Source: Verrucomicrobia bacterium LW23
Lineage (GTDB): Bacteria > Verrucomicrobiota > Verrucomicrobiia > Methylacidiphilales > UBA1321
Reading direction: 5' to 3'
NCBI GenBank assembly: GCA_003054695.1
Contig: QAZA01000017.1
Span: forward strand, 1-64,000
Length of the DNA: 64,000 nucleotides
How positions within the stretch are numbered: position 1 is the first letter of the stretch; each line of letters opens with the position of its first letter. Below are positions 1 to 64,000 of this stretch, one piece after another. The notes under the pieces are model-generated. The model worked only from the letters and a program-made list of their open reading frames with translations. It was not told the origin of the DNA and made no database searches. The position numbers were made by a program, and so were the translations under genes.

Positions 1-1
1 G

Positions 2-946
2 GATCCAGACAGAACTCGATCTCAACGGATTAATGGTGTGAAGCTGTTTTGGAATAGTCAGTATTACGCAGTTTGCATGGGTTTACTTTGTCGTATCGCG
101 GCATGCATCGAGCCCGGCGATGCGCCGGTGTACGCCGTGGAGTTCGAGCGCATTCGTCAGGACTTTCGCCGGACATTTGTGGACGCAGCGACGGGATCGT
201 GCGGGAATGGAACGGGCGGCGCAAACGCCTTCGCCGCGCTTCTCGACGAAATGAGTGCAAGTCTCTCCAGTCAAGGAGCTTCCGCGAATACCACCCCCCC
301 TGTTTCCACGTTGCTTGCCGCTGACGCCCTGCGGCGGGACACGGGGATATTCGGCACACCCGTGATGCTGGAGGCCTTGATGTGCAATAACTTACATCGC
401 ACGGCATTCGAGCTGATGACATCGGTGGAATATCCCTCGCACGGATACATGCTTGAGAACGGTGCGACAACGCTTTGGGAAAACTGGAGCGGCACGCACG
501 GGACGCACTGTCACCCCATGTTCGGCAGTGTCATGTCGTGGATGCCGCGCTGGGTTGCCGGACTTTCACAAGCTGTTGATGGCAAAGCCTTTGAGTCCGT
601 CATCATCCAGCCATGGAAAGGGTCCGAAATTGCCTGGGCCAGCCTGCAATTCCACTCCGTGCGCGGCCCGTTTGCGCTAAAGTGGCGAAAGGCGCAACGC
701 GAAATCTCATTGCATGTGGAGCTGCCCCCGGGCACCAGCGCTACCCTGCGAATTCCAGTTCCGCCAGACGTAAACGGTGATCCTCAACTCTTCCTGGATG
801 GCTCGCAAGTGCCTGTCCATCAGGATGTTGCCGGGGCGGTTACGCCGCTGCCGGCGGGCGTGCAGCTGGCACTTGCCGGCGTAGCGCCGGATGAAGTGAT
901 GGTGCAGATTACATCCGGCACTTACGACTTCGTCCTGCGCCGGTGA
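2..946 (+). CDS. Alpha-L-rhamnosidase (GH78), C-terminal part, 5' end off window
   Basis: The frame is open from base 2 and runs to a TGA at 944-946, so the gene begins upstream; the GTG at 38 is not its start. The visible ~315 residues match the end of a GH78 enzyme, which removes terminal L-rhamnose from pectin side chains or glycosides. Seen are IEPGDAPVYAVEFERIRQDF, the late (alpha/alpha)6-barrel stretch YPSHGYMLENGATTLWENW and the following HPMFGSVMSW. After that comes a beta-rich C-terminal domain. Full-length relatives are usually 900-1100 residues, so about two thirds is missing. An uncertain point is YPSHGY, where the family more often has Trp (YPSWGY). It would act with the pectin-type enzymes at 33-38 kb. 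Confidence 0.85.
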   Translation, partial: DPDRTRSQRINGVKLFWNSQYYAVCMGLLCRIAACIEPGDAPVYAVEFERIRQDFRRTFVDAATGSCGNGTGGANAFAALLDEMSASLSSQGASANTTPPVSTLLAADALRRDTGIFGTPVMLEALMCNNLHRTAFELMTSVEYPSHGYMLENGATTLWENWSGTHGTHCHPMFGSVMSWMPRWVAGLSQAVDGKAFESVIIQPWKGSEIAWASLQFHSVRGPFALKWRKAQREISLHVELPPGTSATLRIPVPPDVNGDPQLFLDGSQVPVHQDVAGAVTPLPAGVQLALAGVAPDEVMVQITSGTYDFVLRR

Positions 947-993
947 ACTACCGCCATTGATCTCCCTAAGGAGCTGTCATTACAAAATTAACG

Positions 994-2025
994 TCAGCCG
1001 TCGAAGCCCTCCAGCACAATCTTTCCCACAGAGCGCCCGCTTTCCAGCAAAGCGTGCGCTTTCCGCAGGTTGGCCGCATTGATGGTCCCCATTCGCGTCT
1101 GAACGGTGCTTCGCAGTGTGCCGGCGTCGACAAGGCCGGCGACTTCGGCCAGCAATTTGCCCTGCTGGTCCATATCATGCGTCTGGAAGCGCGAGCGGGT
1201 GAACATAAACTCCCAGTGCAGGGAGATGCTTTTCGCCTTTAACTTGTTGATATCCAGCGGGTTGGAAGGATCGTCGATAATTGCTATAGCCGATTGCGGT
1301 GCCATCAATTGCACCAGATCATCAAAATGCTCCTCCGTGCGCGTCAACGCCAGCACGTACTGCACGCCTCCTTCACTTAACGCAAGCACCTGAGGAGTAA
1401 GGGGTTGGCGATGATCAATTACATGATGCGCGCCGAGGTCTCGACACCACAGTTGCGTCTCGGGCCGCGATGCTGTAGCAATAACCGCAAGCCCGGTGAG
1501 GCGGCGGGCCAGCTGTATAGCAATGGAACCCACGCCGCCCGCCGCGCCCAGGATGAGGATGCTGCCTGCCTCAGCCTCGCGCCCTTTGCGGATACGCAGG
1601 CGATCGAAAAGCATCTCCCAGGCGGTGATTGCAGTGAGAGGAAGCGCGGCGGCATCCGCAAAGCCCAGGGAGGCAGGCTTTCGCGCTACAATGCGCTCAT
1701 CCACAACATGATACTGGGAATTGCAGCCGGGGCGATCAACAGAGCCCGCATAGTACACGGCATCGCCGGGCTGAAAAGCGGTAACCTCTCCCCCCACCGC
1801 TACCACCAGGCCGGCCGCATCCCAGCCCAGCACGGTAAGTCCATCAGCTCCAGGACCTTGCGGCGCTCCGCGAGTGCGAATTTTGGTGTCGACAGGGTTA
1901 ACCGAAACCGCGTGGACCTCCACCAGGAGATCGCGCGGCCCGGGGACAGGCGCGGGCATGCTCACGTCCACGAGGCTCTCCTCGCGATCAATGGGGAGTG
2001 ATTTCAGAAACGCGACGGCTTTCAT
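994..2025 (-). CDS. Zinc-type alcohol dehydrogenase-like MDR oxidoreductase
   Basis: A medium-chain dehydrogenase/reductase of the NADPH:quinone reductase-like branch often annotated zinc-binding alcohol dehydrogenase family protein. The start MKAVAFLK at 2025 matches the family N-terminus; a GTG at 2061 would add 12 unlikely residues, and neither start has a clear ribosome-binding site. The N-terminal GroES-like half has SVNPVDTKIR and VLGWDAAGLV. The Rossmann half has the nucleotide-binding GAAGGVGS near residue 155. The zinc-ligand pattern of true alcohol dehydrogenases (GHE and a four-Cys lobe) is absent, so zinc-independent NADPH-dependent reduction of quinones or enones is more likely. 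It is cytosolic. It lies 48 bases after the rhamnosidase stop on the opposite strand, so the two genes converge. Substrate unknown. Confidence 0.85.
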   Translation of the reverse strand: MKAVAFLKSLPIDREESLVDVSMPAPVPGPRDLLVEVHAVSVNPVDTKIRTRGAPQGPGADGLTVLGWDAAGLVVAVGGEVTAFQPGDAVYYAGSVDRPGCNSQYHVVDERIVARKPASLGFADAAALPLTAITAWEMLFDRLRIRKGREAEAGSILILGAAGGVGSIAIQLARRLTGLAVIATASRPETQLWCRDLGAHHVIDHRQPLTPQVLALSEGGVQYVLALTRTEEHFDDLVQLMAPQSAIAIIDDPSNPLDINKLKAKSISLHWEFMFTRSRFQTHDMDQQGKLLAEVAGLVDAGTLRSTVQTRMGTINAANLRKAHALLESGRSVGKIVLEGFDG

Positions 2026-2106
2026 GCGGCATAATGCATACCGGCTGACGCGGCTGAGCACAAGGAGTTCGAGGCGGTGCGATGCCCGAAAAGACCTTTA
2101 GGTTCC

Positions 2107-3402
2107 TTAGCTCTGCGAGACCAGCACGGGGCCGAGCATTGCCGTGCTTTGTACCGCATTTCCGTTCGATTCCGGCGAGTGTTCATTATCTTCAATCGAA
2201 ATGTTTAACTTCAACTCGCGCAGGGTGTTACGAAGATCGTCGGTAATGCCGCGGACGCTGCCGCCGCACGTGGAGCGGACGATGAGATCGAGCGAAGGTC
2301 CCTCGGACGACTGCATAACGGTGCCACGCGCCAGCGCCAGGGCGCTGTTGAGCAGCCAGTGCCCCTGGTAGGCATAGTTTTGGCGCACAGTGCTGAGGGG
2401 CGGATCGCTATAGTGGCTTGCATCCGTGTTGTTGTAACCAACGATGGCGAAGTCGGCGGGAGCGCTCAGGCCGATCTTGTGCATGGCCGTCAGCAGTCGC
2501 AGGGCGTACTCGTCGTCGTAGCTTACGATGGCCAACTCCCCGCGGTAGCGCTTCCAGCTTTCAGCAAGCTGGTCCATGGATTGCGAACCGGGGTCGACGA
2601 GGCCGCATAGCATTGGCAGTCCTTCGCGGGCAATGCAGCAGGAGTAGGCGCCCAGCTTTTGCTGAAGCACCGGGTCGCTCGGGGCATCCGGCCCGAGAAA
2701 GGCGATGCGCCGGTGGCCGAGATGGTGGAAGTAGCGGCACAACCCCTCCGTGGCGGAGAGCATGGTGGCGCCGAAAATGTGCTTGTCCTCAAAACAATAG
2801 CGCTCCAGACCCGGGACGAGCATAGGGAGGCTGATTGGGAGCGGCGACTGGCGGACGAAAGTTTGAATCTGATCGGCGCGATCGAGGGGAAACCAGGGTA
2901 TGGTGAGCGCGGTACATCCTTCATCCGCAAGCATTTGCGCCTGGCGAATGCCCTCCTCGCCGAAGTCGCTGATCCAGCACGAGCGGAGGTCGACGGCCTC
3001 CTTGAGGGCGACATGGGCTATTGCCTGAATAACCGAGAAGCCATAGGGGTTACCGTTTTGATAGACCAGGATACCCACCCGGCTGTTGCGGGCCTCGCGC
3101 TTTCCGGCGGAGGCGGCAGCTTGCCCGTTGCGGCGCGCCACGAAAGTGCCGCTACCAATGCGTCGGACGATAAGTCCTTCATCCACAAGCTGTTTTAACG
3201 CCTTGCGTACGGTAAGGAAATTGCAGCCGTACTCAAGAGCCAGATCGCGCTCCGCGGGGAGTTTGGCCTCCGGGGGGAGAGTGGCGGCAAGTTGACGAAG
3301 TTCCGTTTCGATCTGCTTATGCTTAAGCTGCTTAATTTTCACGTGTGGCAAAGGGATGAGAGGTTCCCCAAAGGCGTTTCCAGATAAGCTAGCATCCGCC
3401 AA
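2107..3402 (-). CDS. GntR-type winged-helix regulator with LacI-like sugar-sensing domain
   Basis: A 431-residue hybrid transcription factor. Residues ~25-95 form a GntR winged helix (LPAERDLALEYGCNFLTVRKALKQLVDEGLIVRR, then GSGTFVARR). Residues ~105-390 form a periplasmic-binding-protein-like effector domain of the LacI/PBP type (VGILVYQNGNPYGFSVIQAI, HHLGHRRIAFLGP, FAIVGYNNTDASHYSDPPLSTV). Such proteins sense a sugar and normally repress a neighbouring carbohydrate gene. It is divergent from the secreted CBM-like gene at 3589, with 186 bases between them holding a palindrome and a flanking direct repeat, so that gene is the obvious target. The C-terminal ~40 residues after the effector domain show no known feature. 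Confidence 0.88.
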   Translation of the reverse strand: MADASLSGNAFGEPLIPLPHVKIKQLKHKQIETELRQLAATLPPEAKLPAERDLALEYGCNFLTVRKALKQLVDEGLIVRRIGSGTFVARRNGQAAASAGKREARNSRVGILVYQNGNPYGFSVIQAIAHVALKEAVDLRSCWISDFGEEGIRQAQMLADEGCTALTIPWFPLDRADQIQTFVRQSPLPISLPMLVPGLERYCFEDKHIFGATMLSATEGLCRYFHHLGHRRIAFLGPDAPSDPVLQQKLGAYSCCIAREGLPMLCGLVDPGSQSMDQLAESWKRYRGELAIVSYDDEYALRLLTAMHKIGLSAPADFAIVGYNNTDASHYSDPPLSTVRQNYAYQGHWLLNSALALARGTVMQSSEGPSLDLIVRSTCGGSVRGITDDLRNTLRELKLNISIEDNEHSPESNGNAVQSTAMLGPVLVSQS

Positions 3403-3488
3403 GCCCTTTGTATAGCATAAATGCTGTGCACTATTTGATAATTTTCTTTCCGAGGGAACTGCGTGTGATTGATTACAGCAATTTGGCT

Positions 3489-3528
3489 AAAATCGGACGG
3501 TTTGAATCAAACATGAATCCAAAATCGG
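3489..3528. promoter_or_regulatory. Candidate operator: palindrome flanked by direct repeats
   Basis: GTTTGA-A-TCAAAC at 3500-3512 is a perfect 13-bp inverted repeat. It is flanked symmetrically by two copies of AAAATCGG (3489-3496 and 3521-3528), 32 bp apart, about three helical turns. It sits between the divergent GntR-LacI gene and the CBM-like gene. The arrangement suits a dimeric or tetrameric LacI-like repressor, but binding is inferred. Confidence 0.45.
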
Positions 3529-3561
3529 GAAGTTATTGGACAAAGCGATTCAATACAGCTC

Positions 3562-3590
3562 TTGACATAGCGCTTTAGATCCTGCATCAT
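3562..3590 (+). promoter_or_regulatory. Possible promoter for CBM-like gene
   Basis: TTGACA at 3562-3567 matches the sigma-70 -35 box exactly. With a 17-bp spacer the -10 would be CATCAT (3585-3590), a 4/6 match overlapping the first ATG. If real, transcription would begin near 3597 and translation at the second in-frame ATG (3601), nearly leaderless. The alternative is that the TTGACA is fortuitous. Confidence 0.3.
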
Positions 3591-4107
3591 GAAAATCGCA
3601 ATGAGAATTCAAGCTATCGCAGCAGCACTACTTTTAAGCGCCACCACCATCTACGCCGAGGATAATCTGGTGAAGAATGGCAACTTTGAGGAGCCGGGCG
3701 CAGGTTGGGCGCTTAACAAAGCGACAATCGAAGAAGAATCGGGAGCGCATTTTTTGCGCCTGAAAGCTCCGGACGAACCGACACAAGTACAAGCTCACCA
3801 ACGTATTACGCTAAGCGGGGATGCGAAGAAGCTGACGCTCAAGTTCAAGGTCCGATATGAGGATATTCAGAGCGGTGCGGAGAAGTGGCATGACGGGCGC
3901 CTGATTGTGCACTTCAAGAACGCCGCCGGCGAGAATACGAAGCCAGCCCCCAAGCCTGTCGCCTTCCGCGGATCGTCGTCGAGCTGGACGGAGAAGACGG
4001 TGGAGCTGGAGGTGCCGGACGGGTCCGCAACTGTGGAGATTCTGTTTGGGCTGTTTCAGGCCAAAAGCGGCACGCTTGATGTTGATGACGTGACACTTAC
4101 GCCGTAG
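3589..4107 (+). CDS. Secreted carbohydrate-binding-module-like protein
   Basis: A 172-residue protein with a signal peptide (MRIQAIAAALLLSATTIYA, cleavage near AYA-E). The rest is a single beta-sandwich-like domain starting NLVKNGNFEEPGAGW and ending TLDVDDVTLTP. These are the opening and closing signatures of the CBM4/9/16/22-type jelly roll that binds glycans. No catalytic domain is attached, so it is a free-standing binding module or an uncharacterised surface protein. Two starts are possible, 3589 and the internal ATG at 3601; the second gives a more typical signal peptide. It is divergent from and probably controlled by the GntR-LacI gene. The ligand cannot be read from the sequence. Confidence 0.75.
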   Translation: MKIAMRIQAIAAALLLSATTIYAEDNLVKNGNFEEPGAGWALNKATIEEESGAHFLRLKAPDEPTQVQAHQRITLSGDAKKLTLKFKVRYEDIQSGAEKWHDGRLIVHFKNAAGENTKPAPKPVAFRGSSSSWTEKTVELEVPDGSATVEILFGLFQAKSGTLDVDDVTLTP

Positions 4108-4188
4108 GCGAATCCGTTTGTCGGCAAAGTCTTGTTTCTTTGCAGAGTGATATGTGGTATGATCCGTCTCTCAATAGGGAGATAGATC

Positions 4189-4923
4189 ATGCCACACAAA
4201 GGTAAGCTTCTTGTTATTACGGGCGCTGGACTAAGCGCGGAAAGCGGGATCTCGACGTTTCGCGGCGCCAACGGGTTGTGGGAAGACCACAAGATCGAGG
4301 CGATTTGCCATGCGCGCTCATGGCGCTCCAATTTCGATACAGTGCATCGCTTTTACAACGCGCGGCGTACCCAGTTGGCAACGGCGAAGCCTAACGCAGG
4401 GCATGAGGCGTTGGTGGAGTGGGAGGCTCGGTACGAGTCGATTCTGTTTACGCAGAATGTGGACAATCTTTTGGAAGTGGCCGGGGCCAGGAAACCTGTG
4501 CATTTGCATGGATTTCTTCCTGATATGCGCTGCACAGCCTGTGACAATGTGTGGACGATTGGTGCGCGAGCCTGGGATCAGACGAAAGAGTGCTGTCCAG
4601 CGTGTGGCAGCAGGAAGGATGTAAAGCCTTTCATTGTCTTTTTTGGTGAGGAAGCTCCGCTGTATCGTGCTCTGATAGAGGCGCTTGCAATTATGACGGA
4701 CGACGACGTGCTTCTTATCATCGGCACAAGTGGCGTCGTGCTTCCCATCCTGGATATTGCGGAAAAGACGCCGGGCTTGAGCATTCTCAACAATCTCCAC
4801 TCCGAGCCGGCAATACCGGAGGACTTGTTCGATCATGTTTTCATTGAGCCGGTTACGTCGGCCGTCGATAAGATGGACCGCGTCCTGAGGGAGACATTGT
4901 TGCCACGCAAAGGCGCCGCTTAG
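4189..4923 (+). CDS. cobB: NAD-dependent protein deacylase, sirtuin (CobB/class III type)
   Basis: A 244-residue cytosolic sirtuin that removes acyl groups from lysines using NAD. Seen are the NAD loop GAGLSAESGISTFRG (residues 12-26), TQNVD (88-92), the catalytic histidine in HLHG (H107), GTSGVVLP, and a zinc knuckle with Cys at about 115, 118, 136 and 139. The stretch FYNARR (Tyr56, Arg59) matches the class III pair that selects succinyl- and malonyl-lysine in E. coli CobB, so desuccinylase activity is expected besides deacetylation. The start is supported by GGGAGA eight bases upstream. It has no operon partner; PriA follows after 240 bases containing an inverted repeat. Confidence 0.93.
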   Translation: MPHKGKLLVITGAGLSAESGISTFRGANGLWEDHKIEAICHARSWRSNFDTVHRFYNARRTQLATAKPNAGHEALVEWEARYESILFTQNVDNLLEVAGARKPVHLHGFLPDMRCTACDNVWTIGARAWDQTKECCPACGSRKDVKPFIVFFGEEAPLYRALIEALAIMTDDDVLLIIGTSGVVLPILDIAEKTPGLSILNNLHSEPAIPEDLFDHVFIEPVTSAVDKMDRVLRETLLPRKGAA

Positions 4924-4983
4924 AGATTGACGACCTTCTACTATCGTGGAGAACCTTCCCCTTTTCCCCTCCGTGTCCTCCGT

Positions 4984-5035
4984 GTGATCCGTGGTTAATT
5001 TTTCCCCTTATATCAGAAATTGAACCACGGATCAC
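4984..5035. repeat. Intergenic inverted repeat (copy 1)
   Basis: GTGATCCGTGGTT (4984-4996) and its exact complement AACCACGGATCAC (5023-5035) are separated by 26 nt. The flanks carry further CCGTG/CTCGGA motifs. A related copy lies at 11988-12032. It resembles the AACCACGGAT-type dispersed intergenic repeats seen in many bacterial genomes. It sits between the sirtuin and PriA genes and could also act as a terminator. Confidence 0.75.
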
Positions 5036-5163
5036 TCGGATTCCCGGAGGCGATGGCGAGGTCCTGGCGTGCAAATCGAGTGCGAATGTCGACAACCGCA
5101 CGGCTTCGCGACCTGCTGTTTCGTGCTTTTCCTCAAGGCGTTGCGGGCCTAGGCTGAAGGGGT

Positions 5164-7437
5164 ATGCCTCTTTTCGTTCGGGTCGTGCCGGAACTCTCTC
5201 TGGATAAAGCCTTTGACTACGCCGTGCCGGCGGATCTCGAAGGCCGCGACCTGCTGGGCGCCAAGGTGCGAGTGCCCTTTGGCTCGCGCGAGATTATCGG
5301 CTATGTGGTGGAACTGCTCGACAATGTGGCCGAGCTGACGGAAGCCAGCGAGCGCAGCGGTCGCCGTAAGCCGTTGCGTATACGCGAGATAGCGGAGGTG
5401 CTGGGTGCACGACCGGTAATCCCCCGCGCCCTGCTGCAGCTGGCGCAGTGGATGAGCGAGTATTATTGCGCGCCCCTGGCCAACTGCCTCAAATGCATTT
5501 TGCCGGAGGCGGTGCGGCGCGCACAACCCGGTTACCTACAGCGGCTTTGGGTGGAGGCGGTACCCAATCTGGACGTAGCATTGGTGCCGGCGCAATTGGC
5601 CCGAGCGAAGGCACAGCGGGAGGCCTGGGCGTGGCTGCAGGAGCACGGGCCCGGCTGGCTGGCGGATTATATTCACGAAAGCAGGATTGCATCGGCGGCG
5701 TGGAAGTCGTTGGCAGAGAAGAACCTGGTGGTGATTCGACCGCTGGATAAGGAAAGATCGCCGTTTACCGAGGCGGCCGTGCCGGACGACGGAGGTCATG
5801 CGCTGAACGATGAGCAGCGATCCGCTTTGGCGCTGATTGAAGTGGAAAGCGCGAGGCCCAGGCCGAAAAGCATTCTGCTGCACGGGGTTACGGGCAGCGG
5901 AAAGACGGAGGTGTACCTGCGCGCCATTGAGCATACGCTGGAGCGGGGGCGCGACGCGCTGGTTCTGGTGCCGGAAATCGCACTGACACCGCAGACGGTC
6001 GAGAGGTTTCGGGCCCGGTTTACGGGGCGCAAGATTCCTATCGCAGTGCTGCACAGCCATTTATCTACGGGCGAGCGGCACGATCAGTGGCAGCAGATTC
6101 GCACCGGAAAAGCGCGCATTGTCATCGGGGCGCGCTCGGCGGTGTTTGCGCCTATGGAAAACCTGGGCATCGTGATTGTCGACGAGGAGCACGAGAGCAG
6201 CTACAAACAGGAGGACACGCCGCACTACCACGGCCGCGATGTGGCGGTGATGCGCGGGCATTTGGAGGGGGTGCCGGTGGTGCTGGGCTCGGCGACGCCG
6301 TCGCTGGAGTCCTATATGAATGCTATGGAGGGAAAGTATTTGCTCTCACGGCTTACGAAGCGGGTGGAGGTGCGCGTGATGCCGATCATTCACGTGCTGG
6401 ACCTTCGCCGGGAACTGAAGGGTGAGGTGGTGAAGAAAGGGTCCAAACCATCCTTGCTGGCGCCGCGGCTGGTGGAGGCCGTAAATGCCAGGCTGGCCCA
6501 AAAGCAACAGGTTATCATTTTTCTGAATCGTCGCGGCTATGCCACGAGTTTGCAGTGCCCCCAGTGCGGCCATACGGAGATGTGTCCGCACTGCAGCGTC
6601 CCCCTCACCTATCATCGTGCAGCGCAACGGCTTGTGTGCCATTTGTGCGATCATTTGGTCCCTGCGCCAACGCGTTGCCCTCAGTGCGGTTTTGACGACT
6701 ACAAGTACAGCGGGGCGGGCACAGAGCGGGTGGAGGAGGCGATTGACGAGACTTTTCCGAACGCGCGAATTGCGCGCATGGACTCGGACAGCATGCGGGG
6801 CAAGGATGCTTATCGGCGCACGTTGCATGCATTTTCGGACGGGCTCATTGACATTCTTGTGGGTACGCAGATGATAGCCAAGGGTTTACACTTCCCCAAC
6901 GTGACGCTGGTCGGGGTGGTGAACGCGGATCTGGCGCTGGGTTTGCCGGACTTTCGCGCCAGCGAGCGCGTGTTTCAGCAGCTGATGCAGGTAGCCGGCC
7001 GGTGCGGGCGCGGCGAGGTGGAGGGCGAGGTGTTTGTGCAGACGCGGACACCATTTGCGCCGGCGATTCAGTTTGCGCGGCATCACGATTACGACGGATT
7101 TGCGGAGCAGGAGCTCGATTTCCGGCGCTCGCTGGAGTACCCGCCGGTACAAAGGTCCATTCTTATAACCTGGCGCGGGCGGGACGAGGAAAAGACGCGC
7201 TATATGGCGGAGCAATCCGCTAAGCAGATTATGGAACTCGTTGGAGCTGAGGCAGAAGGGCTTGGGCCGGCGCCGGCGCCTATCTACAAGATCAAAGACT
7301 ATTACCGGTACCACTTGTTCTTGCGGGCGGCGCGGGTAATGCCGCTGTCGCGCAAGTTGCGGCCGTTGATGCTGGAGGCGGAGTGGCCCGAGGATATGCG
7401 GGTCAGTATCGACGTTGACCCGGTGATGCTGTTGTGA
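5164..7437 (+). CDS. priA: Primosomal replication-restart helicase PriA
   Basis: A 757-residue superfamily 2 DNA helicase that reloads the replisome at stalled forks. The N-terminal DNA-binding domain (MPLFVRVVPELSLDKAFDY) is followed by Walker A GVTGSGKT (residues ~241-248), the Walker B motif DEEH (~340-343), and an eight-cysteine zinc domain between ~465 and 510 (CPQCG, CPHC, CHLC, CPQCG). The helicase C-terminal motifs include GTQMIAKGLHFPNV and QVAGRCGRG. Length and motif order are normal for PriA. The ATG at 5164 is preceded by GAAGGGG, a good ribosome-binding site. It is a stand-alone housekeeping gene with no partner of the primosome beside it. Confidence 0.97.
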   Translation: MPLFVRVVPELSLDKAFDYAVPADLEGRDLLGAKVRVPFGSREIIGYVVELLDNVAELTEASERSGRRKPLRIREIAEVLGARPVIPRALLQLAQWMSEYYCAPLANCLKCILPEAVRRAQPGYLQRLWVEAVPNLDVALVPAQLARAKAQREAWAWLQEHGPGWLADYIHESRIASAAWKSLAEKNLVVIRPLDKERSPFTEAAVPDDGGHALNDEQRSALALIEVESARPRPKSILLHGVTGSGKTEVYLRAIEHTLERGRDALVLVPEIALTPQTVERFRARFTGRKIPIAVLHSHLSTGERHDQWQQIRTGKARIVIGARSAVFAPMENLGIVIVDEEHESSYKQEDTPHYHGRDVAVMRGHLEGVPVVLGSATPSLESYMNAMEGKYLLSRLTKRVEVRVMPIIHVLDLRRELKGEVVKKGSKPSLLAPRLVEAVNARLAQKQQVIIFLNRRGYATSLQCPQCGHTEMCPHCSVPLTYHRAAQRLVCHLCDHLVPAPTRCPQCGFDDYKYSGAGTERVEEAIDETFPNARIARMDSDSMRGKDAYRRTLHAFSDGLIDILVGTQMIAKGLHFPNVTLVGVVNADLALGLPDFRASERVFQQLMQVAGRCGRGEVEGEVFVQTRTPFAPAIQFARHHDYDGFAEQELDFRRSLEYPPVQRSILITWRGRDEEKTRYMAEQSAKQIMELVGAEAEGLGPAPAPIYKIKDYYRYHLFLRAARVMPLSRKLRPLMLEAEWPEDMRVSIDVDPVMLL

Positions 7438-7475
7438 GCGATCACCGGGTATGGCGATAGGTGCGATAAGTGCTT

Positions 7476-7631
7476 TTAGCCCATGCGCTTGCGGGCTGCG
7501 GGCCGGACGCGGCGCGGTTTGCGCTCGATGGTGGTGGAGTAGATGAAGAAGTGCGGGGCCTGGCCTCCGACGAGGGCGATGGAGGTGGTATCGGCGTTGA
7601 CGTAAGTGGGGTTGCTGGTTTTGCGAGCCAT
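7476..7631 (-). CDS. Small basic hypothetical protein (51 aa)
   Basis: The minus strand encodes a 51-residue protein beginning MARKTSNPTYVNADTTSI and ending with a very basic tail (RKPRRVRPAARKRMG). The start at 7631 has AAAGGAG nine bases upstream, one of the clearest ribosome-binding sites in the window, while most neighbours lack one. The frame closes at TAA 7476-7478, 38 bases past the PriA stop, so the genes converge. Composition (13 Arg/Lys, no signal peptide or membrane helix) suggests a nucleic-acid- or ribosome-associated protein, but no family was recognised. Confidence 0.6.
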   Translation of the reverse strand: MARKTSNPTYVNADTTSIALVGGQAPHFFIYSTTIERKPRRVRPAARKRMG

Positions 7632-8199
7632 GGTAGTGGGCTCCTTTCGGTAGTTAAAGTGTCACGATGAATAATTTGCCACACAAAGCTGGAGGACGTG
7701 TGTCGGTATGGCAACAAACTGGCTAGAAAGCAACAGCGGCGACGGCGGGCGCGTACAGGTGCCGCAGGCTAGAATGGCTTTCAACAGCTACACGAGGGGG
7801 CGGTGGGTGCCGGTTTTCGGCACCATCGGGCGGAGGCGCGGTGGGGGCTGCGGGGCGGGCGATGATCGTTCCGTGAGGAGCGGGAGAGAGAGGATTCAGT
7901 CACGGTAGGAGGCAGAGTAAGCGAGAATCGCGATTTGTCAACAAAATCTATCAACAATACTGGGATTGCGAGGATTCTGAGAAGATGTGCAGCCCGTTCG
8001 TTGCGGATCCCCATGATGCCGCACGAGTTGCGCCTTGTGCGGATGTATTCAGCATCACTCGGGCCACATTGTTGCCAGCGCTGCAATTCGATGAGATTTT
8101 TTACATGGCAAGCAAAGAATATCTTATACTTGCCGCGGTGAAAGGACGCGATTTGCACCGATTCTTCCGCATTTTGATGGCATCGGCATTGCGGGCGCG
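7632..8199. other. Gene-poor interval with possible decayed coding sequence
   Basis: About 570 bases without a convincing gene. The minus-strand reading of roughly 7925-8150 contains a stretch (CGIMGIRNERAAHLLRILAI, then PVLLIDFVD) that recalls the middle of LacI/XylR-type effector domains (GI-ARI...A..L...GIPVV.). It has no start, no DNA-binding region and no continuation, so it could be a pseudogene remnant. Otherwise only short overlapping frames are seen. Confidence 0.4.
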
Positions 8200-9651
8200 T
8201 CACGATTTCGTGGGACGGGCAGCGTAGAACCACGCTACGACGAAAAACGGAAGGACGGGCCAGAGAAAGAGGTACGCGATATCCTTGTCGATGATAGAAG
8301 GCTGCAGAACGCCCTGAAAGAGTGCATAGGGCGGGCAAAGTGCCAGCAGTTCGTCGGCCTGGTGGAGGCGTATATCTAATGCCGCGAAACATGCACCGGC
8401 GGCGGCCATGCATATAGTGGAGAGGACAAGGGGCCCGGCGGCTGCGTTATCCAGCCAAAGCGAGCCACGGGGAATCCACGGCCCGGCCATGCGGTAGATG
8501 AGAAAGCCGAAAAAGAGGGCGCCGATGAAGGGCATGAGATTGCAGTAGTCCTTCCAGTAAAAGTCGGCATCGCGGAGATAGGCGACGGGGTAGCACCAGA
8601 GGGCCGCGGCGAGAATGACCCAGAGGGAACCGGTCTCCCAGCCGGGGCGAAAGAGCCAGAAGCCCTTTCGCGCCTCCGGCGGGAAATGGGCGCCCTCCTC
8701 CATCAGGATGCCGTAGAAGATGAGGAGGCCCATGGCAATCATCTGCGCGATGACGGGGGATAAATCCTTGTAGCTAAAGAACATAGCGTACCAGAGGATC
8801 GTCATGCCCAGGGCGGTAAAGCGAAGCCATAGGCCGCCGTAGGAGCCGGTCCGCGAGGCCAGGCCGTTGGTGCCATACAGCAGGGCGACGGGGACGGCGA
8901 TGAGGACGAGGATGGGGAGCGGCGGGTAATCCGTGCGCCAGCTGGGCGGGGCACTTGCCATAAGCATGGGCGTAAGCCACACGAGCAGAGCGCCTGCCGC
9001 TGCAATGCCGCCGCCCCGTAAGTTGCCCAGGGCCAGGTAGATAGCGCATAGCGCCATGGCTGTCATGACGACGCATGCCGCTACCCAGAGATCGCGCAGC
9101 GGATTAACATTGGCAAAAAGGTAATAGCGAAGGACCACATAGGGCAGCGCGGCGGACACGAGCATCAGGATCTGGAGCGCGAGGGTGCACCATTTGCCAA
9201 AGAGAATCTGGTAGGGCGTGAGGCGCGTCATCAGCGTCAGCTCCAGCGTGCCCTGCTTTTGCTCGTTTGCCACGGCAAGCAGGCCGGTGGCGGGGATGAC
9301 GATGAGAATTACGATTGGCAGGAGAATCCAGGCGGCGCCCATCAGGCTAAAGGGAAACGAGCTTGGAAACCTGGGCGCCATAAAGCTGTGCCACAGCAAG
9401 AGAAGGGGCGGCAGCAGGGTCGCGACAAGAAAGCACACGACGAAGCCGCCGTTGCGAACGCCTCGGGCCATCTCCAGGTGCAGCACTGCGGGAATATAAT
9501 CCGGCAACTCGCGGGTGGACGAGGGGCCAGGGCCAGCGGTGCCGACGGGAGCCCAAGCGACGGGCACGGGCGGGGCTTTCCCGACGGGGAAGGTTTTGGC
9601 GCCGGCCGGCACGCAGATCCGTTTGTCTGGCGTTGCTGGGGTGGATTCCAT
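8200..9651 (-). CDS. ABC-2-type multispanning permease-like protein
   Basis: A 483-residue membrane protein (513 if the first start at 9741 is used; 9651 is preferred because the extra 30 residues look like translated promoter DNA). It has a ~60-residue soluble N-terminus and about 12 hydrophobic segments. VANEQKQGTLELTLMTRLTP followed by YQILFGKW is the cytoplasmic signature of ABC-2 permeases such as ABC-type exporters and gliding/Na+ export permeases. No ATPase gene is adjacent, so either the partner is elsewhere or the protein acts alone. It could export a polymer, lipid or ion; the sequence does not tell. Confidence 0.7.
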   Translation of the reverse strand: MESTPATPDKRICVPAGAKTFPVGKAPPVPVAWAPVGTAGPGPSSTRELPDYIPAVLHLEMARGVRNGGFVVCFLVATLLPPLLLLWHSFMAPRFPSSFPFSLMGAAWILLPIVILIVIPATGLLAVANEQKQGTLELTLMTRLTPYQILFGKWCTLALQILMLVSAALPYVVLRYYLFANVNPLRDLWVAACVVMTAMALCAIYLALGNLRGGGIAAAGALLVWLTPMLMASAPPSWRTDYPPLPILVLIAVPVALLYGTNGLASRTGSYGGLWLRFTALGMTILWYAMFFSYKDLSPVIAQMIAMGLLIFYGILMEEGAHFPPEARKGFWLFRPGWETGSLWVILAAALWCYPVAYLRDADFYWKDYCNLMPFIGALFFGFLIYRMAGPWIPRGSLWLDNAAAGPLVLSTICMAAAGACFAALDIRLHQADELLALCPPYALFQGVLQPSIIDKDIAYLFLWPVLPFFVVAWFYAARPTKS

Positions 9652-9895
9652 CCGCAGGGGGGAGAGTAGCACATTGCGGAGAGAACTCAACGCGAAAGCG
9701 ATAGCGTGTAAGTTATTGCGCGGCAACGGAATGTAACGCAACGCCTATCGGGAGGCGGTGTGCCCGCATATCATAAAAACCACCGCGTTACGCCGTGCAT
9801 GCCCTGGGCGTCGCGTCGTGGCTGTTGATCTGGCTCTGAATCTGAATCTCGGTGCTGCTGCGTAAGCGTAAGTGCTTTCTTTGGAGGGTTGTGCA

Positions 9896-9920
9896 CTGCC
9901 CGAAACCCACTATCGGGCAG
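9896..9920 (-). terminator. Hairpin downstream of small gene
   Basis: CTGCCCGA and TCGGGCAG form a perfect 8-bp stem with a 9-nt loop, 22 bases past the stop of the minus-strand gene at 9942-10103. There is no U-tract, so termination is plausible but weakly supported. Confidence 0.4.
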
Positions 9921-9941
9921 CGCAACTTCAGCTGACGTACC

Positions 9942-10103
9942 TTACATGTCGGCGTCGTCTATCCAATTCGTTACCCGAAGATACCCACGAACTTTGCGAC
10001 GTTCGTAGCGACTCTTGGAGGCCTTGGCGGGCGGAAGGATACCGCGCGCGTTGGCTTTCGGGTTCTTCACGAGTTCCGACAGTATTTCAGAGGTCTTCGT
10101 CAT
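9942..10103 (-). CDS. Small hypothetical protein (53 aa)
   Basis: A 53-residue protein starting MTKTSEILSELVKNPKANAR and ending TNWIDDADM. The start at 10103 has AAAGGAA nine bases upstream. A near-consensus promoter (TTGATC-17 bp-TATGAT) lies at the expected distance, and a hairpin follows the stop, so this is a complete small transcription unit. The N-terminal ~17 residues could form an amphipathic helix and the middle is basic (KASKSRYERRKVRG). No family was recognised and no toxin-antitoxin partner is adjacent. Confidence 0.65.
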   Translation of the reverse strand: MTKTSEILSELVKNPKANARGILPPAKASKSRYERRKVRGYLRVTNWIDDADM

Positions 10104-10416
10104 AGGTTTGTAGTTCCTTTCAACGCCAGATCATAGAGCCTAAACAATGCCAGATCAAACGCAGATTGAAAGAGAGTGGTGTTTTTACGTGAATATAGGT
10201 AGATTCCGGCGCAAAGTGGCTCACTTTCCCCGCCCGATTGAGCCAAAACGACGCAAATTCTTGTAAGGGAACAACCTAGGCAATTTTGTCCCAAGAGGCA
10301 GTTTTTTCATCCCTGTGGTCAAAATACAACTGAATGCACAGATTGAGCCGCGTTGCAGCCGCCATCTGTACTGGTCGATTCCTCTGAATGTTTCGGAATG
10401 ATGACATAAAATGAGG
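10104..10416. other. Intergenic interval
   Basis: Apart from the promoter of the 53-aa gene at its left end, this interval shows only short frames without ribosome-binding sites. GCCAGATCA is repeated near 10125 and 10149. AT content is higher than in the flanking genes. No RNA gene was recognised. Confidence 0.5.
10130..10158 (-). promoter_or_regulatory. Sigma-70-like promoter of 53-aa gene
   Basis: Read on the minus strand, TTGATC (10158-10153) and TATGAT (10135-10130) are 17 bp apart. This places the transcription start near 10123, about 20 bases upstream of the ATG at 10103. Confidence 0.6.
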
Positions 10417-10449
10417 AAGCCCGATCGCGCGCGGGAGGCGATCGGGCTT
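10417..10449 (-). terminator. Rho-independent-type terminator of SGNH hydrolase gene
   Basis: AAGCCCGATCGC and GCGATCGGGCTT form a perfect 12-bp stem around a 9-nt loop, 47 bases past the hydrolase stop. On the minus strand the stem is followed by a T-rich stretch (TTCCTCATTTTATG). Confidence 0.7.
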
Positions 10450-10495
10450 TGCAGATTCCGGATTTATTCCGGATCTCCCTGGCAGCAAGCCTTCA

Positions 10496-11884
10496 CTATT
10501 GCGGGAAGGCGCGCAGCACGGCCTCGGCGTAGATCTTGTGGCCGAAATCGCCGGGATGATTGTGCCAGTTGTGGTTCTGACTCCACCAGGGGATGCCGTG
10601 GGCGTTCATCTGCTTGTACTCGGCGTTCACGTCCACCAGGGCGGCGCCGTTGGCGGCGGAGACCTGCTTCATCACGGGGATAAAACTGGCCTCCATGCGC
10701 GGGCCCTGCTGGTTGTTCACCCACGGGATGAGCGGGAACGGGGTGACGTAGAGGAGCGCGGCATTGATTTCGCGCGCTTTCGTCATGATTTCCGCAACGG
10801 CGGCGCCGAACTCCTCGGGCGTCCGCTTGCCCACTTGCGGGTCGGCGTCGTTGACACCGAAGGACATAATCACCAGGTCCGGCTTCGCGGCGAGCACGGT
10901 GGGGAGCTTCTCCAGGCCGTAGGCGACGGTGACGCCGCCGCGGTAGGCTTCCACCACCTCAATGGTGGCTTTGGGAAAGCGCTGGCGCAGGGCGTGGATC
11001 AGGCGGCCTTTCCAGGTCAGGCTCTTTTCGTCGTATTTGTCGTCCCACCAGCGGGTGGATTCGGCGCCGAGCATAATGCTGTCGCCCATCAGGGCTATCT
11101 TGACGGTGCCACCGTTGCGCAGTTTCGCCAGCACGGGGGAGAGGCGGTCGGGGTCGGCCACCGGCACGGGCGTGGCGGCGGTTATGGGCAGAATCTCGTG
11201 CTGCGTGACGGCGTACTCGGTAGCGCCGGCGATTCCCGCGGGGTTCTCCGCAAAGAAGGGGTTTTTGGCGGCGCGCCAGGGGGCCACGTAAATGCCGGCC
11301 ACGGCGGTGTTGCCCGGGTCGGGCGCGGGAAGTTCGGGGCACACGACGACGCTCTTGCCCTTCTTGACGCTGAGCTTGCCTGTGGCGTCGGCCTGCACCA
11401 GGTCGAGGCGCTGCAGGGCGCCTTTGGCTTTGGCGTCCACCTTGCCTTTCATGCGGCCGTCCTTGTTGGTGATGACACCGGTGTCGTCCTTGAACTCGAA
11501 GTCGATGCCGCGGACGTAAGGCGTTCCGCTTTCGGATGTTACGGTGAGCGTCTCCGGCTGGAAGGTGAGGTAGAGGTTGCCGAGGATGTGGGTGCGCGTG
11601 GTGTCGTAGCCGGGGGTGAGGCGGATGGGCTTGTCGGCCGGCTTTTGCGGGGCTTCGACAAGCTTGCCTTCCTTGTCGCGGGCGGCAAACTCCTGAATCT
11701 CCGGCGGGTCGATGGTAAGGGCAATGTCGCCGGCTTTGATCTGCAGGGAGGCGGGCGATGTGGGCGTGACGGCCGGAGCAGGCCCGGCAAGCGCGGGCAC
11801 GGGGACGACAGCGGCAAGAGCGAGGGCGAGCACGGCGGTGGCGAGTCGCAGGGTGCCTGGCGAAAGGCGACGAGGAGTAGTCAT
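10496..11884 (-). CDS. Secreted SGNH/GDSL hydrolase
   Basis: A 462-residue exported hydrolase. The start at 11884 gives an Arg-rich then hydrophobic signal peptide (TLRLATAVLALALAAVVPVP, then ALA); an upstream in-frame Met at 11941 adds 19 residues without function. Residues ~50-240 form a beta-rich region with no recognised family. The C-terminal half is an SGNH domain: block I GDSI (nucleophile Ser), block II Gly in YRGGV, block III GVND (Asn), and a final block with PGDFGHKIY supplying Asp and His. Such enzymes are esterases, often removing acetyl groups from xylan or pectin. It neighbours secreted glycosidases on the same strand and has its own terminator. Confidence 0.82.
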   Translation of the reverse strand: MTTPRRLSPGTLRLATAVLALALAAVVPVPALAGPAPAVTPTSPASLQIKAGDIALTIDPPEIQEFAARDKEGKLVEAPQKPADKPIRLTPGYDTTRTHILGNLYLTFQPETLTVTSESGTPYVRGIDFEFKDDTGVITNKDGRMKGKVDAKAKGALQRLDLVQADATGKLSVKKGKSVVVCPELPAPDPGNTAVAGIYVAPWRAAKNPFFAENPAGIAGATEYAVTQHEILPITAATPVPVADPDRLSPVLAKLRNGGTVKIALMGDSIMLGAESTRWWDDKYDEKSLTWKGRLIHALRQRFPKATIEVVEAYRGGVTVAYGLEKLPTVLAAKPDLVIMSFGVNDADPQVGKRTPEEFGAAVAEIMTKAREINAALLYVTPFPLIPWVNNQQGPRMEASFIPVMKQVSAANGAALVDVNAEYKQMNAHGIPWWSQNHNWHNHPGDFGHKIYAEAVLRAFPQ

Positions 11885-11987
11885 CGGTAGAAATGGAATG
11901 GAAGAGTGGAAAGGATGATACAATGGATTGCATCGAGTCAAAGGAAAACATCCCGGCGTCCCCTCCCCGCTCCGCGCAATCCGTGCT

Positions 11988-12032
11988 ATCCGTGGTTCAA
12001 TTTCAGTTTAGAGGGAGGTATTAACCACGGAT
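11988..12032. repeat. Intergenic inverted repeat (copy 2)
   Basis: ATCCGTGGTT (11988-11997) and AACCACGGAT (12023-12032) are perfect complements with a 25-nt spacer. The arms and flanking CCGTG...CTCGGAG bases match the element at 4984-5035. It lies between the SGNH gene and the glycosidase gene on the same strand. Confidence 0.75.
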
Positions 12033-12106
12033 CGCTCGGAGTACACAGAGGGGAAAAAGGGAATGTTCGCCGCAGAGTCGAATCACTCGCCTTTCATGCG
12101 CCATGT

Positions 12107-13693
12107 TTACAGCCCCATTCTGGCGTCTTTTGCCAGCCACGTCGGAGCGTCGGCGGTGATGTACAAGGGGTACGGGCCGGCTTCCAGGCGCAGGACGCCG
12201 TCCTTCGCTGCAACCTCCTGCGTGGCGCCGAGCATATCGGTAACGCGCAGTTTGGTGCCTGCGGGCGCTGCCACGGGGAGCGTGACGATGCGGGTGCCCA
12301 GCGCATTCCAGAGCATCACCACGGGCGGCGCGGCGGGGGCGGGCTTGCCGGCCGCGTCACCGGGGGCAAAGGCATAGGCAAACACGCCGTTGTCGCCGTC
12401 GGCCAGGGCGGCGATCAGGCGGGGGCTGGGGATCAGCCGAATCATCGTTTGCACCGCCTTGGCGGCGGGGCGCCAGGTGCCGTCGGGCAGGAAGAAGCCG
12501 CCGTTATAATTGTCGGTGTCGGTGATAAACATCGGCGTAACGCGCTCCACGCCCAGGCGAAGGCTGTAGGCGTAGTAGCGCGCATAGCAGGCGGCGGCCA
12601 TGTCCGGGCTGACGGCTTTCTTGTCGTCCAGGTTATATTTGCCGCCGTCCTTGTGAGAGATCTCCCAGCCGCCTTCGGAGTACCACACGGGGACGTTGGT
12701 GCGGCCGTGCGCGGCCATGATCCTGCGCAGCTCCGCCAGGCCGGACGCGATGCTATAGCGGCCCCAGCTGCGGTCGGCGTAGCCTTCCGGCGGCGTTGGC
12801 GCGACGTAAGGGTGGGTGCACAGTCCGTCGTAATAGCGGGTGGTTTCGGGGTTAAGCTCGTGCACGGCTTTTACGTAGCGGATATCGCCAGCGCTGGCGC
12901 CGCCGGCGGTAAAGCCCATAAAGGGCAGATCGGGCTCAATCGCCTTAAAGGCTTTGTAGCACTCCGGCTGCAGCGTTGCCATCAGGCGGTAGCGGTCGGC
13001 CTCGATTTCCGCGTTCGGGCGCTTGTCCGGGGCGATCATGTACTGAAAGTTGGGCTCGTTATTGCTTTGCTGCACCTGGTAGGGGCGATGCGTCAGGTGC
13101 GGATTCTCCGCCCAGAACGTGCCTTTGGTGCCGTAACGGGTCCAAAACGCGGTGATCTTCTCCGTGGCGCCTTTGATGAGCTCGGCGTCCTGCGCGGCGG
13201 GGTCGACGCCTTCGGTGCGGGTAATCTTCCTGATCTGCGTGACGACCATGGCGACGGCCTTGTCCTCGGAGAGCAGGCGCGCGATTTCGTCATCCAGCGG
13301 GCCGCCGATGCGGAAGAAATTCCAGCCGACTTTGCGGATGCTTTCGCGGTGCTTCTTGTACTCGCCCTTCCACGTGTAGAGTCCGTAGAGGTAAGGCTGG
13401 TGCCTGGCGGTGGCAAGAATCTCCGTGAGGGGCGGCAGTTCCGCCAGCTTAGGGTCCTTTGCCGAAAGGGCGGGGACGGCAGCCGGCTGAGGGAGCGTGC
13501 TTTTGATGACGGCAGGCTCCTCCTCCGCCAGAGCGGACAGCGCCAGGGCTCCCGTAATGCAGATCGCCAGCGCGACGCTCCGGAAGGGAGATACGGCGAG
13601 CCATCCAGGAAAGGCGCGGCGGTGGCCCGCCCGGGCAGGCGCGAGGTCTGCGGCGGGCGGTGCTGCGAAAGCGGAGGGTGCTGCATCACACAT
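12107..13693 (-). CDS. Secreted clan-A-like glycoside hydrolase
   Basis: A 528-residue exported protein. The N-terminus is long (about 35 polar residues before the hydrophobic core SVALAICITGALALSALA). The body reads as a (beta/alpha)8 barrel: NNEPN at ~212-216 offers the acid/base Glu213, and PVWYSEGGW supplies a candidate nucleophile, Glu340. The ~125 residues between them, with further aromatics (GLCTHPYV), fit clan GH-A families such as GH39, GH5 or GH79. A small beta domain closes the protein (GTKLRVTDMLG). It probably hydrolyses a plant or microbial polysaccharide. The exact family and substrate cannot be assigned. No clear ribosome-binding site precedes the ATG. Confidence 0.7.
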   Translation of the reverse strand: MCDAAPSAFAAPPAADLAPARAGHRRAFPGWLAVSPFRSVALAICITGALALSALAEEEPAVIKSTLPQPAAVPALSAKDPKLAELPPLTEILATARHQPYLYGLYTWKGEYKKHRESIRKVGWNFFRIGGPLDDEIARLLSEDKAVAMVVTQIRKITRTEGVDPAAQDAELIKGATEKITAFWTRYGTKGTFWAENPHLTHRPYQVQQSNNEPNFQYMIAPDKRPNAEIEADRYRLMATLQPECYKAFKAIEPDLPFMGFTAGGASAGDIRYVKAVHELNPETTRYYDGLCTHPYVAPTPPEGYADRSWGRYSIASGLAELRRIMAAHGRTNVPVWYSEGGWEISHKDGGKYNLDDKKAVSPDMAAACYARYYAYSLRLGVERVTPMFITDTDNYNGGFFLPDGTWRPAAKAVQTMIRLIPSPRLIAALADGDNGVFAYAFAPGDAAGKPAPAAPPVVMLWNALGTRIVTLPVAAPAGTKLRVTDMLGATQEVAAKDGVLRLEAGPYPLYITADAPTWLAKDARMGL

Positions 13694-13780
13694 GTGATGT
13701 ATGTTTAGCCGAGATCGCAGGCGACGTCAATACAAGCATTTGCAATTCAGCGATGGCGGGTGGGGGAAGAATGCGGCAGA

Positions 13781-13937
13781 ATTTATCACGCGAACGGGGG
13801 ACTAAGCCGCAACGGGGGAAAGGTTGAGAAGTGACGCTCAGCCAGGGGGAAAGCGGCATGCGATTCCCCGCCCCATCCTTTCCGAACATTCTCTCCCTTC
13901 CCTCTTAGCGGCTTCGTCCCCCTTCGCGTGATAAAAT
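13781..13937. repeat. Long imperfect inverted repeat in 460-bp intergenic region
   Basis: The left arm at 13782-13810 (TTTATCACGCGAACGGGGG...) and the right arm at 13908-13936 are complementary over about 29 bp with two or three mismatches, enclosing ~97 bp. The rest of 13694-14153 holds no gene; a minus-strand frame at 13786-14130 runs through the palindrome and looks artefactual. A MITE-like element or a strong structured RNA are both possible. Confidence 0.6.
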
Positions 13938-14153
13938 CCGCCGGCTCTCTCCCCTCCCCGGGACAGGTCCCGGCGCTAATGGCTTGGATACCGATTAGCT
14001 CAACGTATATCTTATACGGGTCGAGCAGCCCTCTCCGGGGCGTCGCTACGCCACATCCAGCCCTGCCCAGCCTCGCCCAGCCCTCCAGCTCCTTGCTGCC
14101 GTTACCAGAGGTCATTCGGCGCCGACGCAATCTTTACTCAGGTCCCCTCCCCT

Positions 14154-17100
14154 ATGCCAATTGTCCCGACCAGACTTCGTGCCAGGGCGCAGCGCCGCGG
14201 CCGCGGCGCAGCGTTGATCATCGTGCTGACCATGCTGGTGCTGATGACCGTGGTGGTGATGTGCTTCTTTGTGTCGGCTTCGGTCGAGAGGCGCGAGTCC
14301 TCCGCGGAGGCCAACATCAACCAGGCGCGCACACTCAGCACCGCTACGGTGGATCTGGTGAAGTCCACCATCGCTCAGGCCACCAGCGGATACGAGAGCG
14401 ACAACAGCGGCAACCTGGACCGCAGCAAGATCGTGGCCTGGGCCTCGCAGCCGGGCCTTATCCACACATGGAAGCAAGACGGCACGCCCGAGCGCACCTA
14501 CCGCCTTTACAGCTCCGGCGAGCTGTCGGTGCCCGGCGCGCTGGATGTGGGCAACGAGGCGGCGGAGCTAGCGTCGTGGAAGTCGGCCGCCGGCACCTCC
14601 TTCAACGCGTTGTGGTGCGACATCAACGCACCCGCCACGGGGCATGATAACCGGCGCTCCTACCCCATTATGACGCCGCCGGCCTCCCTGGACGCCGATG
14701 CGGGCGTGCCCACCGATAACCCGGCCACGCCGGGCACGCAGGAGGGCGTGCAGGGGTTCAGCGTTACCTCGCCGCCCGGCTTTGTGCCCGCGGCGCTGCC
14801 CTCCGCCACCAACAACCCCGCGCCGATGCCGGTGAAGTGGCTGTACGTGCTCAAGGACGGCCGCTTTATCAGTCCCACGCTCACGGGCGATCCCGACGAA
14901 GTGCGAGTGGACGGCGCCACGGCGGATAACCCCATCCTGGGGCGCGTGGCCTACTGGACGGACGATGAGTGTGCCAAGGTCAACGTCAATACGGCCAGCG
15001 AGGGCCAGTTCTGGTCCTACCCCGTCGCGCGCTATGCCGAGGAGGTAGCGCTGGGGCGCTTTCAGCCCACGCGTAACGAGTTTCAGCGCTACCCGGGCCA
15101 CCCGGCCACTACGTCGCTCAGCGCGATCTTCCCCGCCCTGCGTCCTATCAGCGCCAGCAGCTACGTGCTTTCGCCACGCACCGAGTGGGGCGGCTCCGAG
15201 GGCGGCACCAAACAGCCCACCTGGCCGCCCATGAAGATCCGCACCGAGCGCCTGCTGGCCAGTGTGGACGAGCTCCTCTACAAGGGCGAGGCGGGCCCGC
15301 GCGCGCAGCAGGCTTCCACCGTGCTTTCCGCGGACACGCTCAGGCGCTCCCGCTTTTTCCTGACAGCCGCCAGCCGCGCGCCGGAGGAGACGCTCTTTAA
15401 CACGCCGCGCATCAGCATGTGGCCCATCAATACCGATACGGTGGGCGGCACCAGCGTCAACCTGGAGACGCGCCAGGATATCTTTGACCGCACGCTGAAG
15501 TTCTGCAGCACACTGGCCGGGCGCCCCTACTATTTTGTGCGCAGCAACGCCCTCAGCACCACGGTGGATTACAACGACATGCCGCGCAATCAGCAGCTCT
15601 TTGCGTATTTGCAAGGGCTTACGCAGCTCGCCATCCCCGGCTACGGTGCAAGCTGGGTGGACAAGTACGGCCTGGCCAACCGGGACGCTCTGCTCGTCCA
15701 GGTGTTCGACTTTATCCGGGCCGGCCCCGCGCTGTGGCGCATCAGCGATATGTCGACAACCAACCGCGTCAAGCCCGGCTACACCATTGTCGTCAATAAC
15801 TCCCTGCAAAGCGCCAATTTCGCCAAGCTGGTGCTGCCCATCAAGATAGGTAACCACAAAGGCATGGGCAACTTCCTCCACATCACGGAGGTGGGGCTGA
15901 TGTTCTACGCAGAGAAGGTGGAGGCAATCGACAACACCGGCGCGGTAATTACGCCGGTGACGGAAGGCGGCGTGCCGGGGGTAATCCCGATCAACACCGC
16001 CAGGCGGGTGCGCTATACGTTCCGGCCCTTGCTGATGGTGGAGACCTTTTGCCCGACGGAGAATTACTCGCGCCGGCCCAACTACCTCAACACCACCGGC
16101 TCCCCCACTTCGCCAACTGCGACGCGTTCGGAAAAGCGCTCCATCCGCCTGCAGGCCACCGCGTCGGCCCTAACCGTAACGGCCAACGCCTCGACGAACA
16201 ACGGCACCGGCTCGGGCAATATCGATATGCCCTGGGGCAAGACGGCGGAGATGCATCAGGTAACCAACGCCGCCACCAACTGGGAGATCGGCGCTACGTT
16301 TCCGCCCAACTGCTTCCTGCTGGACATGGCGAACGGCAGCATTAACGGCGGCGCCTACTGGCCGCCCAACAACGCGGCGCGCGGCTACTCCTACCGGGGA
16401 TCGCCCATCGTGATGGAGTTTGACGTTCCCGTAATACCCGCGCCCAACCCGTTTGCGGATGCTGTTGCGGCCAAGGACCGCACGCTGATTCGCCTGGAAT
16501 CCCTGCTGACCCGCGCGTACGGCAGCGGGTCGATGGAGGATCCCCCCGCCGGCTGGGGCCCGCGCATGACGCTGAACGGCGGCACCATTAAGGTGGAGCT
16601 TGGGTTTACCACGGAGGTCGACACCATGCCTGCGGCGGATATTATTCACACCGTGGAGGTTACGCTGCCTCGCATGACGGACCTGCCTATCCCCACCATC
16701 ACCTATACCGGCCCCAACACGGGGGGGGCGTTCAATTACAAAACGCGGCCTTTTGCCGGCACGCCCTCGGACGTCCCCCCTGGCAACAACTACAACACCC
16801 ACAACGCAGTAAAGGCGGATTACCTTCGCCGCTGGAGCTACATCCAGGCCTCCGACAGCTCCGGCCTTATCCAGCCCGGCGACGTGGTGCGGACCGTGGA
16901 AGTCTCCGCCAACGGCCCCAGCCGCGGAGACTGGCGTCTCTCCTGCCTGATGGACGAGATGCTGAGCAACTGGTTTGACAGCCCAACACCCCCCGCGCAG
17001 ACGGACTGGAGCCTGACCAGCGACCGCATGCGCGTCCACTCACTCGCCTCCACGCGCGACAGCCAGTCGGTCTACTCGCCACACGCCACGGTGCTGGTGC

Positions 17101-18308
17101 AGGGGCTCAAGTTCTACCTCTCGCCCACCTGGAGCTACAGCGCCAACTTTTTTGCCCAGCGCCTGGCCAGCACCAACCTCACCAACGCCACGATGCCGAA
17201 CGGGGCGCCCGGCGACTTCAATAACAGCATCGGCACTATCTCCGACGGCGGATTCTTTTTCATGCCGGAGGTCAACAATATGGGCCGTGCTGGAGCGCCG
17301 GACATCCACTACAGCTACATGAGTTCCCTCTATGATATCACCACCCCCGGCACCGACGGCATTACCGATGCCATGCAGTACGTGCTGGTCTACTCGCCCA
17401 ACCGCACCATGTTCTCCCCCATGCAGCTGGGCACGCTGCTAACGGCGGCGGATAAAGCGGCGCCGAAGGGCTGGCAATCGGTGCTCTTCTGCCCCAACTC
17501 GGCCAGCGACATCGCCGGCGTTACGCACCCCGGCAAGGCAACGCCGCCGGACCACCTGCTGGCCGACCTCTTCTGGATGCCCGTGGTCGATCCGTACCCG
17601 ATCTCGGACCGGCTCTCCACGGCGGGCAAGATCAACATCAACTACCAGATTGCGCCGTTTACCTACATACGCCGCGCCACAGGCATGCACGCCTTGCTCA
17701 AGTCCATCATGGTTACGGCGATAGACGACGCCCGGGCCACGGGCAACAACACCAGCTACAAGATGAGCGGCAGCTCGTCGCCCGCCACGTTCCCGTCGGC
17801 CACCATCCGCTACCCCGTTGCGATAGAGGAGACGCTCAAGGCGATCGACAACCGGTTCGATTCCGGCGATATCTTCCGCTCCGCCACCGCGCTTACGGAG
17901 ATCTTCCTCTACCCGGCGGCCGCCGCCACGGGCCTGCCGCTGGCCAGCTGGGTGCCGGGCGAGGCAAACATCCGCACGTGGTGGAGCAACAAGCGGCTCA
18001 CCGGCGACAACTCGCGGGAGAACCCCTACGCCATGCTCTACCCGCGCACCACCACCAAATCCAACACCTTTACCGTGCACTACCGCGTGCAAAGCCTCAA
18101 AAAAGTGCGCACCGACACCGAGCAGGACATCTGGAAGGAATCCCGCGACGCCGTAGACGCCGAATACCGCGGCAGCACCGTTATCGAGCGCTACATCGAC
18201 CCCAACGATACCCGCCTGCCCGACTACGGCACCCCCGCCAACTTCACCCAAAGCCTGGGCACCTACTACCGCTGGCGCACCGTTGCCGAGAAGCAGTTTG
18301 TGCCGTAA
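14154..18308 (+). CDS. Orphan Verru_Chthon cassette protein A paralogue (giant GspK-like pseudopilin)
   Basis: A 1384-residue protein. After a basic N-terminus comes one hydrophobic helix (GAALIIVLTMLVLMTVVVMC, residues ~18-37) resembling the start of type II secretion GspK pseudopilins, which lack the usual Glu at +5. It is collinear with the cassette A protein at 46600-50718: shared landmarks include TYRLYSSG, PMPVKWLYVLKDG, GRVAYWTDDECAKVNVNTAS, YPGHPATT, FFLTAASRAPEETLFNTPRI and the C-terminal RGSTVIERYIDPNDTRLPDY. It is about four times the length of a normal GspK. No B, C or D partner is next to it; the neighbours are secreted glycosidases. It may act with the cassette's B-D products or be specialised for one cargo. 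Confidence 0.85.
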   Translation: MPIVPTRLRARAQRRGRGAALIIVLTMLVLMTVVVMCFFVSASVERRESSAEANINQARTLSTATVDLVKSTIAQATSGYESDNSGNLDRSKIVAWASQPGLIHTWKQDGTPERTYRLYSSGELSVPGALDVGNEAAELASWKSAAGTSFNALWCDINAPATGHDNRRSYPIMTPPASLDADAGVPTDNPATPGTQEGVQGFSVTSPPGFVPAALPSATNNPAPMPVKWLYVLKDGRFISPTLTGDPDEVRVDGATADNPILGRVAYWTDDECAKVNVNTASEGQFWSYPVARYAEEVALGRFQPTRNEFQRYPGHPATTSLSAIFPALRPISASSYVLSPRTEWGGSEGGTKQPTWPPMKIRTERLLASVDELLYKGEAGPRAQQASTVLSADTLRRSRFFLTAASRAPEETLFNTPRISMWPINTDTVGGTSVNLETRQDIFDRTLKFCSTLAGRPYYFVRSNALSTTVDYNDMPRNQQLFAYLQGLTQLAIPGYGASWVDKYGLANRDALLVQVFDFIRAGPALWRISDMSTTNRVKPGYTIVVNNSLQSANFAKLVLPIKIGNHKGMGNFLHITEVGLMFYAEKVEAIDNTGAVITPVTEGGVPGVIPINTARRVRYTFRPLLMVETFCPTENYSRRPNYLNTTGSPTSPTATRSEKRSIRLQATASALTVTANASTNNGTGSGNIDMPWGKTAEMHQVTNAATNWEIGATFPPNCFLLDMANGSINGGAYWPPNNAARGYSYRGSPIVMEFDVPVIPAPNPFADAVAAKDRTLIRLESLLTRAYGSGSMEDPPAGWGPRMTLNGGTIKVELGFTTEVDTMPAADIIHTVEVTLPRMTDLPIPTITYTGPNTGGAFNYKTRPFAGTPSDVPPGNNYNTHNAVKADYLRRWSYIQASDSSGLIQPGDVVRTVEVSANGPSRGDWRLSCLMDEMLSNWFDSPTPPAQTDWSLTSDRMRVHSLASTRDSQSVYSPHATVLVQGLKFYLSPTWSYSANFFAQRLASTNLTNATMPNGAPGDFNNSIGTISDGGFFFMPEVNNMGRAGAPDIHYSYMSSLYDITTPGTDGITDAMQYVLVYSPNRTMFSPMQLGTLLTAADKAAPKGWQSVLFCPNSASDIAGVTHPGKATPPDHLLADLFWMPVVDPYPISDRLSTAGKININYQIAPFTYIRRATGMHALLKSIMVTAIDDARATGNNTSYKMSGSSSPATFPSATIRYPVAIEETLKAIDNRFDSGDIFRSATALTEIFLYPAAAATGLPLASWVPGEANIRTWWSNKRLTGDNSRENPYAMLYPRTTTKSNTFTVHYRVQSLKKVRTDTEQDIWKESRDAVDAEYRGSTVIERYIDPNDTRLPDYGTPANFTQSLGTYYRWRTVAEKQFVP

Positions 18309-18337
18309 CGATGAATGAGCGGCAGGGAAGATGTCGC

Positions 18338-18368
18338 CGCTGCACCTGCAGCGTTCTGCAGGAACGCT
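18338..18368. terminator. Overlapping hairpins between convergent genes
   Basis: CGCTGCA-CC-TGCAGCG (18338-18353) and AGCGTTC-TGCAG-GAACGCT (18350-18368) are perfect, mutually exclusive 7-bp stems between the convergent cassette-A paralogue and the glycosidase. No U-tract is present. Confidence 0.35.
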
Positions 18369-18453
18369 ACGTCTACAGGCAGGCCCGTTGCGCCCCTACA
18401 TGACGCGATTGCTTTCGGACTCTCACCCTATAGGTTTCCCAACCGTCCCTCTC

Positions 18454-20253
18454 CTACCGGTCCAGCCGCGTTACTGTAACGCTGTGGATCAGGTACTGCT
18501 TGGGATCGCCCTGAAAGCGAAAGTGAAAGGACCAGGTGCCGACGAACTGGCTGTCATCTACCTTCCATGACAGCTTATGCCACTGGCTCGTGTCCTCGGG
18601 AATCTCCTGCGGCTCCACTTTACTGTAACCCTCGCGCTTCACCTTGTTGGACTCATACTCAAAGCCCAGCGTCACTGGCCTGGCCGCGTCGGCCCGCTTC
18701 ACTATCGCGGTTACCTCAATCGGCACGGTGTCGTAGGACAGAAAATTGGGATCCACATAGAACACGGTGCCCCCCTTCGGCACCTCGCCCGAACGCGCGT
18801 TACCGCCGTACGCCAGCACGTCGGCCGCGATCGCCTCGCCGGCCATGGTGTGCAGGCCTTTCTCCACGTACTTATCCACATACACAACGGAGACGGACTT
18901 CGCGTTACTGTAATCCCCGCCCCAGGGTAGCGGCTTGCTTTTATTGGCGCGCGCCTGCTCCACCAGCCTGGGCGGCACGTTGGTTATCAGCACCGGGTTA
19001 AGCGTAAGCTTAAAGTTGCGCGCCTGCGAAACCTGGCCACTGACGGGATCAAGCACGCTGACTTCCGACTCAAACTCCACCGTATCCGGCGCCGTCGTCG
19101 CCGTCCACGTGGCCAGCACCGGGCCTTTCGCGCCCTGGATCATGAAACCGTAATGCTTGTCGTTCAGCATCACCCAGCCGATGCTTGACGGGTGGCGGCC
19201 CACCGTCGCAATAAGCCGGCCCAGCGAGTGGTAGGCGGGGCGCGGCCTGGCCTTGGCATCCAGCAGCCCCAGCGGCCCGCTGTCGCCGTCCATGCTCTCG
19301 TACCAGTTGATGCACTCCACACTCTGGTGAATGCCCATGATGTACGCCTTCAGCACCGCCTGCGACTGCTTCTCCAGCCCGCGCCGCGTGTCAAAGCCCA
19401 CCTCCGTAAAGTGCACTGGCGCGTTGGCCCGGGCGGGATCCCGCGCCGCCAGCATTTTGCGCACGTTAGGCACGATGCTCAGGTACACGGGCTCCGTGCC
19501 GGGGCGATTGACGACAGTGCCCAGAATCTCGTACGGGTGCAGCGTAATGTAATCGTAATGTCCGGCCGCGCCCGCCGCCAGCGCCTGGTCCAGATAATTA
19601 AGGTGCGCCGACTTGGCCGCCAGCCCCACCTGCGCCTGCGGGTTGGCCGCCTTGGCCGCCTTGTAGATGACCTGCACCATCCTTGCGTAGTCCGCCGCGG
19701 TCTGGTCCTTCGCCGTGCCGTTGGGCGGCTCGTTCCACGTCTCGAAGTGGGTGATGCGCCCCTTGGTGTGCTTGACCAGCTCCGACGTCAGTCGCGAGAG
19801 CTCCGGCAAGCTTTGCATGGGAAAGCCTTTTTCCTGGCCCCGTTTCCACGGCGGAACGCCCACAAACAGCATCCCGTTTTTCACGCCCAGGCTGTCGTCA
19901 TAGGCCAGGCGCTCGTCCAGCAAGGCAAAGTCAAACTGCCCCTCGGTTTTCTGAACACCCCACGCAAAGAAATTGGCCCGGCAATCCAGAATGCCGATCG
20001 CCGCCATCTGCGGCATCCACTGCGCATGATTTTTCGTCCCCGCCGCGCTGCTGCCGATGCCAAAGATGCTGACTTTGGAATCGCGCAACACCGGCGCCGG
20101 GGAGGAGGCCGCCAGGGCCGGGGCCGGAGCGGCAGGCGCGCCCGCGGGTGCCTGCTGCGCAAGCGCAGCCACGGGCGCAGCGCCGACAAGCAGGGTAGTC
20201 GTAAGCGCTGCGGAGGCGAACGCTGCACGGAAATGGGTGGCAAGCTTCATCAT
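18454..20253 (-). CDS. Secreted clan-A glycoside hydrolase, GH39-like
   Basis: A 599-residue exported protein with signal peptide (FASAALTTTLLVGAAPVAAL) and an Ala/Pro-rich linker (AGAPAAPAPALAA). The catalytic barrel has FETWNEPPNG (acid/base Glu175) and HFTEVGFDT (nucleophile Glu284), with ITLHPY between them: the layout of GH39 and related clan GH-A enzymes. A C-terminal beta region of ~200 residues (from about 390) ends HFRFQGDPKQYLIHSVTV and looks like a carbohydrate-binding or beta-sandwich domain. It converges on the cassette-A paralogue. The 294 bases upstream (20254-20547) hold no gene. Substrate unknown; xylan or arabinan side chains are reasonable guesses. Confidence 0.75.
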   Translation of the reverse strand: MMKLATHFRAAFASAALTTTLLVGAAPVAALAQQAPAGAPAAPAPALAASSPAPVLRDSKVSIFGIGSSAAGTKNHAQWMPQMAAIGILDCRANFFAWGVQKTEGQFDFALLDERLAYDDSLGVKNGMLFVGVPPWKRGQEKGFPMQSLPELSRLTSELVKHTKGRITHFETWNEPPNGTAKDQTAADYARMVQVIYKAAKAANPQAQVGLAAKSAHLNYLDQALAAGAAGHYDYITLHPYEILGTVVNRPGTEPVYLSIVPNVRKMLAARDPARANAPVHFTEVGFDTRRGLEKQSQAVLKAYIMGIHQSVECINWYESMDGDSGPLGLLDAKARPRPAYHSLGRLIATVGRHPSSIGWVMLNDKHYGFMIQGAKGPVLATWTATTAPDTVEFESEVSVLDPVSGQVSQARNFKLTLNPVLITNVPPRLVEQARANKSKPLPWGGDYSNAKSVSVVYVDKYVEKGLHTMAGEAIAADVLAYGGNARSGEVPKGGTVFYVDPNFLSYDTVPIEVTAIVKRADAARPVTLGFEYESNKVKREGYSKVEPQEIPEDTSQWHKLSWKVDDSQFVGTWSFHFRFQGDPKQYLIHSVTVTRLDR

Positions 20254-20547
20254 GCGGAGGGGGAGCTTAAGGGGTTGAGTGCCGGGTGGAGAGGGAGGAG
20301 CCTGGCGGATGGTAGCGCCGGACAGGAGTGGCGAGATACTATTATCTCCTTTAAAGAAGCAATCTAGCCATTCCTGAACAAAACGCCATCACAAATGTTG
20401 CTACAAGAGAAATCTGAAGTTCTGGCTGGAGGCTCGGCCGGTCGATCTGAATCGTGGCCATGAAGAAACGCGACATGCTTTTCATCAGTTCGGCATCCTC
20501 GAACCCTTGAACTACACACGGTTTCGAGTATCCTGTCCTATCCGCTT

Positions 20548-20904
20548 ATGAAACCCCTGATGCACCCTTCCATTGAAGACGTGACGGTCGAGGGCATCCT
20601 GCATGCTCTCTCCGACCCCACGCGGGTTGCCATCTTTACGCAAATCGTGGGTGCCAATTGTGCGCAAATCTGCTCGCAGTTTTTGATGCTGAACGAGAAG
20701 CCGGTTCCCAAGTCCACGTTGTCCCAGCATTTTCGCGCGCTGCGGGAGGCAGGGCTGATCCGCAGCGAGCGCAAAGGCATCGAGATGCATAACACATCCC
20801 GCTGCGCGGAGATCGAAACGCGCTTCCCCGGGCTGATCCGCGCCATCGTGCAGGCGCACGCCGTTCAGGCTGCGCAGCGCGCCGCGTCCGCCCCCGGCGC
20901 ATGA
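20548..20904 (+). CDS. ArsR-like winged-helix transcriptional regulator
   Basis: A 118-residue DNA-binding protein. ILHALSDPTRVAIFTQIV and PKSTLSQHFRALREAGLIRS are the typical ArsR/SmtB opening and recognition helices. Cysteines in NCAQICSQF lie where metal-sensing members have ELCVCDL, but the spacing differs and the related non-metal group usually found beside oxidoreductases also has them. It converges on an SDR gene 174 bases away, and such regulator-SDR pairs are common. It probably represses that gene and perhaps itself. No ribosome-binding site is obvious. Confidence 0.82.
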   Translation: MKPLMHPSIEDVTVEGILHALSDPTRVAIFTQIVGANCAQICSQFLMLNEKPVPKSTLSQHFRALREAGLIRSERKGIEMHNTSRCAEIETRFPGLIRAIVQAHAVQAAQRAASAPGA

Positions 20905-21078
20905 CCGGGGAGAGGAGCGTCGGAGTGGAAGTAGCTGTCGAGCTGGAAAGGGGAGACGGAGGTGCAAGCGTGTGTCGATCGCCTCTCCTTTCCTTGTGCC
21001 CGCCCGGGGGGGCAGACGCACGGTTGCCTGGCCGTGCCATGCACAGCGTGGCGCGGCGTGGCACAGCGCTACGCTGCG

Positions 21079-21828
21079 TCACACCTGGCTCATACCGCCG
21101 TCCACAGTCAGCTCGATGCCGGTGATGTAGCTGCTGTCGTCGCAGGCGAGAAAGAGCGCCGGTTTGGCAATTTCGTCCACGTGGCCGATGCGGCCCAGGG
21201 GCACTTGCGACTCGAGCGAAGTTTTGAAGCCCTCCACCTGCTCGGCGGTCATGCCGGTCTTGCCAAAGATGGGCGTCTCGATCGGCCCCGGGCTGAGCGT
21301 GTTGACGCGAATGCGGCGCGACTTGAGCTCGGCCGTCCACGTACGGGCAAACGAGCGCACGGCGGCCTTGCTGGCGGAGTAGACGCTGAACGCCTCGGTA
21401 CCCGTGTTGCCGGCAATGGAGCCGTTGAGAATGATGGAGCCGCCGTCGGGAATGAGCGGGAGCAGCTTTTGCACGAGGAAGAAGTTACCGCGCACGTTAA
21501 TGTCAAAGATCTGGTCGTAATCCTCGGGCGTGGTAGTGGGGATGGCGGTGAATTTGCCGACGCCGGCGTTGGCAAAGATGACGTCGACGCGGCCGTACCT
21601 GGCCTGGATGTGGTCGCGGAGGCGGTCGATATCGTCGAGGCTGGATATATCGCCCTGCACGGCGTCGGCGTTGTGTCCAATGGCGGCGACGGCGTCGTCG
21701 AGATCCTTGCGGCGGCGGCCTGTGATGATGACCTGGGCGCCTTCTTCTGCAAAAAGGCGGGCGGTGGCAAGGCCCATACCGCTGTTTCCACCGGTAACAA
21801 GGGCTATCTTATTGGCGAGTTTGTTCAT
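21079..21828 (-). CDS. Short-chain dehydrogenase/reductase (glucose 1-dehydrogenase-like)
   Basis: A 249-residue classical SDR. The cofactor motif is TGGNSGMG (residues ~13-20), followed by NAG (NANAGVGKF region) and the catalytic Ser in NGSIAG with YSASK, and the PG motif SPGPIETPIF. The Arg-rich GRRRKD after beta-2 suggests NADP preference. Length is normal. The enzyme would oxidise or reduce a small alcohol, sugar or ketone in the cytosol; the substrate cannot be told. It pairs with the convergent ArsR-like gene, and its upstream region carries inverted GTTC/GAAC motifs. Confidence 0.9.
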   Translation of the reverse strand: MNKLANKIALVTGGNSGMGLATARLFAEEGAQVIITGRRRKDLDDAVAAIGHNADAVQGDISSLDDIDRLRDHIQARYGRVDVIFANAGVGKFTAIPTTTPEDYDQIFDINVRGNFFLVQKLLPLIPDGGSIILNGSIAGNTGTEAFSVYSASKAAVRSFARTWTAELKSRRIRVNTLSPGPIETPIFGKTGMTAEQVEGFKTSLESQVPLGRIGHVDEIAKPALFLACDDSSYITGIELTVDGGMSQV

Positions 21829-22160
21829 GGTATCGAGGGGAAAGGTTGCACGGAAGGCGCGAGGGCGCCACTATATCCGTAGTTCTGAACTTACGAACTG
21901 AAGGTCAGGATGTCAAGGACATGCGCGCAGAAAATAAAGGCGGTGGAATGGCGCCCTTCACAAAGCCCTACAACGGGTAAAAATGGACCAACGGCACCAT
22001 TTATCAAGCGTTCCGGGAAAGCTTTACACCCGCACGGCAAGATGACGGTAACTCTGCACTGCCTATGCCATGATCTCTTTCACGAGGCTTCCCCTCGTAC
22101 TCTTCGATAAGAATAAAGCAATTGTTCGCCATTCACGCTGTTTATGCTACAACTCTCGGC
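21829..22160. other. Intergenic region between divergent genes
   Basis: 332 bases separating the SDR and the glycosyltransferase fusion. It contains the candidate operator at 21881-21899 and an AT-richer right end (TTGTTC at 22122 and TATGCT at 22143, only 15 bp apart) that may hold the fusion gene's promoter. No further gene is seen. Confidence 0.5.
21881..21899. promoter_or_regulatory. Candidate operator upstream of SDR gene
   Basis: GTTC-T-GAAC (21882-21890) is palindromic, and AGTTC/GAACT (21881-21885 and 21895-21899) forms an overlapping inverted repeat, about 55 bases upstream of the SDR start. It would suit a small dimeric winged-helix repressor such as the neighbouring ArsR-like protein. 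Confidence 0.35.
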
Positions 22161-25025
22161 ATGGATTGCCCTTTGCAGCTCAGGCAGGATATTCTGGACT
22201 ATGCGGTGGAACGGACAGAGGCCGTGGTGCGGCGCTTTTTGCCGGGGTTTCGCGTGCCCGGCTTTTTTGCCGGGTACCGCACGGGGCCGCACGATGCAGC
22301 CGAAGTGCTGCACGTGCTTACGCTGCTGCGGGGGATGGGCATGCGAACCGTCTGCGGCGAGGCGAGCGATGAGGTGATGCTGCGACTGTTGCGGCAGATT
22401 GACGGCGTCCGAACGGAAACGTTTTACTCCTACCGCGTGGCGGAGGCGATGCTGTGCCTGGGAGGCCTCAGCGCGCTGGAGCAGCGCGGCTTTTCGTCGC
22501 AAGAGATTGTTAATCTTCGCTTTGCGACGGATTCCACCCACCTGTACGATCCCGCCACCCGCTCGCTCGGCGGGTGGTCCGCCAACTATTGGGCCGTGCT
22601 GACGCGCTGCGAGCATAACCGCATGCGGCTGGGCTTGCTGCCCTCGGCCGACAGCCAGGCGTTGTATCACGAGGCGCGCACCCGCACGGAGAGGATGCTT
22701 CGCGAGAGTGAGCTGGGCTTTTTTGATGACTGCCCGAATGGGAGCGGCCGATTCGACATTTACTCCGCCGACGTCTATCTTTTTCTGGAGCCGATTGCCC
22801 AGCTGTTTGATAACGCCTTGATGGAACACAACATACGCGCCCACGTGCGCCTGCTGGAGACGCTTGCGCTGGAGAATGGCTGCCTGATCGCCTGGGGCCG
22901 CTCCATCGGCGCGCTCTCGGTGTGCATGACGGTGGAGCTGGGCGCGCTGAGCCTGCGAAACGGTATGGCGGCCGATCCCGCGCGCACGCTGCGGCTGATG
23001 CGCCATGCGTTTAACGCCTTTAAAGCCAACTGGTTACGCGATGACCTGATGGCCTCGCACCGCGACGGTATGACGGAAGGTTATCGCGGCGTTTATCGCC
23101 TGCTGCAAATGACACTGGATTGTCTGGCCAAGCTTTTGGCCGCGGCGCATTTGCTGGAGGGCGCGCCCCCCACCGTCGCCGCGTCCGCGCCCACGCCGGC
23201 GTTGGATCTCTTTCCGCACGTCGACACGCTGATTGCCTTTGAGACGCGTCGCAAGGCCGCCGTGTGGATGTTCCGCAACCGTTTCCTCACCTTCCAGCTG
23301 CCGCTGGTGGCTGGCTTTAACGCGGATTACGTCGCGTGGTTGCACGGGCCGGGCGTGTTCGAGAACCCGGTGGAATCGCCCATGATTTGCGGTGTGCCGA
23401 GGGTGGCTACGGCGCAGGGCGAGTTCTTCAGCGCCGATCTCCCCGCCAGCTACCGCAAATTCCCCGACGGCCTGGAGGCTGTGTTTGAGACATGGCACCG
23501 CTCGCCGGCCAGGGCCATCTCCAAAAGCCTGGGGCTCAAGCTGGCCGCGGCCGTAGCGGCGGGCTCGGCTGCGCCCGGCGACGAATCCGGGCTGAAGGGA
23601 ACACGCCGCGTGCGGTTTACGGTGGAGGACGACACCATTTGCGTCTGCGAGCACTGGACATTTGACTCCGCGCCAGGCGCCACTGCGGCGGATGCGATCG
23701 AGGGCATCTCCCTCGATATCCCCGAATCCACGCGCCCGCTTGTGCTGGAGATTCTCCCCTGCCCCGGATGCGCTGCTGACTCCGCGCCGACTTCCGGCAA
23801 GCCGCCCGAGCTCCCCGGCGTTACGCAAAGCGTTGTGGCTGTGGAGGGTATGCCGGAATGGCGAAGCGCCTGGGGCGGGCTGCGGCGCCTGCACCAGATC
23901 CACTTTCAACCCGCCCGCGATATCCACTTTGCCTGGAAGCTGCGCCCCGCGCTGCGGGTCGCCGTCGCCCCGGCGGACCACGACTACCTGCAGGCCCTCT
24001 ACGGAGCCATGCCTGCGGGGGCGGTGGAGCTGCACGACGTGCCCAGTCATCAGGCCGCGCGCCATATGTCCCGGCCGGTGCGCGACATGCTGGGCAACGC
24101 GGACATCCTCCACATGGGCTGGCCGGAGCATCTCATCGATCCCGGTACCATGCCATTGCCGGAGTTCGATGCGCGCCAGCTGGAGTTCATCCGCAAAGTG
24201 GGGGAGTCCCCCGTAAAGGTGGTGTGGACCATGCATAACCGCCGCCCCCACAACCCCGTGTGGCGCGGCACGCGCGGCGACGAACTCTACCGCGCGTGGG
24301 CCGCCGTAGCGGACGCCGTCATCCATCACAGCAACTGCGGTATGGAGTTGATGCGCAAGGAGTTACCTTACAAGCCGGACGCCATCCACGTGGTGATTCC
24401 CCACGGCCACTACGGCGCGCAAATGGCGGTCACCCAGCCGCGCCCGGCTCTGGAGACGCTGCTGGGCATCCCCCACGCCGCGCCCGGGCAAATGCGCTTT
24501 GGCGTGCTGGGGCGCGCCCAAAAGGAGAAGCAGGTGGACATGATTGTGCGCGCCTTTATGCGGGCGGCGCGGCCGGATCAGCTGCTGCTGCTTACCGCCC
24601 ATCCCTACGAAACGGACGTGACTGGCGACCCGCGTATTGTCCTGCTGCCGCGCAACGGGTGGTTTACGCGCGAAATCATTGCCGCGCAAGTACATGCATG
24701 CGATGCCCTCGTCTCCGCCCACCTGCACGGCGAATCCTACCTGACCAGCGGCACCATCGCGGACAGCATCGGCGCCGGCATCCCCATGCTGGCCAACGAC
24801 TGGAACTTTTTTGTCGAGACGCTGGGCGACTCCGCGCTGTGGCACAATAATACGGAGGACGGCCTGACCGAGCTGTTCCGCACGGTGTCGCACGAGGACC
24901 TGCAGCGCTGCAAGGCGGCCACCGCCGCTCTCGGCCCCCGCTTTGCCTGGCAGGCACTGGCGCCGCGCACGCTCAAACTGTTGCGCCGGCTGGGGCCGCT
25001 CCGCGAGGCCGTTCAGCGGGGTTAA
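22161..25025 (+). CDS. Fusion of alpha-helical barrel domain and GT4-like glycosyltransferase
   Basis: A 954-residue protein starting MDCPLQLRQDILDYAVERT (ATG at 22161; an upstream TTG at 22122 is less likely). Residues ~1-350 are helical, with regularly placed aromatic/charged motifs (YSADVYLFLEP, LIAWGRSIGALSVC), recalling the (alpha/alpha) barrels of DUF2264- or heparinase-type proteins. A beta-rich stretch (~360-570) with lyase/hydrolase-like wording follows (VAWLHGPGVFENPVESPMIC). The C-terminal ~350 residues are a GT-B transferase (WTMHNRRPHNP, FGVLGRAQKEKQVDMIVRAF, DALVSAHLHGESYLTSGTIA). It heads a three-gene run of surface-glycan synthesis genes. Both a degrading-type and a building-type domain on one chain is unusual. 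Confidence 0.7.
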   Translation: MDCPLQLRQDILDYAVERTEAVVRRFLPGFRVPGFFAGYRTGPHDAAEVLHVLTLLRGMGMRTVCGEASDEVMLRLLRQIDGVRTETFYSYRVAEAMLCLGGLSALEQRGFSSQEIVNLRFATDSTHLYDPATRSLGGWSANYWAVLTRCEHNRMRLGLLPSADSQALYHEARTRTERMLRESELGFFDDCPNGSGRFDIYSADVYLFLEPIAQLFDNALMEHNIRAHVRLLETLALENGCLIAWGRSIGALSVCMTVELGALSLRNGMAADPARTLRLMRHAFNAFKANWLRDDLMASHRDGMTEGYRGVYRLLQMTLDCLAKLLAAAHLLEGAPPTVAASAPTPALDLFPHVDTLIAFETRRKAAVWMFRNRFLTFQLPLVAGFNADYVAWLHGPGVFENPVESPMICGVPRVATAQGEFFSADLPASYRKFPDGLEAVFETWHRSPARAISKSLGLKLAAAVAAGSAAPGDESGLKGTRRVRFTVEDDTICVCEHWTFDSAPGATAADAIEGISLDIPESTRPLVLEILPCPGCAADSAPTSGKPPELPGVTQSVVAVEGMPEWRSAWGGLRRLHQIHFQPARDIHFAWKLRPALRVAVAPADHDYLQALYGAMPAGAVELHDVPSHQAARHMSRPVRDMLGNADILHMGWPEHLIDPGTMPLPEFDARQLEFIRKVGESPVKVVWTMHNRRPHNPVWRGTRGDELYRAWAAVADAVIHHSNCGMELMRKELPYKPDAIHVVIPHGHYGAQMAVTQPRPALETLLGIPHAAPGQMRFGVLGRAQKEKQVDMIVRAFMRAARPDQLLLLTAHPYETDVTGDPRIVLLPRNGWFTREIIAAQVHACDALVSAHLHGESYLTSGTIADSIGAGIPMLANDWNFFVETLGDSALWHNNTEDGLTELFRTVSHEDLQRCKAATAALGPRFAWQALAPRTLKLLRRLGPLREAVQRG

Positions 25026-25348
25026 CGCACCCCACTGTCATACATTTTTCGGCCCGCGTAGCTAGCAGCTGCACACAGCGTAGGGACGGCTGCGGAACGC
25101 TTGCGGAATGGATTGCATTCTTTCCGTTTCAAGCGTAGCACAGTGAGTTATCCACTGCGCCATCCACGTGATTACCTTCATCGCAAGGCATGCTGTGCAA
25201 ACTTCGATCGTTCTCGATGACTTGAACCACGTAAAGCAGTGATTAAATTTTTACTTTTCAAAGTTTCCGTCCATCCGTACCATGCCGCCTGCATAATGCA
25301 CTCGCCTTAAGTTGCCGCTATGCACATGCAATTCTCTTAGTTTTGAAT
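25026..25348. other. AT-richer intergenic region
   Basis: 323 bases without a gene, noticeably richer in A/T than the flanks from about 25230 onward. It probably holds a promoter for the gene at 25349. No hairpin with a U-tract and no RNA gene were recognised. Confidence 0.5.
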
Positions 25349-27961
25349 ATGGATATCATTTTATGTAGTATTCTCAGCTCATCTTTAGATTGGCAAAAGG
25401 AGATAGTAGCGACATTGCTAAAGCAGAAGGTTAATGTAGTAAAGGCGGAACCTTCTGAACCTAAAGAGGTGGTTGAGCAGACTACGGCGCAGCACACATC
25501 GCAGATTACCGAAGCCGGGGCCCCGGACGGACGCTGGGAAGCCCAGCTCCAGACAGGCACCGCCTGCGCGATCTACGTGTGCCGGGATGTCCGCAGCGCT
25601 TTCCTTTATCAAACTTTTGCCAGCACCCAGGAGCTTGAGGCCCTTCTGGAAACTGCCATGGCCGCCGACGCCTTCTGGCGGCGCCAGCCCAACACGTGCA
25701 TTATCCGCCACGAGTGGCTGGCAGCCGACCCGAAAAAGGTGGTCCGCGAGATCGCCCGCCACCTGAACGTTGCCGTTACGGACGAAGCCGTACAGGAGCT
25801 CGCCGCCACCTACAAATCCACCGATACCGAGGCGAAGACGCAGCCCGGGGCATGGCGCACCGGCGTCCCCCAGGAGTATATCGCGGCGATCGACCGGATT
25901 TGTGGCGACTGGCTGCTGGCCAACGAGTACGAAGTGGACCGCGCGTGGACCTTTGCCGTGCCCCAGGGCATGCTGGGCCGCTTTGGCATCGTGCGTCCGT
26001 TCGGCCAAATTCAGGCCGCGGAAACCGAATGCATCAGCCGCACCCACGCCGCCGCAAAACTCCTTGGGCTGGAGTGCATTACAATCGATCTGCAAGGCCG
26101 CTCCGTCGACGATCCGACAATCGAGTACACACGCAAGGACCTCGATTTCGCCATCAACCTCCACTTCAGCTGCCCCAAAGCGTACGATCTCTTCTCTTAC
26201 ATCGCACTGTGGAACCCCGTGCAGTGGTTTGTGGACTGGGGCTACGAGAAAATGGGGCGCAATGTGCTGACGCACGACGACTACCTGAGCTGCAACAGCC
26301 CGGGCGCGGACTTCATGCTCGATCGCATGATCCTCGACGATCCCACCCGCGTGCCGCCCCAGTTTACCTTCTACTCCTCAGTGGCGGCGCCGATTCTGCC
26401 CCCCACGCTGGGTAAGAAAAAGCTGTTTTATGTAGGTATAAACTGGGAGGCTGCTTTCAGCTTCTTTAAACACCGCCTGCGTAACAAGGAAGTGCTGGAT
26501 ATGATGGACTCCAGCGGACGCCTTTGTATATACGGCCCACGCCTCTTTCAGGGCGTGCAGGTGTGGAAGGGGTATGAAAGCTATGTGGACGAGCTGCCCT
26601 TCGATGGCTCCTCGCTCATCCACACGCTTCACGACTGCGGCATCGCCCTCGTCTTCTCCAGCGACGCGCACCGCGAATGCGGCCTTATGTCCAACCGGCT
26701 GTTTGAGGCAGCCGCCGCCGGCGTTATCTCCATTTGCGATCTCCACCCGTTCGCCATCCAGTATTTCGGCGACTCCCTGCTGTATGTGGACCAGCGCAAA
26801 TCGCCGGGCGAAATCGTCTCGCAAATCAAGGCGCACCTGGAGTGGATAGACAACAACCCCGAGCTGGCGCTGGAAAAAGCCCGCAAAGCGCAGCTGATCT
26901 TCCGCCGGCAATTCCGCGTCGATCTGTCGCTCTACCAAATCTACCAGGGCTTTACCGAGCGCAAAGCCAGGCTGGAAGCGCTGACCGCCGTACCGGACCA
27001 CGAGAAAGCCCGGGTGCACATGTACCTGCTGTGGCTCGATACCGACGAGCAATCGCTGCAGCGCCTGCTCAACAACGCCCAGGCGCAAACCTACTCCAAC
27101 CTGCGCATTGTTGTGGTAGCGGTGCGTAACCCACAGGGCCAGAAGCAGATAGAAGCTGCGGCAGCCGCAAGGGGTATGCAGGTAACGGTGCTGGACCTGG
27201 AGCTGAGCCAGTGCTCCCCGTGGATTCGCGAAAATACGGCAAAGATGGGGCTTGTGTTGCGGCGCATTACCGAGCGGGATGCCGGCGAGCTTCAGCCAGG
27301 CGATAACTTTATGTTTGTCGCGTCGTACGAAAAGATATTTAGCGACCACGTTAGCACACTTGCGCATACACTGCACAACGCACCTCCGCAAAGCTACGCC
27401 ATATCGCGCATTACAGTTGCACTTGAGGATAGCCTGGATAAACACATCGTCATCCAGGGTGATGCCGGGGTGACGCACGATGCATCCATCCCCGTGCCGT
27501 ACGGCAACCGCCTGCTGCGGTGGGAGGCGGGCAACCGCCGGTGGGACCTCGCGCTGGTGGCCCTGGGCGACATGGCGCCGTGGGCATACACCCTCAAGCT
27601 CAAACCAGCCTCCACCAAGCGCAACACCATTCTCATTAACCTGGAGACGATGGCGCATAACGAGGACCTGCTTCGCAGGAACATGATGCGCGACATTTCG
27701 ATACTACGCGAGCTTGCCCCGGAGGAGTACCCGCACGACCCGCACGGCGTGCAGATCCACGGGCTTAAAGTCTCGCTGGAGGAGTCGATCCAGCAGATCC
27801 ACAACACGATACTGGACAACCAGAAACCCAACGCCGGCAGCCTGTTGGGCGACTTTGCGAAGCTGGACCGCAGGCAGCGGCGGCGCGTGCTGAAGGAGAC
27901 GCTGCTGTCCGCGATACCGCCCTTTTTCGCCAAAATGTTTATGTCGCGCTCGGACCGCTAA
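25349..27961 (+). CDS. Multidomain glycosyltransferase with sulfotransferase-like N-terminus
   Basis: An 870-residue protein (ATG 25349; a TTG at 25343 is possible). Residues ~70-195 resemble the C-terminal half of sulfotransferases: CRDVRSAFLYQT, IRHEWLAADPKKVVREIARH, GAWRTGVP and DWLLANEYE; the N-terminal PAPS loop is not evident, so this part may be degenerate. Residues ~215-560 look like a GT-B transferase with the Glyco_trans_1_2-type motif SSDAHRECGLMSNRLFEAAA and NPELALEKARKAQ. Residues ~575-720 read like a GT2 fold (VHMYLLWLDTDEQSLQRLLN). The tail is basic and helical. It lies between the GT4-like fusion and a GT-C protein on one strand. No membrane helix is present. Role inferred: assembly or sulfation of a surface glycan. 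Confidence 0.6.
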   Translation: MDIILCSILSSSLDWQKEIVATLLKQKVNVVKAEPSEPKEVVEQTTAQHTSQITEAGAPDGRWEAQLQTGTACAIYVCRDVRSAFLYQTFASTQELEALLETAMAADAFWRRQPNTCIIRHEWLAADPKKVVREIARHLNVAVTDEAVQELAATYKSTDTEAKTQPGAWRTGVPQEYIAAIDRICGDWLLANEYEVDRAWTFAVPQGMLGRFGIVRPFGQIQAAETECISRTHAAAKLLGLECITIDLQGRSVDDPTIEYTRKDLDFAINLHFSCPKAYDLFSYIALWNPVQWFVDWGYEKMGRNVLTHDDYLSCNSPGADFMLDRMILDDPTRVPPQFTFYSSVAAPILPPTLGKKKLFYVGINWEAAFSFFKHRLRNKEVLDMMDSSGRLCIYGPRLFQGVQVWKGYESYVDELPFDGSSLIHTLHDCGIALVFSSDAHRECGLMSNRLFEAAAAGVISICDLHPFAIQYFGDSLLYVDQRKSPGEIVSQIKAHLEWIDNNPELALEKARKAQLIFRRQFRVDLSLYQIYQGFTERKARLEALTAVPDHEKARVHMYLLWLDTDEQSLQRLLNNAQAQTYSNLRIVVVAVRNPQGQKQIEAAAAARGMQVTVLDLELSQCSPWIRENTAKMGLVLRRITERDAGELQPGDNFMFVASYEKIFSDHVSTLAHTLHNAPPQSYAISRITVALEDSLDKHIVIQGDAGVTHDASIPVPYGNRLLRWEAGNRRWDLALVALGDMAPWAYTLKLKPASTKRNTILINLETMAHNEDLLRRNMMRDISILRELAPEEYPHDPHGVQIHGLKVSLEESIQQIHNTILDNQKPNAGSLLGDFAKLDRRQRRRVLKETLLSAIPPFFAKMFMSRSDR

Positions 27962-27967
27962 GCAAGG

Positions 27968-28015
27968 GGTACGAATCGTATAAAGCAGTACATACTATTA
28001 GATCTCATTCGTACC
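27968..28015 (+). promoter_or_regulatory. Inverted repeat ending at start codon of GT-C gene
   Basis: GGTACGAAT (27968-27976) pairs exactly with ATTCGTACC (28007-28015), one base before the ATG at 28017. In the mRNA the stem would abut the start codon and could hinder initiation. It could alternatively be an operator for the gene. Confidence 0.45.
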
Positions 28016-28016
28016 T

Positions 28017-29819
28017 ATGAAATTCCTGTCCAAGCTTTACAGACAAACCTCGGACCTGTTTATCTGGCTAAAGAACCACGTTCCTGCATTCGTTACGTCG
28101 GATGGCTTCCTGCGTTTTTGCATAGCACTGATCTTTCTCAAAACAATCTGGGCAATCTGGGTCTATAAGGATATGACCTATGGAGATACCTCGTCCTATT
28201 TTCAGAATGCCCGGGGCTTTGCCAACGACGGCTCCAATAACTTTGCGTGGTCGCCCACGTATACAAGTTATTTTGGGATGCTCTACTACTTTACGCGCGA
28301 TGCCTATACCACGGTGATTTTCCATCGTGTGTTTGAGATAGCGGCGATTGTCTTTTTGATGTTTGAGCTGTGCCGCCGGCTTCTTTCTCCAGTTATCGCC
28401 TTTTTGCTGGTAGCGTGGTGGCTTCTGTTGCCCATCAATCATAACTCGCTCTACGAGGTTCATCTCTTTGCCTTTATTCCGCTGCTGCTCTGCCTGTACC
28501 TTTCCACTGTTGTGGAAGGCTACTGGGGGCGTGCGATAACGCTGGCGTGCCTTGCGCTGACGACAATACTTGTACGTAATGAGTATGCTATTGCGTCCGT
28601 GCTCTTTGGTCTGGCGTGCCTGGTCATCGACTTTATCCTGCCATGCTGGAGGAATTTCCGTGAGGAAGGCTGGAACGTGCTTAAAACGCTGGCCATTTAT
28701 GTCACAATGGGGGTTGTTACATTCCTTATCGCCTTTTCCTTCTACGATCGCTCCTTATACAAGTACCCTGCGCTTAAGCCGGTGATGCATGCCAAGCATG
28801 CGCTTAACATGGCGCAGATTCTTACCTACACGCATCAGCAACGCACGGGCGATACCTCTTTTTCTCCCTGGACGGAGTATCAGGATTACATGAAGAAGAC
28901 GTATGGCAACGATCTGCCTACGCTTTCGGAAGCATTTATGGCGAATCCCGGCGCGGTGATTCAGCACTTTACGTGGAACCTGGGCCTGGCGCCTAACGGC
29001 TTTCAGGTCGCGCTGTTCAATGTTCGTGCAGGTGATGATGAGCCGGACTATATACCTACGCCCAAAAGCCCAACTCTCGCCTATTCTCTGTCCGCGGCAT
29101 TCTTTGTTCTGCTTGCTGCGGGTGCCTTTTGCTACTATACGTTAAAGGAAAAGACTTCTCTGTTTGCTGTACACCCGTGGACCTGGTACACGGTGCTTTG
29201 CATGGCATTGACGGGCTGCTTTGTCATTATGATGCAAAGGCCTCGGCCATCGTATATGTTCATGCTTACCTTCTCGCTTATGTTGCTTGCGGGTGTAGCA
29301 CTTTACTACATCATCAGGCGCTTTCAGCTGGAGAAGAGTGTGACGACGTATTTCCCCTGCGTTGCGGTCATCATCGTCTTTATCTTCCCCTGGTACTGGG
29401 TCAATCGTGGCGTTAATGAGCATCGCCGCCCCCTCCTGGCCCACGTGCACGCACTGGAGCTTGCGGGTATCCCCAACCTGCCGGATCAGCGGGTGATTCT
29501 GCTGGAGTACGCGTTTGAGTCCACCGCCTACGCCTGGGGCGCCGGTGTCGGCCAGCCGCTGGGGCCGTATGTGCAAAAGGCGACGGACTTTGCGTCGCTG
29601 AACGCCGCGCTGGATAAGGACAAGTTTCGCTATGTCGTTATCAATGACGAACAACTGAAGCAGAACGTCCTCAAGCTCCCCGGCGCCGGCGCCGGCCCAA
29701 TCCCGCAGGGCTGGAAGCTTCTGGCCCAGGTAGACGACCATGATGCCAAGACGTTTGTCCTGGATCGCCTGCCGGACATGCCTCCCAATATCCCGACCTA
29801 CCGTCAGGTAACACAGTAG
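28017..29819 (+). CDS. Polytopic GT-C-type glycosyltransferase-like membrane protein
   Basis: A 600-residue membrane protein with about 11 hydrophobic helices. After the first helix (FLRFCIALIFLKTIWAIWV) comes an outer loop with YGDTSSYFQNARGF. This Asp-containing loop fits the catalytic aspartate of GT-C enzymes, which use lipid-linked sugars at the outer membrane face of the inner membrane. A soluble ~110-residue C-terminal domain follows the last helix (from about 480). Base composition is lower in GC than in neighbours over 28.0-29.4 kb, as often in membrane proteins. It follows the multidomain transferase by 55 bases and probably shares its transcript. Confidence 0.72.
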   Translation: MKFLSKLYRQTSDLFIWLKNHVPAFVTSDGFLRFCIALIFLKTIWAIWVYKDMTYGDTSSYFQNARGFANDGSNNFAWSPTYTSYFGMLYYFTRDAYTTVIFHRVFEIAAIVFLMFELCRRLLSPVIAFLLVAWWLLLPINHNSLYEVHLFAFIPLLLCLYLSTVVEGYWGRAITLACLALTTILVRNEYAIASVLFGLACLVIDFILPCWRNFREEGWNVLKTLAIYVTMGVVTFLIAFSFYDRSLYKYPALKPVMHAKHALNMAQILTYTHQQRTGDTSFSPWTEYQDYMKKTYGNDLPTLSEAFMANPGAVIQHFTWNLGLAPNGFQVALFNVRAGDDEPDYIPTPKSPTLAYSLSAAFFVLLAAGAFCYYTLKEKTSLFAVHPWTWYTVLCMALTGCFVIMMQRPRPSYMFMLTFSLMLLAGVALYYIIRRFQLEKSVTTYFPCVAVIIVFIFPWYWVNRGVNEHRRPLLAHVHALELAGIPNLPDQRVILLEYAFESTAYAWGAGVGQPLGPYVQKATDFASLNAALDKDKFRYVVINDEQLKQNVLKLPGAGAGPIPQGWKLLAQVDDHDAKTFVLDRLPDMPPNIPTYRQVTQ

Positions 29820-30207
29820 CGCCGCCGGGGACACGTGCATGTCTCCGCCCTGTCTCCGCTCCACCTTTCAGGCACTGTCGTGTCCGTCGGTCTCGCTTGC
29901 AATAGCTATATCATTGCAACCACCCCAACCAGCCGCATCCCTGCCTGGAGCTTGAGATGCGAACATCCGCTTGCATGTGCTATAGTGGAGCAATGCGGCT
30001 TGTGAGACTGGCCCTGAGGCCGGGGATCTTCATCTCAGGCGCACGGCGCCTTCACGCAATGTGTTAATTTTAAAAGGCTTACAGTCGTGACATCTCTCAC
30101 TCAGAGCCATTGCGATAATTTCTCCGATCTGTGTTGCCATTGCCTGAATCCTTACTTATGGTAAGTTCTATACAGCACCTATATTCGCTATATAGAGCAC
30201 TCTTCCC
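29820..30207. other. Intergenic region with inverted repeat
   Basis: 388 bases without a gene. TTGCAAT (29897-29903) and ATTGCAA (29913-29919) form a perfect 7-bp inverted repeat with a 9-nt spacer. The right end is AT-rich and probably promoter DNA for the GH5 gene. AGAGCACTCTT at 30194-30204, just before the start codon, recurs before the start at 59867. Confidence 0.5.
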
Positions 30208-31434
30208 ATGAAAACAGGCTTCTCTCTCCCCATTCTCGCTCTTCTCCTTGCCCTTGCCTTAGGCGCGCCCCGTTTCGCCTCTGCGCAATCCACTCCGGTA
30301 TCCGCGCCCGCGCCCGCACCCGCGCCCGCGCCCGCGCCTGCTCCGGCCCAGCCGGCCCCGGCCGCCAAAGGGAAGCCCGCCACGCCGCCCTCCGAGGAGC
30401 CGATTCCCGAGAAGTTCCCCTCCGAACTGCGCGTGGTGGGCAACCGCCTGCACGACAAGAACGGCAAGGAAGTGTGGTTGCAAGGCGTCCACGTTGTCAG
30501 CATGGAGTGGAATCCGAAGGGCGAGTCGGTGCTGGCCGCCACCAAAGAGGTGATTGAGAACTGGAAGGCCAACGTCATCCGCCTCTCCATTAAAGATGAT
30601 TTCTGGTACGGCAAAGGCTCCAAAAATATCAGGCAGGACGACGGCGGCGAAGCTTACCGCAAGCTCATTCAGGACGTCGTCAACTTCTGCGCCAACCGTG
30701 GCGCCTACGTGGTGATAGACCACCACCGCTTTGGCTACGTTAAGGAGGAGCACCTGCCCTTCTGGAAGGAAGTGGCCGAGGTGTACAAGAACCACCCCGC
30801 GGTGCTATTTGACGTGTTTAACGAGCCGCACGGTACGACCTGGGAGGTTTGGCGCAACGGCGGCACCATCGTCAAAAAGGACAAGAAGCCGAAGGTGGAC
30901 GAAGCCGCCTTCCTCTCCGCCGAGGAGAAAGCGCGCAACGAGACGGGGCCTTACTCCCCCGGCATGCAAAAGCTGGTGGAGGCCGTGCGCGAAACCGGCG
31001 CCAAAAACATCATCATCGCCGGCGGCCTGGACTACGCGTACGATCTCACCGGCATTACCGAAGGCTACGCGCTGGAGGACAAGACGGGCAACGGCGTTAT
31101 GTACGCCACGCATATCTACCCGTGGAAACGCGACTGGGAGAAGAAGGTGCTGCGCGCCGCGGAGAAGCACCCCATCTTTGTGGGCGAGGTAGGGGCGCAG
31201 GTGCAAAAGATGTCCTTCATCCCGGCCTCCGCGCAGGAGGATCCCTACACCTGGGCGCCGGATGTGATTGGCTTTATCCAGAAGCATCGCCTGAACTGGA
31301 CGGCCTTCTCCTTCCACCCCAAAGCCGCCCCCATCATGATCTCCGACTGGGAGTTTACGCCCACGCCCTTCTGGGGCCAGCCCGTTAAGGAGGCCCTCTC
31401 CGGCAAGCAGTTTGAGCTGAAGAAGATGCGCTAA
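30208..31434 (+). CDS. Secreted GH5 endoglucanase-like glycoside hydrolase
   Basis: A 408-residue exported cellulase-type enzyme. Signal peptide (LPILALLLALALGAPRFASA), an Ala-Pro repeat linker at ~32-50, then a (beta/alpha)8 GH5 domain. Diagnostic sites: VVIDHHRFG, FNEPHG with acid/base Glu206, THIYPWK, and FVGEVGA with nucleophile Glu327. Length matches a single-domain GH5. It would cleave beta-1,4-glucan or mannan outside the cell. The linker is encoded by GCGCCC-type hexamer repeats, prone to in-frame length change. It stands alone, convergent with the AspT-type transporter gene. Confidence 0.9.
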   Translation: MKTGFSLPILALLLALALGAPRFASAQSTPVSAPAPAPAPAPAPAPAQPAPAAKGKPATPPSEEPIPEKFPSELRVVGNRLHDKNGKEVWLQGVHVVSMEWNPKGESVLAATKEVIENWKANVIRLSIKDDFWYGKGSKNIRQDDGGEAYRKLIQDVVNFCANRGAYVVIDHHRFGYVKEEHLPFWKEVAEVYKNHPAVLFDVFNEPHGTTWEVWRNGGTIVKKDKKPKVDEAAFLSAEEKARNETGPYSPGMQKLVEAVRETGAKNIIIAGGLDYAYDLTGITEGYALEDKTGNGVMYATHIYPWKRDWEKKVLRAAEKHPIFVGEVGAQVQKMSFIPASAQEDPYTWAPDVIGFIQKHRLNWTAFSFHPKAAPIMISDWEFTPTPFWGQPVKEALSGKQFELKKMR

Positions 31435-31493
31435 GGAGCCTCGGCAAAGCATGCTTCTGCCTGGGTGGCGCGCAAGGTCACCCAGGCCACGCC

Positions 31494-33083
31494 TCAGAAA
31501 AACGATGGGGCAACATCCACAAAGAGAATCTTGATGATCGTCATGCTGGGGAAGATGACGGCAAAGATGGTATCCAGCCGCTCCGATGGGGAAAGCTTGT
31601 TGGCGTAGGCCAGGATGGCCGGGTTGCCGCACGTGCCGCAGATGATGCCCGCCACCTCGTCAAACGGCAGGCGAAAGACATAGAGGCCCAGAACAAGGAT
31701 GGGAGCGACAAATGCCAGCAGCACCAGCACGCCCAGGCCCATCATGACCAGGCCGCTGGATGTCTCGGTGACAGTGGCCGCAAATTTGGGGCCGGACGCC
31801 ATGCCAACCTGCGCCAAAAAAAGCGTAAGCCCCAGGTTGCGGATGACCAGGTTGGCCGAAAACGGTATCGTCCAGTTCAGCGGCCCGGTGCGCCTAAAGT
31901 GGCCGAGGAGCAGTGCCACAATCAGCACGCCGGCCAGGCCTACGGAGAGCGTGGCAGCGCCGGGCAGGGGAAAGGGAATCGCCCCGGCCAGAAAGCCCAG
32001 CGCCATGCCGATGCCGATGGAGATGAAGCTGAACTCCGCAGTGCCGCGGATGGAATCGCCAAAGTAGCGCCTCACTGCCGCAAAGTCGTCGCGATGGGCC
32101 AGCACGCCGATGCGATCGCCAAACTCCAGCACCAGATCGGGGCGCGGCACCAGGTCGGTATCGCCGCGGCGCACCATCAGGTAGATGGAATCGCGCTTCC
32201 ACGGCACCTGCAGATCGCCCAGGGCCCGGCCCACGACGGCGGCGCGAGAGGCGAAGACGCGCAGGTAGTCGAGATCCTGGCGATCCTTGACGAAGCGGCC
32301 GTGCGCTTCCTCCCCCAGCAGCGCGGCGGCATGGGTCAGGTCCTCGTGCCGAAAGGCGGTGGCCAGCAGCACGTCCTTAACCGCCACGGCCATGGTGGGG
32401 GATGCCGTCTCGTTATGGCTTTTGCGGCGCAGCGCCACAATGCGTACGCCGGGCAGCATCGCCATCAGTTCTGCCACGGTTTTGCCTGCGTAGTCCGGAT
32501 TGCGCACCACAATTTCCAGCATTTCCAGATCGGTAACCGAGGGCACGGGCGCCGACGGACGCAGCAGGGTGTAGGCCAGGTAGAGCACCAGAATGGGCCC
32601 GGCCACGCCAAACGGATAGGTGACGGAGTAGCCGATCGCCGGGTCATCGTTGCCGAGCAGCGCCACCGCCGCCTGCAGCGTGGGCGTGCTGGTGCCGGAG
32701 CCCGCAAACAGCCCCAGCGCGTGGCCTACCGTCATGTTGGCCGGGCCCATCAGGGCAACGCTGACCGCCCCGGCGCACAGCACGCCGGCCAGCGCAATTG
32801 CGTTGCTCAGCAACCCTTCGCGACTGGTGAGACCCAGCACAAACTGCCGCCCGTACTGCAGCCCCACTCCGTAGAGAAAGAGAGCCAGTCCCAGCGTGCC
32901 CACCATGGGGGAGGGCTGCGCCTGCGGCACCCACCACCCCACGGCCAGCGCCACAAACAGCACCGCGCCCACACCAATGGAGAAGCCCCGGAACACGAGG
33001 CCGCCGACGACATGCCCGATGGCAATCGTCAGGAAGAGCGCCATTAATGGCTGCTGCTCCAGGGTCGCCCGGATAAAGTCCAT
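31494..33083 (-). CDS. AspT/YidE-family transporter with two TrkA-C domains
   Basis: A 529-residue inner-membrane protein of the aspartate:alanine exchanger type. About five helices (residues 1-180) with the conserved GLFAGSGTSTPTLQAA, then two cytosolic TrkA-C/RCK_C domains (about 185-350: LEIVVRNPDYAGKTVAELMA and VGRALGDLQVPWKRDSIYLM), then a second membrane half with GIICGTCGNPAILAYAN, the mirrored substrate-site motif. E. coli relatives YidE and YbjL have unknown substrates. Length and domain order are normal. The gene is followed on the same strand, upstream, by a small hypothetical gene. No clear ribosome-binding site. Confidence 0.87.
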   Translation of the reverse strand: MDFIRATLEQQPLMALFLTIAIGHVVGGLVFRGFSIGVGAVLFVALAVGWWVPQAQPSPMVGTLGLALFLYGVGLQYGRQFVLGLTSREGLLSNAIALAGVLCAGAVSVALMGPANMTVGHALGLFAGSGTSTPTLQAAVALLGNDDPAIGYSVTYPFGVAGPILVLYLAYTLLRPSAPVPSVTDLEMLEIVVRNPDYAGKTVAELMAMLPGVRIVALRRKSHNETASPTMAVAVKDVLLATAFRHEDLTHAAALLGEEAHGRFVKDRQDLDYLRVFASRAAVVGRALGDLQVPWKRDSIYLMVRRGDTDLVPRPDLVLEFGDRIGVLAHRDDFAAVRRYFGDSIRGTAEFSFISIGIGMALGFLAGAIPFPLPGAATLSVGLAGVLIVALLLGHFRRTGPLNWTIPFSANLVIRNLGLTLFLAQVGMASGPKFAATVTETSSGLVMMGLGVLVLLAFVAPILVLGLYVFRLPFDEVAGIICGTCGNPAILAYANKLSPSERLDTIFAVIFPSMTIIKILFVDVAPSFF

Positions 33084-33143
33084 AGCGCTGACCAGTGGGG
33101 AGGGCCCGCTACACGCCCCGTGCCCTCCCCCGTGCGGGTGAGA

Positions 33144-33473
33144 TCAGATCAGCCCTTTTTCCTGGGCAATTTTCTTCAGAGCCTCAACGGTGCTCGGCAT
33201 CATCCGCCCCTTGGCGGTCAGGCCCGCTGAGTTGCCGCCCCAGATGCCGGTCATGTCTGCAAAGCAAAAAATGCCTCGCACGCCGGCTCTGTACTCGCAG
33301 AAGAATAGCCGCTCCGACTTGCGTTCCTCCACATAATTGTGGAACGACTGATCCCAGTCGTCCGTGGAAACAGGAATGGCGCGCGAAACGCCCTCGGCCG
33401 CTTCGGCGGCGGAAACTTCACGAATCGTTTGGCAAACAAGCGCCTTGTCACCCTGATTGGGAAGATCACTCAT
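33144..33473 (-). CDS. Small hypothetical protein (109 aa)
   Basis: A cytosolic-looking protein beginning MSDLPNQGDKALVCQTIREV (start 33473; a GTG at 33497 would add eight residues). Features are DDWDQSFHNYVEERKSERLF, a Cys-containing core (FFCEYRAGVRGIFCF) and GIWGGNSAGLTAKGRMMPST. It has no signal peptide or membrane helix. It lies 60 bases upstream of the AspT-type gene on the same strand and could be co-transcribed. No family recognised. The coherent composition and lack of an overlapping alternative support it as a gene. Confidence 0.6.
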   Translation of the reverse strand: MSDLPNQGDKALVCQTIREVSAAEAAEGVSRAIPVSTDDWDQSFHNYVEERKSERLFFCEYRAGVRGIFCFADMTGIWGGNSAGLTAKGRMMPSTVEALKKIAQEKGLI

Positions 33474-33604
33474 AGTGGTGGTCCCGATGTTGCACACCCT
33501 GGCCGCTTAGATCAAGCGCGGCGTTTTGCTCTTCGTGACGATCAAACGGTTGATCGAGAGATCTTGCCCTTGCCGTCGCTTCCTGCCTAAATGATTGCAT
33601 TCGT

Positions 33605-35527
33605 ATGCAAACGCCTTGCCTCTGTCCCGATCACGTCGCCGGCTTCTTTTCCTGCACCGCCCATCCCCGCGACGTGCTTCGAGGGCCTCGGCCCGGCTCG
33701 GTGGCCCTGCAAGGCTGGCTGCACAACAGGCTGCAGGCCGGCGTGGATAACCAGCTGAAGAAGCTGGAGTATCCGCGCATGGTGGATTACTTCCGCAACC
33801 GGCCCAACCCGTTTGCCTCGGGCGAGTTCTGGGGCAAAACCATGCGCTCTGCCTGCGTGAGCTACCAGTACCGGCCCGACCCGGAACTCCTGGCCATTCT
33901 CGACGCAAGCGTGGACGACTTGCTCTCCACACAAACGCCGGACGGCTGTATCAGCGCCCGCACCTACGACGAGCAGCCCAAAAGCTCCGACCTGTGGGAG
34001 CGCAAGTACGTACTGCTGGGCCTGCTGCATTACTACGAAATAGCGCCCCGCCCGGAGGTGCTGGAGGCGATGATCCGCATGGCGGACTACACGCTCGCGC
34101 AGGTAGGCCCGGCCCCCAAAACGCCGATAACCGAGACAGGCTGGGCGTTCTATGGCATCGAATCCAGCTCCATACTCGAGCCCATGATGCGCCTGCACCA
34201 GCTCACCGGCGAGGCGCGCTACCTCGCCTTCGCGCGCTATATTGTGGAGGAGACGGGCGGCTGCAAGCGCGGCAACATCTTTGAGGCCGCGCTGCAAGGA
34301 GTGGCTCCGCGGATGATAGGCGACAACGGCGTGCCGAAGGAGAGCATCGCCAAGTCGTACGAGATGATGTCGTGCTTTGAGGGCCTGGCCGATTACTACC
34401 GCGTTACCGGCGACGAGCGCTGGAAGGAAGCGGCGCTGACGCTGTACCGCAACATCCGCGACCAGGAAATCACAATCCTGGGCTCCGGCGGCGGCGATCA
34501 GCCCTACAATCTGGGCCCCGGCACCGGCGAGCAGTGGAACAACCTGGCCGCCGAGCAAACCAACCCCGACATGACGCTGATGATGGAGACGTGCGTCACC
34601 GTCACGTGGATGAAATTCTGCTATCACATCCTGCGCCTTACCGGGGACTCCACCGTGGCGGACGAGATTGAGAAGAGCATCTACAACGCCCTGGCCGGCG
34701 CGCAGAAGCCTACGGGGGATTACTACGATTACTTTCAACAGCTCAACGGCAGCCGCGGCGGCAAGGTCAACTTTTCCACGGACATTGCCGGCTTTGAACT
34801 GAGTTGCTGCACCGCCAACGGGCCGATGGGCATGGCTCTCATCCCCTTCTTTGCGGTGATGGAAGGGAAGCGCGGCCCGGTTGTCAACCTTTACGCTCCC
34901 GGCACGTGGCAAGGCACAACGCCGCTGGGCGGTCCGCTATCGCTGCGTTTGGAGACCGACTATCCCCGGAGCGGCGCCGTCTTAATTGAGGTGATGACAA
35001 ACCCGCCGGCGTTTGAGGCAGCCGAGAAGGAAAGCTTCGCCATCGCGCTGCGCATCCCTGCCTGGAGCCGCACTATCCGGCTGGCGATCAACGGTGTGGA
35101 CGTGTCCCAGCGCTGCTGCCCGGGAAGCTACGCCGTGCTGGATATGGCATGGCATCCGGGCGACCGCATCGAGCTGACCCTGGACATGACGTGCCGCCTC
35201 GTCCCCTCCCCCGGCGGAGTGAAATCCCCCGCCGGCCAGTACCAGGCCCTGCTGCGCGGCCCGCTGGCCCTGGCGCGCGACAGGCGCCTCGGCGGCGACG
35301 GCGATATCCACGCCCCGGTGCGCATCAAATCCCACCCGGATGGCACCGTGGAACTTCTTGCCATGGAAACACTTACCTCCATTACCCCGGCCGTTTACGA
35401 CTTCGCCCAAGTCGCCTTCCTCGTCGCCACGGAGCACGGCTTCTGCTTCCCGGTCATCGACTACGCCTCCGCCGGCAACACCTGGGACGAGAGCTCCGCG
35501 TTTGTAACGTGGATTCCGAAAGGTTAG
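33605..35527 (+). CDS. GH127-type beta-L-arabinofuranosidase (DUF1680)
   Basis: A 640-residue protein with an (alpha/alpha) barrel followed by beta domains. The GH127 metal site is intact by pattern: Glu328-x-Cys330 in MMETC and Cys401-Cys402 in LSCCTANG, equivalent to E338/C340/C417/C418 of Bifidobacterium HypBA1; GEQW (Glu309) may be the acid/base. These enzymes release beta-L-arabinofuranose, using a cysteine nucleophile. No signal peptide is visible, so it works in the cytosol on imported oligosaccharides. The stop overlaps the stop of the convergent GH105 gene by 3 bases. Together they fit breakdown of arabinose- and rhamnogalacturonan-containing pectin. Confidence 0.88.
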   Translation: MQTPCLCPDHVAGFFSCTAHPRDVLRGPRPGSVALQGWLHNRLQAGVDNQLKKLEYPRMVDYFRNRPNPFASGEFWGKTMRSACVSYQYRPDPELLAILDASVDDLLSTQTPDGCISARTYDEQPKSSDLWERKYVLLGLLHYYEIAPRPEVLEAMIRMADYTLAQVGPAPKTPITETGWAFYGIESSSILEPMMRLHQLTGEARYLAFARYIVEETGGCKRGNIFEAALQGVAPRMIGDNGVPKESIAKSYEMMSCFEGLADYYRVTGDERWKEAALTLYRNIRDQEITILGSGGGDQPYNLGPGTGEQWNNLAAEQTNPDMTLMMETCVTVTWMKFCYHILRLTGDSTVADEIEKSIYNALAGAQKPTGDYYDYFQQLNGSRGGKVNFSTDIAGFELSCCTANGPMGMALIPFFAVMEGKRGPVVNLYAPGTWQGTTPLGGPLSLRLETDYPRSGAVLIEVMTNPPAFEAAEKESFAIALRIPAWSRTIRLAINGVDVSQRCCPGSYAVLDMAWHPGDRIELTLDMTCRLVPSPGGVKSPAGQYQALLRGPLALARDRRLGGDGDIHAPVRIKSHPDGTVELLAMETLTSITPAVYDFAQVAFLVATEHGFCFPVIDYASAGNTWDESSAFVTWIPKG

Positions 35528-36588
35528 GGAGTCGCAGCCGCAAACAGCAGGGCAAAGGTGCCGTGCGGATCGTTGGGCGGGAAGTCGCGGCGCATCCAGG
35601 GTTCCTCGACCTCCAGGGGGCCGGGGCCCGGGCTGGCGCTGAGGACGACGCCGTCCGCCGTGACGTAGGTGGGCAGCGCGGAGAGGGCGGCGGCTGCGGA
35701 GGCCGCGTAGCGCTCCCCCGTAAGGTAGCCGTCGCGCACGGCCCGGGCCATATGGTGCGCAATCATCGCCGTGCCGCTGCTGTCGGGCGGGGATTGATCG
35801 GCGGGACGGTTGAGCAGTGTCGGCCACATACCGTCCGCGTGCTGCACGTCGAGCAGGGCGTCGGCTATTTCCGTAAAGTACGCGAGAAGCTCCGCGTGCT
35901 CCGGGCACTCGTGCGGAATGCTCCGCAGAGCGTGCTCCAGGCCGCGCATCAGCCAGCCGTGCCCGCGCGACCATGCGCCGGGCGAAAGCCGCATCGGCTC
36001 GGCGCCGAGCCACCCCCTGCCCTGCGACCACAGCCCCGTGCGCGGGCAGCGCAGCACCTGGCGATGCACGCGCATCTGACGGGCGCCCTCGGCAAACCAC
36101 TCGGCCTCCCCCAGCACGGCGCCGGTGCGCGCCACGCGGGAGACGTACTCCTGAATTCCGTCGATCAGCATCGCCTCGCCGCCGCCGCGCTTTTCGCCCC
36201 GCGGGTGAAGCACCACGCCGTCGGCATCGCGCCAGATCTCCTGGCGCATGAGCTGGCTCTCTTGCACAAACACGGGCAGCCACGCCTTGTCGCCGGTTGC
36301 CTCGTACGCCGCCCACGTCAGGCAGCTGAAGGGCTGCTTGCGCCAGCTTACGTGCGTGGCGGGGGTGATGCCGAGGGCCTCGCTCACGAGCCGCAGCGCC
36401 TCGTGCAGATACCGCTCCTGCCCGGGCACTTTCCCCAGCTCCAGCAAGCCCTCCAGGGCCAGCTGAAACATGTAATCCACCCGCCCCGTGCCGCCGCCAA
36501 GCACTCGCTCCGCCACGGCAATGCCGGCGTGCAGGGCGGGGTGGGTGGTGGCGGAAGTGGAGATGGCCGTTACGTCTGTGGCGCTCAT
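35524..36588 (-). CDS. Unsaturated rhamnogalacturonyl hydrolase-like protein (GH105/GH88)
   Basis: A 354-residue (alpha/alpha)6-barrel enzyme that removes the unsaturated uronic acid left by pectate or rhamnogalacturonan lyases. Seen are GRVDYMFQLALEGLLELGKV, GGGEAMLIDGIQEYVSRVAR with the catalytic-type Asp in IDG, and WSRGHGWLMRGLEHAL, the hallmark of YteR/YesR-like proteins. The ATG at 36588 is four bases after the stop of the upstream beta-helix gene (TGA-AGCG-ATG), so the two are an operon. An upstream in-frame ATG at 36621 merely reads the other gene's repeat. No signal peptide, so cytosolic. Confidence 0.87.
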   Translation of the reverse strand: MSATDVTAISTSATTHPALHAGIAVAERVLGGGTGRVDYMFQLALEGLLELGKVPGQERYLHEALRLVSEALGITPATHVSWRKQPFSCLTWAAYEATGDKAWLPVFVQESQLMRQEIWRDADGVVLHPRGEKRGGGEAMLIDGIQEYVSRVARTGAVLGEAEWFAEGARQMRVHRQVLRCPRTGLWSQGRGWLGAEPMRLSPGAWSRGHGWLMRGLEHALRSIPHECPEHAELLAYFTEIADALLDVQHADGMWPTLLNRPADQSPPDSSGTAMIAHHMARAVRDGYLTGERYAASAAAALSALPTYVTADGVVLSASPGPGPLEVEEPWMRRDFPPNDPHGTFALLFAAATP

Positions 36589-36592
36589 CGCT

Positions 36593-38521
36593 TCACTTGG
36601 CGCTGGCGCTGGCGCTGGCATTCAGCCAGGCGGGCGGGGCCAGTTTGGCGCCGGTATCCGGCAGGGGGCCGCCGGGGCGACGGCGGAAATCGCGCTTCTC
36701 GGGGTCCATAAACAGCGTCTTCATGTCCGTAACGGGGACGACCTGGCAGCCTTCGCCCATGTATTTGGCGTCGGCTTCGCGGAAGTAGATGTTGTTCTCA
36801 AATACGCCATCCAGCTTGCCGTAGGGGCGATCCATAATGTTGCCGCGCACCACAAGGCCCGAGGGTACGCTGACGCCCCGCCCGACCTGCCCAAACAGGC
36901 CGTTGGCCCAGTTCTGGCTGGTGGAGTTGTTGACAAACGTGTTGTTGAGGAACTGGATATCCTTCACGTCCTTGCCCCGCGTCTGGCCGCTTTGCCAGAT
37001 GGAGAAGGTGACGACCGACTGCTCCTTGGCATCCACCACGTTGTTGCGGATGACGATGCGCTCCGCGTTACGGTTCATGGTAATCACGTTCTCGATAAAG
37101 TTCTCCTCCACAACCACATCCGTACAGCCCTCGTACAGGTTCATGCCGCTGGAGTGCATGCCGTAGTGGTCCAGCACCACGTTGCGGGAGACGGAGCCGT
37201 TCATGCCCTCGTAGAAGCGGATGCCGCTGCCGGAGTTCTTGTCCAGAAAGTTGTCCTGAATCTTGAAGCCGGTAACGCGATTGATAAAGATGCCCGACGT
37301 CCAGCCCGGGCAGTGGCGAATCATGTTCTTCTCCACCAGCGCGTCATCCACGTGGCTGAGACCGACGCCCGCGTGGCCGGCCAGAAAGCGGATCTCGTTG
37401 TTGACGATGGCGATGTCCTTGCTGCGGCCGCTGCCGCGCTTGACGTTAATGCCGCCGCCGCCGCCCGAAAAGCGCTGGATAAAGAAGCCCTGCACACGCA
37501 GGTGCGAGGTGCCTCCCTCAATGGATATACCGGTAGCCTGCACCGGGTAAGCCACGTTCGCGGGCTGCCCGCCCTCTAGCCGCAACGGCAGGATGTAGAC
37601 GCGCGATTTGCCGTCGCCCAGCGCCTTGATGGTCCATTCGCCGGGGTTCTCGATATAGCGGGGGGAGTTGTAGAGCGCGTACGTGGTGGTGCCGTAAATC
37701 TCGCCCTTGTGCAGGGGGAAGGTGATCTGTTTGGTGTCGGGATTGTAGCTCTTGATGTCCGCAAAGTACACGTGGTTGTTGCCGGCGTGGATGCCCACCA
37801 TCGTGCCATCAAAGTAGTTGGCGTCGCTAGAGGTGAAGCGCTCCGTGTCGGTCAGCACGGTGGTGTTGGCGTCCTTGTTCAGCTCCAGCTTGGTGGGGGA
37901 TTTGAAGAAATCGCGCGGCAGGTCGGGAAAGAAGTCGTCCTTGGGCTTGGGGTGCTGGGCAATCGGCAGAATCTTCTTGTCGCCATCGCTCAGCATCACG
38001 CGCTGCCAGGGCGCCTGCACGTCCGGCGGCTGCTGGCGGTGCACCACTACTTTGTCGTGTTTGGTGTTGCTCGTGACGTCGATGCCGATGTCGGCAAAAA
38101 AGATCTGCTTCCATTTCGGGTTGCCCTTCACTTCGTCAGCGGAGGGCACGGGCTTCCAGCCGGTGATGACCGCGCCGCCGTCCAGAATAGCGCGGCCGGT
38201 GCCGAACTTGCCGGCGGTGTTGCCGTCGTAGGTAATGGGCTTTTCCGGCGCGCCGCTAACGTTGAGGGTGAGCGAGCCAAAGTAGGAGACGCCGCCCTTG
38301 AAGATAACCGTATCGCCCGGCGCCAGCCTGGCGGCGGCAGGCAGGCCGGTGGCGGCGGTATCGCCCGGCGCATGTTTCCAGGCCGTTGCGGGGGACAAGC
38401 CGTCCTTCTCGTTGTTGCCTTTTTCAAAGTCGACATAGTAATCCGCCGCATGCAGCGACGGGAGAATCAGGATCGCCAAAGCGACGGGAAGACACCTGGA
38501 AAAAGTGCGCAATAGCTTCAT
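36593..38521 (-). CDS. Secreted right-handed parallel beta-helix protein (pectate-lyase-like)
   Basis: A 642-residue exported protein (signal peptide LPVALAILILPSLHAA). It opens YYVDFEKGNNEKDGLSPATAW, the usual entry to polysaccharide-lyase-like beta-helix proteins of Bacteroidetes and Verrucomicrobiota. The middle has repeating coils (IVNNEIRFLAGHAG, ALVEKNMIRHCPGW, FKIQDNFLDKNSGSG, VVEENFIENVITMN, IVIRNNVVDAKE). Catalytic residues of named lyase families are not obvious, so it may be a lyase, a hydrolase, or a binding protein. The C-terminus ends ASASASAK, encoded by a GGCGCT hexamer repeat. It is the first gene of an operon with the GH105-like enzyme. Confidence 0.82.
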   Translation of the reverse strand: MKLLRTFSRCLPVALAILILPSLHAADYYVDFEKGNNEKDGLSPATAWKHAPGDTAATGLPAAARLAPGDTVIFKGGVSYFGSLTLNVSGAPEKPITYDGNTAGKFGTGRAILDGGAVITGWKPVPSADEVKGNPKWKQIFFADIGIDVTSNTKHDKVVVHRQQPPDVQAPWQRVMLSDGDKKILPIAQHPKPKDDFFPDLPRDFFKSPTKLELNKDANTTVLTDTERFTSSDANYFDGTMVGIHAGNNHVYFADIKSYNPDTKQITFPLHKGEIYGTTTYALYNSPRYIENPGEWTIKALGDGKSRVYILPLRLEGGQPANVAYPVQATGISIEGGTSHLRVQGFFIQRFSGGGGGINVKRGSGRSKDIAIVNNEIRFLAGHAGVGLSHVDDALVEKNMIRHCPGWTSGIFINRVTGFKIQDNFLDKNSGSGIRFYEGMNGSVSRNVVLDHYGMHSSGMNLYEGCTDVVVEENFIENVITMNRNAERIVIRNNVVDAKEQSVVTFSIWQSGQTRGKDVKDIQFLNNTFVNNSTSQNWANGLFGQVGRGVSVPSGLVVRGNIMDRPYGKLDGVFENNIYFREADAKYMGEGCQVVPVTDMKTLFMDPEKRDFRRRPGGPLPDTGAKLAPPAWLNASASASAK

Positions 38522-38656
38522 AGGGATGCTGGTGAAGGGATGAGTGGGCCGCGGAGTCAAACGATTGAATCTTTAGTCATGCTATTACCAGCGTCACATT
38601 TTACAATACAAAATGAAGAGATTTGTGGGGAACGCCCCTTTTCTCCTCTTCTGCGC

Positions 38657-39940
38657 CTAAAACGAATACACCACGTCCACCGCAAGCTGATGCTGATCCC
38701 GCCCGTTGATGATGGCGTCCGGGCCGTAATCATAACGGTACTCCACACGGCTCATCACGTTTTCCCACAGGTCGAAGCCGGCGGTGAGGGTGGCGGCGTA
38801 AAGGTCGGCGGGTGCATCGGTGGGGAAGAGGGCGTTGGAGCCGGGGATGGCATTGCCAATGAGCTTGGCGGAGTCGTCGTTATGGACATACTCCAGGCGC
38901 GTGGCCAGGCTGAAGACAGGGGTGAACTGGTACTTGCCAAACAGCGCAATGCCCCAGAAGTTGGAGTTATCGTCGCGCGGCACGCCAAACGCGGCGTCGG
39001 TGCCGGAGGAGGCGAAGCCTGCCACGGCATCAAACGCCAGCGTCAGCCGCTTGCCCGGCACGCAGGCCGGCTGCCACTGGCCGTACATCTCCGTCACCAG
39101 GTACGGCTCGTTCTCCAGAAAGCCCGGCGTGGCCTGGTTAGGCGCGCCCTCGGGCATAAAGAGGAAGGTGGGCGCCACAAAGGCCGTCTCTTCCGGGTTA
39201 TTGATGACAATCTGCCCGCTGATTGCCCCGCCCCAGTGGACGACTCCGCTTGAGAACAGCCCACTGTCGGAGCCATCCCAGCCGTTGGAGATATTTAGCG
39301 TGGCCTTTACCGTTTTGGTGAAGGGATACGTGAACTGGACGCCCGTCGCGTTGCCGTTTTCCAGCGCGGCGTTGACCAGGCCGTAGGTAAAATTCATGTT
39401 GGCCGGCCGCTCATCCGCCTCAATGCCGATAAACGAGGTCATCTTGCCAAACTGCACGTCCAGCCCGTTGCCAATGGGGATGCGCAGCGCAACATAGGCC
39501 TGCTCCAGATATAAGTCGGAGTCGCCCACGGCTGGATCGTTCGGCGCAAAGGCGTTCGCGTCCTCGCCATAAAATACATCGGTGCGGAAGCCGGCCGACC
39601 ACGCGCCGCGGTCCTCGCTCAGCTCGTTCTCCACCACCAGCTTAAAGGCGTTGATGTTGAAGTCGTTATGGCCATCCGCGCGAAATACGCTCTCCGTGCT
39701 TGCCGCACCATTCTCCCCCTGGGACGCGAACTGATTGGTGTAGCTGGCCTCCACGTAGCCGCTCAGTTTCACGCCCGGCTTGGCCGTCTCCACGTAGATA
39801 ATGCTCTCCTCCAACGCTTTGGAGAGAGATTTGCCATCCGGAGCGGCGGGTGCCGCGGGATCCCCCGCATGGACGGCCGCACCGCCGGCGAGGAGAGCCA
39901 GCATGCCCTTGAGTGCAACTGCGGAGTAGAAAGCGCGCAT
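38657..39940 (-). CDS. Outer-membrane beta-barrel porin-like protein
   Basis: A 427-residue protein with signal peptide (MRAFYSAVALKGMLALLAGG, then AAVHA). The rest alternates amphipathic strands: VKLSGYVEASYTNQF, INAFKLVVENE, AWSAGFRTDVFYGE, YVALRIPIGNGLDVQFGKMT, terminating in VDVVYSF with a final Phe as needed for outer-membrane insertion. It matches the putative beta-barrel porin (BBP2/DUF1597) group common in Verrucomicrobiota and Planctomycetes. It probably lets oligosaccharides or anions through. The start at 39940 is preferred over a GTG at 39994. It is a separate transcription unit upstream of the beta-helix gene on the same strand. Confidence 0.83.
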   Translation of the reverse strand: MRAFYSAVALKGMLALLAGGAAVHAGDPAAPAAPDGKSLSKALEESIIYVETAKPGVKLSGYVEASYTNQFASQGENGAASTESVFRADGHNDFNINAFKLVVENELSEDRGAWSAGFRTDVFYGEDANAFAPNDPAVGDSDLYLEQAYVALRIPIGNGLDVQFGKMTSFIGIEADERPANMNFTYGLVNAALENGNATGVQFTYPFTKTVKATLNISNGWDGSDSGLFSSGVVHWGGAISGQIVINNPEETAFVAPTFLFMPEGAPNQATPGFLENEPYLVTEMYGQWQPACVPGKRLTLAFDAVAGFASSGTDAAFGVPRDDNSNFWGIALFGKYQFTPVFSLATRLEYVHNDDSAKLIGNAIPGSNALFPTDAPADLYAATLTAGFDLWENVMSRVEYRYDYGPDAIINGRDQHQLAVDVVYSF

Positions 39941-40100
39941 CGTGGTCGTCGCGAATGTTGGGGTGCCGCCGGGCCTGCAGGGTGCCGGGCACACATTTTG
40001 AACGCCCGAAACCGGTCCGGCGTCCCCAACACCTGCTGTTTGTTCAGAATTACGTACTACCTCCCTCGCAAAATGCCAGACAAATCGGTCCGCATCGGCT

Positions 40101-41054
40101 TCAGCAGGCCAGCACGCGGAGGGCGCGGAGCGTTACCCAGCGGCTGGGCGCTCCCGCTTCTGTCTCCGGCGCAAAGGGCAGATCGCGCTCATGAACGTGG
40201 CCCAGGGGCCAGCGGCCGGATGCATCCCGCTGGGCACGAAGGTTTTGCAACGCTTCATCCAGACGCGGATCGTCCAGCGGATGGCCTGCGCGCACCAGGT
40301 AATCCAGAGCCCACAGCACATCGTAGTGCCAGTCGTTGGGAAAGGCCAGCTGCCACCACTCGTCGCAAATCACCGCCCCCGTCCTGCGCGAGCGAAACAG
40401 GCGGCGCTCCAGCAGGTACTCCTCCCCTCGCCGCCGGGCCTCGCGTATCACGGGCAACGGCGCCGCTCCTGCGCTTTCCAAGGCGCGCTCATACGCCAGC
40501 AGGCCCTCCAGCACGCACAGCGTGGTGTTGAACGACGAGCGCGTGCTGGAGCGTGGCGCCTCGCAGTTCCAGCCGCCATCGGCCAGCTGCTCGCTCAGCA
40601 GGCGCTGCAGCAGCTGCGCGCTGGGATGGCCAAAGTACGCGCCCAGCGCCAGCACGCGGCCGTTGATGCACGGCTCCACTTCGCCCTCAAAAAAGGGCAG
40701 GTCGCCAAATTCTTCGCCCCACGTAAACCGCGTGGCGGTTCGCTCCACGGCCTCGCGAACACGCGCATCGGAGGGGACGCCGCCGCACTCGCGCAGCAGC
40801 CACAACGCCTCCAGCGTCGATTTCCAGCGCGGCTCCACGGGCGGCGGCACGGGCCAGGTGCCATCGGGCAGCTGCATGGCCAGCAGGTACGCGCCCCAGC
40901 CTTCCACGGCCACACGCGCCCGCTCTCGCGCTACCTCCGCGGCGGGCGCGCCGGTCAGGTCGCGCATCACCTGCCAGCGGATAGCCGGGTCGCCCTCCAT
41001 CATCCAGTCGATGGCACCAGGCGTGGCGCAGCAGTTCTCGGATATTGTAGGCAT
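40101..41054 (-). CDS. Squalene-cyclase-like alpha-toroid protein
   Basis: A 317-residue soluble protein of prenyltransferase/squalene-oxidase repeat type. Seen are LLAMQLPDGTWPV and LLSEQLADGGWNCE (QW-like repeats), SFNTTLCVLEGLLAYER, and the C-terminal LRAQRDASGRWPLG. About half the length of true squalene-hopene cyclases and without a DxDD motif, so it is not a terpene cyclase. Such short toroids are widespread and unassigned; some bind or turn over glycans or peptides. No signal peptide. It is alone, with a long gene-free stretch upstream. Confidence 0.75.
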   Translation of the reverse strand: MPTISENCCATPGAIDWMMEGDPAIRWQVMRDLTGAPAAEVARERARVAVEGWGAYLLAMQLPDGTWPVPPPVEPRWKSTLEALWLLRECGGVPSDARVREAVERTATRFTWGEEFGDLPFFEGEVEPCINGRVLALGAYFGHPSAQLLQRLLSEQLADGGWNCEAPRSSTRSSFNTTLCVLEGLLAYERALESAGAAPLPVIREARRRGEEYLLERRLFRSRRTGAVICDEWWQLAFPNDWHYDVLWALDYLVRAGHPLDDPRLDEALQNLRAQRDASGRWPLGHVHERDLPFAPETEAGAPSRWVTLRALRVLAC

Positions 41055-41249
41055 ACCGCTATGATGTCACACATTCGCTCCGCCTGCAATCTCCCGCCCG
41101 CAAGGGGCGGGGACACCGCGCGCCCTTCCGTACCTATTACCCGATATCGCCTCAATTTTCGCATCTGATGCGTTCAAAAAAGCTCGGCGCCCGCGTTGCT
41201 CCTCAGTCGAATATTGACTTAGAGGCTGTCGACACTTCCGCTGCATCCC

Positions 41250-41340
41250 CTTGGCGAAACTTTCCGTCCTTGGCGATACTATCTGCCTTGGATCTACGGA
41301 CCTTCAGATAACATCGCCAAGGGCGGAAAGTTTCGCCAAG
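41250..41340. repeat. 36-bp near-perfect inverted repeat
   Basis: The arms at 41250-41285 and 41305-41340 match in 33 of 36 positions, beginning CTTGGCGAAACTTTCCG and separated by 19 nt. Transcribed RNA would fold into a very stable hairpin. Neither flank has a coding gene within 190 bases. Likely a small dispersed element or RNA structure. Confidence 0.8.
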
Positions 41341-41359
41341 AGGGTTGCTTCCACGAAGT

Positions 41360-41595
41360 TCAACCAACGAGGTTGTATAACCTAGCCCAACCTAGCCCAG
41401 AGTTCCCCGAGCGAAGCGAGAGAACCCTGGGTGAAGGCGCGAAATCGAACGACCCCAACGCGGGTCGCATCCCTTTGCGACGCAGATGGATACAACCCGC
41501 GTTGGGGTTGATCTGAAAATGCCGCTTACCCAGGGTTCTCTTGCTTCGCTCGGGGAACCCCGGGTTAGGTTATAGAACCTCTTCGAGGTTCTCGG
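41360..41595. repeat. Nested palindromic element (~235 bp)
   Basis: The outer arms (41376-41432 and 41528-41574) share TTCCCCGAGCGAAGC and AGAACCCTGGGT. An inner pair ACCCCAACGCGGGT (41452-41465)/ACCCGCGTTGGGGT (41495-41508) is perfect, and an innermost GTCGCA/TGCGAC pair closes at 41464-41481. The left outer arm carries a 10-bp internal duplication (CTAGCCCAAC). The flanks continue imperfectly to about 41360 and 41595. Confidence 0.8.
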
Positions 41596-41646
41596 AAACT
41601 CCCTGTCCATACACGTCTAATGCTAAAATAGATCTCTGCCAATGCT

Positions 41647-41958
41647 CTAGCCCCTGGAGCGCTTTGACGCGGAGGCGCGGTGGCGGGGCGGCGTTTTCTG
41701 AACGCGTTGCGAGCCCACTTTGCGGGAGCGTGCGGCGCGGCGGGCGGATTCGCTGCGCGCTTTGGCCTTGGCGCTTTCCGGGACGTCGCGACCACCGCCG
41801 CCCTTTCGCTCGCCGCCGCCGGACTGCTTGTTGACGGTTTGCCAGGCGCGCTTTTCGGCTTCGTCTTCGGAAACACCTCGCGCTACGTAGCTTTCCTCAA
41901 TGTGCTCGGCCTGGCGTTTTTGTTTGGCGGTATACTTTTCTTTGGATCCCTGGGGCAT
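41647..41958 (-). CDS. Plasmid-stabilisation-protein-like small protein
   Basis: A 103-residue, highly charged protein. The N-terminal half (MPQGSKEKYTAKQKRQAEHI, VARGVSEDEAEKRAWQTVNK) matches a widespread small family annotated as plasmid stabilisation protein, though found on chromosomes and of unknown role. The C-terminal half is Arg/Ser/Lys-rich low complexity (KARSESARRAARSRK) and probably binds nucleic acid or is disordered. No antitoxin is adjacent. It follows the phosphoribosyltransferase gene after 69 bases on the same strand. The 5' region has no good ribosome-binding site. Confidence 0.8.
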   Translation of the reverse strand: MPQGSKEKYTAKQKRQAEHIEESYVARGVSEDEAEKRAWQTVNKQSGGGERKGGGGRDVPESAKAKARSESARRAARSRKVGSQRVQKTPPRHRASASKRSRG

Positions 41959-42027
41959 GATAGATGGGGCGTTAAAGGGTTATCGTGTTGGCTTGTTTTC
42001 GCTTCCTTCACTTCCTATACTATAAAC

Positions 42028-42678
42028 TCAAACAAGCATTTGCCTACCCCTGCGGCGCAGTTGTTCGTCCACATCTTCATCCGTCAGCTGCGCAAAGTCC
42101 TGGTACCAGTGCCCAACGGCGATAAACTCCTCGGGAATGTGCGCGCACACCAGCGCGTCCACCTCGCGTGCGAGGGCCCGGCATGTGTCGGCGGCGCCCA
42201 CCGGCACCGCCACCACCACCTGCGCCGCTCCGTGGCTGCGCACTGCCATGATGGCCGCGCGCATCGTCGCTCCGGTCGCCAGGCCGTCGTCGACGAGAAT
42301 AGCCGTACGCCCCGCGACGGCGGGGAACGGCTCGCCCGCGCGGAACCGCAGCTCGCGGCGGCGCAACTCCTCGCGCTCCTCGGCAATTACGGCCTGCAGA
42401 GCGCGGCGGTCCACTCCCATCGCCGCGATGTCCCGCTCGGCCAGCAGCTCCACGCCTCCGGATGCCAGGGCGCCAACGCCCAGCTCGCGGTTGCCCGGCA
42501 CGCCGATTTTGCGCACCACCACCAGGTCCAGCGGCGCCCGCAGGCGCGCGGCGACCTCGCACGCCACTGGCACGCCCCCGCGCGGCAATGCCAGCACCAC
42601 TACATCGCGCCGCGCCTGATACCCAGGCAGCCGCGACGCCAGGATGCGCCCGGCCTGAAATCGGTCGGTAAATTGCAT
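42028..42678 (-). CDS. Phosphoribosyltransferase domain protein
   Basis: A 216-residue type I phosphoribosyltransferase. The PRPP loop is TAILVDDGLATGATM (residues ~128-142). The N-terminal half has VVLALPRGGVPVACEVA and DLVVVRKIGVPGNRELGVGA, typical of the group often found next to erythromycin-esterase or hydrolase genes in soil bacteria. The substrate base is not known for this group; it is not a standard Apt, Hpt or PyrE. The C-terminus is QLRRRGRQ. Cytosolic. It may be co-transcribed with the plasmid-stabilisation-like gene downstream. Confidence 0.88.
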   Translation of the reverse strand: MQFTDRFQAGRILASRLPGYQARRDVVVLALPRGGVPVACEVAARLRAPLDLVVVRKIGVPGNRELGVGALASGGVELLAERDIAAMGVDRRALQAVIAEEREELRRRELRFRAGEPFPAVAGRTAILVDDGLATGATMRAAIMAVRSHGAAQVVVAVPVGAADTCRALAREVDALVCAHIPEEFIAVGHWYQDFAQLTDEDVDEQLRRRGRQMLV

Positions 42679-42765
42679 GATCGTGTCCCGTTGGAAGGGC
42701 CTGTCACGTCACGGCCGCTTCGCACGGCTATCCTGCAAGGTACATCATAAGGCGCCCCAGCGCTA

Positions 42766-43701
42766 CTACGTCAGCAGCGTATCCACGGGCTGGAGCAGCC
42801 GGGGCGGATTGGCATCGCCCAGCATGGAGAGGAGGTTGTTTTCCACGGCACGGCTAATCGCGTCGAGCGGTAAGTTGTTGGGGCGCAGGGAGAAAGGATC
42901 CTCGATCTGGTCGCCCAGTGCATCCAGACCAAAGAACGTGTAGCTGACGATGCAGACGACAACCGGCGTCATCATGCCCACGGTGTCAATTAGCCCAAAG
43001 GGCAGCAGCAGGCAGTAGATATGCACCGTGCGATGCAGCAGCAGCAGGAACGCAAACGGAATGGGCGTGGATTGCACGCGCTCGCACCCGCCAAGGATGT
43101 AGGCCAGGCGGGTGACCTGGTGTTCGATCGCGGCAAAGAGAATCGGATCGATGCGGCCGGCGTGGCAAAGCCGCGCGTAGGCCTGGCCGATGTTGAGCAC
43201 CAGCGCGTTAGGCAGGTTGGAGGCGGCCAGCAGCGCCTTCACCTCCGGCTCCGGCAGATAGCGGCGCAGATCCGTCTGGGGATCGGTTTTGCGCAGGTAA
43301 TGGCGCAGGGCGTGCGTAAAGGCGATGATCCGGTGGATGAGGTCGCGGCGCTCGCCGGCCGTCAGCGCCTCCCCCGTTGCCGGGGATGGCAAGGTGAGTG
43401 TTTGCCTCGCCAGGTTTCTGGCGACAATATGCAGCTCGCCCCACATGGTGCGGCCCTCCCAAAAGCGCTCGTAGCTGACGCGATTGCGGAAGCCGAGGAA
43501 GATGGCCAGCGTAAGGCCGATGAGGCTGAACGGCGTGACGGTGAGCGAGCTTCTGAACGGGTACCAGAACTCATGAACAATTGTCACAACCAGTGCAATA
43601 ACAACAACGTAGACAATGCGAGGCAGAATCTCGCCGATGATGGAGCCCCGTGTGGAGAGCAAGAGCCCCCACATCGTCTGGTTGCGCGGTCGTACAATCA
43701 T
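42766..43701 (-). CDS. Bestrophin-family anion channel
   Basis: A 311-residue membrane protein. GLTLAIFLGFRNRVSYERFWEGRTMWGELH is the bestrophin core signature (quoted here as GFRNRVSYERFWEGR at residues ~70-85), followed by LLLLHRTVHIYCLLLPFGLI and FGLDALGDQIEDPF, which matches the acidic calcium-clasp region of animal bestrophins. Bacterial members form pentameric ion channels (the Klebsiella one prefers cations). Four helices are predicted. Length is normal. It lies upstream of the phosphoribosyltransferase gene on the same strand, 87 bases away. Confidence 0.9.
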   Translation of the reverse strand: MIVRPRNQTMWGLLLSTRGSIIGEILPRIVYVVVIALVVTIVHEFWYPFRSSLTVTPFSLIGLTLAIFLGFRNRVSYERFWEGRTMWGELHIVARNLARQTLTLPSPATGEALTAGERRDLIHRIIAFTHALRHYLRKTDPQTDLRRYLPEPEVKALLAASNLPNALVLNIGQAYARLCHAGRIDPILFAAIEHQVTRLAYILGGCERVQSTPIPFAFLLLLHRTVHIYCLLLPFGLIDTVGMMTPVVVCIVSYTFFGLDALGDQIEDPFSLRPNNLPLDAISRAVENNLLSMLGDANPPRLLQPVDTLLT

Positions 43702-43835
43702 GGTTGCCGAAAAAGAGCAGGCGCGAGAGATACAGGCCCTCGCGAATCGACCCTATTGATACAACCTGGCGCCACGCGAGACAACAAGAATGCGCTGGTC
43801 ATCTCGGCGCACCGGTGCAGCCGATGCCGCCAAGG

Positions 43836-44513
43836 CTACGGCTGGTAGACTTTAGCCGTGCCGGTAAACGGATTGAGCTGGATAAGCGCGTAGTTTTTGA
43901 CAGTGCGGTTGGTTCCGCGCAAGTCGTTGGCGTTCTTGTCCATATAGCGCACGGGCAGCACGGAGATAAACGTGTTGGCCATGCCCATGTCCAGCATGTT
44001 GGGGATCAGCCCGGAGGGGCGGATCTCAAAGCCCACGTAGTTGAGCGACTGCGGGCCGTACGCCAGGGTGCCGGAGAGCGGCGGCGGCGTGGCCGTGCCC
44101 ACCAGTGGCGGCGAGAGATACGGCGCGCTCGTCCCCACGGCCACCACAATGCCTTGCGGCAGCGGCGTCATTTTGCTGACGGGTTCGGACTCGGAACCCG
44201 CCGGATCCACGCGCCACAGCTGCACGGCGTTGTAGACGTTGGGGTAGCTGCTGAGCGGGCCCTGCAGGCCGTACTGCTGGCGCACAAAGCGCACCTCTAC
44301 GGAGACATTGCGCGCGGCGGCCAGCTGGCGGGCCTGGCTCACGTAGTCGGAGACAATCTGCCCGGCGGCGGAGATGTTGTTCGCCTCCGACACGCCCTGA
44401 ATCATCGGCACGGAAAGGGCCATGATGACCGCGATGATCGACACCGTAAACAGCAGCTCAAGCAGGCTGAAAGCGGCGGCCGATGCGGCGCGGGTCGAGA
44501 GAGGGCGATTCAT
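43836..44513 (-). CDS. Verru_Chthon cassette protein D (GspH-like pseudopilin)
   Basis: A 225-residue protein with a class III prepilin signal: basic MNRPLSTRAASAAA, then F-S-L-L-E (Glu at +5) and a hydrophobic helix (ELLFTVSIIAVIMALSVPMI). The globular part has LAAARNVSVEVRFV, as in GspH-type minor pseudopilins, and ends FTGTAKVYQP. An upstream in-frame Met at 44585 adds 24 residues and is not favoured. It is the last gene of the cassette, 75 bases after C. The likely role is in the tip of a type II secretion-like pseudopilus. The prepilin peptidase and secretion ATPase are not in the window. Confidence 0.85.
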   Translation of the reverse strand: MNRPLSTRAASAAAFSLLELLFTVSIIAVIMALSVPMIQGVSEANNISAAGQIVSDYVSQARQLAAARNVSVEVRFVRQQYGLQGPLSSYPNVYNAVQLWRVDPAGSESEPVSKMTPLPQGIVVAVGTSAPYLSPPLVGTATPPPLSGTLAYGPQSLNYVGFEIRPSGLIPNMLDMGMANTFISVLPVRYMDKNANDLRGTNRTVKNYALIQLNPFTGTAKVYQP

Positions 44514-44588
44514 TGTCGGGAAACGAAAAGTACGCGGAAGAAGAATTAGGGAGAAGAGACAGGGGGAAGCGGCGTCAGCAGGCACCTA

Positions 44589-45638
44589 TCAGAAGCCTGC
44601 TCCCTCGCCGCTCCATTTGGACTCACGCATGGGCACCACCGTCTTGAAGATGCGGAACGCGACCCCCTTGGCCGCCAGCGCCTCGCTCACAGCTTCAATA
44701 TCGGTGGTGTAGGCGGCGGTGTTGACAAAGCGGCCGTTGAGCGCGTCTTTGATTGCGGCGGGCTCCGTGGCGGAGTTGGTGTCCAGTTTGACGGCGGACG
44801 CCTCGCTGATGGTAATCACCGTCAGCTCAATCATCGGCGGCAGCTGGTTCTCCGTTACGGCCTGCGGGTTGGCGATGGTGGTGCCCGGGGCGGAGTCGTA
44901 CGTGTAATTGGTGGTCAGCGTGGTGCCGGTGGGATCCTGCGGGATCATGATCAGCGCGATCACGTTGTCGGCAATGGGGGAAACGTTCGTGCGCACGGCG
45001 GCGGGGTCATTACAGATAGTCTGCAGCCACTCGAGGCCGCCGCCCGGTGTGGTGCCGACCCAGCGCGAGGGCGGGTTTTTGAAAAGCTGCAGGTTCTCCG
45101 TGCGCTCAAGGCCCTGCATCAGGCGGTAGCGCCAGCGGGCCTGGTCGGTAGGCGTGGGGCGGAACGTGTCGTTATTGTTGTACTGGACAAAATAGCCGCA
45201 TGCGTTCATCAGGTTTTGCAGGCCGCTCAGCGGCTGCTGCGTGCTGAAGGAAAGGGGCGAAACAAAGTAGATCTCCTGCCCGCAGCCCGGGTTGCGCACG
45301 TTAGGCTGGATCAGGAACTGCAGGTCCGACAATCGGATATATCGTGTAGGCGCCGCCGCCGAGGGCGTCTTGTAGTTGTCGTACCCGTAGTAGGTGTTAA
45401 GCGTGGCCAGGGAGATTTTCTGGCTTAAATCGTTGGCGGCGCGCGCCGTGGCCAGGGCGGTCACTTCGGATGTCGCCTGCCGCACCGTGCGGCTGACGGA
45501 CGAGGTGAGGCCGGCCAGGATGGTCAGCAAAATCGCCAGCACGCCAATCGCCGCCATCAGCTCCACCAGGGTGAACGCAGCCAGGCGCGACAGGGCGCGG
45601 GCAGAACGTTTACGGCGGAAAGTGGGCTGAGGATTCAT
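44589..45638 (-). CDS. Verru_Chthon cassette protein C (GspJ-like pseudopilin)
   Basis: A 349-residue protein. The prepilin motif is R-L-A-A-F-T-L-V-E with Glu at +5, then LMAAIGVLAILLTILAGL. The rest is a large globular domain (DLQFLIQPNVRNPGCGQEIY, YRLMQGLERTENLQLF) and ends KWSGEGAGF. Longer than GspJ (about 200), its closest analogue by position and N-terminus. Start 45638 chosen over 45680, which adds residues before the basic leader. The gene is 132 bases downstream of B and on the same strand. Confidence 0.85.
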   Translation of the reverse strand: MNPQPTFRRKRSARALSRLAAFTLVELMAAIGVLAILLTILAGLTSSVSRTVRQATSEVTALATARAANDLSQKISLATLNTYYGYDNYKTPSAAAPTRYIRLSDLQFLIQPNVRNPGCGQEIYFVSPLSFSTQQPLSGLQNLMNACGYFVQYNNNDTFRPTPTDQARWRYRLMQGLERTENLQLFKNPPSRWVGTTPGGGLEWLQTICNDPAAVRTNVSPIADNVIALIMIPQDPTGTTLTTNYTYDSAPGTTIANPQAVTENQLPPMIELTVITISEASAVKLDTNSATEPAAIKDALNGRFVNTAAYTTDIEAVSEALAAKGVAFRIFKTVVPMRESKWSGEGAGF

Positions 45639-45770
45639 GGGATTGGAAAGCGAACGGAGGACAAACAGGTCGGGCACCAATGCACAGGAGGGAGGGAAAC
45701 GCTGGACCAGAAGGCGGGGAGGAGAAGAAGCAGGAGGGACATTTGCTGTCCCTGCCTGCCCGCTTAGAGC

Positions 45771-46316
45771 TTACTGGCGCTGGCGGGCCAGCAGGAGCGG
45801 GATGTCGTTGGTGGTGGTGTTGGCGCCGTAGGGGTAGGTGATCGACACCTTGACCGTCTGCGCGTTGCGGGTCAGGAAGGTCAGGGGCGAGCCGTCGCCG
45901 CCATCCACTTCCGCGTCGGCCTTTACCATGGAGACGGTGTAGTACGGGGGAAGGTCGGCCGTGGTGGTATCGGTGGGGATGCCGTCCGATGTAAAGTACA
46001 TCGGCGTGGCGACAAAAGTGTTAAGGCTCTTGGGGCCGGACACCTCGGTCAGGGACATCTGCTGCAGCTTGCCGCGCACGTGCGCCACAATGGTGGCCTG
46101 CGTTTGCACGGCTCGCGCATCCTTAAGGGTGATGAGGCCCACGCCCATAACGCCCACAATGGAAAGCACGCCAAACGACACGATTCCCAGCGCAAACGTC
46201 ACCTCAATCAGGCTGAAGCCGCCACGGGCCGAACGGCTTTTGACACAAGATTGACGATATGCACAAAAAAGGGCGGCGAGGAGCGAGCTTTTGGTAATGT
46301 GGGACCAGAAATTCAT
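45771..46316 (-). CDS. Verru_Chthon cassette protein B (GspI-like pseudopilin)
   Basis: A 181-residue pseudopilin. The leader is long (about 33 residues, with SCVKSRSARGG before the cleavage point), then F-S-L-I-E with Glu at +5 and VTFALGIVSFGVLSIVGVMG. GspI is the analogue by size and N-terminus (FSLIEV). The start at 46316 is preceded by GGAG eight bases upstream. A conserved 36-bp element lies about 160 bases upstream, shared with gene A. B, C and D probably form one transcript. Confidence 0.83.
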   Translation of the reverse strand: MNFWSHITKSSLLAALFCAYRQSCVKSRSARGGFSLIEVTFALGIVSFGVLSIVGVMGVGLITLKDARAVQTQATIVAHVRGKLQQMSLTEVSGPKSLNTFVATPMYFTSDGIPTDTTTADLPPYYTVSMVKADAEVDGGDGSPLTFLTRNAQTVKVSITYPYGANTTTNDIPLLLARQRQ

Positions 46317-46478
46317 GTGAGTTTCTCCGTGTTCGAAACGTGGGGCGTTTCGACCTTGCGAAACGCGTGATTTGGGAAAGTTGCAGAGGAGAGACCCGGC
46401 CGTGTGACCTTTGCCGTTGCAGCAATTAAGGCTGCGTGTCTCATGTAATTAGAATATATGAATTAGCACTAAAGCGTT

Positions 46479-46514
46479 AGTCGAAACCTGATTTCAAAAT
46501 TGTTGTTTCCTGAC
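46479..46514 (-). promoter_or_regulatory. Shared 36-bp upstream element, copy before cassette B
   Basis: Nearly identical (35/36) to 50845-50880: both begin AGTCGAAACCTGA and end TTGTTGTTTCCTGAC on the plus strand. A second conserved piece (TTAGAATA-ATG-AT) lies just to the left of each copy. Read toward the gene this is ATTCTAA, which could be part of a -10 region. It lies ~160 bases upstream of the B start. Probably a binding site or promoter common to A and B-C-D. Confidence 0.6.
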
Positions 46515-46599
46515 TAATTCCTGCCTGCACCAGACATTGACTCGAGCACAACGACCCTCCCCTCCAACCGCGGGAGAGGGCCTCCGCCGCGCCACCGCG

Positions 46600-49500
46600 T
46601 TATTGCGGGAAGGCGTTGTTGGAGATAATCCTCCACTGGTAGAACGCATCAAGCGTCTTGGCATTCGCATTCCCGGGGGTGTAGAGAGATGCATCGGTCG
46701 CGTAGTCGCGGATGTTAGGGTTCTCCGGATCGATAAAGCGCTCCAGAGTGGTCGAGCCGCGGAATTCGCCCTCCACCACGCCCTTCGTCTCGTCCCACCG
46801 CGTCGGGTCCCCGCCAGGCGTGCGCGGATTCTTCAGCGCCTGCACGGTGTAGTACACCTTAAACGTGTTGGATTTGGTCGTCAGCCGCGGGTAGATGCCC
46901 GCGTAAGGCCGCTCGCGAACGTTATCGCCCAGGAGAGCGAAGTCGCCCGTGGAGTTGTACCAGGCTGCGTCGGCCTCGGTGTCGGATGCCCACGCGTAGA
47001 GCGAGCCTCCGAAATTGCTCGCATCCGGCGGCAGGTAGATGGAGCAGATCTCCGCTGGGGAGCGGAAGATATCGCCAGAGGAGAAGCGCTCCTGAAACTG
47101 CCGCAGCGCGCCGTTCACCTCGCTGAGGTTGATGGGCAGGCGAGCCGGTGCGTTGCCGGTGGTGACCGCGGTTGAGTAGGACTTATAGTTATTGCCGCGG
47201 GCGGCAGGAACGCGCGCCACCATTTCGGAGGAAAGCACCGCGCGCACGCCCGTGGAGCGCGTGATGTAGCTGAACGGCACGATGGCGTAGTTCATGTTGA
47301 TTTTGCCGGCCGTGGAGAGCGGCTCGCTGATCGCATACGGATCAACAATCGGCATATGGAACAGATCGAGCAGCAGATAGTCCTTGGGGCCGGAGACCGG
47401 ATCAAGCGGGCGATTGATTTGCGGGCGGAAGCACAGAGTGCGCCAAGCCACGTTTTCTTTCACGCCGGTCGGCAATGAACCTAACATGACAGCAGAAGGC
47501 ACAATTCTGTTGGGCGAGTGGTATTTGCCGAGCGTCGACTGTGTCTCCAGCGAGCCCCAGTACGGCGTGCCCCAGTCGGTGGTGATGGTGGCGCCCGTGC
47601 CGTTGATATTGCCTTCGTCCGCCTTGTTGGCAAAAGCCCCGTCCGCACACGTGGGCCAGCCGGAGTCCCAGTCGCCCTGTTCGGAGATCGCAATGGGCAG
47701 GTTGGTCGGCACCTTGGGCAGGAAATGGGCGGCGATGTTGGTAACGCCCCGCGCCAGGCGGCCGGCAGAGTAGCCGGGGATGCGGTTGCCGGCATTGGCC
47801 AGCCAGTGCGTAAAGCTGTGCGCCAGCTTGCGGGTGCCGTAAAACTCATGTGGCACCAGGTCCGCCTGTGTGGCGGCACCCACTGGGGCAGTGCCCAGCG
47901 ATTTCTTGGCAGCTGTCAGTCGCGTGTCGTTCTGGAAGGGGATAATCGTGAAGACCGTATCGCTCTTGTAGTTCTGCGCGGCAGCGGAGTCGCGAAGGCC
48001 CACGGCTTTGATGGAGGTTGGAAGTCTCCAATCGGCGGTCGTGTAGCCGGTGGTCGTGCCGTCAGTGCGGATCATCGCGCCGCGGGAAACGTTGGTGCCG
48101 TCGCCGGCAGCGCTGTTGACCCAGGCGATACGGTTGGCGATACCCCACCAGTCGTTAGCCTTGGTCGGAGCGGAACTCGGGAGGGACAGGCCGTCCTGCA
48201 GCAGATCCGGCACCGGTACGTTGGTTGCGGGCAGCGTGATGGTGAAAGTCTGGATGAGGAGGTCGGAGGCCGGAGTAATCGTGCGAGGCCCCGAAGCCAT
48301 GAGATTGGAGACGGGATTCGGCATGTAGATTTCAACCACAAAGGTTCCGGAAACGCTCATGGTGGAGCCGGTGGTGTCGGCGTTGAGCGTAAATGGCACG
48401 CTCACAAACGGATAGACGAGTCTGGGGTTGGATGGCGCAGGGGCGCCCCACCCGCTGACGCGGCTGTTCGTAATCGGAGAACCACTGGTATAGCCAGTCA
48501 TCCAGCGGATACCGCCGGCGGCGCCGCCCAGGTTGTAGCTTCCATCCATGCGACCGTTGTTGCTGACCAGGACATCATCGGCGGTGAAAGGATTGGCAGT
48601 GCCGCCACTGGTGCCGCTAAACCGCACATTGTTAAGGCCGCGCACTTGTACCTTGAAGGCTGGGGCAAGTGCCGCACTGCCCATCATCGGGTTGTGCGGC
48701 TCCAGCAGCAGCATGGCCTGAAAGCGCTTTTGGCCGGAGCTGAGGGCGCCGTCCGTCAGCGTGGGGTTGGCCGGGAAGTTGCCACCAATGGCGCCGTCCT
48801 CTCCAACCTGCTGGCCGGATGCGTTCCTTAGAGGTTGAGGCGTCGCCAGGTTGCTGACAGAGCGCCAGTCATACGCGCTGTTATTGGCCGTCGGCGCCGG
48901 GCCGTTGCCATCCGCTGTGCACACGACGAGGAAGCCGATCTCCGAGAGCGTGAAATAGCGGCCCAGACCTTGGGTGGAGACGGCGCCGCGCTCAATCTGG
49001 ATCGGCACCACCTGGCCCGTACCCCAGCCGCCGCTGCCCGGGGCAAACTGGTTGGAGGCGGTGGTAAAGTTCATGTCGCGCAGGTTAACGCAGCGGATGT
49101 AGTCAAAGATCTCCGTCAGGATCTGCTCCCACTCGCCGTTAAACGTGTACTTGCTGGAGAAGCTGCCGCCGAAGCCGGGAATATTCATCCGCGTGAGGTT
49201 GAACATGTACTCGTACAACTCGCGATTGCGCTGGATGTTCGTCCAGTCCGCCGTGGGGCTCGTCGAGTTTTGCTTCTGGAAGAAGTAGGGGTACTTGGTC
49301 GTGCCGCTGCTCCTGCCAACGCTGGAGCAAAACGCGATGACCTGGTCGTACGCCGTCACGCGCGTCTTAGTGCCAGCCGTCATAATCTGCGCGTCCACCG
49401 GCCACATGGAGATGCGGGGCGTGCCAAAGAGAGTGACTTCCGGGGCGCGGCTCGTCGTCGTTAGGAAGAACTTGCCCGTCTCCAGGGTGTTGCGGTTAAC

Positions 49501-50718
49501 CGTAGCGCTGTTGACCGTACGATTCCTGTCGTAGAATAGCTCCGAGAGCGACGTGTAAAGGCGATGCGACTTGGCCGTGGGGCTGTTGGAACCGACGGCG
49601 CCCTGAGAGCTGGCCACCGTGTACTGCGTGCCCTGCTTGCTGCCAAAATCGTCGTTGTAGTACGGTAGCAGCGTAAAGAAGGCTGACGAGGTTCCCACCG
49701 CGGAAGGGTAGGCGCCGGGGTTAAAGCCCAGGCCTACCAGGATGTCATAAAAGTTGGTCGTCGCCGGGTGGCCGGGGTAGCGCTGATACTCTTTGCTCAG
49801 CGGCTGGCTTTTGGCAAAGATCATCGTGTCCTGGTAGCTGCCAAAGTGCGGTGTGTCCCAGCTGGCGTAGGTGCCGTCACCGCGCGCGTTGCCGGCGGCG
49901 GTGTTGATGTTAACCTTGGCGCACTCGTCGTCTGTCCAGTAGGCTACGCGGCCGACGATGGGGTTGTTGGTGGTGGCGCCGGGCACCACGGCAATGTCGC
50001 CGCCGGTGCCGGAGCCGGGGACGACCATCTTGCCATCCTGCAGGATGTAGAGCCACTGCACGGGCATGGGAACCGGCTGCTCGGCCGTGGCGCCGGGGAC
50101 GTCCGTGGCGCCGGAGGTGCCGTTGGCGCCGGTGGTGTAGCCGGGGATGCGGCCCAGGTGGAAGCCTTTGAGTTTGGTGGGAGCGATAACGCTCGGCGCG
50201 TTGATTGTGCCGGGCGCGGTCGGGTCGCGCGGGTCCAGAATGGGGAACTGCAGGGTGGTGGTGCCGTCGGCCTCGCGCGTGTGCGCGGGGGAGTTGAGAT
50301 CCACCCACATGGCGGGGGAGGCATTCCAGTTATCGGGCGGCACGTCGTTGGCCAGCAGCAGGCCGTCCGTCACGTTCGGGTTAACCGCGCCGGAGGAGTA
50401 GAGGCGGTACACCTTCTCCAGGTTGCCGCTGTTGTTAAACACGCGGATGGCGCCGGGCTGCGACGCCCACGCGCTGGTGGCGTCCAGCGTCGTCGCCTCG
50501 TTAATCTGCGCCTGCACCAGGTTGACAACGCGATCGGTAAGCGCCGAGGTGTTGCCCAGGGCGCGCAGGCCGGCGGCGGAGCCCTGCTCGTTGCCGGCGC
50601 GCAATAAAAGGCCGACAGCCAGCGTCGTCAGCAGCACCAGCACCGCCAGTACGATCAGCAGCGCGCTGCCGCGCCGCGCCTGGCGCCGCGTGGTAAGTTG
50701 AAGGAGCGAAGTTTTCAT
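46600..50718 (-). CDS. Verru_Chthon cassette protein A (giant GspK-like pseudopilin)
   Basis: A 1372-residue protein, paralogous to 14154-18308. The N-terminus is R-R-G-S-A-L-L-I-V-L with no Glu at +5, like GspK, followed by a hydrophobic helix (LAVLVLLTTLAVGLLL). The body holds GRVAYWTDDECAKVNINTAA, YQRYPGHPATTNFYDILV, FFLTTTSRAPEVTLFGTPRI, DLFHMPIVDPYAISEPLSTA and a C-terminal RGSTTLERFIDPENPNIRDY. GspK caps the type II pseudopilus, and this family is about four times larger, so an enlarged tip or cargo-binding protein is inferred. It is first in the A-B-C-D order, 283 bases upstream of B. No ribosome-binding site is clear. Confidence 0.88.
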   Translation of the reverse strand: MKTSLLQLTTRRQARRGSALLIVLAVLVLLTTLAVGLLLRAGNEQGSAAGLRALGNTSALTDRVVNLVQAQINEATTLDATSAWASQPGAIRVFNNSGNLEKVYRLYSSGAVNPNVTDGLLLANDVPPDNWNASPAMWVDLNSPAHTREADGTTTLQFPILDPRDPTAPGTINAPSVIAPTKLKGFHLGRIPGYTTGANGTSGATDVPGATAEQPVPMPVQWLYILQDGKMVVPGSGTGGDIAVVPGATTNNPIVGRVAYWTDDECAKVNINTAAGNARGDGTYASWDTPHFGSYQDTMIFAKSQPLSKEYQRYPGHPATTNFYDILVGLGFNPGAYPSAVGTSSAFFTLLPYYNDDFGSKQGTQYTVASSQGAVGSNSPTAKSHRLYTSLSELFYDRNRTVNSATVNRNTLETGKFFLTTTSRAPEVTLFGTPRISMWPVDAQIMTAGTKTRVTAYDQVIAFCSSVGRSSGTTKYPYFFQKQNSTSPTADWTNIQRNRELYEYMFNLTRMNIPGFGGSFSSKYTFNGEWEQILTEIFDYIRCVNLRDMNFTTASNQFAPGSGGWGTGQVVPIQIERGAVSTQGLGRYFTLSEIGFLVVCTADGNGPAPTANNSAYDWRSVSNLATPQPLRNASGQQVGEDGAIGGNFPANPTLTDGALSSGQKRFQAMLLLEPHNPMMGSAALAPAFKVQVRGLNNVRFSGTSGGTANPFTADDVLVSNNGRMDGSYNLGGAAGGIRWMTGYTSGSPITNSRVSGWGAPAPSNPRLVYPFVSVPFTLNADTTGSTMSVSGTFVVEIYMPNPVSNLMASGPRTITPASDLLIQTFTITLPATNVPVPDLLQDGLSLPSSAPTKANDWWGIANRIAWVNSAAGDGTNVSRGAMIRTDGTTTGYTTADWRLPTSIKAVGLRDSAAAQNYKSDTVFTIIPFQNDTRLTAAKKSLGTAPVGAATQADLVPHEFYGTRKLAHSFTHWLANAGNRIPGYSAGRLARGVTNIAAHFLPKVPTNLPIAISEQGDWDSGWPTCADGAFANKADEGNINGTGATITTDWGTPYWGSLETQSTLGKYHSPNRIVPSAVMLGSLPTGVKENVAWRTLCFRPQINRPLDPVSGPKDYLLLDLFHMPIVDPYAISEPLSTAGKINMNYAIVPFSYITRSTGVRAVLSSEMVARVPAARGNNYKSYSTAVTTGNAPARLPINLSEVNGALRQFQERFSSGDIFRSPAEICSIYLPPDASNFGGSLYAWASDTEADAAWYNSTGDFALLGDNVRERPYAGIYPRLTTKSNTFKVYYTVQALKNPRTPGGDPTRWDETKGVVEGEFRGSTTLERFIDPENPNIRDYATDASLYTPGNANAKTLDAFYQWRIISNNAFPQ

Positions 50719-50844
50719 GGCGGATAAGGTGGTGAGGTGGAACCGGATAGCGGCGATAATCCGAGAGGTTTGGGGAGGAAAATGAACGCGGCCCGGACAT
50801 GGTCCGATGTCTCTAAAACTTAGAATAAATGGATCATTACTTCC

Positions 50845-50880
50845 AGTCGAAACCTGACTTCAAAATTGTTGTTTCCTGAC
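50845..50880 (-). promoter_or_regulatory. Shared 36-bp upstream element, copy before cassette A
   Basis: Differs from the copy at 46479-46514 in one position, and is ~130 bases upstream of the A start. The conserved TTAGAATA-ATG block is at 50820-50833. Within the element GTCAGG occurs twice on the minus strand (GTCAGGAAAC and GTCAGGTTTC), suggesting paired half-sites. Confidence 0.6.
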
Positions 50881-51139
50881 GATCTGCTGCAAGTTCCCGC
50901 CAACCCTCCCGCCCGTTCTCCCTCGGAAATCCCCGCTCTCCTTCGCAACCCCGCGATTTGAGGCGTCGGTAAATGACACTCGCGATTAGCCTGTTATGCG
51001 AATCCCCCGAAAGCGGGCCGATTGCAAAATCCCGCAAAAGCAGCCGTCACTTTAAGATCGACCGGTATGGCGAAGAATCAACCCTGTGCCACGCACAATT
51101 GCATTAAAGTGCATAAAGGTACGACCAACCAGTCAAAAA

Positions 51140-51169
51140 AAGAAGCCTGCACGACGCGTGCCGCTTCTT
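51140..51169 (-). terminator. Strong minus-strand terminator with no gene in front of it
   Basis: Minus-strand AAGAAGC...GCTTCTT forms a stem with inner pairing (CACG/CGTG), followed by a run of seven T. It is a textbook intrinsic terminator for minus-strand transcription, yet no minus-strand gene lies to its right before pstS (plus strand, 51380). A short RNA from the pstS upstream region is one explanation. Confidence 0.65.
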
Positions 51170-51259
51170 CGGGAGGGTTGTGCCGGAGCGCCCGCGATCG
51201 CCGTATCCGGTCTTGCCAGCGGTCTGCTTCGCCTTTTTCCATGAGACTCTCGCCTTAAA

Positions 51260-51278
51260 CCCGGCAACTCTTGCCGGG
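51260..51278. other. Compact hairpin upstream of pstS
   Basis: CCCGGCAA-CTC-TTGCCGGG is a perfect 8-bp stem with a 3-nt loop, about 100 bases upstream of pstS. It could be part of a small RNA ended by the terminator at 51140-51169, or of the pstS leader. Confidence 0.4.
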
Positions 51279-51379
51279 CCGATCTTTACGGTATCGGCAC
51301 GGCGGAGTCACCGTTTTGTCTTAAATCGCATGCATCTTGTGAGCCTTCCTTACTGGTTACACCCCCGCATAACACAAAC

Positions 51380-52738
51380 ATGAAAATTAACGCGCTTCCC
51401 CTGCTTTTCGCCGCGCTGATGCTCTCGGCCTTGCCCGCCCTGGCCCAAAAGATCAGCATTACCGGCTCCGATACCATGGCCCAGCTCAATCAGAAATGGG
51501 CGCAGGAATTCATGAAAGCGTATCCTGACATTAAAGTCGAAGTCAGCGGCGGCGGCTCCGGCATCGGCATCGCGGCGCTGCGCAACGGCACCACCGACGT
51601 GGCGGCAGCTTCCCGTCTTATCAAATCCAAGGAAACGCAGGACTTCCTTGTCGGCCTGAACGTGAAGCCTGTGCAGATCGAAGTGGCGCTGGACGGCGTC
51701 GTCGTCTTCGTTAACGAGAAGAACAAGATCGAAAGCCTCTCCCTGACGCAGGTCGAAAAGATCTACCGTGGCGAGATTACCAACTGGAAGGAAGTGGGCG
51801 GCGCCGACCAGAACATCGTCCTCTACGGCCGCGAAGCCAACTCCGGCACGTACGGCTTTGTGAAGGAAGTGGTGCTGAAGGAAAAGGACTTCTCCGCCAA
51901 GACGCAGACGCTGGCCGGCACGGCCGCTGTGTACGACGCGGTGGGCAAGGACCCTGCCGGCGTCGGCTACGGCGGCATTGGGTACGCCCACGGCGTGCGC
52001 GAGCTAAAGATTAAGCTGGACGACAAGCCCGAGACGGTGGCGATCGCCCCCACGCTGGAGAATGTGGCCAAAGGCACCTACCCGCTCAGCCGCGCGCTTT
52101 TCTACTACACCAACCCCAAGAATGCGAATGCGAACGTGGAAACCTACATCAAGTGGGTGCGCAGCGCGGCCGGCCAGAAGCACGTGGAACTCGTCGGCTT
52201 TGTGCCCGTGCCCGCTAACTATGTAAGCCCCAGCGCCACGGCCTCCGCCGCCCCGGCCCCGGCCCCTGCGCCGGCCCCGGCTGCTGCGGAGGTGCGCCCC
52301 ACCGTCAGCACCCCCAAGGCGCCCGTGCACTCCCACCCGCAGGTGGTCCCGGTCGTTACCTCCTCGTCCACCGGCCGGCCGATGACCGCCACCAACGTCC
52401 GCCCCGCGGCTGCGGAGCCCGCCCCGGCCCCGACCGCGACGACTGCCGCGGCCCCGGCGGCTGAGCCTGCCGCCGCGCCTGCCCCGGCCCCTGCCGAGGC
52501 ACCCGCCCCTGCGCCTGTCGCCGCCAGCACCATTATCCCCGCCGGCCCCATCACCGCCGAGCAACTGGCGCAGATCCGCACGGCTCTGGTGGAGCGCGAG
52601 AAGTCTGTCGCCGCCCGCGAGATGGATGTTGCCGAGCGCGAGGACTCCGTAGCCAAGCGCGAAGGCGCGGTGACCGCCCGGGAGCAGGCCCTGCTGCCCA
52701 AGCGCTACCAGGGCACCCGCCGCTACGGCCAGCGCTAA
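51380..52738 (+). CDS. pstS: Phosphate-binding protein PstS with C-terminal heptad-repeat extension
   Basis: A 452-residue exported phosphate-binding protein. Signal peptide LLFAALMLSALPALAQ, then the PstS fold with phosphate-contact motifs ITGSDTM, SGGGSGIGI, AASR and GREANSGTYG (to about residue 280). Normal PstS ends there. Here an Ala/Pro-rich linker (~285-395) is followed by five consecutive seven-residue repeats of the type (V)-x-x-R-E-x-x (from VEREKSV to TAREQAL) and a basic end KRYQGTRRYGQR. The tail looks like a periplasmic coiled coil and could tether the protein to the envelope or to partners. It heads the Pst locus, separated from pstC by 235 bases and a hairpin. Confidence 0.92.
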   Translation: MKINALPLLFAALMLSALPALAQKISITGSDTMAQLNQKWAQEFMKAYPDIKVEVSGGGSGIGIAALRNGTTDVAAASRLIKSKETQDFLVGLNVKPVQIEVALDGVVVFVNEKNKIESLSLTQVEKIYRGEITNWKEVGGADQNIVLYGREANSGTYGFVKEVVLKEKDFSAKTQTLAGTAAVYDAVGKDPAGVGYGGIGYAHGVRELKIKLDDKPETVAIAPTLENVAKGTYPLSRALFYYTNPKNANANVETYIKWVRSAAGQKHVELVGFVPVPANYVSPSATASAAPAPAPAPAPAAAEVRPTVSTPKAPVHSHPQVVPVVTSSSTGRPMTATNVRPAAAEPAPAPTATTAAAPAAEPAAAPAPAPAEAPAPAPVAASTIIPAGPITAEQLAQIRTALVEREKSVAAREMDVAEREDSVAKREGAVTAREQALLPKRYQGTRRYGQR

Positions 52739-52769
52739 GCCGCCGGCCCCCGGCCCTGGTTTCAGCTCC

Positions 52770-52797
52770 GCGTCCCCCCTCCACCGTGGGGGGACGC
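52770..52797 (+). terminator. Hairpin between pstS and pstC
   Basis: GCGTCCCCCC and GGGGGGACGC make a perfect 10-bp stem with an 8-nt loop, 31 bases after the pstS stop. There is no U-tract, so partial termination or mRNA protection giving more PstS than PstC is the likely role, as in other pst operons. Confidence 0.55.
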
Positions 52798-52879
52798 TGC
52801 CCCCTCCCCCTGCCCGCGAAAGCCGCACTCACGCGGGCTCATCATTTATGTACGGAGATAGCTACGGCGCCTTCGACTG

Positions 52880-52907
52880 TTACCAGACCTTAACGCGTTC
52901 CTTACAC
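52880..52907 (+). promoter_or_regulatory. TTAC-type direct repeats upstream of pstC
   Basis: TTACCA (52880), TTAACG (52890) and TTACAC (52902) lie 10 and 12 bases apart, about one helical turn each. This resembles the TTAACA-type repeats of Gram-positive PhoP sites more than an E. coli Pho box. TTACAC also occurs before pstS (51357) and before the VWA gene (57979). Weak evidence. Confidence 0.25.
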
Positions 52908-52973
52908 GCGCGTCATGCTAAGGACGCATCGCAACATCATAGTGTAGCGCCATCCACGCCCTGACCATTTTCC

Positions 52974-54314
52974 GTGAAACCGCACCCCACCCAGTCCCCC
53001 GCATCGCGTTCCCTCCTCATCGGGGGGGCCACCGCCGCCGCTGCCGCCGACGCCCCGCCCACCCCCGCCCGCATTGCGGCCGACAAAGCGGCCACGCTGG
53101 AGCGCGAGTTACAGGAGGCCCTGCACGAGCAACGCGTCTCGCTTGCGGAGTTTGTGGTGGAGCGCGGCATGTACATCGTTTCGCTCTCTGTCGTCGCCCT
53201 CATCCTCCTCATCTTCCTGTTCGTTACCAAGGAGGCCGTGCCCGTCATTCTGCAGCATGTGGATACCGCACGCTCCGGCATGGCCATGGACGCCAACGCC
53301 CTGGGCAAGATGAATAACAAGCAGGTGGCCGAGTTTCTGGGCCAGACCCAGGCGGTCGTCGAGAGCCTGCCTGCCGACACCCTGGCCGAGCTCGTCCAGG
53401 AACGCAACCGCGAGCTTAAGAAGGAAACCAATCCGGACGCCAAAATCAACACTACCTCGTGGGCCATGATGCTGCTGCCCCACCAGTGGTACGGCGACAC
53501 CGCGCCGACTTACAAGTGGCAGCCCGTTGGCAATATCGAGAAGTACAACTTCATCCCCCTGCTGTGGGGCAGCATTAAGGTCACCGTCATTGCCCTGCTG
53601 GTAGCCGCGCCCGTCTCACTGATGGCGGCCATTTACGTGTCGCAGCTGGCTTCAGACCGCGTGCGCGAGATCGTCAAGCCCTGCATTGAGCTGCTGGCCG
53701 GCGTGCCCTCCGTGGTGCTCGGCTTCCTGGCGCTGATGGTGCTGGCTCCCACGCTGCGCGATGTCGTCGGCTACCACAGCATGCTCAATGCCTTTGTGGC
53801 CGGGCTGGTGCTGGCCCTGGCGGTCATCCCCATCATCTTCACCATCGCCGAGGACGCCCTTTCTGCCGTGCCGCAACTGCACCGCGACGCCGCCCTGGCC
53901 ATGGGCGCCAGCAAGTGGGACACCGCCATCCGCGTTGTCCTGCCCGCCGCCATGCCGGGCGTTATCGCCGCCGTGGTGCTGGGCTTTGGCCGGGCGATCG
54001 GCGAAACCATGGTGGTCGTCATGGCCTCCGGCAACGCCGCGGATCTCTCGCTCTCCATCTTTGACAGCGTGCGCACCGTCACCGCCGCCATCGCCGCGGA
54101 GCTGCCCGAGTCGGCCGTCGGCGGCGCTCATTATCAGGTGCTCTTCCTCATCGGCTCCATTCTGTTTCTGATCACTTTCTTCACCAACGTTATCTCGGAA
54201 TACATCCTGCAACAGGTGAGCAACCGTATGGAAGGCATCACCGCCGCCGAGGACCATGTCCTTACCGGCCAGGATGACGAACGCAAGCCGGATTACGTCA
54301 ACACGGTGGTCTGA
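52974..54314 (+). CDS. pstC: Phosphate ABC transporter permease PstC
   Basis: A 446-residue inner-membrane permease. The N-terminal ~65 residues are cytosolic with helical character (AADKAATLERELQEALHEQR) before the first helix (MYIVSLSVVALILLIFLFV), longer than in E. coli PstC (319 aa total). A ~100-residue periplasmic loop (85-190) follows, then the permease core with NFIPLLWGSIKVTVIALLVA, GVPSVVLGFLAL, and the ATPase-coupling EAA loop AMGASKWDTAIRVVLPAAMP. Start is GTG at 52974. PstA begins 45 bases after its stop. The extra loop could contact the unusual PstS tail. Confidence 0.93.
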   Translation: MKPHPTQSPASRSLLIGGATAAAAADAPPTPARIAADKAATLERELQEALHEQRVSLAEFVVERGMYIVSLSVVALILLIFLFVTKEAVPVILQHVDTARSGMAMDANALGKMNNKQVAEFLGQTQAVVESLPADTLAELVQERNRELKKETNPDAKINTTSWAMMLLPHQWYGDTAPTYKWQPVGNIEKYNFIPLLWGSIKVTVIALLVAAPVSLMAAIYVSQLASDRVREIVKPCIELLAGVPSVVLGFLALMVLAPTLRDVVGYHSMLNAFVAGLVLALAVIPIIFTIAEDALSAVPQLHRDAALAMGASKWDTAIRVVLPAAMPGVIAAVVLGFGRAIGETMVVVMASGNAADLSLSIFDSVRTVTAAIAAELPESAVGGAHYQVLFLIGSILFLITFFTNVISEYILQQVSNRMEGITAAEDHVLTGQDDERKPDYVNTVV

Positions 54315-54358
54315 TCAAAGCCCCGCCGCGCCCCCATTCTCTCTCTTTTTCCCAAACG

Positions 54359-55357
54359 ATGAACGCCACCTCCAGCACGCCAGGGCAGCCGCACCAGCCC
54401 GAGACTCCAGACCTGGATCTCTCGAGCGACCCCGCCTTAACGCAGGCCAAAGTCGGCACTGCCGTCTTTGCGGCCGCGTCCTACCTTTTGGTGGGCATAC
54501 TTGCGGTGATAGTGCTGTACCTGCTGTGGCACGGCGCCCGCGGCCTGAGCGTCAACTTTGTCTTTGGCCGCGCCGCGCCTACGTCGGACATCGGCGCGTA
54601 CTCCACGGCCGGCGTTTTTGACATGGTGTATGGCACCGTGCTGCTGGTGGCGCTGATGGTCATTGCCGTTATGCCAATCGGTATCATCACCGGCATTTAT
54701 CTGTGTGAGTACACCGACCCCCGCTCCACTATGGCGCGGCTCATCCGTTCCTCGGTCAACAACCTGGCGGGCGTGCCGTCCATCATCTTTGGCATGTTCG
54801 GCCTCGGCTTCTTTATCTACTTTCTGGGCGGCAGCATTGACGGCTACCTGCTGGGCAGCGCGGAGCCCGTCTTCAAAAAGCCCTCCCTGCTGTGGGCCAG
54901 CCTTACCCTCGCTGTGCTGACTCTCCCGGTCGTGATTGTCTCCACCGAGCAGGCGCTGCGCAGCGTGCCCACGTCCTTCCGCGACGCCGCGCTGGGCCTC
55001 GGCGCCACGCGGGCGCAAACGCTCACCCGCGTCGTCCTTCCCCAGGCGGCCCCCGGCATCATCACCGGCGGCATCCTGGCCATCAGCCGCGGCGCCGGCG
55101 AGGTCGCGCCCATTATGCTGACGGGCGCCACCATCTTCTCCCCCACCCTGCCCGGCAGCGTAACGGACAAGTTTATGGAGCTGAGCTACCACATCTATAT
55201 CATGTGCACCCAGCCCGCCCATGTGGAGGCCGGTCGCTCGCAGCTTTACTCCACTGTGGTCGTGCTGCTGTTCCTCACATTCTTCCTCAACGTCACCGCC
55301 ATTTTCGTTCGCGCCCGCGCCCGCGCCTACATGCGCCGCATGGCCCATGTGGCCTAA
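54359..55357 (+). CDS. pstA: Phosphate ABC transporter permease PstA
   Basis: A 332-residue inner-membrane permease that pairs with PstC. About six helices ([56 protein letters not shown] and others) with the EAA loop [20 protein letters not shown]. Length is normal, with a ~35-residue polar N-terminus. It follows pstC closely and precedes pstB by 56 bases on the same strand. No ribosome-binding site is evident, in common with pstC and pstB. Confidence 0.94.
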
Positions 55358-55413
55358 AGTCCTTCCCTGCCTTATCATCGCCAGCCCATGCCTCACCCGA
55401 AACACCCCACCCC

Positions 55414-56343
55414 ATGACACGCATTTCCGTACCCCTGACGCTGCCCGGCGGCGCCGTGCAACCCGGCCAGCCCGGACACTCCGGCCCGCTGGCCACCAAA
55501 GCCGCGCGCCAGGCCTCTGTGCGCCTGGGGCCGGTGCCCGTGCACGACGCGCTGGCAGCAGCCGCCGAGCAGGAGATGCTCGCCTCCATCCCCCCCATTC
55601 TGGACATCCACGGCCTGAGCCTCTTTTACGGCAACACCCAGGCGCTGCAAAGCATTCAGATGCAGATCCCCCGCAACTGCGTCACCGCGTTCATCGGGCC
55701 CTCCGGCTGCGGCAAATCCTCCCTGCTGCGCTGCCTGAACCGCATGAACGACTTTGTGCCGAATATGCGCATCGCCGGCCGCATTCTGTTCCAGAACCAG
55801 GACATCTACGCGCCGCAGATCAACCCGATCCGCCTGCGCCGCTACATCGGCATGGTGTTCCAGCGCTCCAACCCCTTCCCGCAAAGCATCTTCGAGAACG
55901 TCGCGTTCGGTCTGCGCCTGCACAAGCTGGGCACCGGCACGGAGATCAACGACAAGGTGGAGGAAGCGCTGCGCAAGGTTGGCCTGTGGGACGAAGTGAA
56001 GGACCGCCTCCACACCAACGCCCTCAATCTCTCCGGCGGTCAGCAGCAGCGCGTCTGCATCGCCCGCGCCATCGCCATCCAGCCCCAGGTGCTGCTGATG
56101 GACGAGCCCGCCTCCGCGCTCGACCCGATCGCCACCGCCCGCATCGAGGAGCTCATCCTGCAGCTTAAGGAGGACTACACCATCGTCATCGTGACCCACA
56201 ACCTGCAGCAGGCCGGCCGCTGCAGCGACTACACGGCGTTCTTCTACCTCGGCCACCTGATTGAGCACGACACCACCGAGAACATCTTTTCCCAGCCTCG
56301 CGAGGAAGCCACCGAAGCCTACATCAACGGCCGCTTCGGTTGA
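55414..56343 (+). CDS. pstB: Phosphate ABC transporter ATPase PstB
   Basis: A 309-residue ATPase that drives phosphate import. Walker [10 protein letters not shown] (~95-103), Q-loop [16 protein letters not shown], signature LSGGQQQR (~205), Walker [13 protein letters not shown], switch His in [18 protein letters not shown]. The start ATG at 55414 gives a ~65-residue N-terminal extension before the ABC domain ([15 protein letters not shown]), longer than usual; the frame is also open upstream but that part overlaps pstA and is not PstB. No PhoU gene follows, in contrast to most pst operons. Confidence 0.95.
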
Positions 56344-56410
56344 CCTGTGACTCGCCCCACCGCCGCGCATGGGTCGCGCGGCCGACGCACCCCTTCACAC
56401 CACACACGCC

Positions 56411-57892
56411 ATGGCTCCCAGCGCATTCTCCGCACGCGATATCGTAAGCTCTCACGCTGCCCTCGACGGCTCCCTGCCCGTCAAGGAGCTCGTCGAGTGG
56501 TTCAAGCAACATCCCGAGCTGGAGTTTGCCGCCGTATTCGACCAGGGCGCCATCATCGGCCTGGCCAGCCGTGAAGCGCTCAACGCACGCATCGCCGGCA
56601 ACAAGTATGGCTTCTCCGTGCTGGCCGACAAGCCGATCACCAAGGTGATTGTGGAGGATCCCATGATCGTCGAAGGCTCCCTGCCTGTCAGCGATCTCGT
56701 CCAGCAGCTCCTCCACAAGCGCTCCGGCCCCGACAAGGCGGCCGGCTCCTTCTACGACGACATTGTGGTGCACGAGCACGGCCGCTTTCTCGGCCTGGCC
56801 AGCGTTAAGCAGCTCGTCGTCAAGCAGATGGAGTATATCCTGGAGCAAATGCGCTCCCTGGAACGCCAGCAGATGGCCCTGGCGCAAAAGAACAAGGAGC
56901 TTTTCGAAGCCTCCCTGCGCCTCAGCAAAACAAACACGCAGTTCAAGTCCTTCTTCGAGAACTGCTCCATCCCCATCGTCGTGTTTGATGACTACGGCGT
57001 GTTCATTCAGGGCAACCCCCGCTTCCTGCGCCTCATCGGCTACAGCGCCGCCGAGCTGACCGGCCAGCCCGACGAAGTGCTGTTTGAAGGCGGCATTAAG
57101 GAGATGCTCGACAACCTGAGCCAGTTGCAGGAAACTGACGGCCGCAAGCCGACCTGGTACCTTAACCTGCGCCAGAACGGCCGCCGCGCCCAGGGCGTGG
57201 AGGTGAGCTACGAGTACGACGCCGATTCGCATCAGATTATCCTCTCCATCCTGCGCCTGGCCGACGAGGCCGACATGCGCGTGGCCCTGATGCTGCAGCA
57301 ACGCGCCGCGCAGGAGGGCGGCACCCTGTTCCGCTCCGTAGCCGCCAACCTTATCGACCGCGAAACCAACGCCGAAGGCGCCATGGCCAAGCTCGACGCC
57401 ATCCTGAGCTACGCGGGCAAGCTGGAGGACCGCGTGGCCGGCAACCCGCTGCTGCTCGATCACGCCGACTCCGCCACCATCTCCGCCACCGGCAAACTGC
57501 GCCTGCCGCCCAATCACGCCGTGCGCGCCCAGGCCGGCTCGCAAAACCTGCACGGATCGCTGGGCCAGCTCAGCATTGTGGATATGACGCAGCTGCTGGT
57601 GCAGGGCCGCAAAACGGGCGAGCTCACCATCACCGACGCGCGCGGCGACATCGGCGTCGTCTACATCCGCCAAGGCTTCATCTGCCACGCCATCATGGCC
57701 CCGCTCAAGGGGACGGACGCCCTGCGCCAGATCATGCGTGTGGAACACGGCAGCTTCGTCTTCGCCTACGACGTGTTGCCCTCCGAAGTCACCATCCAGG
57801 GCCACGACCCCATGGGCATCCTCATGGACGTCGTCAGCGACATGGACGAAGCCGACTCCTCGCACGAGGACATGGTGGCCTCGGCAGGCTAA
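56411..57892 (+). CDS. CBS-PAS-DUF4388 (PATAN) signalling protein
   Basis: A 493-residue cytosolic protein. Start 56411 (MAPSAFSARDIV) is favoured over 56369. Residues ~1-125 read as a CBS pair (GSLPVKELVEWFKQHPELEF, IGLASREALNARIAG, FYDDIVVHEHGRFLGLASVK). A coiled-coil (ILEQMRSLERQQMALAQKNK) leads to a PAS domain (FKSFFENCSIPIVVFDDYGV, NPRFLRLIGYSAAEL; ~165-290). The end is a DUF4388/PATAN domain (GSLGQLSIVDMTQLLVQGRK, GELTITD). There is no kinase, receiver or DNA-binding domain. It sits 67 bases after pstB where phoU is expected, so a phosphate- or nucleotide-dependent sensor of Pst activity is a reasonable inference. Confidence 0.85.
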   Translation: MAPSAFSARDIVSSHAALDGSLPVKELVEWFKQHPELEFAAVFDQGAIIGLASREALNARIAGNKYGFSVLADKPITKVIVEDPMIVEGSLPVSDLVQQLLHKRSGPDKAAGSFYDDIVVHEHGRFLGLASVKQLVVKQMEYILEQMRSLERQQMALAQKNKELFEASLRLSKTNTQFKSFFENCSIPIVVFDDYGVFIQGNPRFLRLIGYSAAELTGQPDEVLFEGGIKEMLDNLSQLQETDGRKPTWYLNLRQNGRRAQGVEVSYEYDADSHQIILSILRLADEADMRVALMLQQRAAQEGGTLFRSVAANLIDRETNAEGAMAKLDAILSYAGKLEDRVAGNPLLLDHADSATISATGKLRLPPNHAVRAQAGSQNLHGSLGQLSIVDMTQLLVQGRKTGELTITDARGDIGVVYIRQGFICHAIMAPLKGTDALRQIMRVEHGSFVFAYDVLPSEVTIQGHDPMGILMDVVSDMDEADSSHEDMVASAG

Positions 57893-58116
57893 AGCGTTGC
57901 GCCGCAATCGACTGCAACCTGTCGAGGGGTGACCACCAAACGGCGGGCCACGCCCCCCTGGCATCAGGCAAGAGCCTTTTACACGCGGCGACAGTTCGTC
58001 ATTCGGGACTCTACAACATCACGGCCCCGTGGCGCAATTATGGCAGTTGCGTAACAAATCGATGACACATCCGCTTGCCTCTGGACATCACTCTATTGTG
58101 TGGAAATAAGTAAGGC

Positions 58117-59838
58117 GTGAAAAGCTTATCCCTCTCGTGGCGCTTACTTTTCCTCACCTTTGCGGCATTCCTCGCCGGGTGCGGCCCTTCGTCGTCGCCC
58201 GCACCGGCCACTCCGCAATCGCAAAACCATTCGCCACAGGCGACTCCTAAACCCGTCGGCGGCGGGGCGATCGAGCTCGTCTTTACCTACGGCTCCGAGA
58301 AGGAGGAATGGATCAAGGACGTCACGACCGCGTTCAACGCTTCGGGCGCCAAGACGTCGGGCGGTAAGTCCATCAGCGTCAAGGCCATACCGATGGGATC
58401 AGGCGACTGCGTCGACGAAATCCTGGCCGGCGCGCGGCAGCCGCACCTCATCAGCCCCGCTTCGGCCGTGTTTATCAAGCTCGGCAACGCGCAGGCGCGG
58501 CAGAAAACCGGCAAGGACCTCATCGGCCATACCGACAACCTCGTCCTCTCGCCCGTCGTCATCGCCATGTGGAAGCCGATGGCCGAAGCGCTGGGCTGGC
58601 CCGCTAAACCCGTGGGCTGGAGCGACATCCTTACGCTGGCCCAAAAGCCCGACGGCTGGGCGAGCGTCGGCAAACCGCAGTGGGGGCCGTTCCGTTTCGG
58701 CCACACCCACCCGCAGTTCTCCAACAGCGGCATCATCTCGGTACTGGCCGAGGTGTACGCAGGCGCCGGCAAGGTCAATAACCTTACTTTGGAGGACGTG
58801 CAGTCCCCCAAAGTGGCCGACTACCTGCGCGGCATTGAACAATCCGTTGTGCATTACGGAAGCTCCACAGGGTTCTTTGGCAAAAAAATGTTTAGCGGCG
58901 GCGTACGTTTCTTAAGCGCTGCTGTGTTGTACGAAAGCAGCGTTATTGAGTCATATTCTTCCAAGGAGCCGCTTGAATTTCCTGTTGTGGCCATCTACCC
59001 CAAAGAAGGTACATTCTGGAGCGACCACCCTGTAGGTATTGTGGATCGCGAATGGGTAACCGCGGAGCATAAGGAAGCTGCCCAGGCATACATTACTTAC
59101 CTGCTCGACCGCCCGCAACAGGAGAAGGCGATCCAGTACGGCTTCCGCCCCGCACTGGTGGAGATTCCCATCGTCGCCCCCATCGATACCGCACACGGCG
59201 TTGACCCCAAAGAGCCCCGCACCACGCTGGAAGTTCCCAGCACGGAGGTGGTCGATGCAATCCTTGCCCTGTGGGTCAAGAACAAGAAGCATTCCAACAT
59301 AACTCTCGTTCTCGATACGTCCGGAAGTATGAACGCCGAGAAACGTATGGAGAACGCTCGCCTTGGTGCATTAACGCTCCTTGGCACACTTTCTGATGAG
59401 GACCACTTCGGCCTTCTCCCCTTCAGTACAAAGCCCATATGGATGGGCCAGGCGGTTCCACTAAAGAATGGACGCGCGGAGGCGGAAAGCAATATCAAAG
59501 GACTCATTGCGGATGGTGGCACTGTCCTTTATGATTCTATTGCCGAAGCTTATGACAAGATGCTGGCACAACGCGCCACCAATAAAGGAAAAATCGATGC
59601 CCTTGTTGTATTGACAGACGGCGCGGACAATAAAAGCAGCATCTCTCTCGATACACTGATTGAAAAAATCAAGTTCGACCACGAAAACAAAACGATACGT
59701 GTTTTTGTGATCGGCTATGGCAACGATGTCGAAAAGGATAAGCTCAAAAAGATTGCGGAAGCCACACATGCCAAGTACTACGATGGCAACCCGAAAAACA
59801 TCCGCCAGGTGTTCCGCGATATATCCACCTTTTTCTAA
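58117..59838 (+). CDS. Lipoprotein with substrate-binding domain fused to VWA domain
   Basis: A 573-residue protein. The signal peptide ends in a lipobox (FLAGC, Cys22), so it is membrane-anchored. After a Pro/Ser/Gln linker, residues ~48-350 are a solute-binding fold (IELVFTYGSEKEEWIKDVTT, HLISPASAVFIKLGN, RFGHTHPQFSNSGI). Residues ~395-573 are a von Willebrand A domain with an intact metal site DTSGSMN, TDGAD and the middle Thr in GGTVLYDS. The start is GTG with TAAGG just upstream. Such SBP-VWA fusions exist in other phyla without an assigned ligand. Its SBP half is paralogous to the next gene's product. Confidence 0.85.
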   Translation: MKSLSLSWRLLFLTFAAFLAGCGPSSSPAPATPQSQNHSPQATPKPVGGGAIELVFTYGSEKEEWIKDVTTAFNASGAKTSGGKSISVKAIPMGSGDCVDEILAGARQPHLISPASAVFIKLGNAQARQKTGKDLIGHTDNLVLSPVVIAMWKPMAEALGWPAKPVGWSDILTLAQKPDGWASVGKPQWGPFRFGHTHPQFSNSGIISVLAEVYAGAGKVNNLTLEDVQSPKVADYLRGIEQSVVHYGSSTGFFGKKMFSGGVRFLSAAVLYESSVIESYSSKEPLEFPVVAIYPKEGTFWSDHPVGIVDREWVTAEHKEAAQAYITYLLDRPQQEKAIQYGFRPALVEIPIVAPIDTAHGVDPKEPRTTLEVPSTEVVDAILALWVKNKKHSNITLVLDTSGSMNAEKRMENARLGALTLLGTLSDEDHFGLLPFSTKPIWMGQAVPLKNGRAEAESNIKGLIADGGTVLYDSIAEAYDKMLAQRATNKGKIDALVVLTDGADNKSSISLDTLIEKIKFDHENKTIRVFVIGYGNDVEKDKLKKIAEATHAKYYDGNPKNIRQVFRDISTFF

Positions 59839-59866
59839 ACACAATTTCACTTAACAGAGCACTCTT

Positions 59867-61120
59867 ATGGCAGAAGGACAAAAGGTTAAAGTAACATGCC
59901 TTGGGCAAATCGTCATCGCCCTGTTTATGCTGGGCTGTGTCGCCGGCGCCGCCTGGTCGTTCGGCCTGCGGCCGACATGGCCGCCCAGCTTTGCGGGCTA
60001 CGGCGGCGGCGGCAACACACCCCGGCCGGTCGATCCCGGGCATGGCGCAACCCACTCCCCCAATCCCGCGCCGACTCCGCAAAGCGTTCCCACTGTAGAG
60101 CTTGGGATTGCGTATGGAACGGAGAAGGAGCGGTGGCTGAAGTGGGCCGTTCAGGAGTTTGTGAAGACTCCCGAAGGCGCAAAAATCAAAATCAATCTCA
60201 TCCCCAAAGGCTCCCTGGAGGCCGCCCAGGCGTTGCTGGCCGATGATAAGAAGATCCATGTATGGTCGCCGGCAAGCGCTCTTTATAAGGACGTCTTTGT
60301 ACAGGAATGGCAGCTGAAGCATAGCAAAAATCCTATCGTAAAAGAGGATGTGCTGGCGCTCTCACCCATGGTGTTTGTGATGTGGGCAGAGAGGTACGAT
60401 GGCTTTATCTCCAAATTCAAGGAGATTAACTTTACCACCATCGGCCAGGCCCTCCAGGAGCCTGGCGGCTGGCAGGCCATTGCACAGAGGCCGGAGTGGG
60501 GCATATTCAAGTTTGGGCATACACACCCTAACTCCTCTAACAGCGGGCTAATGACACTTGTGCTGGCCTCCTATGAATATAACAAAAAGAGCCGCGGCCT
60601 TGTGCTTAAAGATATACTGGACGCCAGGTTTCAGGGCTGGCTTTTTGGCATTGAGCGGGCCACCAGCGGTATGTCCAACAGCACGGGCAATATGATGCGC
60701 GAGATGGTTCTCAAAGGCCCTGCCTCCTTCGATGCGCTGTGCGTGTACGAGAACGTGGCGCTCGACTACCTCAAAAATGCCGAGGGGCGCTGGGGCGAGC
60801 TGCGCGTCACGTATCCTAAAATCAACATGTGGAACGACAACCCGTACTACATTATTGATGCACCCTGGACGACCCCCGAGCACCAGCAGGCCGCACAAAT
60901 CTTCCTGGATTTTCTCCTTACGGAACCCATTCAGAAGCAAGCCCTTGTGCATGGTTTTCGCCCAGGCAATCCCACGGTTTCCATCAAGGAGGCCGATAGC
61001 CCTTTTGTCGCGAACAGCCGATACGGCTTCAAGATTGATCTCGACGAAATAGCCGAGGCGCCAAAGGCCGAGGTGATCAATAATCTGCTGGCCATGTGGC
61101 AGCGTAGCGTAGGCAAGTAG
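59867..61120 (+). CDS. Membrane-anchored solute-binding protein, paralogue of SBP-VWA
   Basis: A 417-residue protein. A hydrophobic N-terminal segment (LGQIVIALFMLGCVAGAAWS) acts as an anchor; MLGC could be a weak lipobox. After a Gly/Pro linker, the binding domain aligns with the SBP part of the preceding gene: VELGIAYGTEKERWLKWAVQ, HVWSPASALYKDVF, FKFGHTHPNSSNSGLMTLVL and LVHGFRPGNP. It has no VWA domain. The motif GHTHP...SNSG suggests an anion ligand by analogy with molybdate/sulfate binders, but this is inference. It follows the SBP-VWA gene by 28 bases. Confidence 0.8.
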   Translation: MAEGQKVKVTCLGQIVIALFMLGCVAGAAWSFGLRPTWPPSFAGYGGGGNTPRPVDPGHGATHSPNPAPTPQSVPTVELGIAYGTEKERWLKWAVQEFVKTPEGAKIKINLIPKGSLEAAQALLADDKKIHVWSPASALYKDVFVQEWQLKHSKNPIVKEDVLALSPMVFVMWAERYDGFISKFKEINFTTIGQALQEPGGWQAIAQRPEWGIFKFGHTHPNSSNSGLMTLVLASYEYNKKSRGLVLKDILDARFQGWLFGIERATSGMSNSTGNMMREMVLKGPASFDALCVYENVALDYLKNAEGRWGELRVTYPKINMWNDNPYYIIDAPWTTPEHQQAAQIFLDFLLTEPIQKQALVHGFRPGNPTVSIKEADSPFVANSRYGFKIDLDEIAEAPKAEVINNLLAMWQRSVGK

Positions 61121-61234
61121 CCGGCGCGGGCGGCATTGACTTTTGGCCGGCGACGTGGCGTTATGCATGCATCAGCGGCGCAAGCACTTATTGCGAGGGG
61201 GCGGCGCTGAAACCGATGGGATCCTGGGCAGCCT

Positions 61235-62203
61235 ATGTTGCGCAATTTACACGGAGCTTTTTGGGCAAGCTGGGAGGTTCCCGGCCTGGGGCGCCTGCCG
61301 CTTAACGTGCTGGCGCTCAGCGGGTTGGGCATTCTCGGCTTCGGCAACTCCGGCTTCTGGTTTATGGGCGCGGGGCTGGAGGTGTTTTACCTGTACATGA
61401 TGGCGATGAACCCGCGCTTTCAGGCGGTGATCGACTCCGAGGCGTACCGGCAGATCAACCAGGAGGCCAACAACGAGCGGGCAAAGCTCCTTTCGTCTCT
61501 CGACAACACCTCGCGCGCACGGCTGGAGACGCTGGAGGAGCGCTGCCGCAAGGTGCTGGATCTGCTGAGCGAAAATCCCTACCAGGAGATTACCCTGGAG
61601 GTCAACCGCGGCGCTCTGCAAAAGCTGTTCCTCATCTACATGAAACTTCTTGTGGCGCAACGACATCTGTTGCAAACGCCCGGCTACGCGGCCGTCGGCA
61701 AGGATCTGGAGAAGCAGATCGCCTCCCTCCGGCGCGAGCTCGAAAACGTCTCGCTCTCGCCTACCCTGCGCGAGTCCAAAACCGCAACGATGCGCATCAC
61801 CGAGCAGCGCCTGCACAACCTGCACACGCGCGACCAGCGCCTGAGCGAGCTGCAGAGCGACATGGAGCGCATTGAGGCGCAGGTGGAGCTGGCCATGGAG
61901 AACGCGCGCCTGCGCAACCAGGGCGAGGTCGTGCCCGGTAACATCACCCTCGCCAGCCAGCTGCTGGACGAATCGCTGTACGGCGACGATCTGGGCACCG
62001 TCGCCGCGTTCGAGCGCTCCATGGACACGAGCGGCGCCAGCCCGTTTGGGCTGGGCCAGGGCGGATCGGCCGGGCAAAGCGCGTCTGGCGCTGCAAGTAC
62101 CTCCTCGGGAGCTCGTTACAGCGATCGCGATCAGCCGCCTCCCCCCACGATGCCGACGCCGCCTCCTGTGCAACCAGCGCCGCCGCCCGGTCAATCCGCA
62201 TAG
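61235..62203 (+). CDS. Inner-membrane protein with cytoplasmic coiled coil
   Basis: A 322-residue protein. Two hydrophobic stretches near the N-terminus (~22-38 and ~42-58: LPLNVLALSGLGILGFG and GFWFMGAGLEVFYLYMMAM) make a membrane hairpin. Residues ~65-245 are heptad-rich helix (SRARLETLEERCRKVLDLLS, QIASLRRELENVSLS, LSELQSDMERIEAQVELAME). The tail is disordered, Gly/Ser then Pro-rich (PPPPTMPTPPPVQPAPPP). No enzyme motif. It is on the same strand 114 bases after the SBP gene and probably serves as a scaffold for the two binding proteins. No family recognised. Confidence 0.7.
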   Translation: MLRNLHGAFWASWEVPGLGRLPLNVLALSGLGILGFGNSGFWFMGAGLEVFYLYMMAMNPRFQAVIDSEAYRQINQEANNERAKLLSSLDNTSRARLETLEERCRKVLDLLSENPYQEITLEVNRGALQKLFLIYMKLLVAQRHLLQTPGYAAVGKDLEKQIASLRRELENVSLSPTLRESKTATMRITEQRLHNLHTRDQRLSELQSDMERIEAQVELAMENARLRNQGEVVPGNITLASQLLDESLYGDDLGTVAAFERSMDTSGASPFGLGQGGSAGQSASGAASTSSGARYSDRDQPPPPTMPTPPPVQPAPPPGQSA

Positions 62204-62242
62204 CTGCGCGACTCTCTGTCTCCCGGACGGCAGTATTCGCCT

Positions 62243-62647
62243 TTAGGGCTTGTCGTTGTACTTCCACCTGGGATTGAAGACGGTTCCGTGCAGGATGTAG
62301 GAGTAAAACCCTGTGCCGCCGACGAAAAACTCAACCTTGGAGAGGCCTCCCACCGGCTTAAATGTAACCTTCAGATTTTTTGTATTCGGACCTATTCGCA
62401 CAGTGGCGGATTTGCCCAGAGCGAGGCGTTTTGACCAGGATTTCGCCAGGTCGATACCGGAGGAGTGTCGCTCCAGCCACTCTACTTTGATGTCGGCAAC
62501 GTAACCGGCCTCGCAATAGAAAGTGAGGGACGTGGCTTTTGGGTCGTAAGTTGCTCGGGCAAAGGCTGGGGCAGGGGCGAGTGCCGCGAGCAAAAGGATT
62601 ATCGCATAAGCGCAAAAGGTGCGCAGTGGGGCGAGGCGTGTTGTCAT
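62243..62647 (-). CDS. Small secreted hypothetical protein
   Basis: A 134-residue exported protein. The start at 62647 gives a signal peptide (LRTFCAYAIILLLAALAPAP, then AFA). The frame is open further upstream to 62884 but that would bury the signal peptide. The mature part is about 105 residues, mostly beta (TSLTFYCEAGYVADIKVEWL, SATVRIGPNTKNLKVTFKPV) and ends in FNPRWKYNDKP. No family or catalytic motif recognised. It converges on the coiled-coil membrane protein gene and is divergent from PhyH. Confidence 0.65.
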   Translation of the reverse strand: MTTRLAPLRTFCAYAIILLLAALAPAPAFARATYDPKATSLTFYCEAGYVADIKVEWLERHSSGIDLAKSWSKRLALGKSATVRIGPNTKNLKVTFKPVGGLSKVEFFVGGTGFYSYILHGTVFNPRWKYNDKP

Positions 62648-62929
62648 AGCTGTATTTTTTTGTGGAAACGGAAACCAGGGATCGAAAACCACTGAAGAGA
62701 CGACCGAGCATCTACGAGATGAGACGGTACCGAAAACAACGAACTGACCGAGGGAACCTGAACTGAACCTGCGGCGAGCGTAGGCGAGAGTAGCGACAAA
62801 TAGCAAATGGAGAATACCTGCCAGCGAGAAAAAGGGTCGCGAGGAAGCGGGGACGCAGAGCAAAAAAGTATCAGTATTTGGCACGCGCGGCGTAGAAGGG
62901 CGCAGGGGTCTTCGCTTATGGTGGGGCGC

Positions 62930-63757
62930 ATGTCAACCACCACACTTGCAGCTTTGGATATTGATACGGAATACACAATAACGCCCGAGCACATCGCCCG
63001 GTTTCGGCGCGATGGGTACATCAAGCTTAAGGATGTGCTGAGCGCCGGGGTGTTGCAGCATTACGGGCGGGAGATTACCCGGCTGGTGCTGCTGCTCAAC
63101 AAGGAGAGCAAGCCGCTGGATCAGCGGGGAACGTACAGCAAGGCGTTTTTGCAAGTCATGAATCTGTGGCGGCAGAGCGACCTGGTGCGGGAGTTCGTGT
63201 TTGGCAAAAGGCTGGCGCGCATCGCTACGGAGCTGCTCGGCACGCGCGGGGTGCGCATGTATCACGACCAGGCGCTGTACAAGGAGGCCGGCGGCGGCTA
63301 CACGCCCTGGCACGTGGATCAGTACTACTGGCCGCTGGAGACGGAGAAGACCGTGACGGCGTGGATTCCCCTGCACGCGGTGCCGCTGGATAACGGGCCG
63401 CTTTCCTTTTCCGTGGGCAGCCAGCGCATTAAAATCGGGCGCGAGCTGGAGATCAGCGACGAGAGCGAGAAGAAGATTCAGGAGCAGCTGAAGCTGAGCA
63501 ACCTGCCGATCAATGAGACGCCGTACGACCTGGGCGAAGTGAGTTTTCACCTCGGCTTCACCTTCCACCGCGCCGGGCCCAACAAGCTGGATTACCCGCG
63601 CGAGGTGATGACAATCATCTACATGGACCGCGACATGCGCCTGGCCCGACCCATGAACCGCAACCAGGAGAACGACTGGAAAGGCTGGTGCCCGGGCGCG
63701 CAGATCGGAGAGATCATCGACACGCCGCTGAACCCGGTGCTGTTCTCCAAGGATTAA
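62930..63757 (+). CDS. Phytanoyl-CoA dioxygenase (PhyH)-family oxygenase
   Basis: A 275-residue Fe(II)/2-oxoglutarate oxygenase. The iron triad is H128-x-D130 in TPWHVDQYYW and the distal His213 in FHRAGPN; Arg224 in YPREVMTIIY would hold 2-oxoglutarate. The N-terminus (EHIARFRRDGYIKLKDVLSA) is standard. The start at 62930 is preferred to 62807, which adds an Arg-rich, low-complexity piece. Substrates of bacterial PhyH proteins are diverse and unknown here. Its stop codon overlaps the stop of the convergent AraC gene. Confidence 0.87.
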   Translation: MSTTTLAALDIDTEYTITPEHIARFRRDGYIKLKDVLSAGVLQHYGREITRLVLLLNKESKPLDQRGTYSKAFLQVMNLWRQSDLVREFVFGKRLARIATELLGTRGVRMYHDQALYKEAGGGYTPWHVDQYYWPLETEKTVTAWIPLHAVPLDNGPLSFSVGSQRIKIGRELEISDESEKKIQEQLKLSNLPINETPYDLGEVSFHLGFTFHRAGPNKLDYPREVMTIIYMDRDMRLARPMNRNQENDWKGWCPGAQIGEIIDTPLNPVLFSKD

Positions 63758-64000
63758 GCGCGGGCGTCCGAGGCGTTGGGCGGAGTCCCCGCGGCGGCCT
63801 CCGCGGCGGCGCGGCGGAACTCCCTGGGCGGGACGCTGCGCAGGCGGAGAAACTGGCGGTTGAAGTTGGAGAGGTTGCCGTAGCCGCAGTCGTAGCATAT
63901 CTCCGCCACGGTGCGGTCGCTCTCCAGCAGCGCCTGAGCGGCGTGGCCGATGCGTACCTCATTGAGGAACTCGCGGAACGTGCGATTGGTGGCGCGGCGG
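63754..64000 (-). CDS. AraC-family regulator, C-terminal part, 5' end off window
   Basis: The minus-strand frame from the right edge to TAA at 63754-63756 encodes the last 81 residues of an AraC/XylS-type DNA-binding domain: TFREFLNEVRIGHAAQALLE, then TVAEICYDCGYGNLSNFNRQ (the second helix-turn-helix) and a C-terminal PPREFRR followed by an Ala-rich tail. The sensor domain and first helix lie beyond base 64000. It overlaps the PhyH stop by 3 bases. AraC genes beside PhyH genes are frequent in carbohydrate-degrading Verrucomicrobiota, so it may control PhyH. Confidence 0.85.
   Translation of the reverse strand, partial: RRATNRTFREFLNEVRIGHAAQALLESDRTVAEICYDCGYGNLSNFNRQFLRLRSVPPREFRRAAAEAAAGTPPNASDARA

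Follow-up and report, generated by a model that had tools for sequence, protein, structure and literature searches.

Four protein families are listed by NCBI as Verru_Chthon A, B, C and D (TIGR02600, TIGR02598, TIGR02599 and TIGR02596) under names that give no role. All four meet in one cassette of Verrucomicrobia bacterium LW23, within a stretch of 64,000 nucleotides (contig QAZA01000017.1, positions 1 to 64,000), which is referred to as the window throughout. What these proteins are, and what they may do together, is the question raised by this locus. A literature search, with most subscription papers outside its scope, found no paper naming Verru_Chthon or its TIGR accessions. A first-pass annotation of the window had read the cassette as an oversized set of the minor pseudopilins GspK, GspI, GspJ and GspH, forming a dedicated tip complex that borrows a type II secretion system (T2SS) core from elsewhere in the genome.

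Gsp counterparts of the cassette genes

The cassette consists of four adjacent, co-directional genes on the minus strand (43836-50718), and a second A gene lies in the same window:

43836-44513, minus strand: D, GspH/FimU-like minor pseudopilin (TIGR02596), ATG start, 225 aa; 84.1 bits, hhalign D-H 97.9%
44589-45638, minus strand: C, GspJ-like minor pseudopilin (TIGR02599, below cut-off); model matches GspJ/XcpW/EpsJ
45771-46316, minus strand: B, GspI-like minor pseudopilin (TIGR02598, just below cut-off); hhalign B-I 95.8% over 113 columns
46600-50718, minus strand: A, oversized GspK-like minor pseudopilin (TIGR02600), 1372 aa; 841.7 bits
14154-18308, plus strand: second, lone A gene (TIGR02600), no B, C or D nearby

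The start codon of C is ambiguous (TTG at 45680 or ATG at 45638). All four genes match the Verru_Chthon families directly, as the first-pass annotation had recognized. A (E 1.2e-252, cut-off 332.3 bits) and D (cut-off 70 bits) score above the NCBIfam thresholds; B (43.8 bits, cut-off 51.4) and C (219.6 bits, cut-off 256.5) fall just under the curated values, and in both cases the match is clear and the best by far.

The leader peptides were also described correctly. B, C and D contain prepilin sites with Glu at +5 (GG^FSLIE, AA^FTLVE and AA^FSLLE, respectively), and the leader of A (RRG^SALLIVLAVLVLL) lacks this residue. The same pattern holds across paralogues: Glu at +5 occurs in 0 of the 32 A paralogues in the LW23 genome, is invariant in aligned B (n = 23) and D (n = 21) sequences, and is nearly invariant in C. 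Such a distribution is far beyond chance. The window proteins conform to the leader pattern of GspH-I-J-K, which is class III with Glu5 in H, I and J but not in K.

We compared the cassette proteins, profile against profile (hhalign), with reference GspG, H, I, J and K sequences from the phylum, from LW23 itself and from E. coli K-12. The best partners were GspK for A (92%), GspI for B (95.8%), GspJ for C (96.3%) and GspH for D (97.9%), with every other pairing scoring lower. After removal of the N-terminal helix only the D-GspH pair was still recognizable (66%), and therefore the assignment of the A, B and C bodies rests on models or synteny. Profile searches of the PDB with A, B or C returned nothing useful. 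Scores against the curated Gsp models lay below the cut-offs for window A (GspK, 17.2 bits, cut-off 130), B (GspI, 14.5 bits, cut-off 44.35) and D (GspH, 13.1 bits, cut-off 80). By sequence, the window proteins look like divergent relatives, not members, of the housekeeping Gsp equivalogs.

For window C, an AlphaFold model built on a 77-sequence alignment (pLDDT 90.9) matched GspJ, XcpW and EpsJ with Z scores of 9.5-11. GspJ-type chains together with the Thermus pilin TTHA1219 spanned Z 9.5-11.6, and the next unrelated chain reached 2.6. C is thus predicted to share the GspJ fold. For D, the Pfam model GspH (PF12019) scored above its gathering threshold in two paralogous D genes and below it in window D, and FimU matched the D profile within the body (E 0.0019, profile positions 31-69).

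Gene order in distant relatives provides a further line of evidence. Five distant loci (L220, L224, L232, L233 and L234) retain the canonical T2SS order: G-type genes come first, then H, I and J, and last a K enlarged to 741-1169 aa. The GspK HMM matches these intermediate giant K proteins in colinear pieces (residues 1-57, ~110-170 and ~190-280), and the same proteins match the long A in its C-terminal part. Loci L219, L220, L224 and L230-L234 contain up to four GspG-like genes with H-I-J-K; they are whole pseudopilus sets, with no core genes in the stretch read.

The mapping of A to GspK, B to GspI, C to GspJ and D to GspH, proposed in the first-pass annotation, is well supported by profile comparison, by the folds predicted for C and for one A paralogue (see below) and by synteny; the GspH matches of paralogous D genes agree with it. 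The annotation had also named what would count against it, namely folds unlike those of GspI, GspJ and GspH, or a genome devoid of assembly ATPases. Neither was found: the C model is GspJ-like, and ATPases are present.

Protein A as an enlarged GspK

With 4.3 times the length of the LW23 GspK (318 aa), A is indeed about four times the usual size, as had been claimed. The following segments were distinguished in the window protein:

50488-50667, minus strand: mature N-terminal helix after RRG^SALLIV, no Glu5, GspK-type; hhalign A-K 92% over 71 columns
49894-49950, minus strand: conserved motif RVAYWTDDECAKVNINTAA; weak, non-significant alignment to both GspK 'G.inlN' motifs
49075-49131, minus strand: WEQILTEIFDYIRCVNLRD, putative counterpart of the GspK alpha-domain 'L.DWvD.D', inferred via shorter relatives
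47233-47364, minus strand: conserved block LFHMPIVDPYAISEPLSTAGKINMNYAIVPF..., the most conserved of the family; aligns with shorter giant GspK proteins
46825-46929, minus strand: C-terminal beta region GDNVRERPYAGIYPRLTTKSNTFKVYYTVQ, from weak hhalign matches and shorter relatives

The A protein that we modelled is the paralogue L037 (1181 aa, 37% identical to window A). This model (pLDDT 85.2, pTM 0.89) matched XcpX (Z 14.4, 231 of 259 residues) and GspK (Z 14.2, 252 of 280 residues), the next chain reaching 4.4. The GspK match is spread across residues 29-1181 of L037, and the model indicates that A is a GspK with its fold interrupted by large inserts. Foldseek alone ranked GspK first at a non-significant E of 0.53, and the match given above required a second aligner. 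Family scans gave A a match to a GspK model and none to a PilX model. Middle and C-terminal pieces of A compared with GspK by hhalign were not significant, and a Pfam scan of the 32 A bodies returned one weak helix-hairpin-helix match and nothing else. For the insert no known fold was established, since C2-like and beta-sandwich chains reached only Z 3-4.4.

Conservation along L037 peaks in segments corresponding to the shared core (residues 161-200, 961-1000 and 1081-1120, among others) and is lowest at about residues 540-860, the inserted region. Low conservation in this region would be expected of a part involved in recognition.

Copies, core genes and neighbors

Family searches of the LW23 genome (6.6 Mb, 56 contigs) yielded 32 A genes, 17 above the family cut-off and 15 more divergent. 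Profiles built in this analysis located B, C and D at 20 of these A loci; six contain only A, among them the gene at 14154-18308, and six hold an incomplete set. All 32 A frames are intact, without stops over 1000-1474 codons, and residues of A are invariant across deep divergence. The first-pass annotation had missed the lone A gene on the plus strand of the window and the roughly 30 further A genes in the genome. Its description of the cassette as a dedicated tip complex is not supported in this form, because there are 32 A loci, of which this cassette is only one, and the T2SS of this organism has its own normal GspH-I-J-K.

Scanning bacterial and archaeal genomes brought up 439 encoded relatives. 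We kept the loci of 79 relatives, nearly all with verrucomicrobial titles, and in 55 of these A is accompanied by B, C and D (ordered BCDA in 22, ABCD in 15, BCAD in 10 and DBCA in 7, with a few variants). TIGR02600 matches occur in 208 of 388 genomes of the phylum. We considered whether these are mere hydrophobic N-termini; among 20 distant loci checked in other families of the phylum, 11 contain all four genes and six A alone, so many of the matches are real relatives. Distances between A proteins correlate with those between C proteins across all loci (r 0.94; within the canonical group 0.45), and B correlates poorly. The A-C correlation implies that the sets mostly diversified together, with some mixing possible. 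Two cassettes have tandem A genes (L152, 10010-18428; L178, 9884-18774), an arrangement which suggests that two giant GspK proteins could share one B-C-D set.

Core machinery is encoded in the same genome, as the first-pass annotation had anticipated. The contig that carries the cassette (C17) also holds, ~18 kb further on, a T2SS operon (68-82 kb) that encodes GspD, GspE, GspF and its own normal-size GspG-H-I-J-K (GspK, 318 aa). One clear prepilin peptidase gene was found. The genome also contains T4P-type parts (two PilB-like and several PilT-like ATPases, PilC, PilM and further secretins). A search for PilY1 gave no match in LW23, and the control genomes gave none either. Full-length GspD is encoded in 8 of 8 genomes of the phylum with full-length A, six genomes of the same order without A contain no full-length GspD, and in six other genomes without full-length A the secretin matches are partial and T4P-like. 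This co-occurrence stems from few lineages and does not prove that A uses the T2SS.

Locus L057 (G000 C23:14000-33990) resembles the mucin-utilization locus MUL2 in that it contains PilM (PDB PilM, E 9e-40), two PilN/O-like genes and two secretins; the top PDB match of a 221-aa protein encoded there is Amuc_1102, at a weak E of 0.31. MUL2 was reported as undetected in Methylacidiphilales (PMC13174399). The order to which the LW23 genome belongs appears to hold small genomes resembling Methylacidiphilaceae.

The first-pass annotation had also connected the cassette to glycosidases. This link stands statistically for the cassettes as a set, but not for the window cassette itself, whose neighbors are a bestrophin gene and a phosphate transport (pst-like) operon, with no obvious cargo gene. 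Of the 32 A genes, 11 have a LacI-family gene within 5 kb, compared with 2.7 expected under random placement. This count was not reached in 5000 random draws, a null model that ignores the clustering of functionally related genes. Among 111 genes flanking cassettes, eight encode a LacI domain, and GH95, GH28 and GH1 are also present; in 111 control genes from arbitrary stretches, LacI was not among the families listed. LacI-like regulators adjoin 19 of the 79 relatives' loci. The window has a stretch of sugar genes (30208-39940) about 4-20 kb from its cassette:

30208-31434: GH5
33701-35527: GH127
36593-38479: beta-helix protein
38657-39940: BBP2 porin

Glycoside hydrolase or adhesin-like genes do neighbor some cassettes. 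At L031 (8072-17396, minus strand), the gene directly upstream of A on the same strand encodes a 1797-aa protein with beta-galactosidase-like domains, and at L028 a GH28 protein is encoded downstream of D, also on the same strand. At L029 (911-5656) and L034 (14091-19130), large proteins with filamentous-haemagglutinin-type N-terminal domains are encoded beside the cassette on the same strand. These four neighbors are candidate cargo or partners.

Proposed exchangeable tips for a shared machine

How might so many sets without a core work? In our best reading, to which we assign a probability of roughly 0.58, the cassettes encode extra, exchangeable GspK-I-J-H tip complexes with a giant GspK that serve a shared pseudopilus or pilus machine. 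The analysis establishes homology and synteny, the predicted folds of C and one A paralogue, the number of copies, the presence of core genes and LacI enrichment. The prepilin peptidase of the genome would cleave A, B, C and D, which would then form an H-I-J-K-type complex in the inner membrane. This complex would prime and later cap a pseudopilus whose core machine has its genes elsewhere; the most likely candidate is the T2SS ~18 kb away on the same contig. At the tip position that we infer, the giant K would face outward, towards or through the secretin. With about 20 quartets available, one machine could take different tips, and the variable insert of A may recognize cargo or target. Many sets are placed in sugar-responsive loci. 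Counted against this reading are the normal H-K set of the T2SS itself, the presence of T4P-type parts, the six of 32 A genes that stand alone and the window cassette without obvious cargo.

A retractable type IV-like pilus capped by these sets, with giant A as a tip adhesin that catches glycans and retraction pulling them into the periplasm, a mechanism already proposed for the mucin-utilization pilus of Akkermansiaceae, is the strongest competitor, though we consider it less likely. The genome does offer PilB-type ATPases, several PilT-like ATPases, PilC, PilM and two secretins, as well as the MUL2-like locus with its weak Amuc_1102 match in a 221-aa protein, and LacI and sugar genes lie near cassettes. 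There are published precedents as well. The mucin-utilization type IV-like pilus of Akkermansiaceae (MUL2) has been linked to the attachment and uptake of glycans (PMC13174399); in Myxococcus, three minor-pilin/PilY1 clusters are suggested to form tips with different substrates (PMC7541494); and Verruconatronum up-regulates a pseudopilin on alginate and has 67 homologues of a PulG-like protein (PMC13274419). However, the A model holds a nearly complete GspK fold (252 of 280 residues) and A matches no PilX model, and full-length A tracks full-length GspD, while genomes with partial T4P-like secretins lack full-length A. On the strength of this nearly whole GspK fold and of the co-occurrence with GspD, we favor the T2SS over the pilus as the machine that is served.

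Two further explanations were weighed. Very high copy number, lone A genes and incomplete loci are what might be seen if the cassettes were a lineage-specific paralogous expansion of redundant minor pseudopilins with little or no function of their own. This is improbable given that 32 of 32 frames are intact over 1000-1474 codons, that residues stay invariant across deep divergence, that the quartet is kept together in many families, and that A-C distances correlate (r 0.94) and LacI genes are associated. Still less credible, to the point that we give it almost no weight, is the idea that A shares only its leader with GspK and has an unrelated body, so that the cassette would be a different surface complex. 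The nearly empty Pfam scan of the A body and the non-significant hhalign comparison of its C-terminal third with GspK fit this idea, but the predicted structure of the L037 A protein already contradicts it, with a GspK match (252 of 280 residues) whose Z of 14.2 exceeds that of the next chain by ten units, and the GspK HMM pieces are colinear in shorter relatives.

The exchangeable tip complexes that we propose resemble known systems in part. With GspH-I-J-K of the T2SS (XcpU-V-W-X, EpsH-I-J-K) they share class III leaders, Glu5 in three of four proteins, the GspJ and GspK folds and, in distant relatives, the gene order. Unlike those systems, the cassette K is about four times larger with inserts, the cassette lacks GspG and core genes, and tens of copies occur per genome. 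Minor pilin/PilY1 clusters 1-3 of Myxococcus xanthus likewise serve one shared machine as alternative sets and include a large tip protein; there, however, the large part is a separate PilY1 bound to PilX, whereas in the cassette the GspK-type pilin itself is enlarged, and the cassette sets are about ten times more numerous (PMC7541494). MUL2 is also a verrucomicrobial pilin-like system tied to glycan use, but it is a PilM/pilin-like core locus and not an H-I-J-K tip set, and the MUL2-like locus of LW23 is separate (PMC13174399). Verruconatronum alginivorum shares the mass duplication of pseudopilins in a verrucomicrobial genome and has one pseudopilin raised on alginate, although its 67 homologues are those of a single PulG-like protein and not GspHIJK-type quartets (PMC13274419).

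In the functional picture, a repertoire of tips should replace the single dedicated tip. More tentatively, and with somewhat less than even confidence, we suggest that in Verrucomicrobiota one shared pseudopilus machine is served by at least 20 separately regulated GspHIJK-type tips, the insert of each giant GspK selecting a polysaccharide target or an enzyme cargo. Four protein families that were named but had no role each receive a Gsp counterpart and with it a structural identity, and a type II-like tip set proves to exist in dozens of copies that lack the core. Should cargo or target be chosen by the tips, natural variation inside one genome would allow tests of how the T2SS recognizes its substrates, and the repertoire would be a candidate mechanism by which Verrucomicrobiota deal with many polysaccharides.
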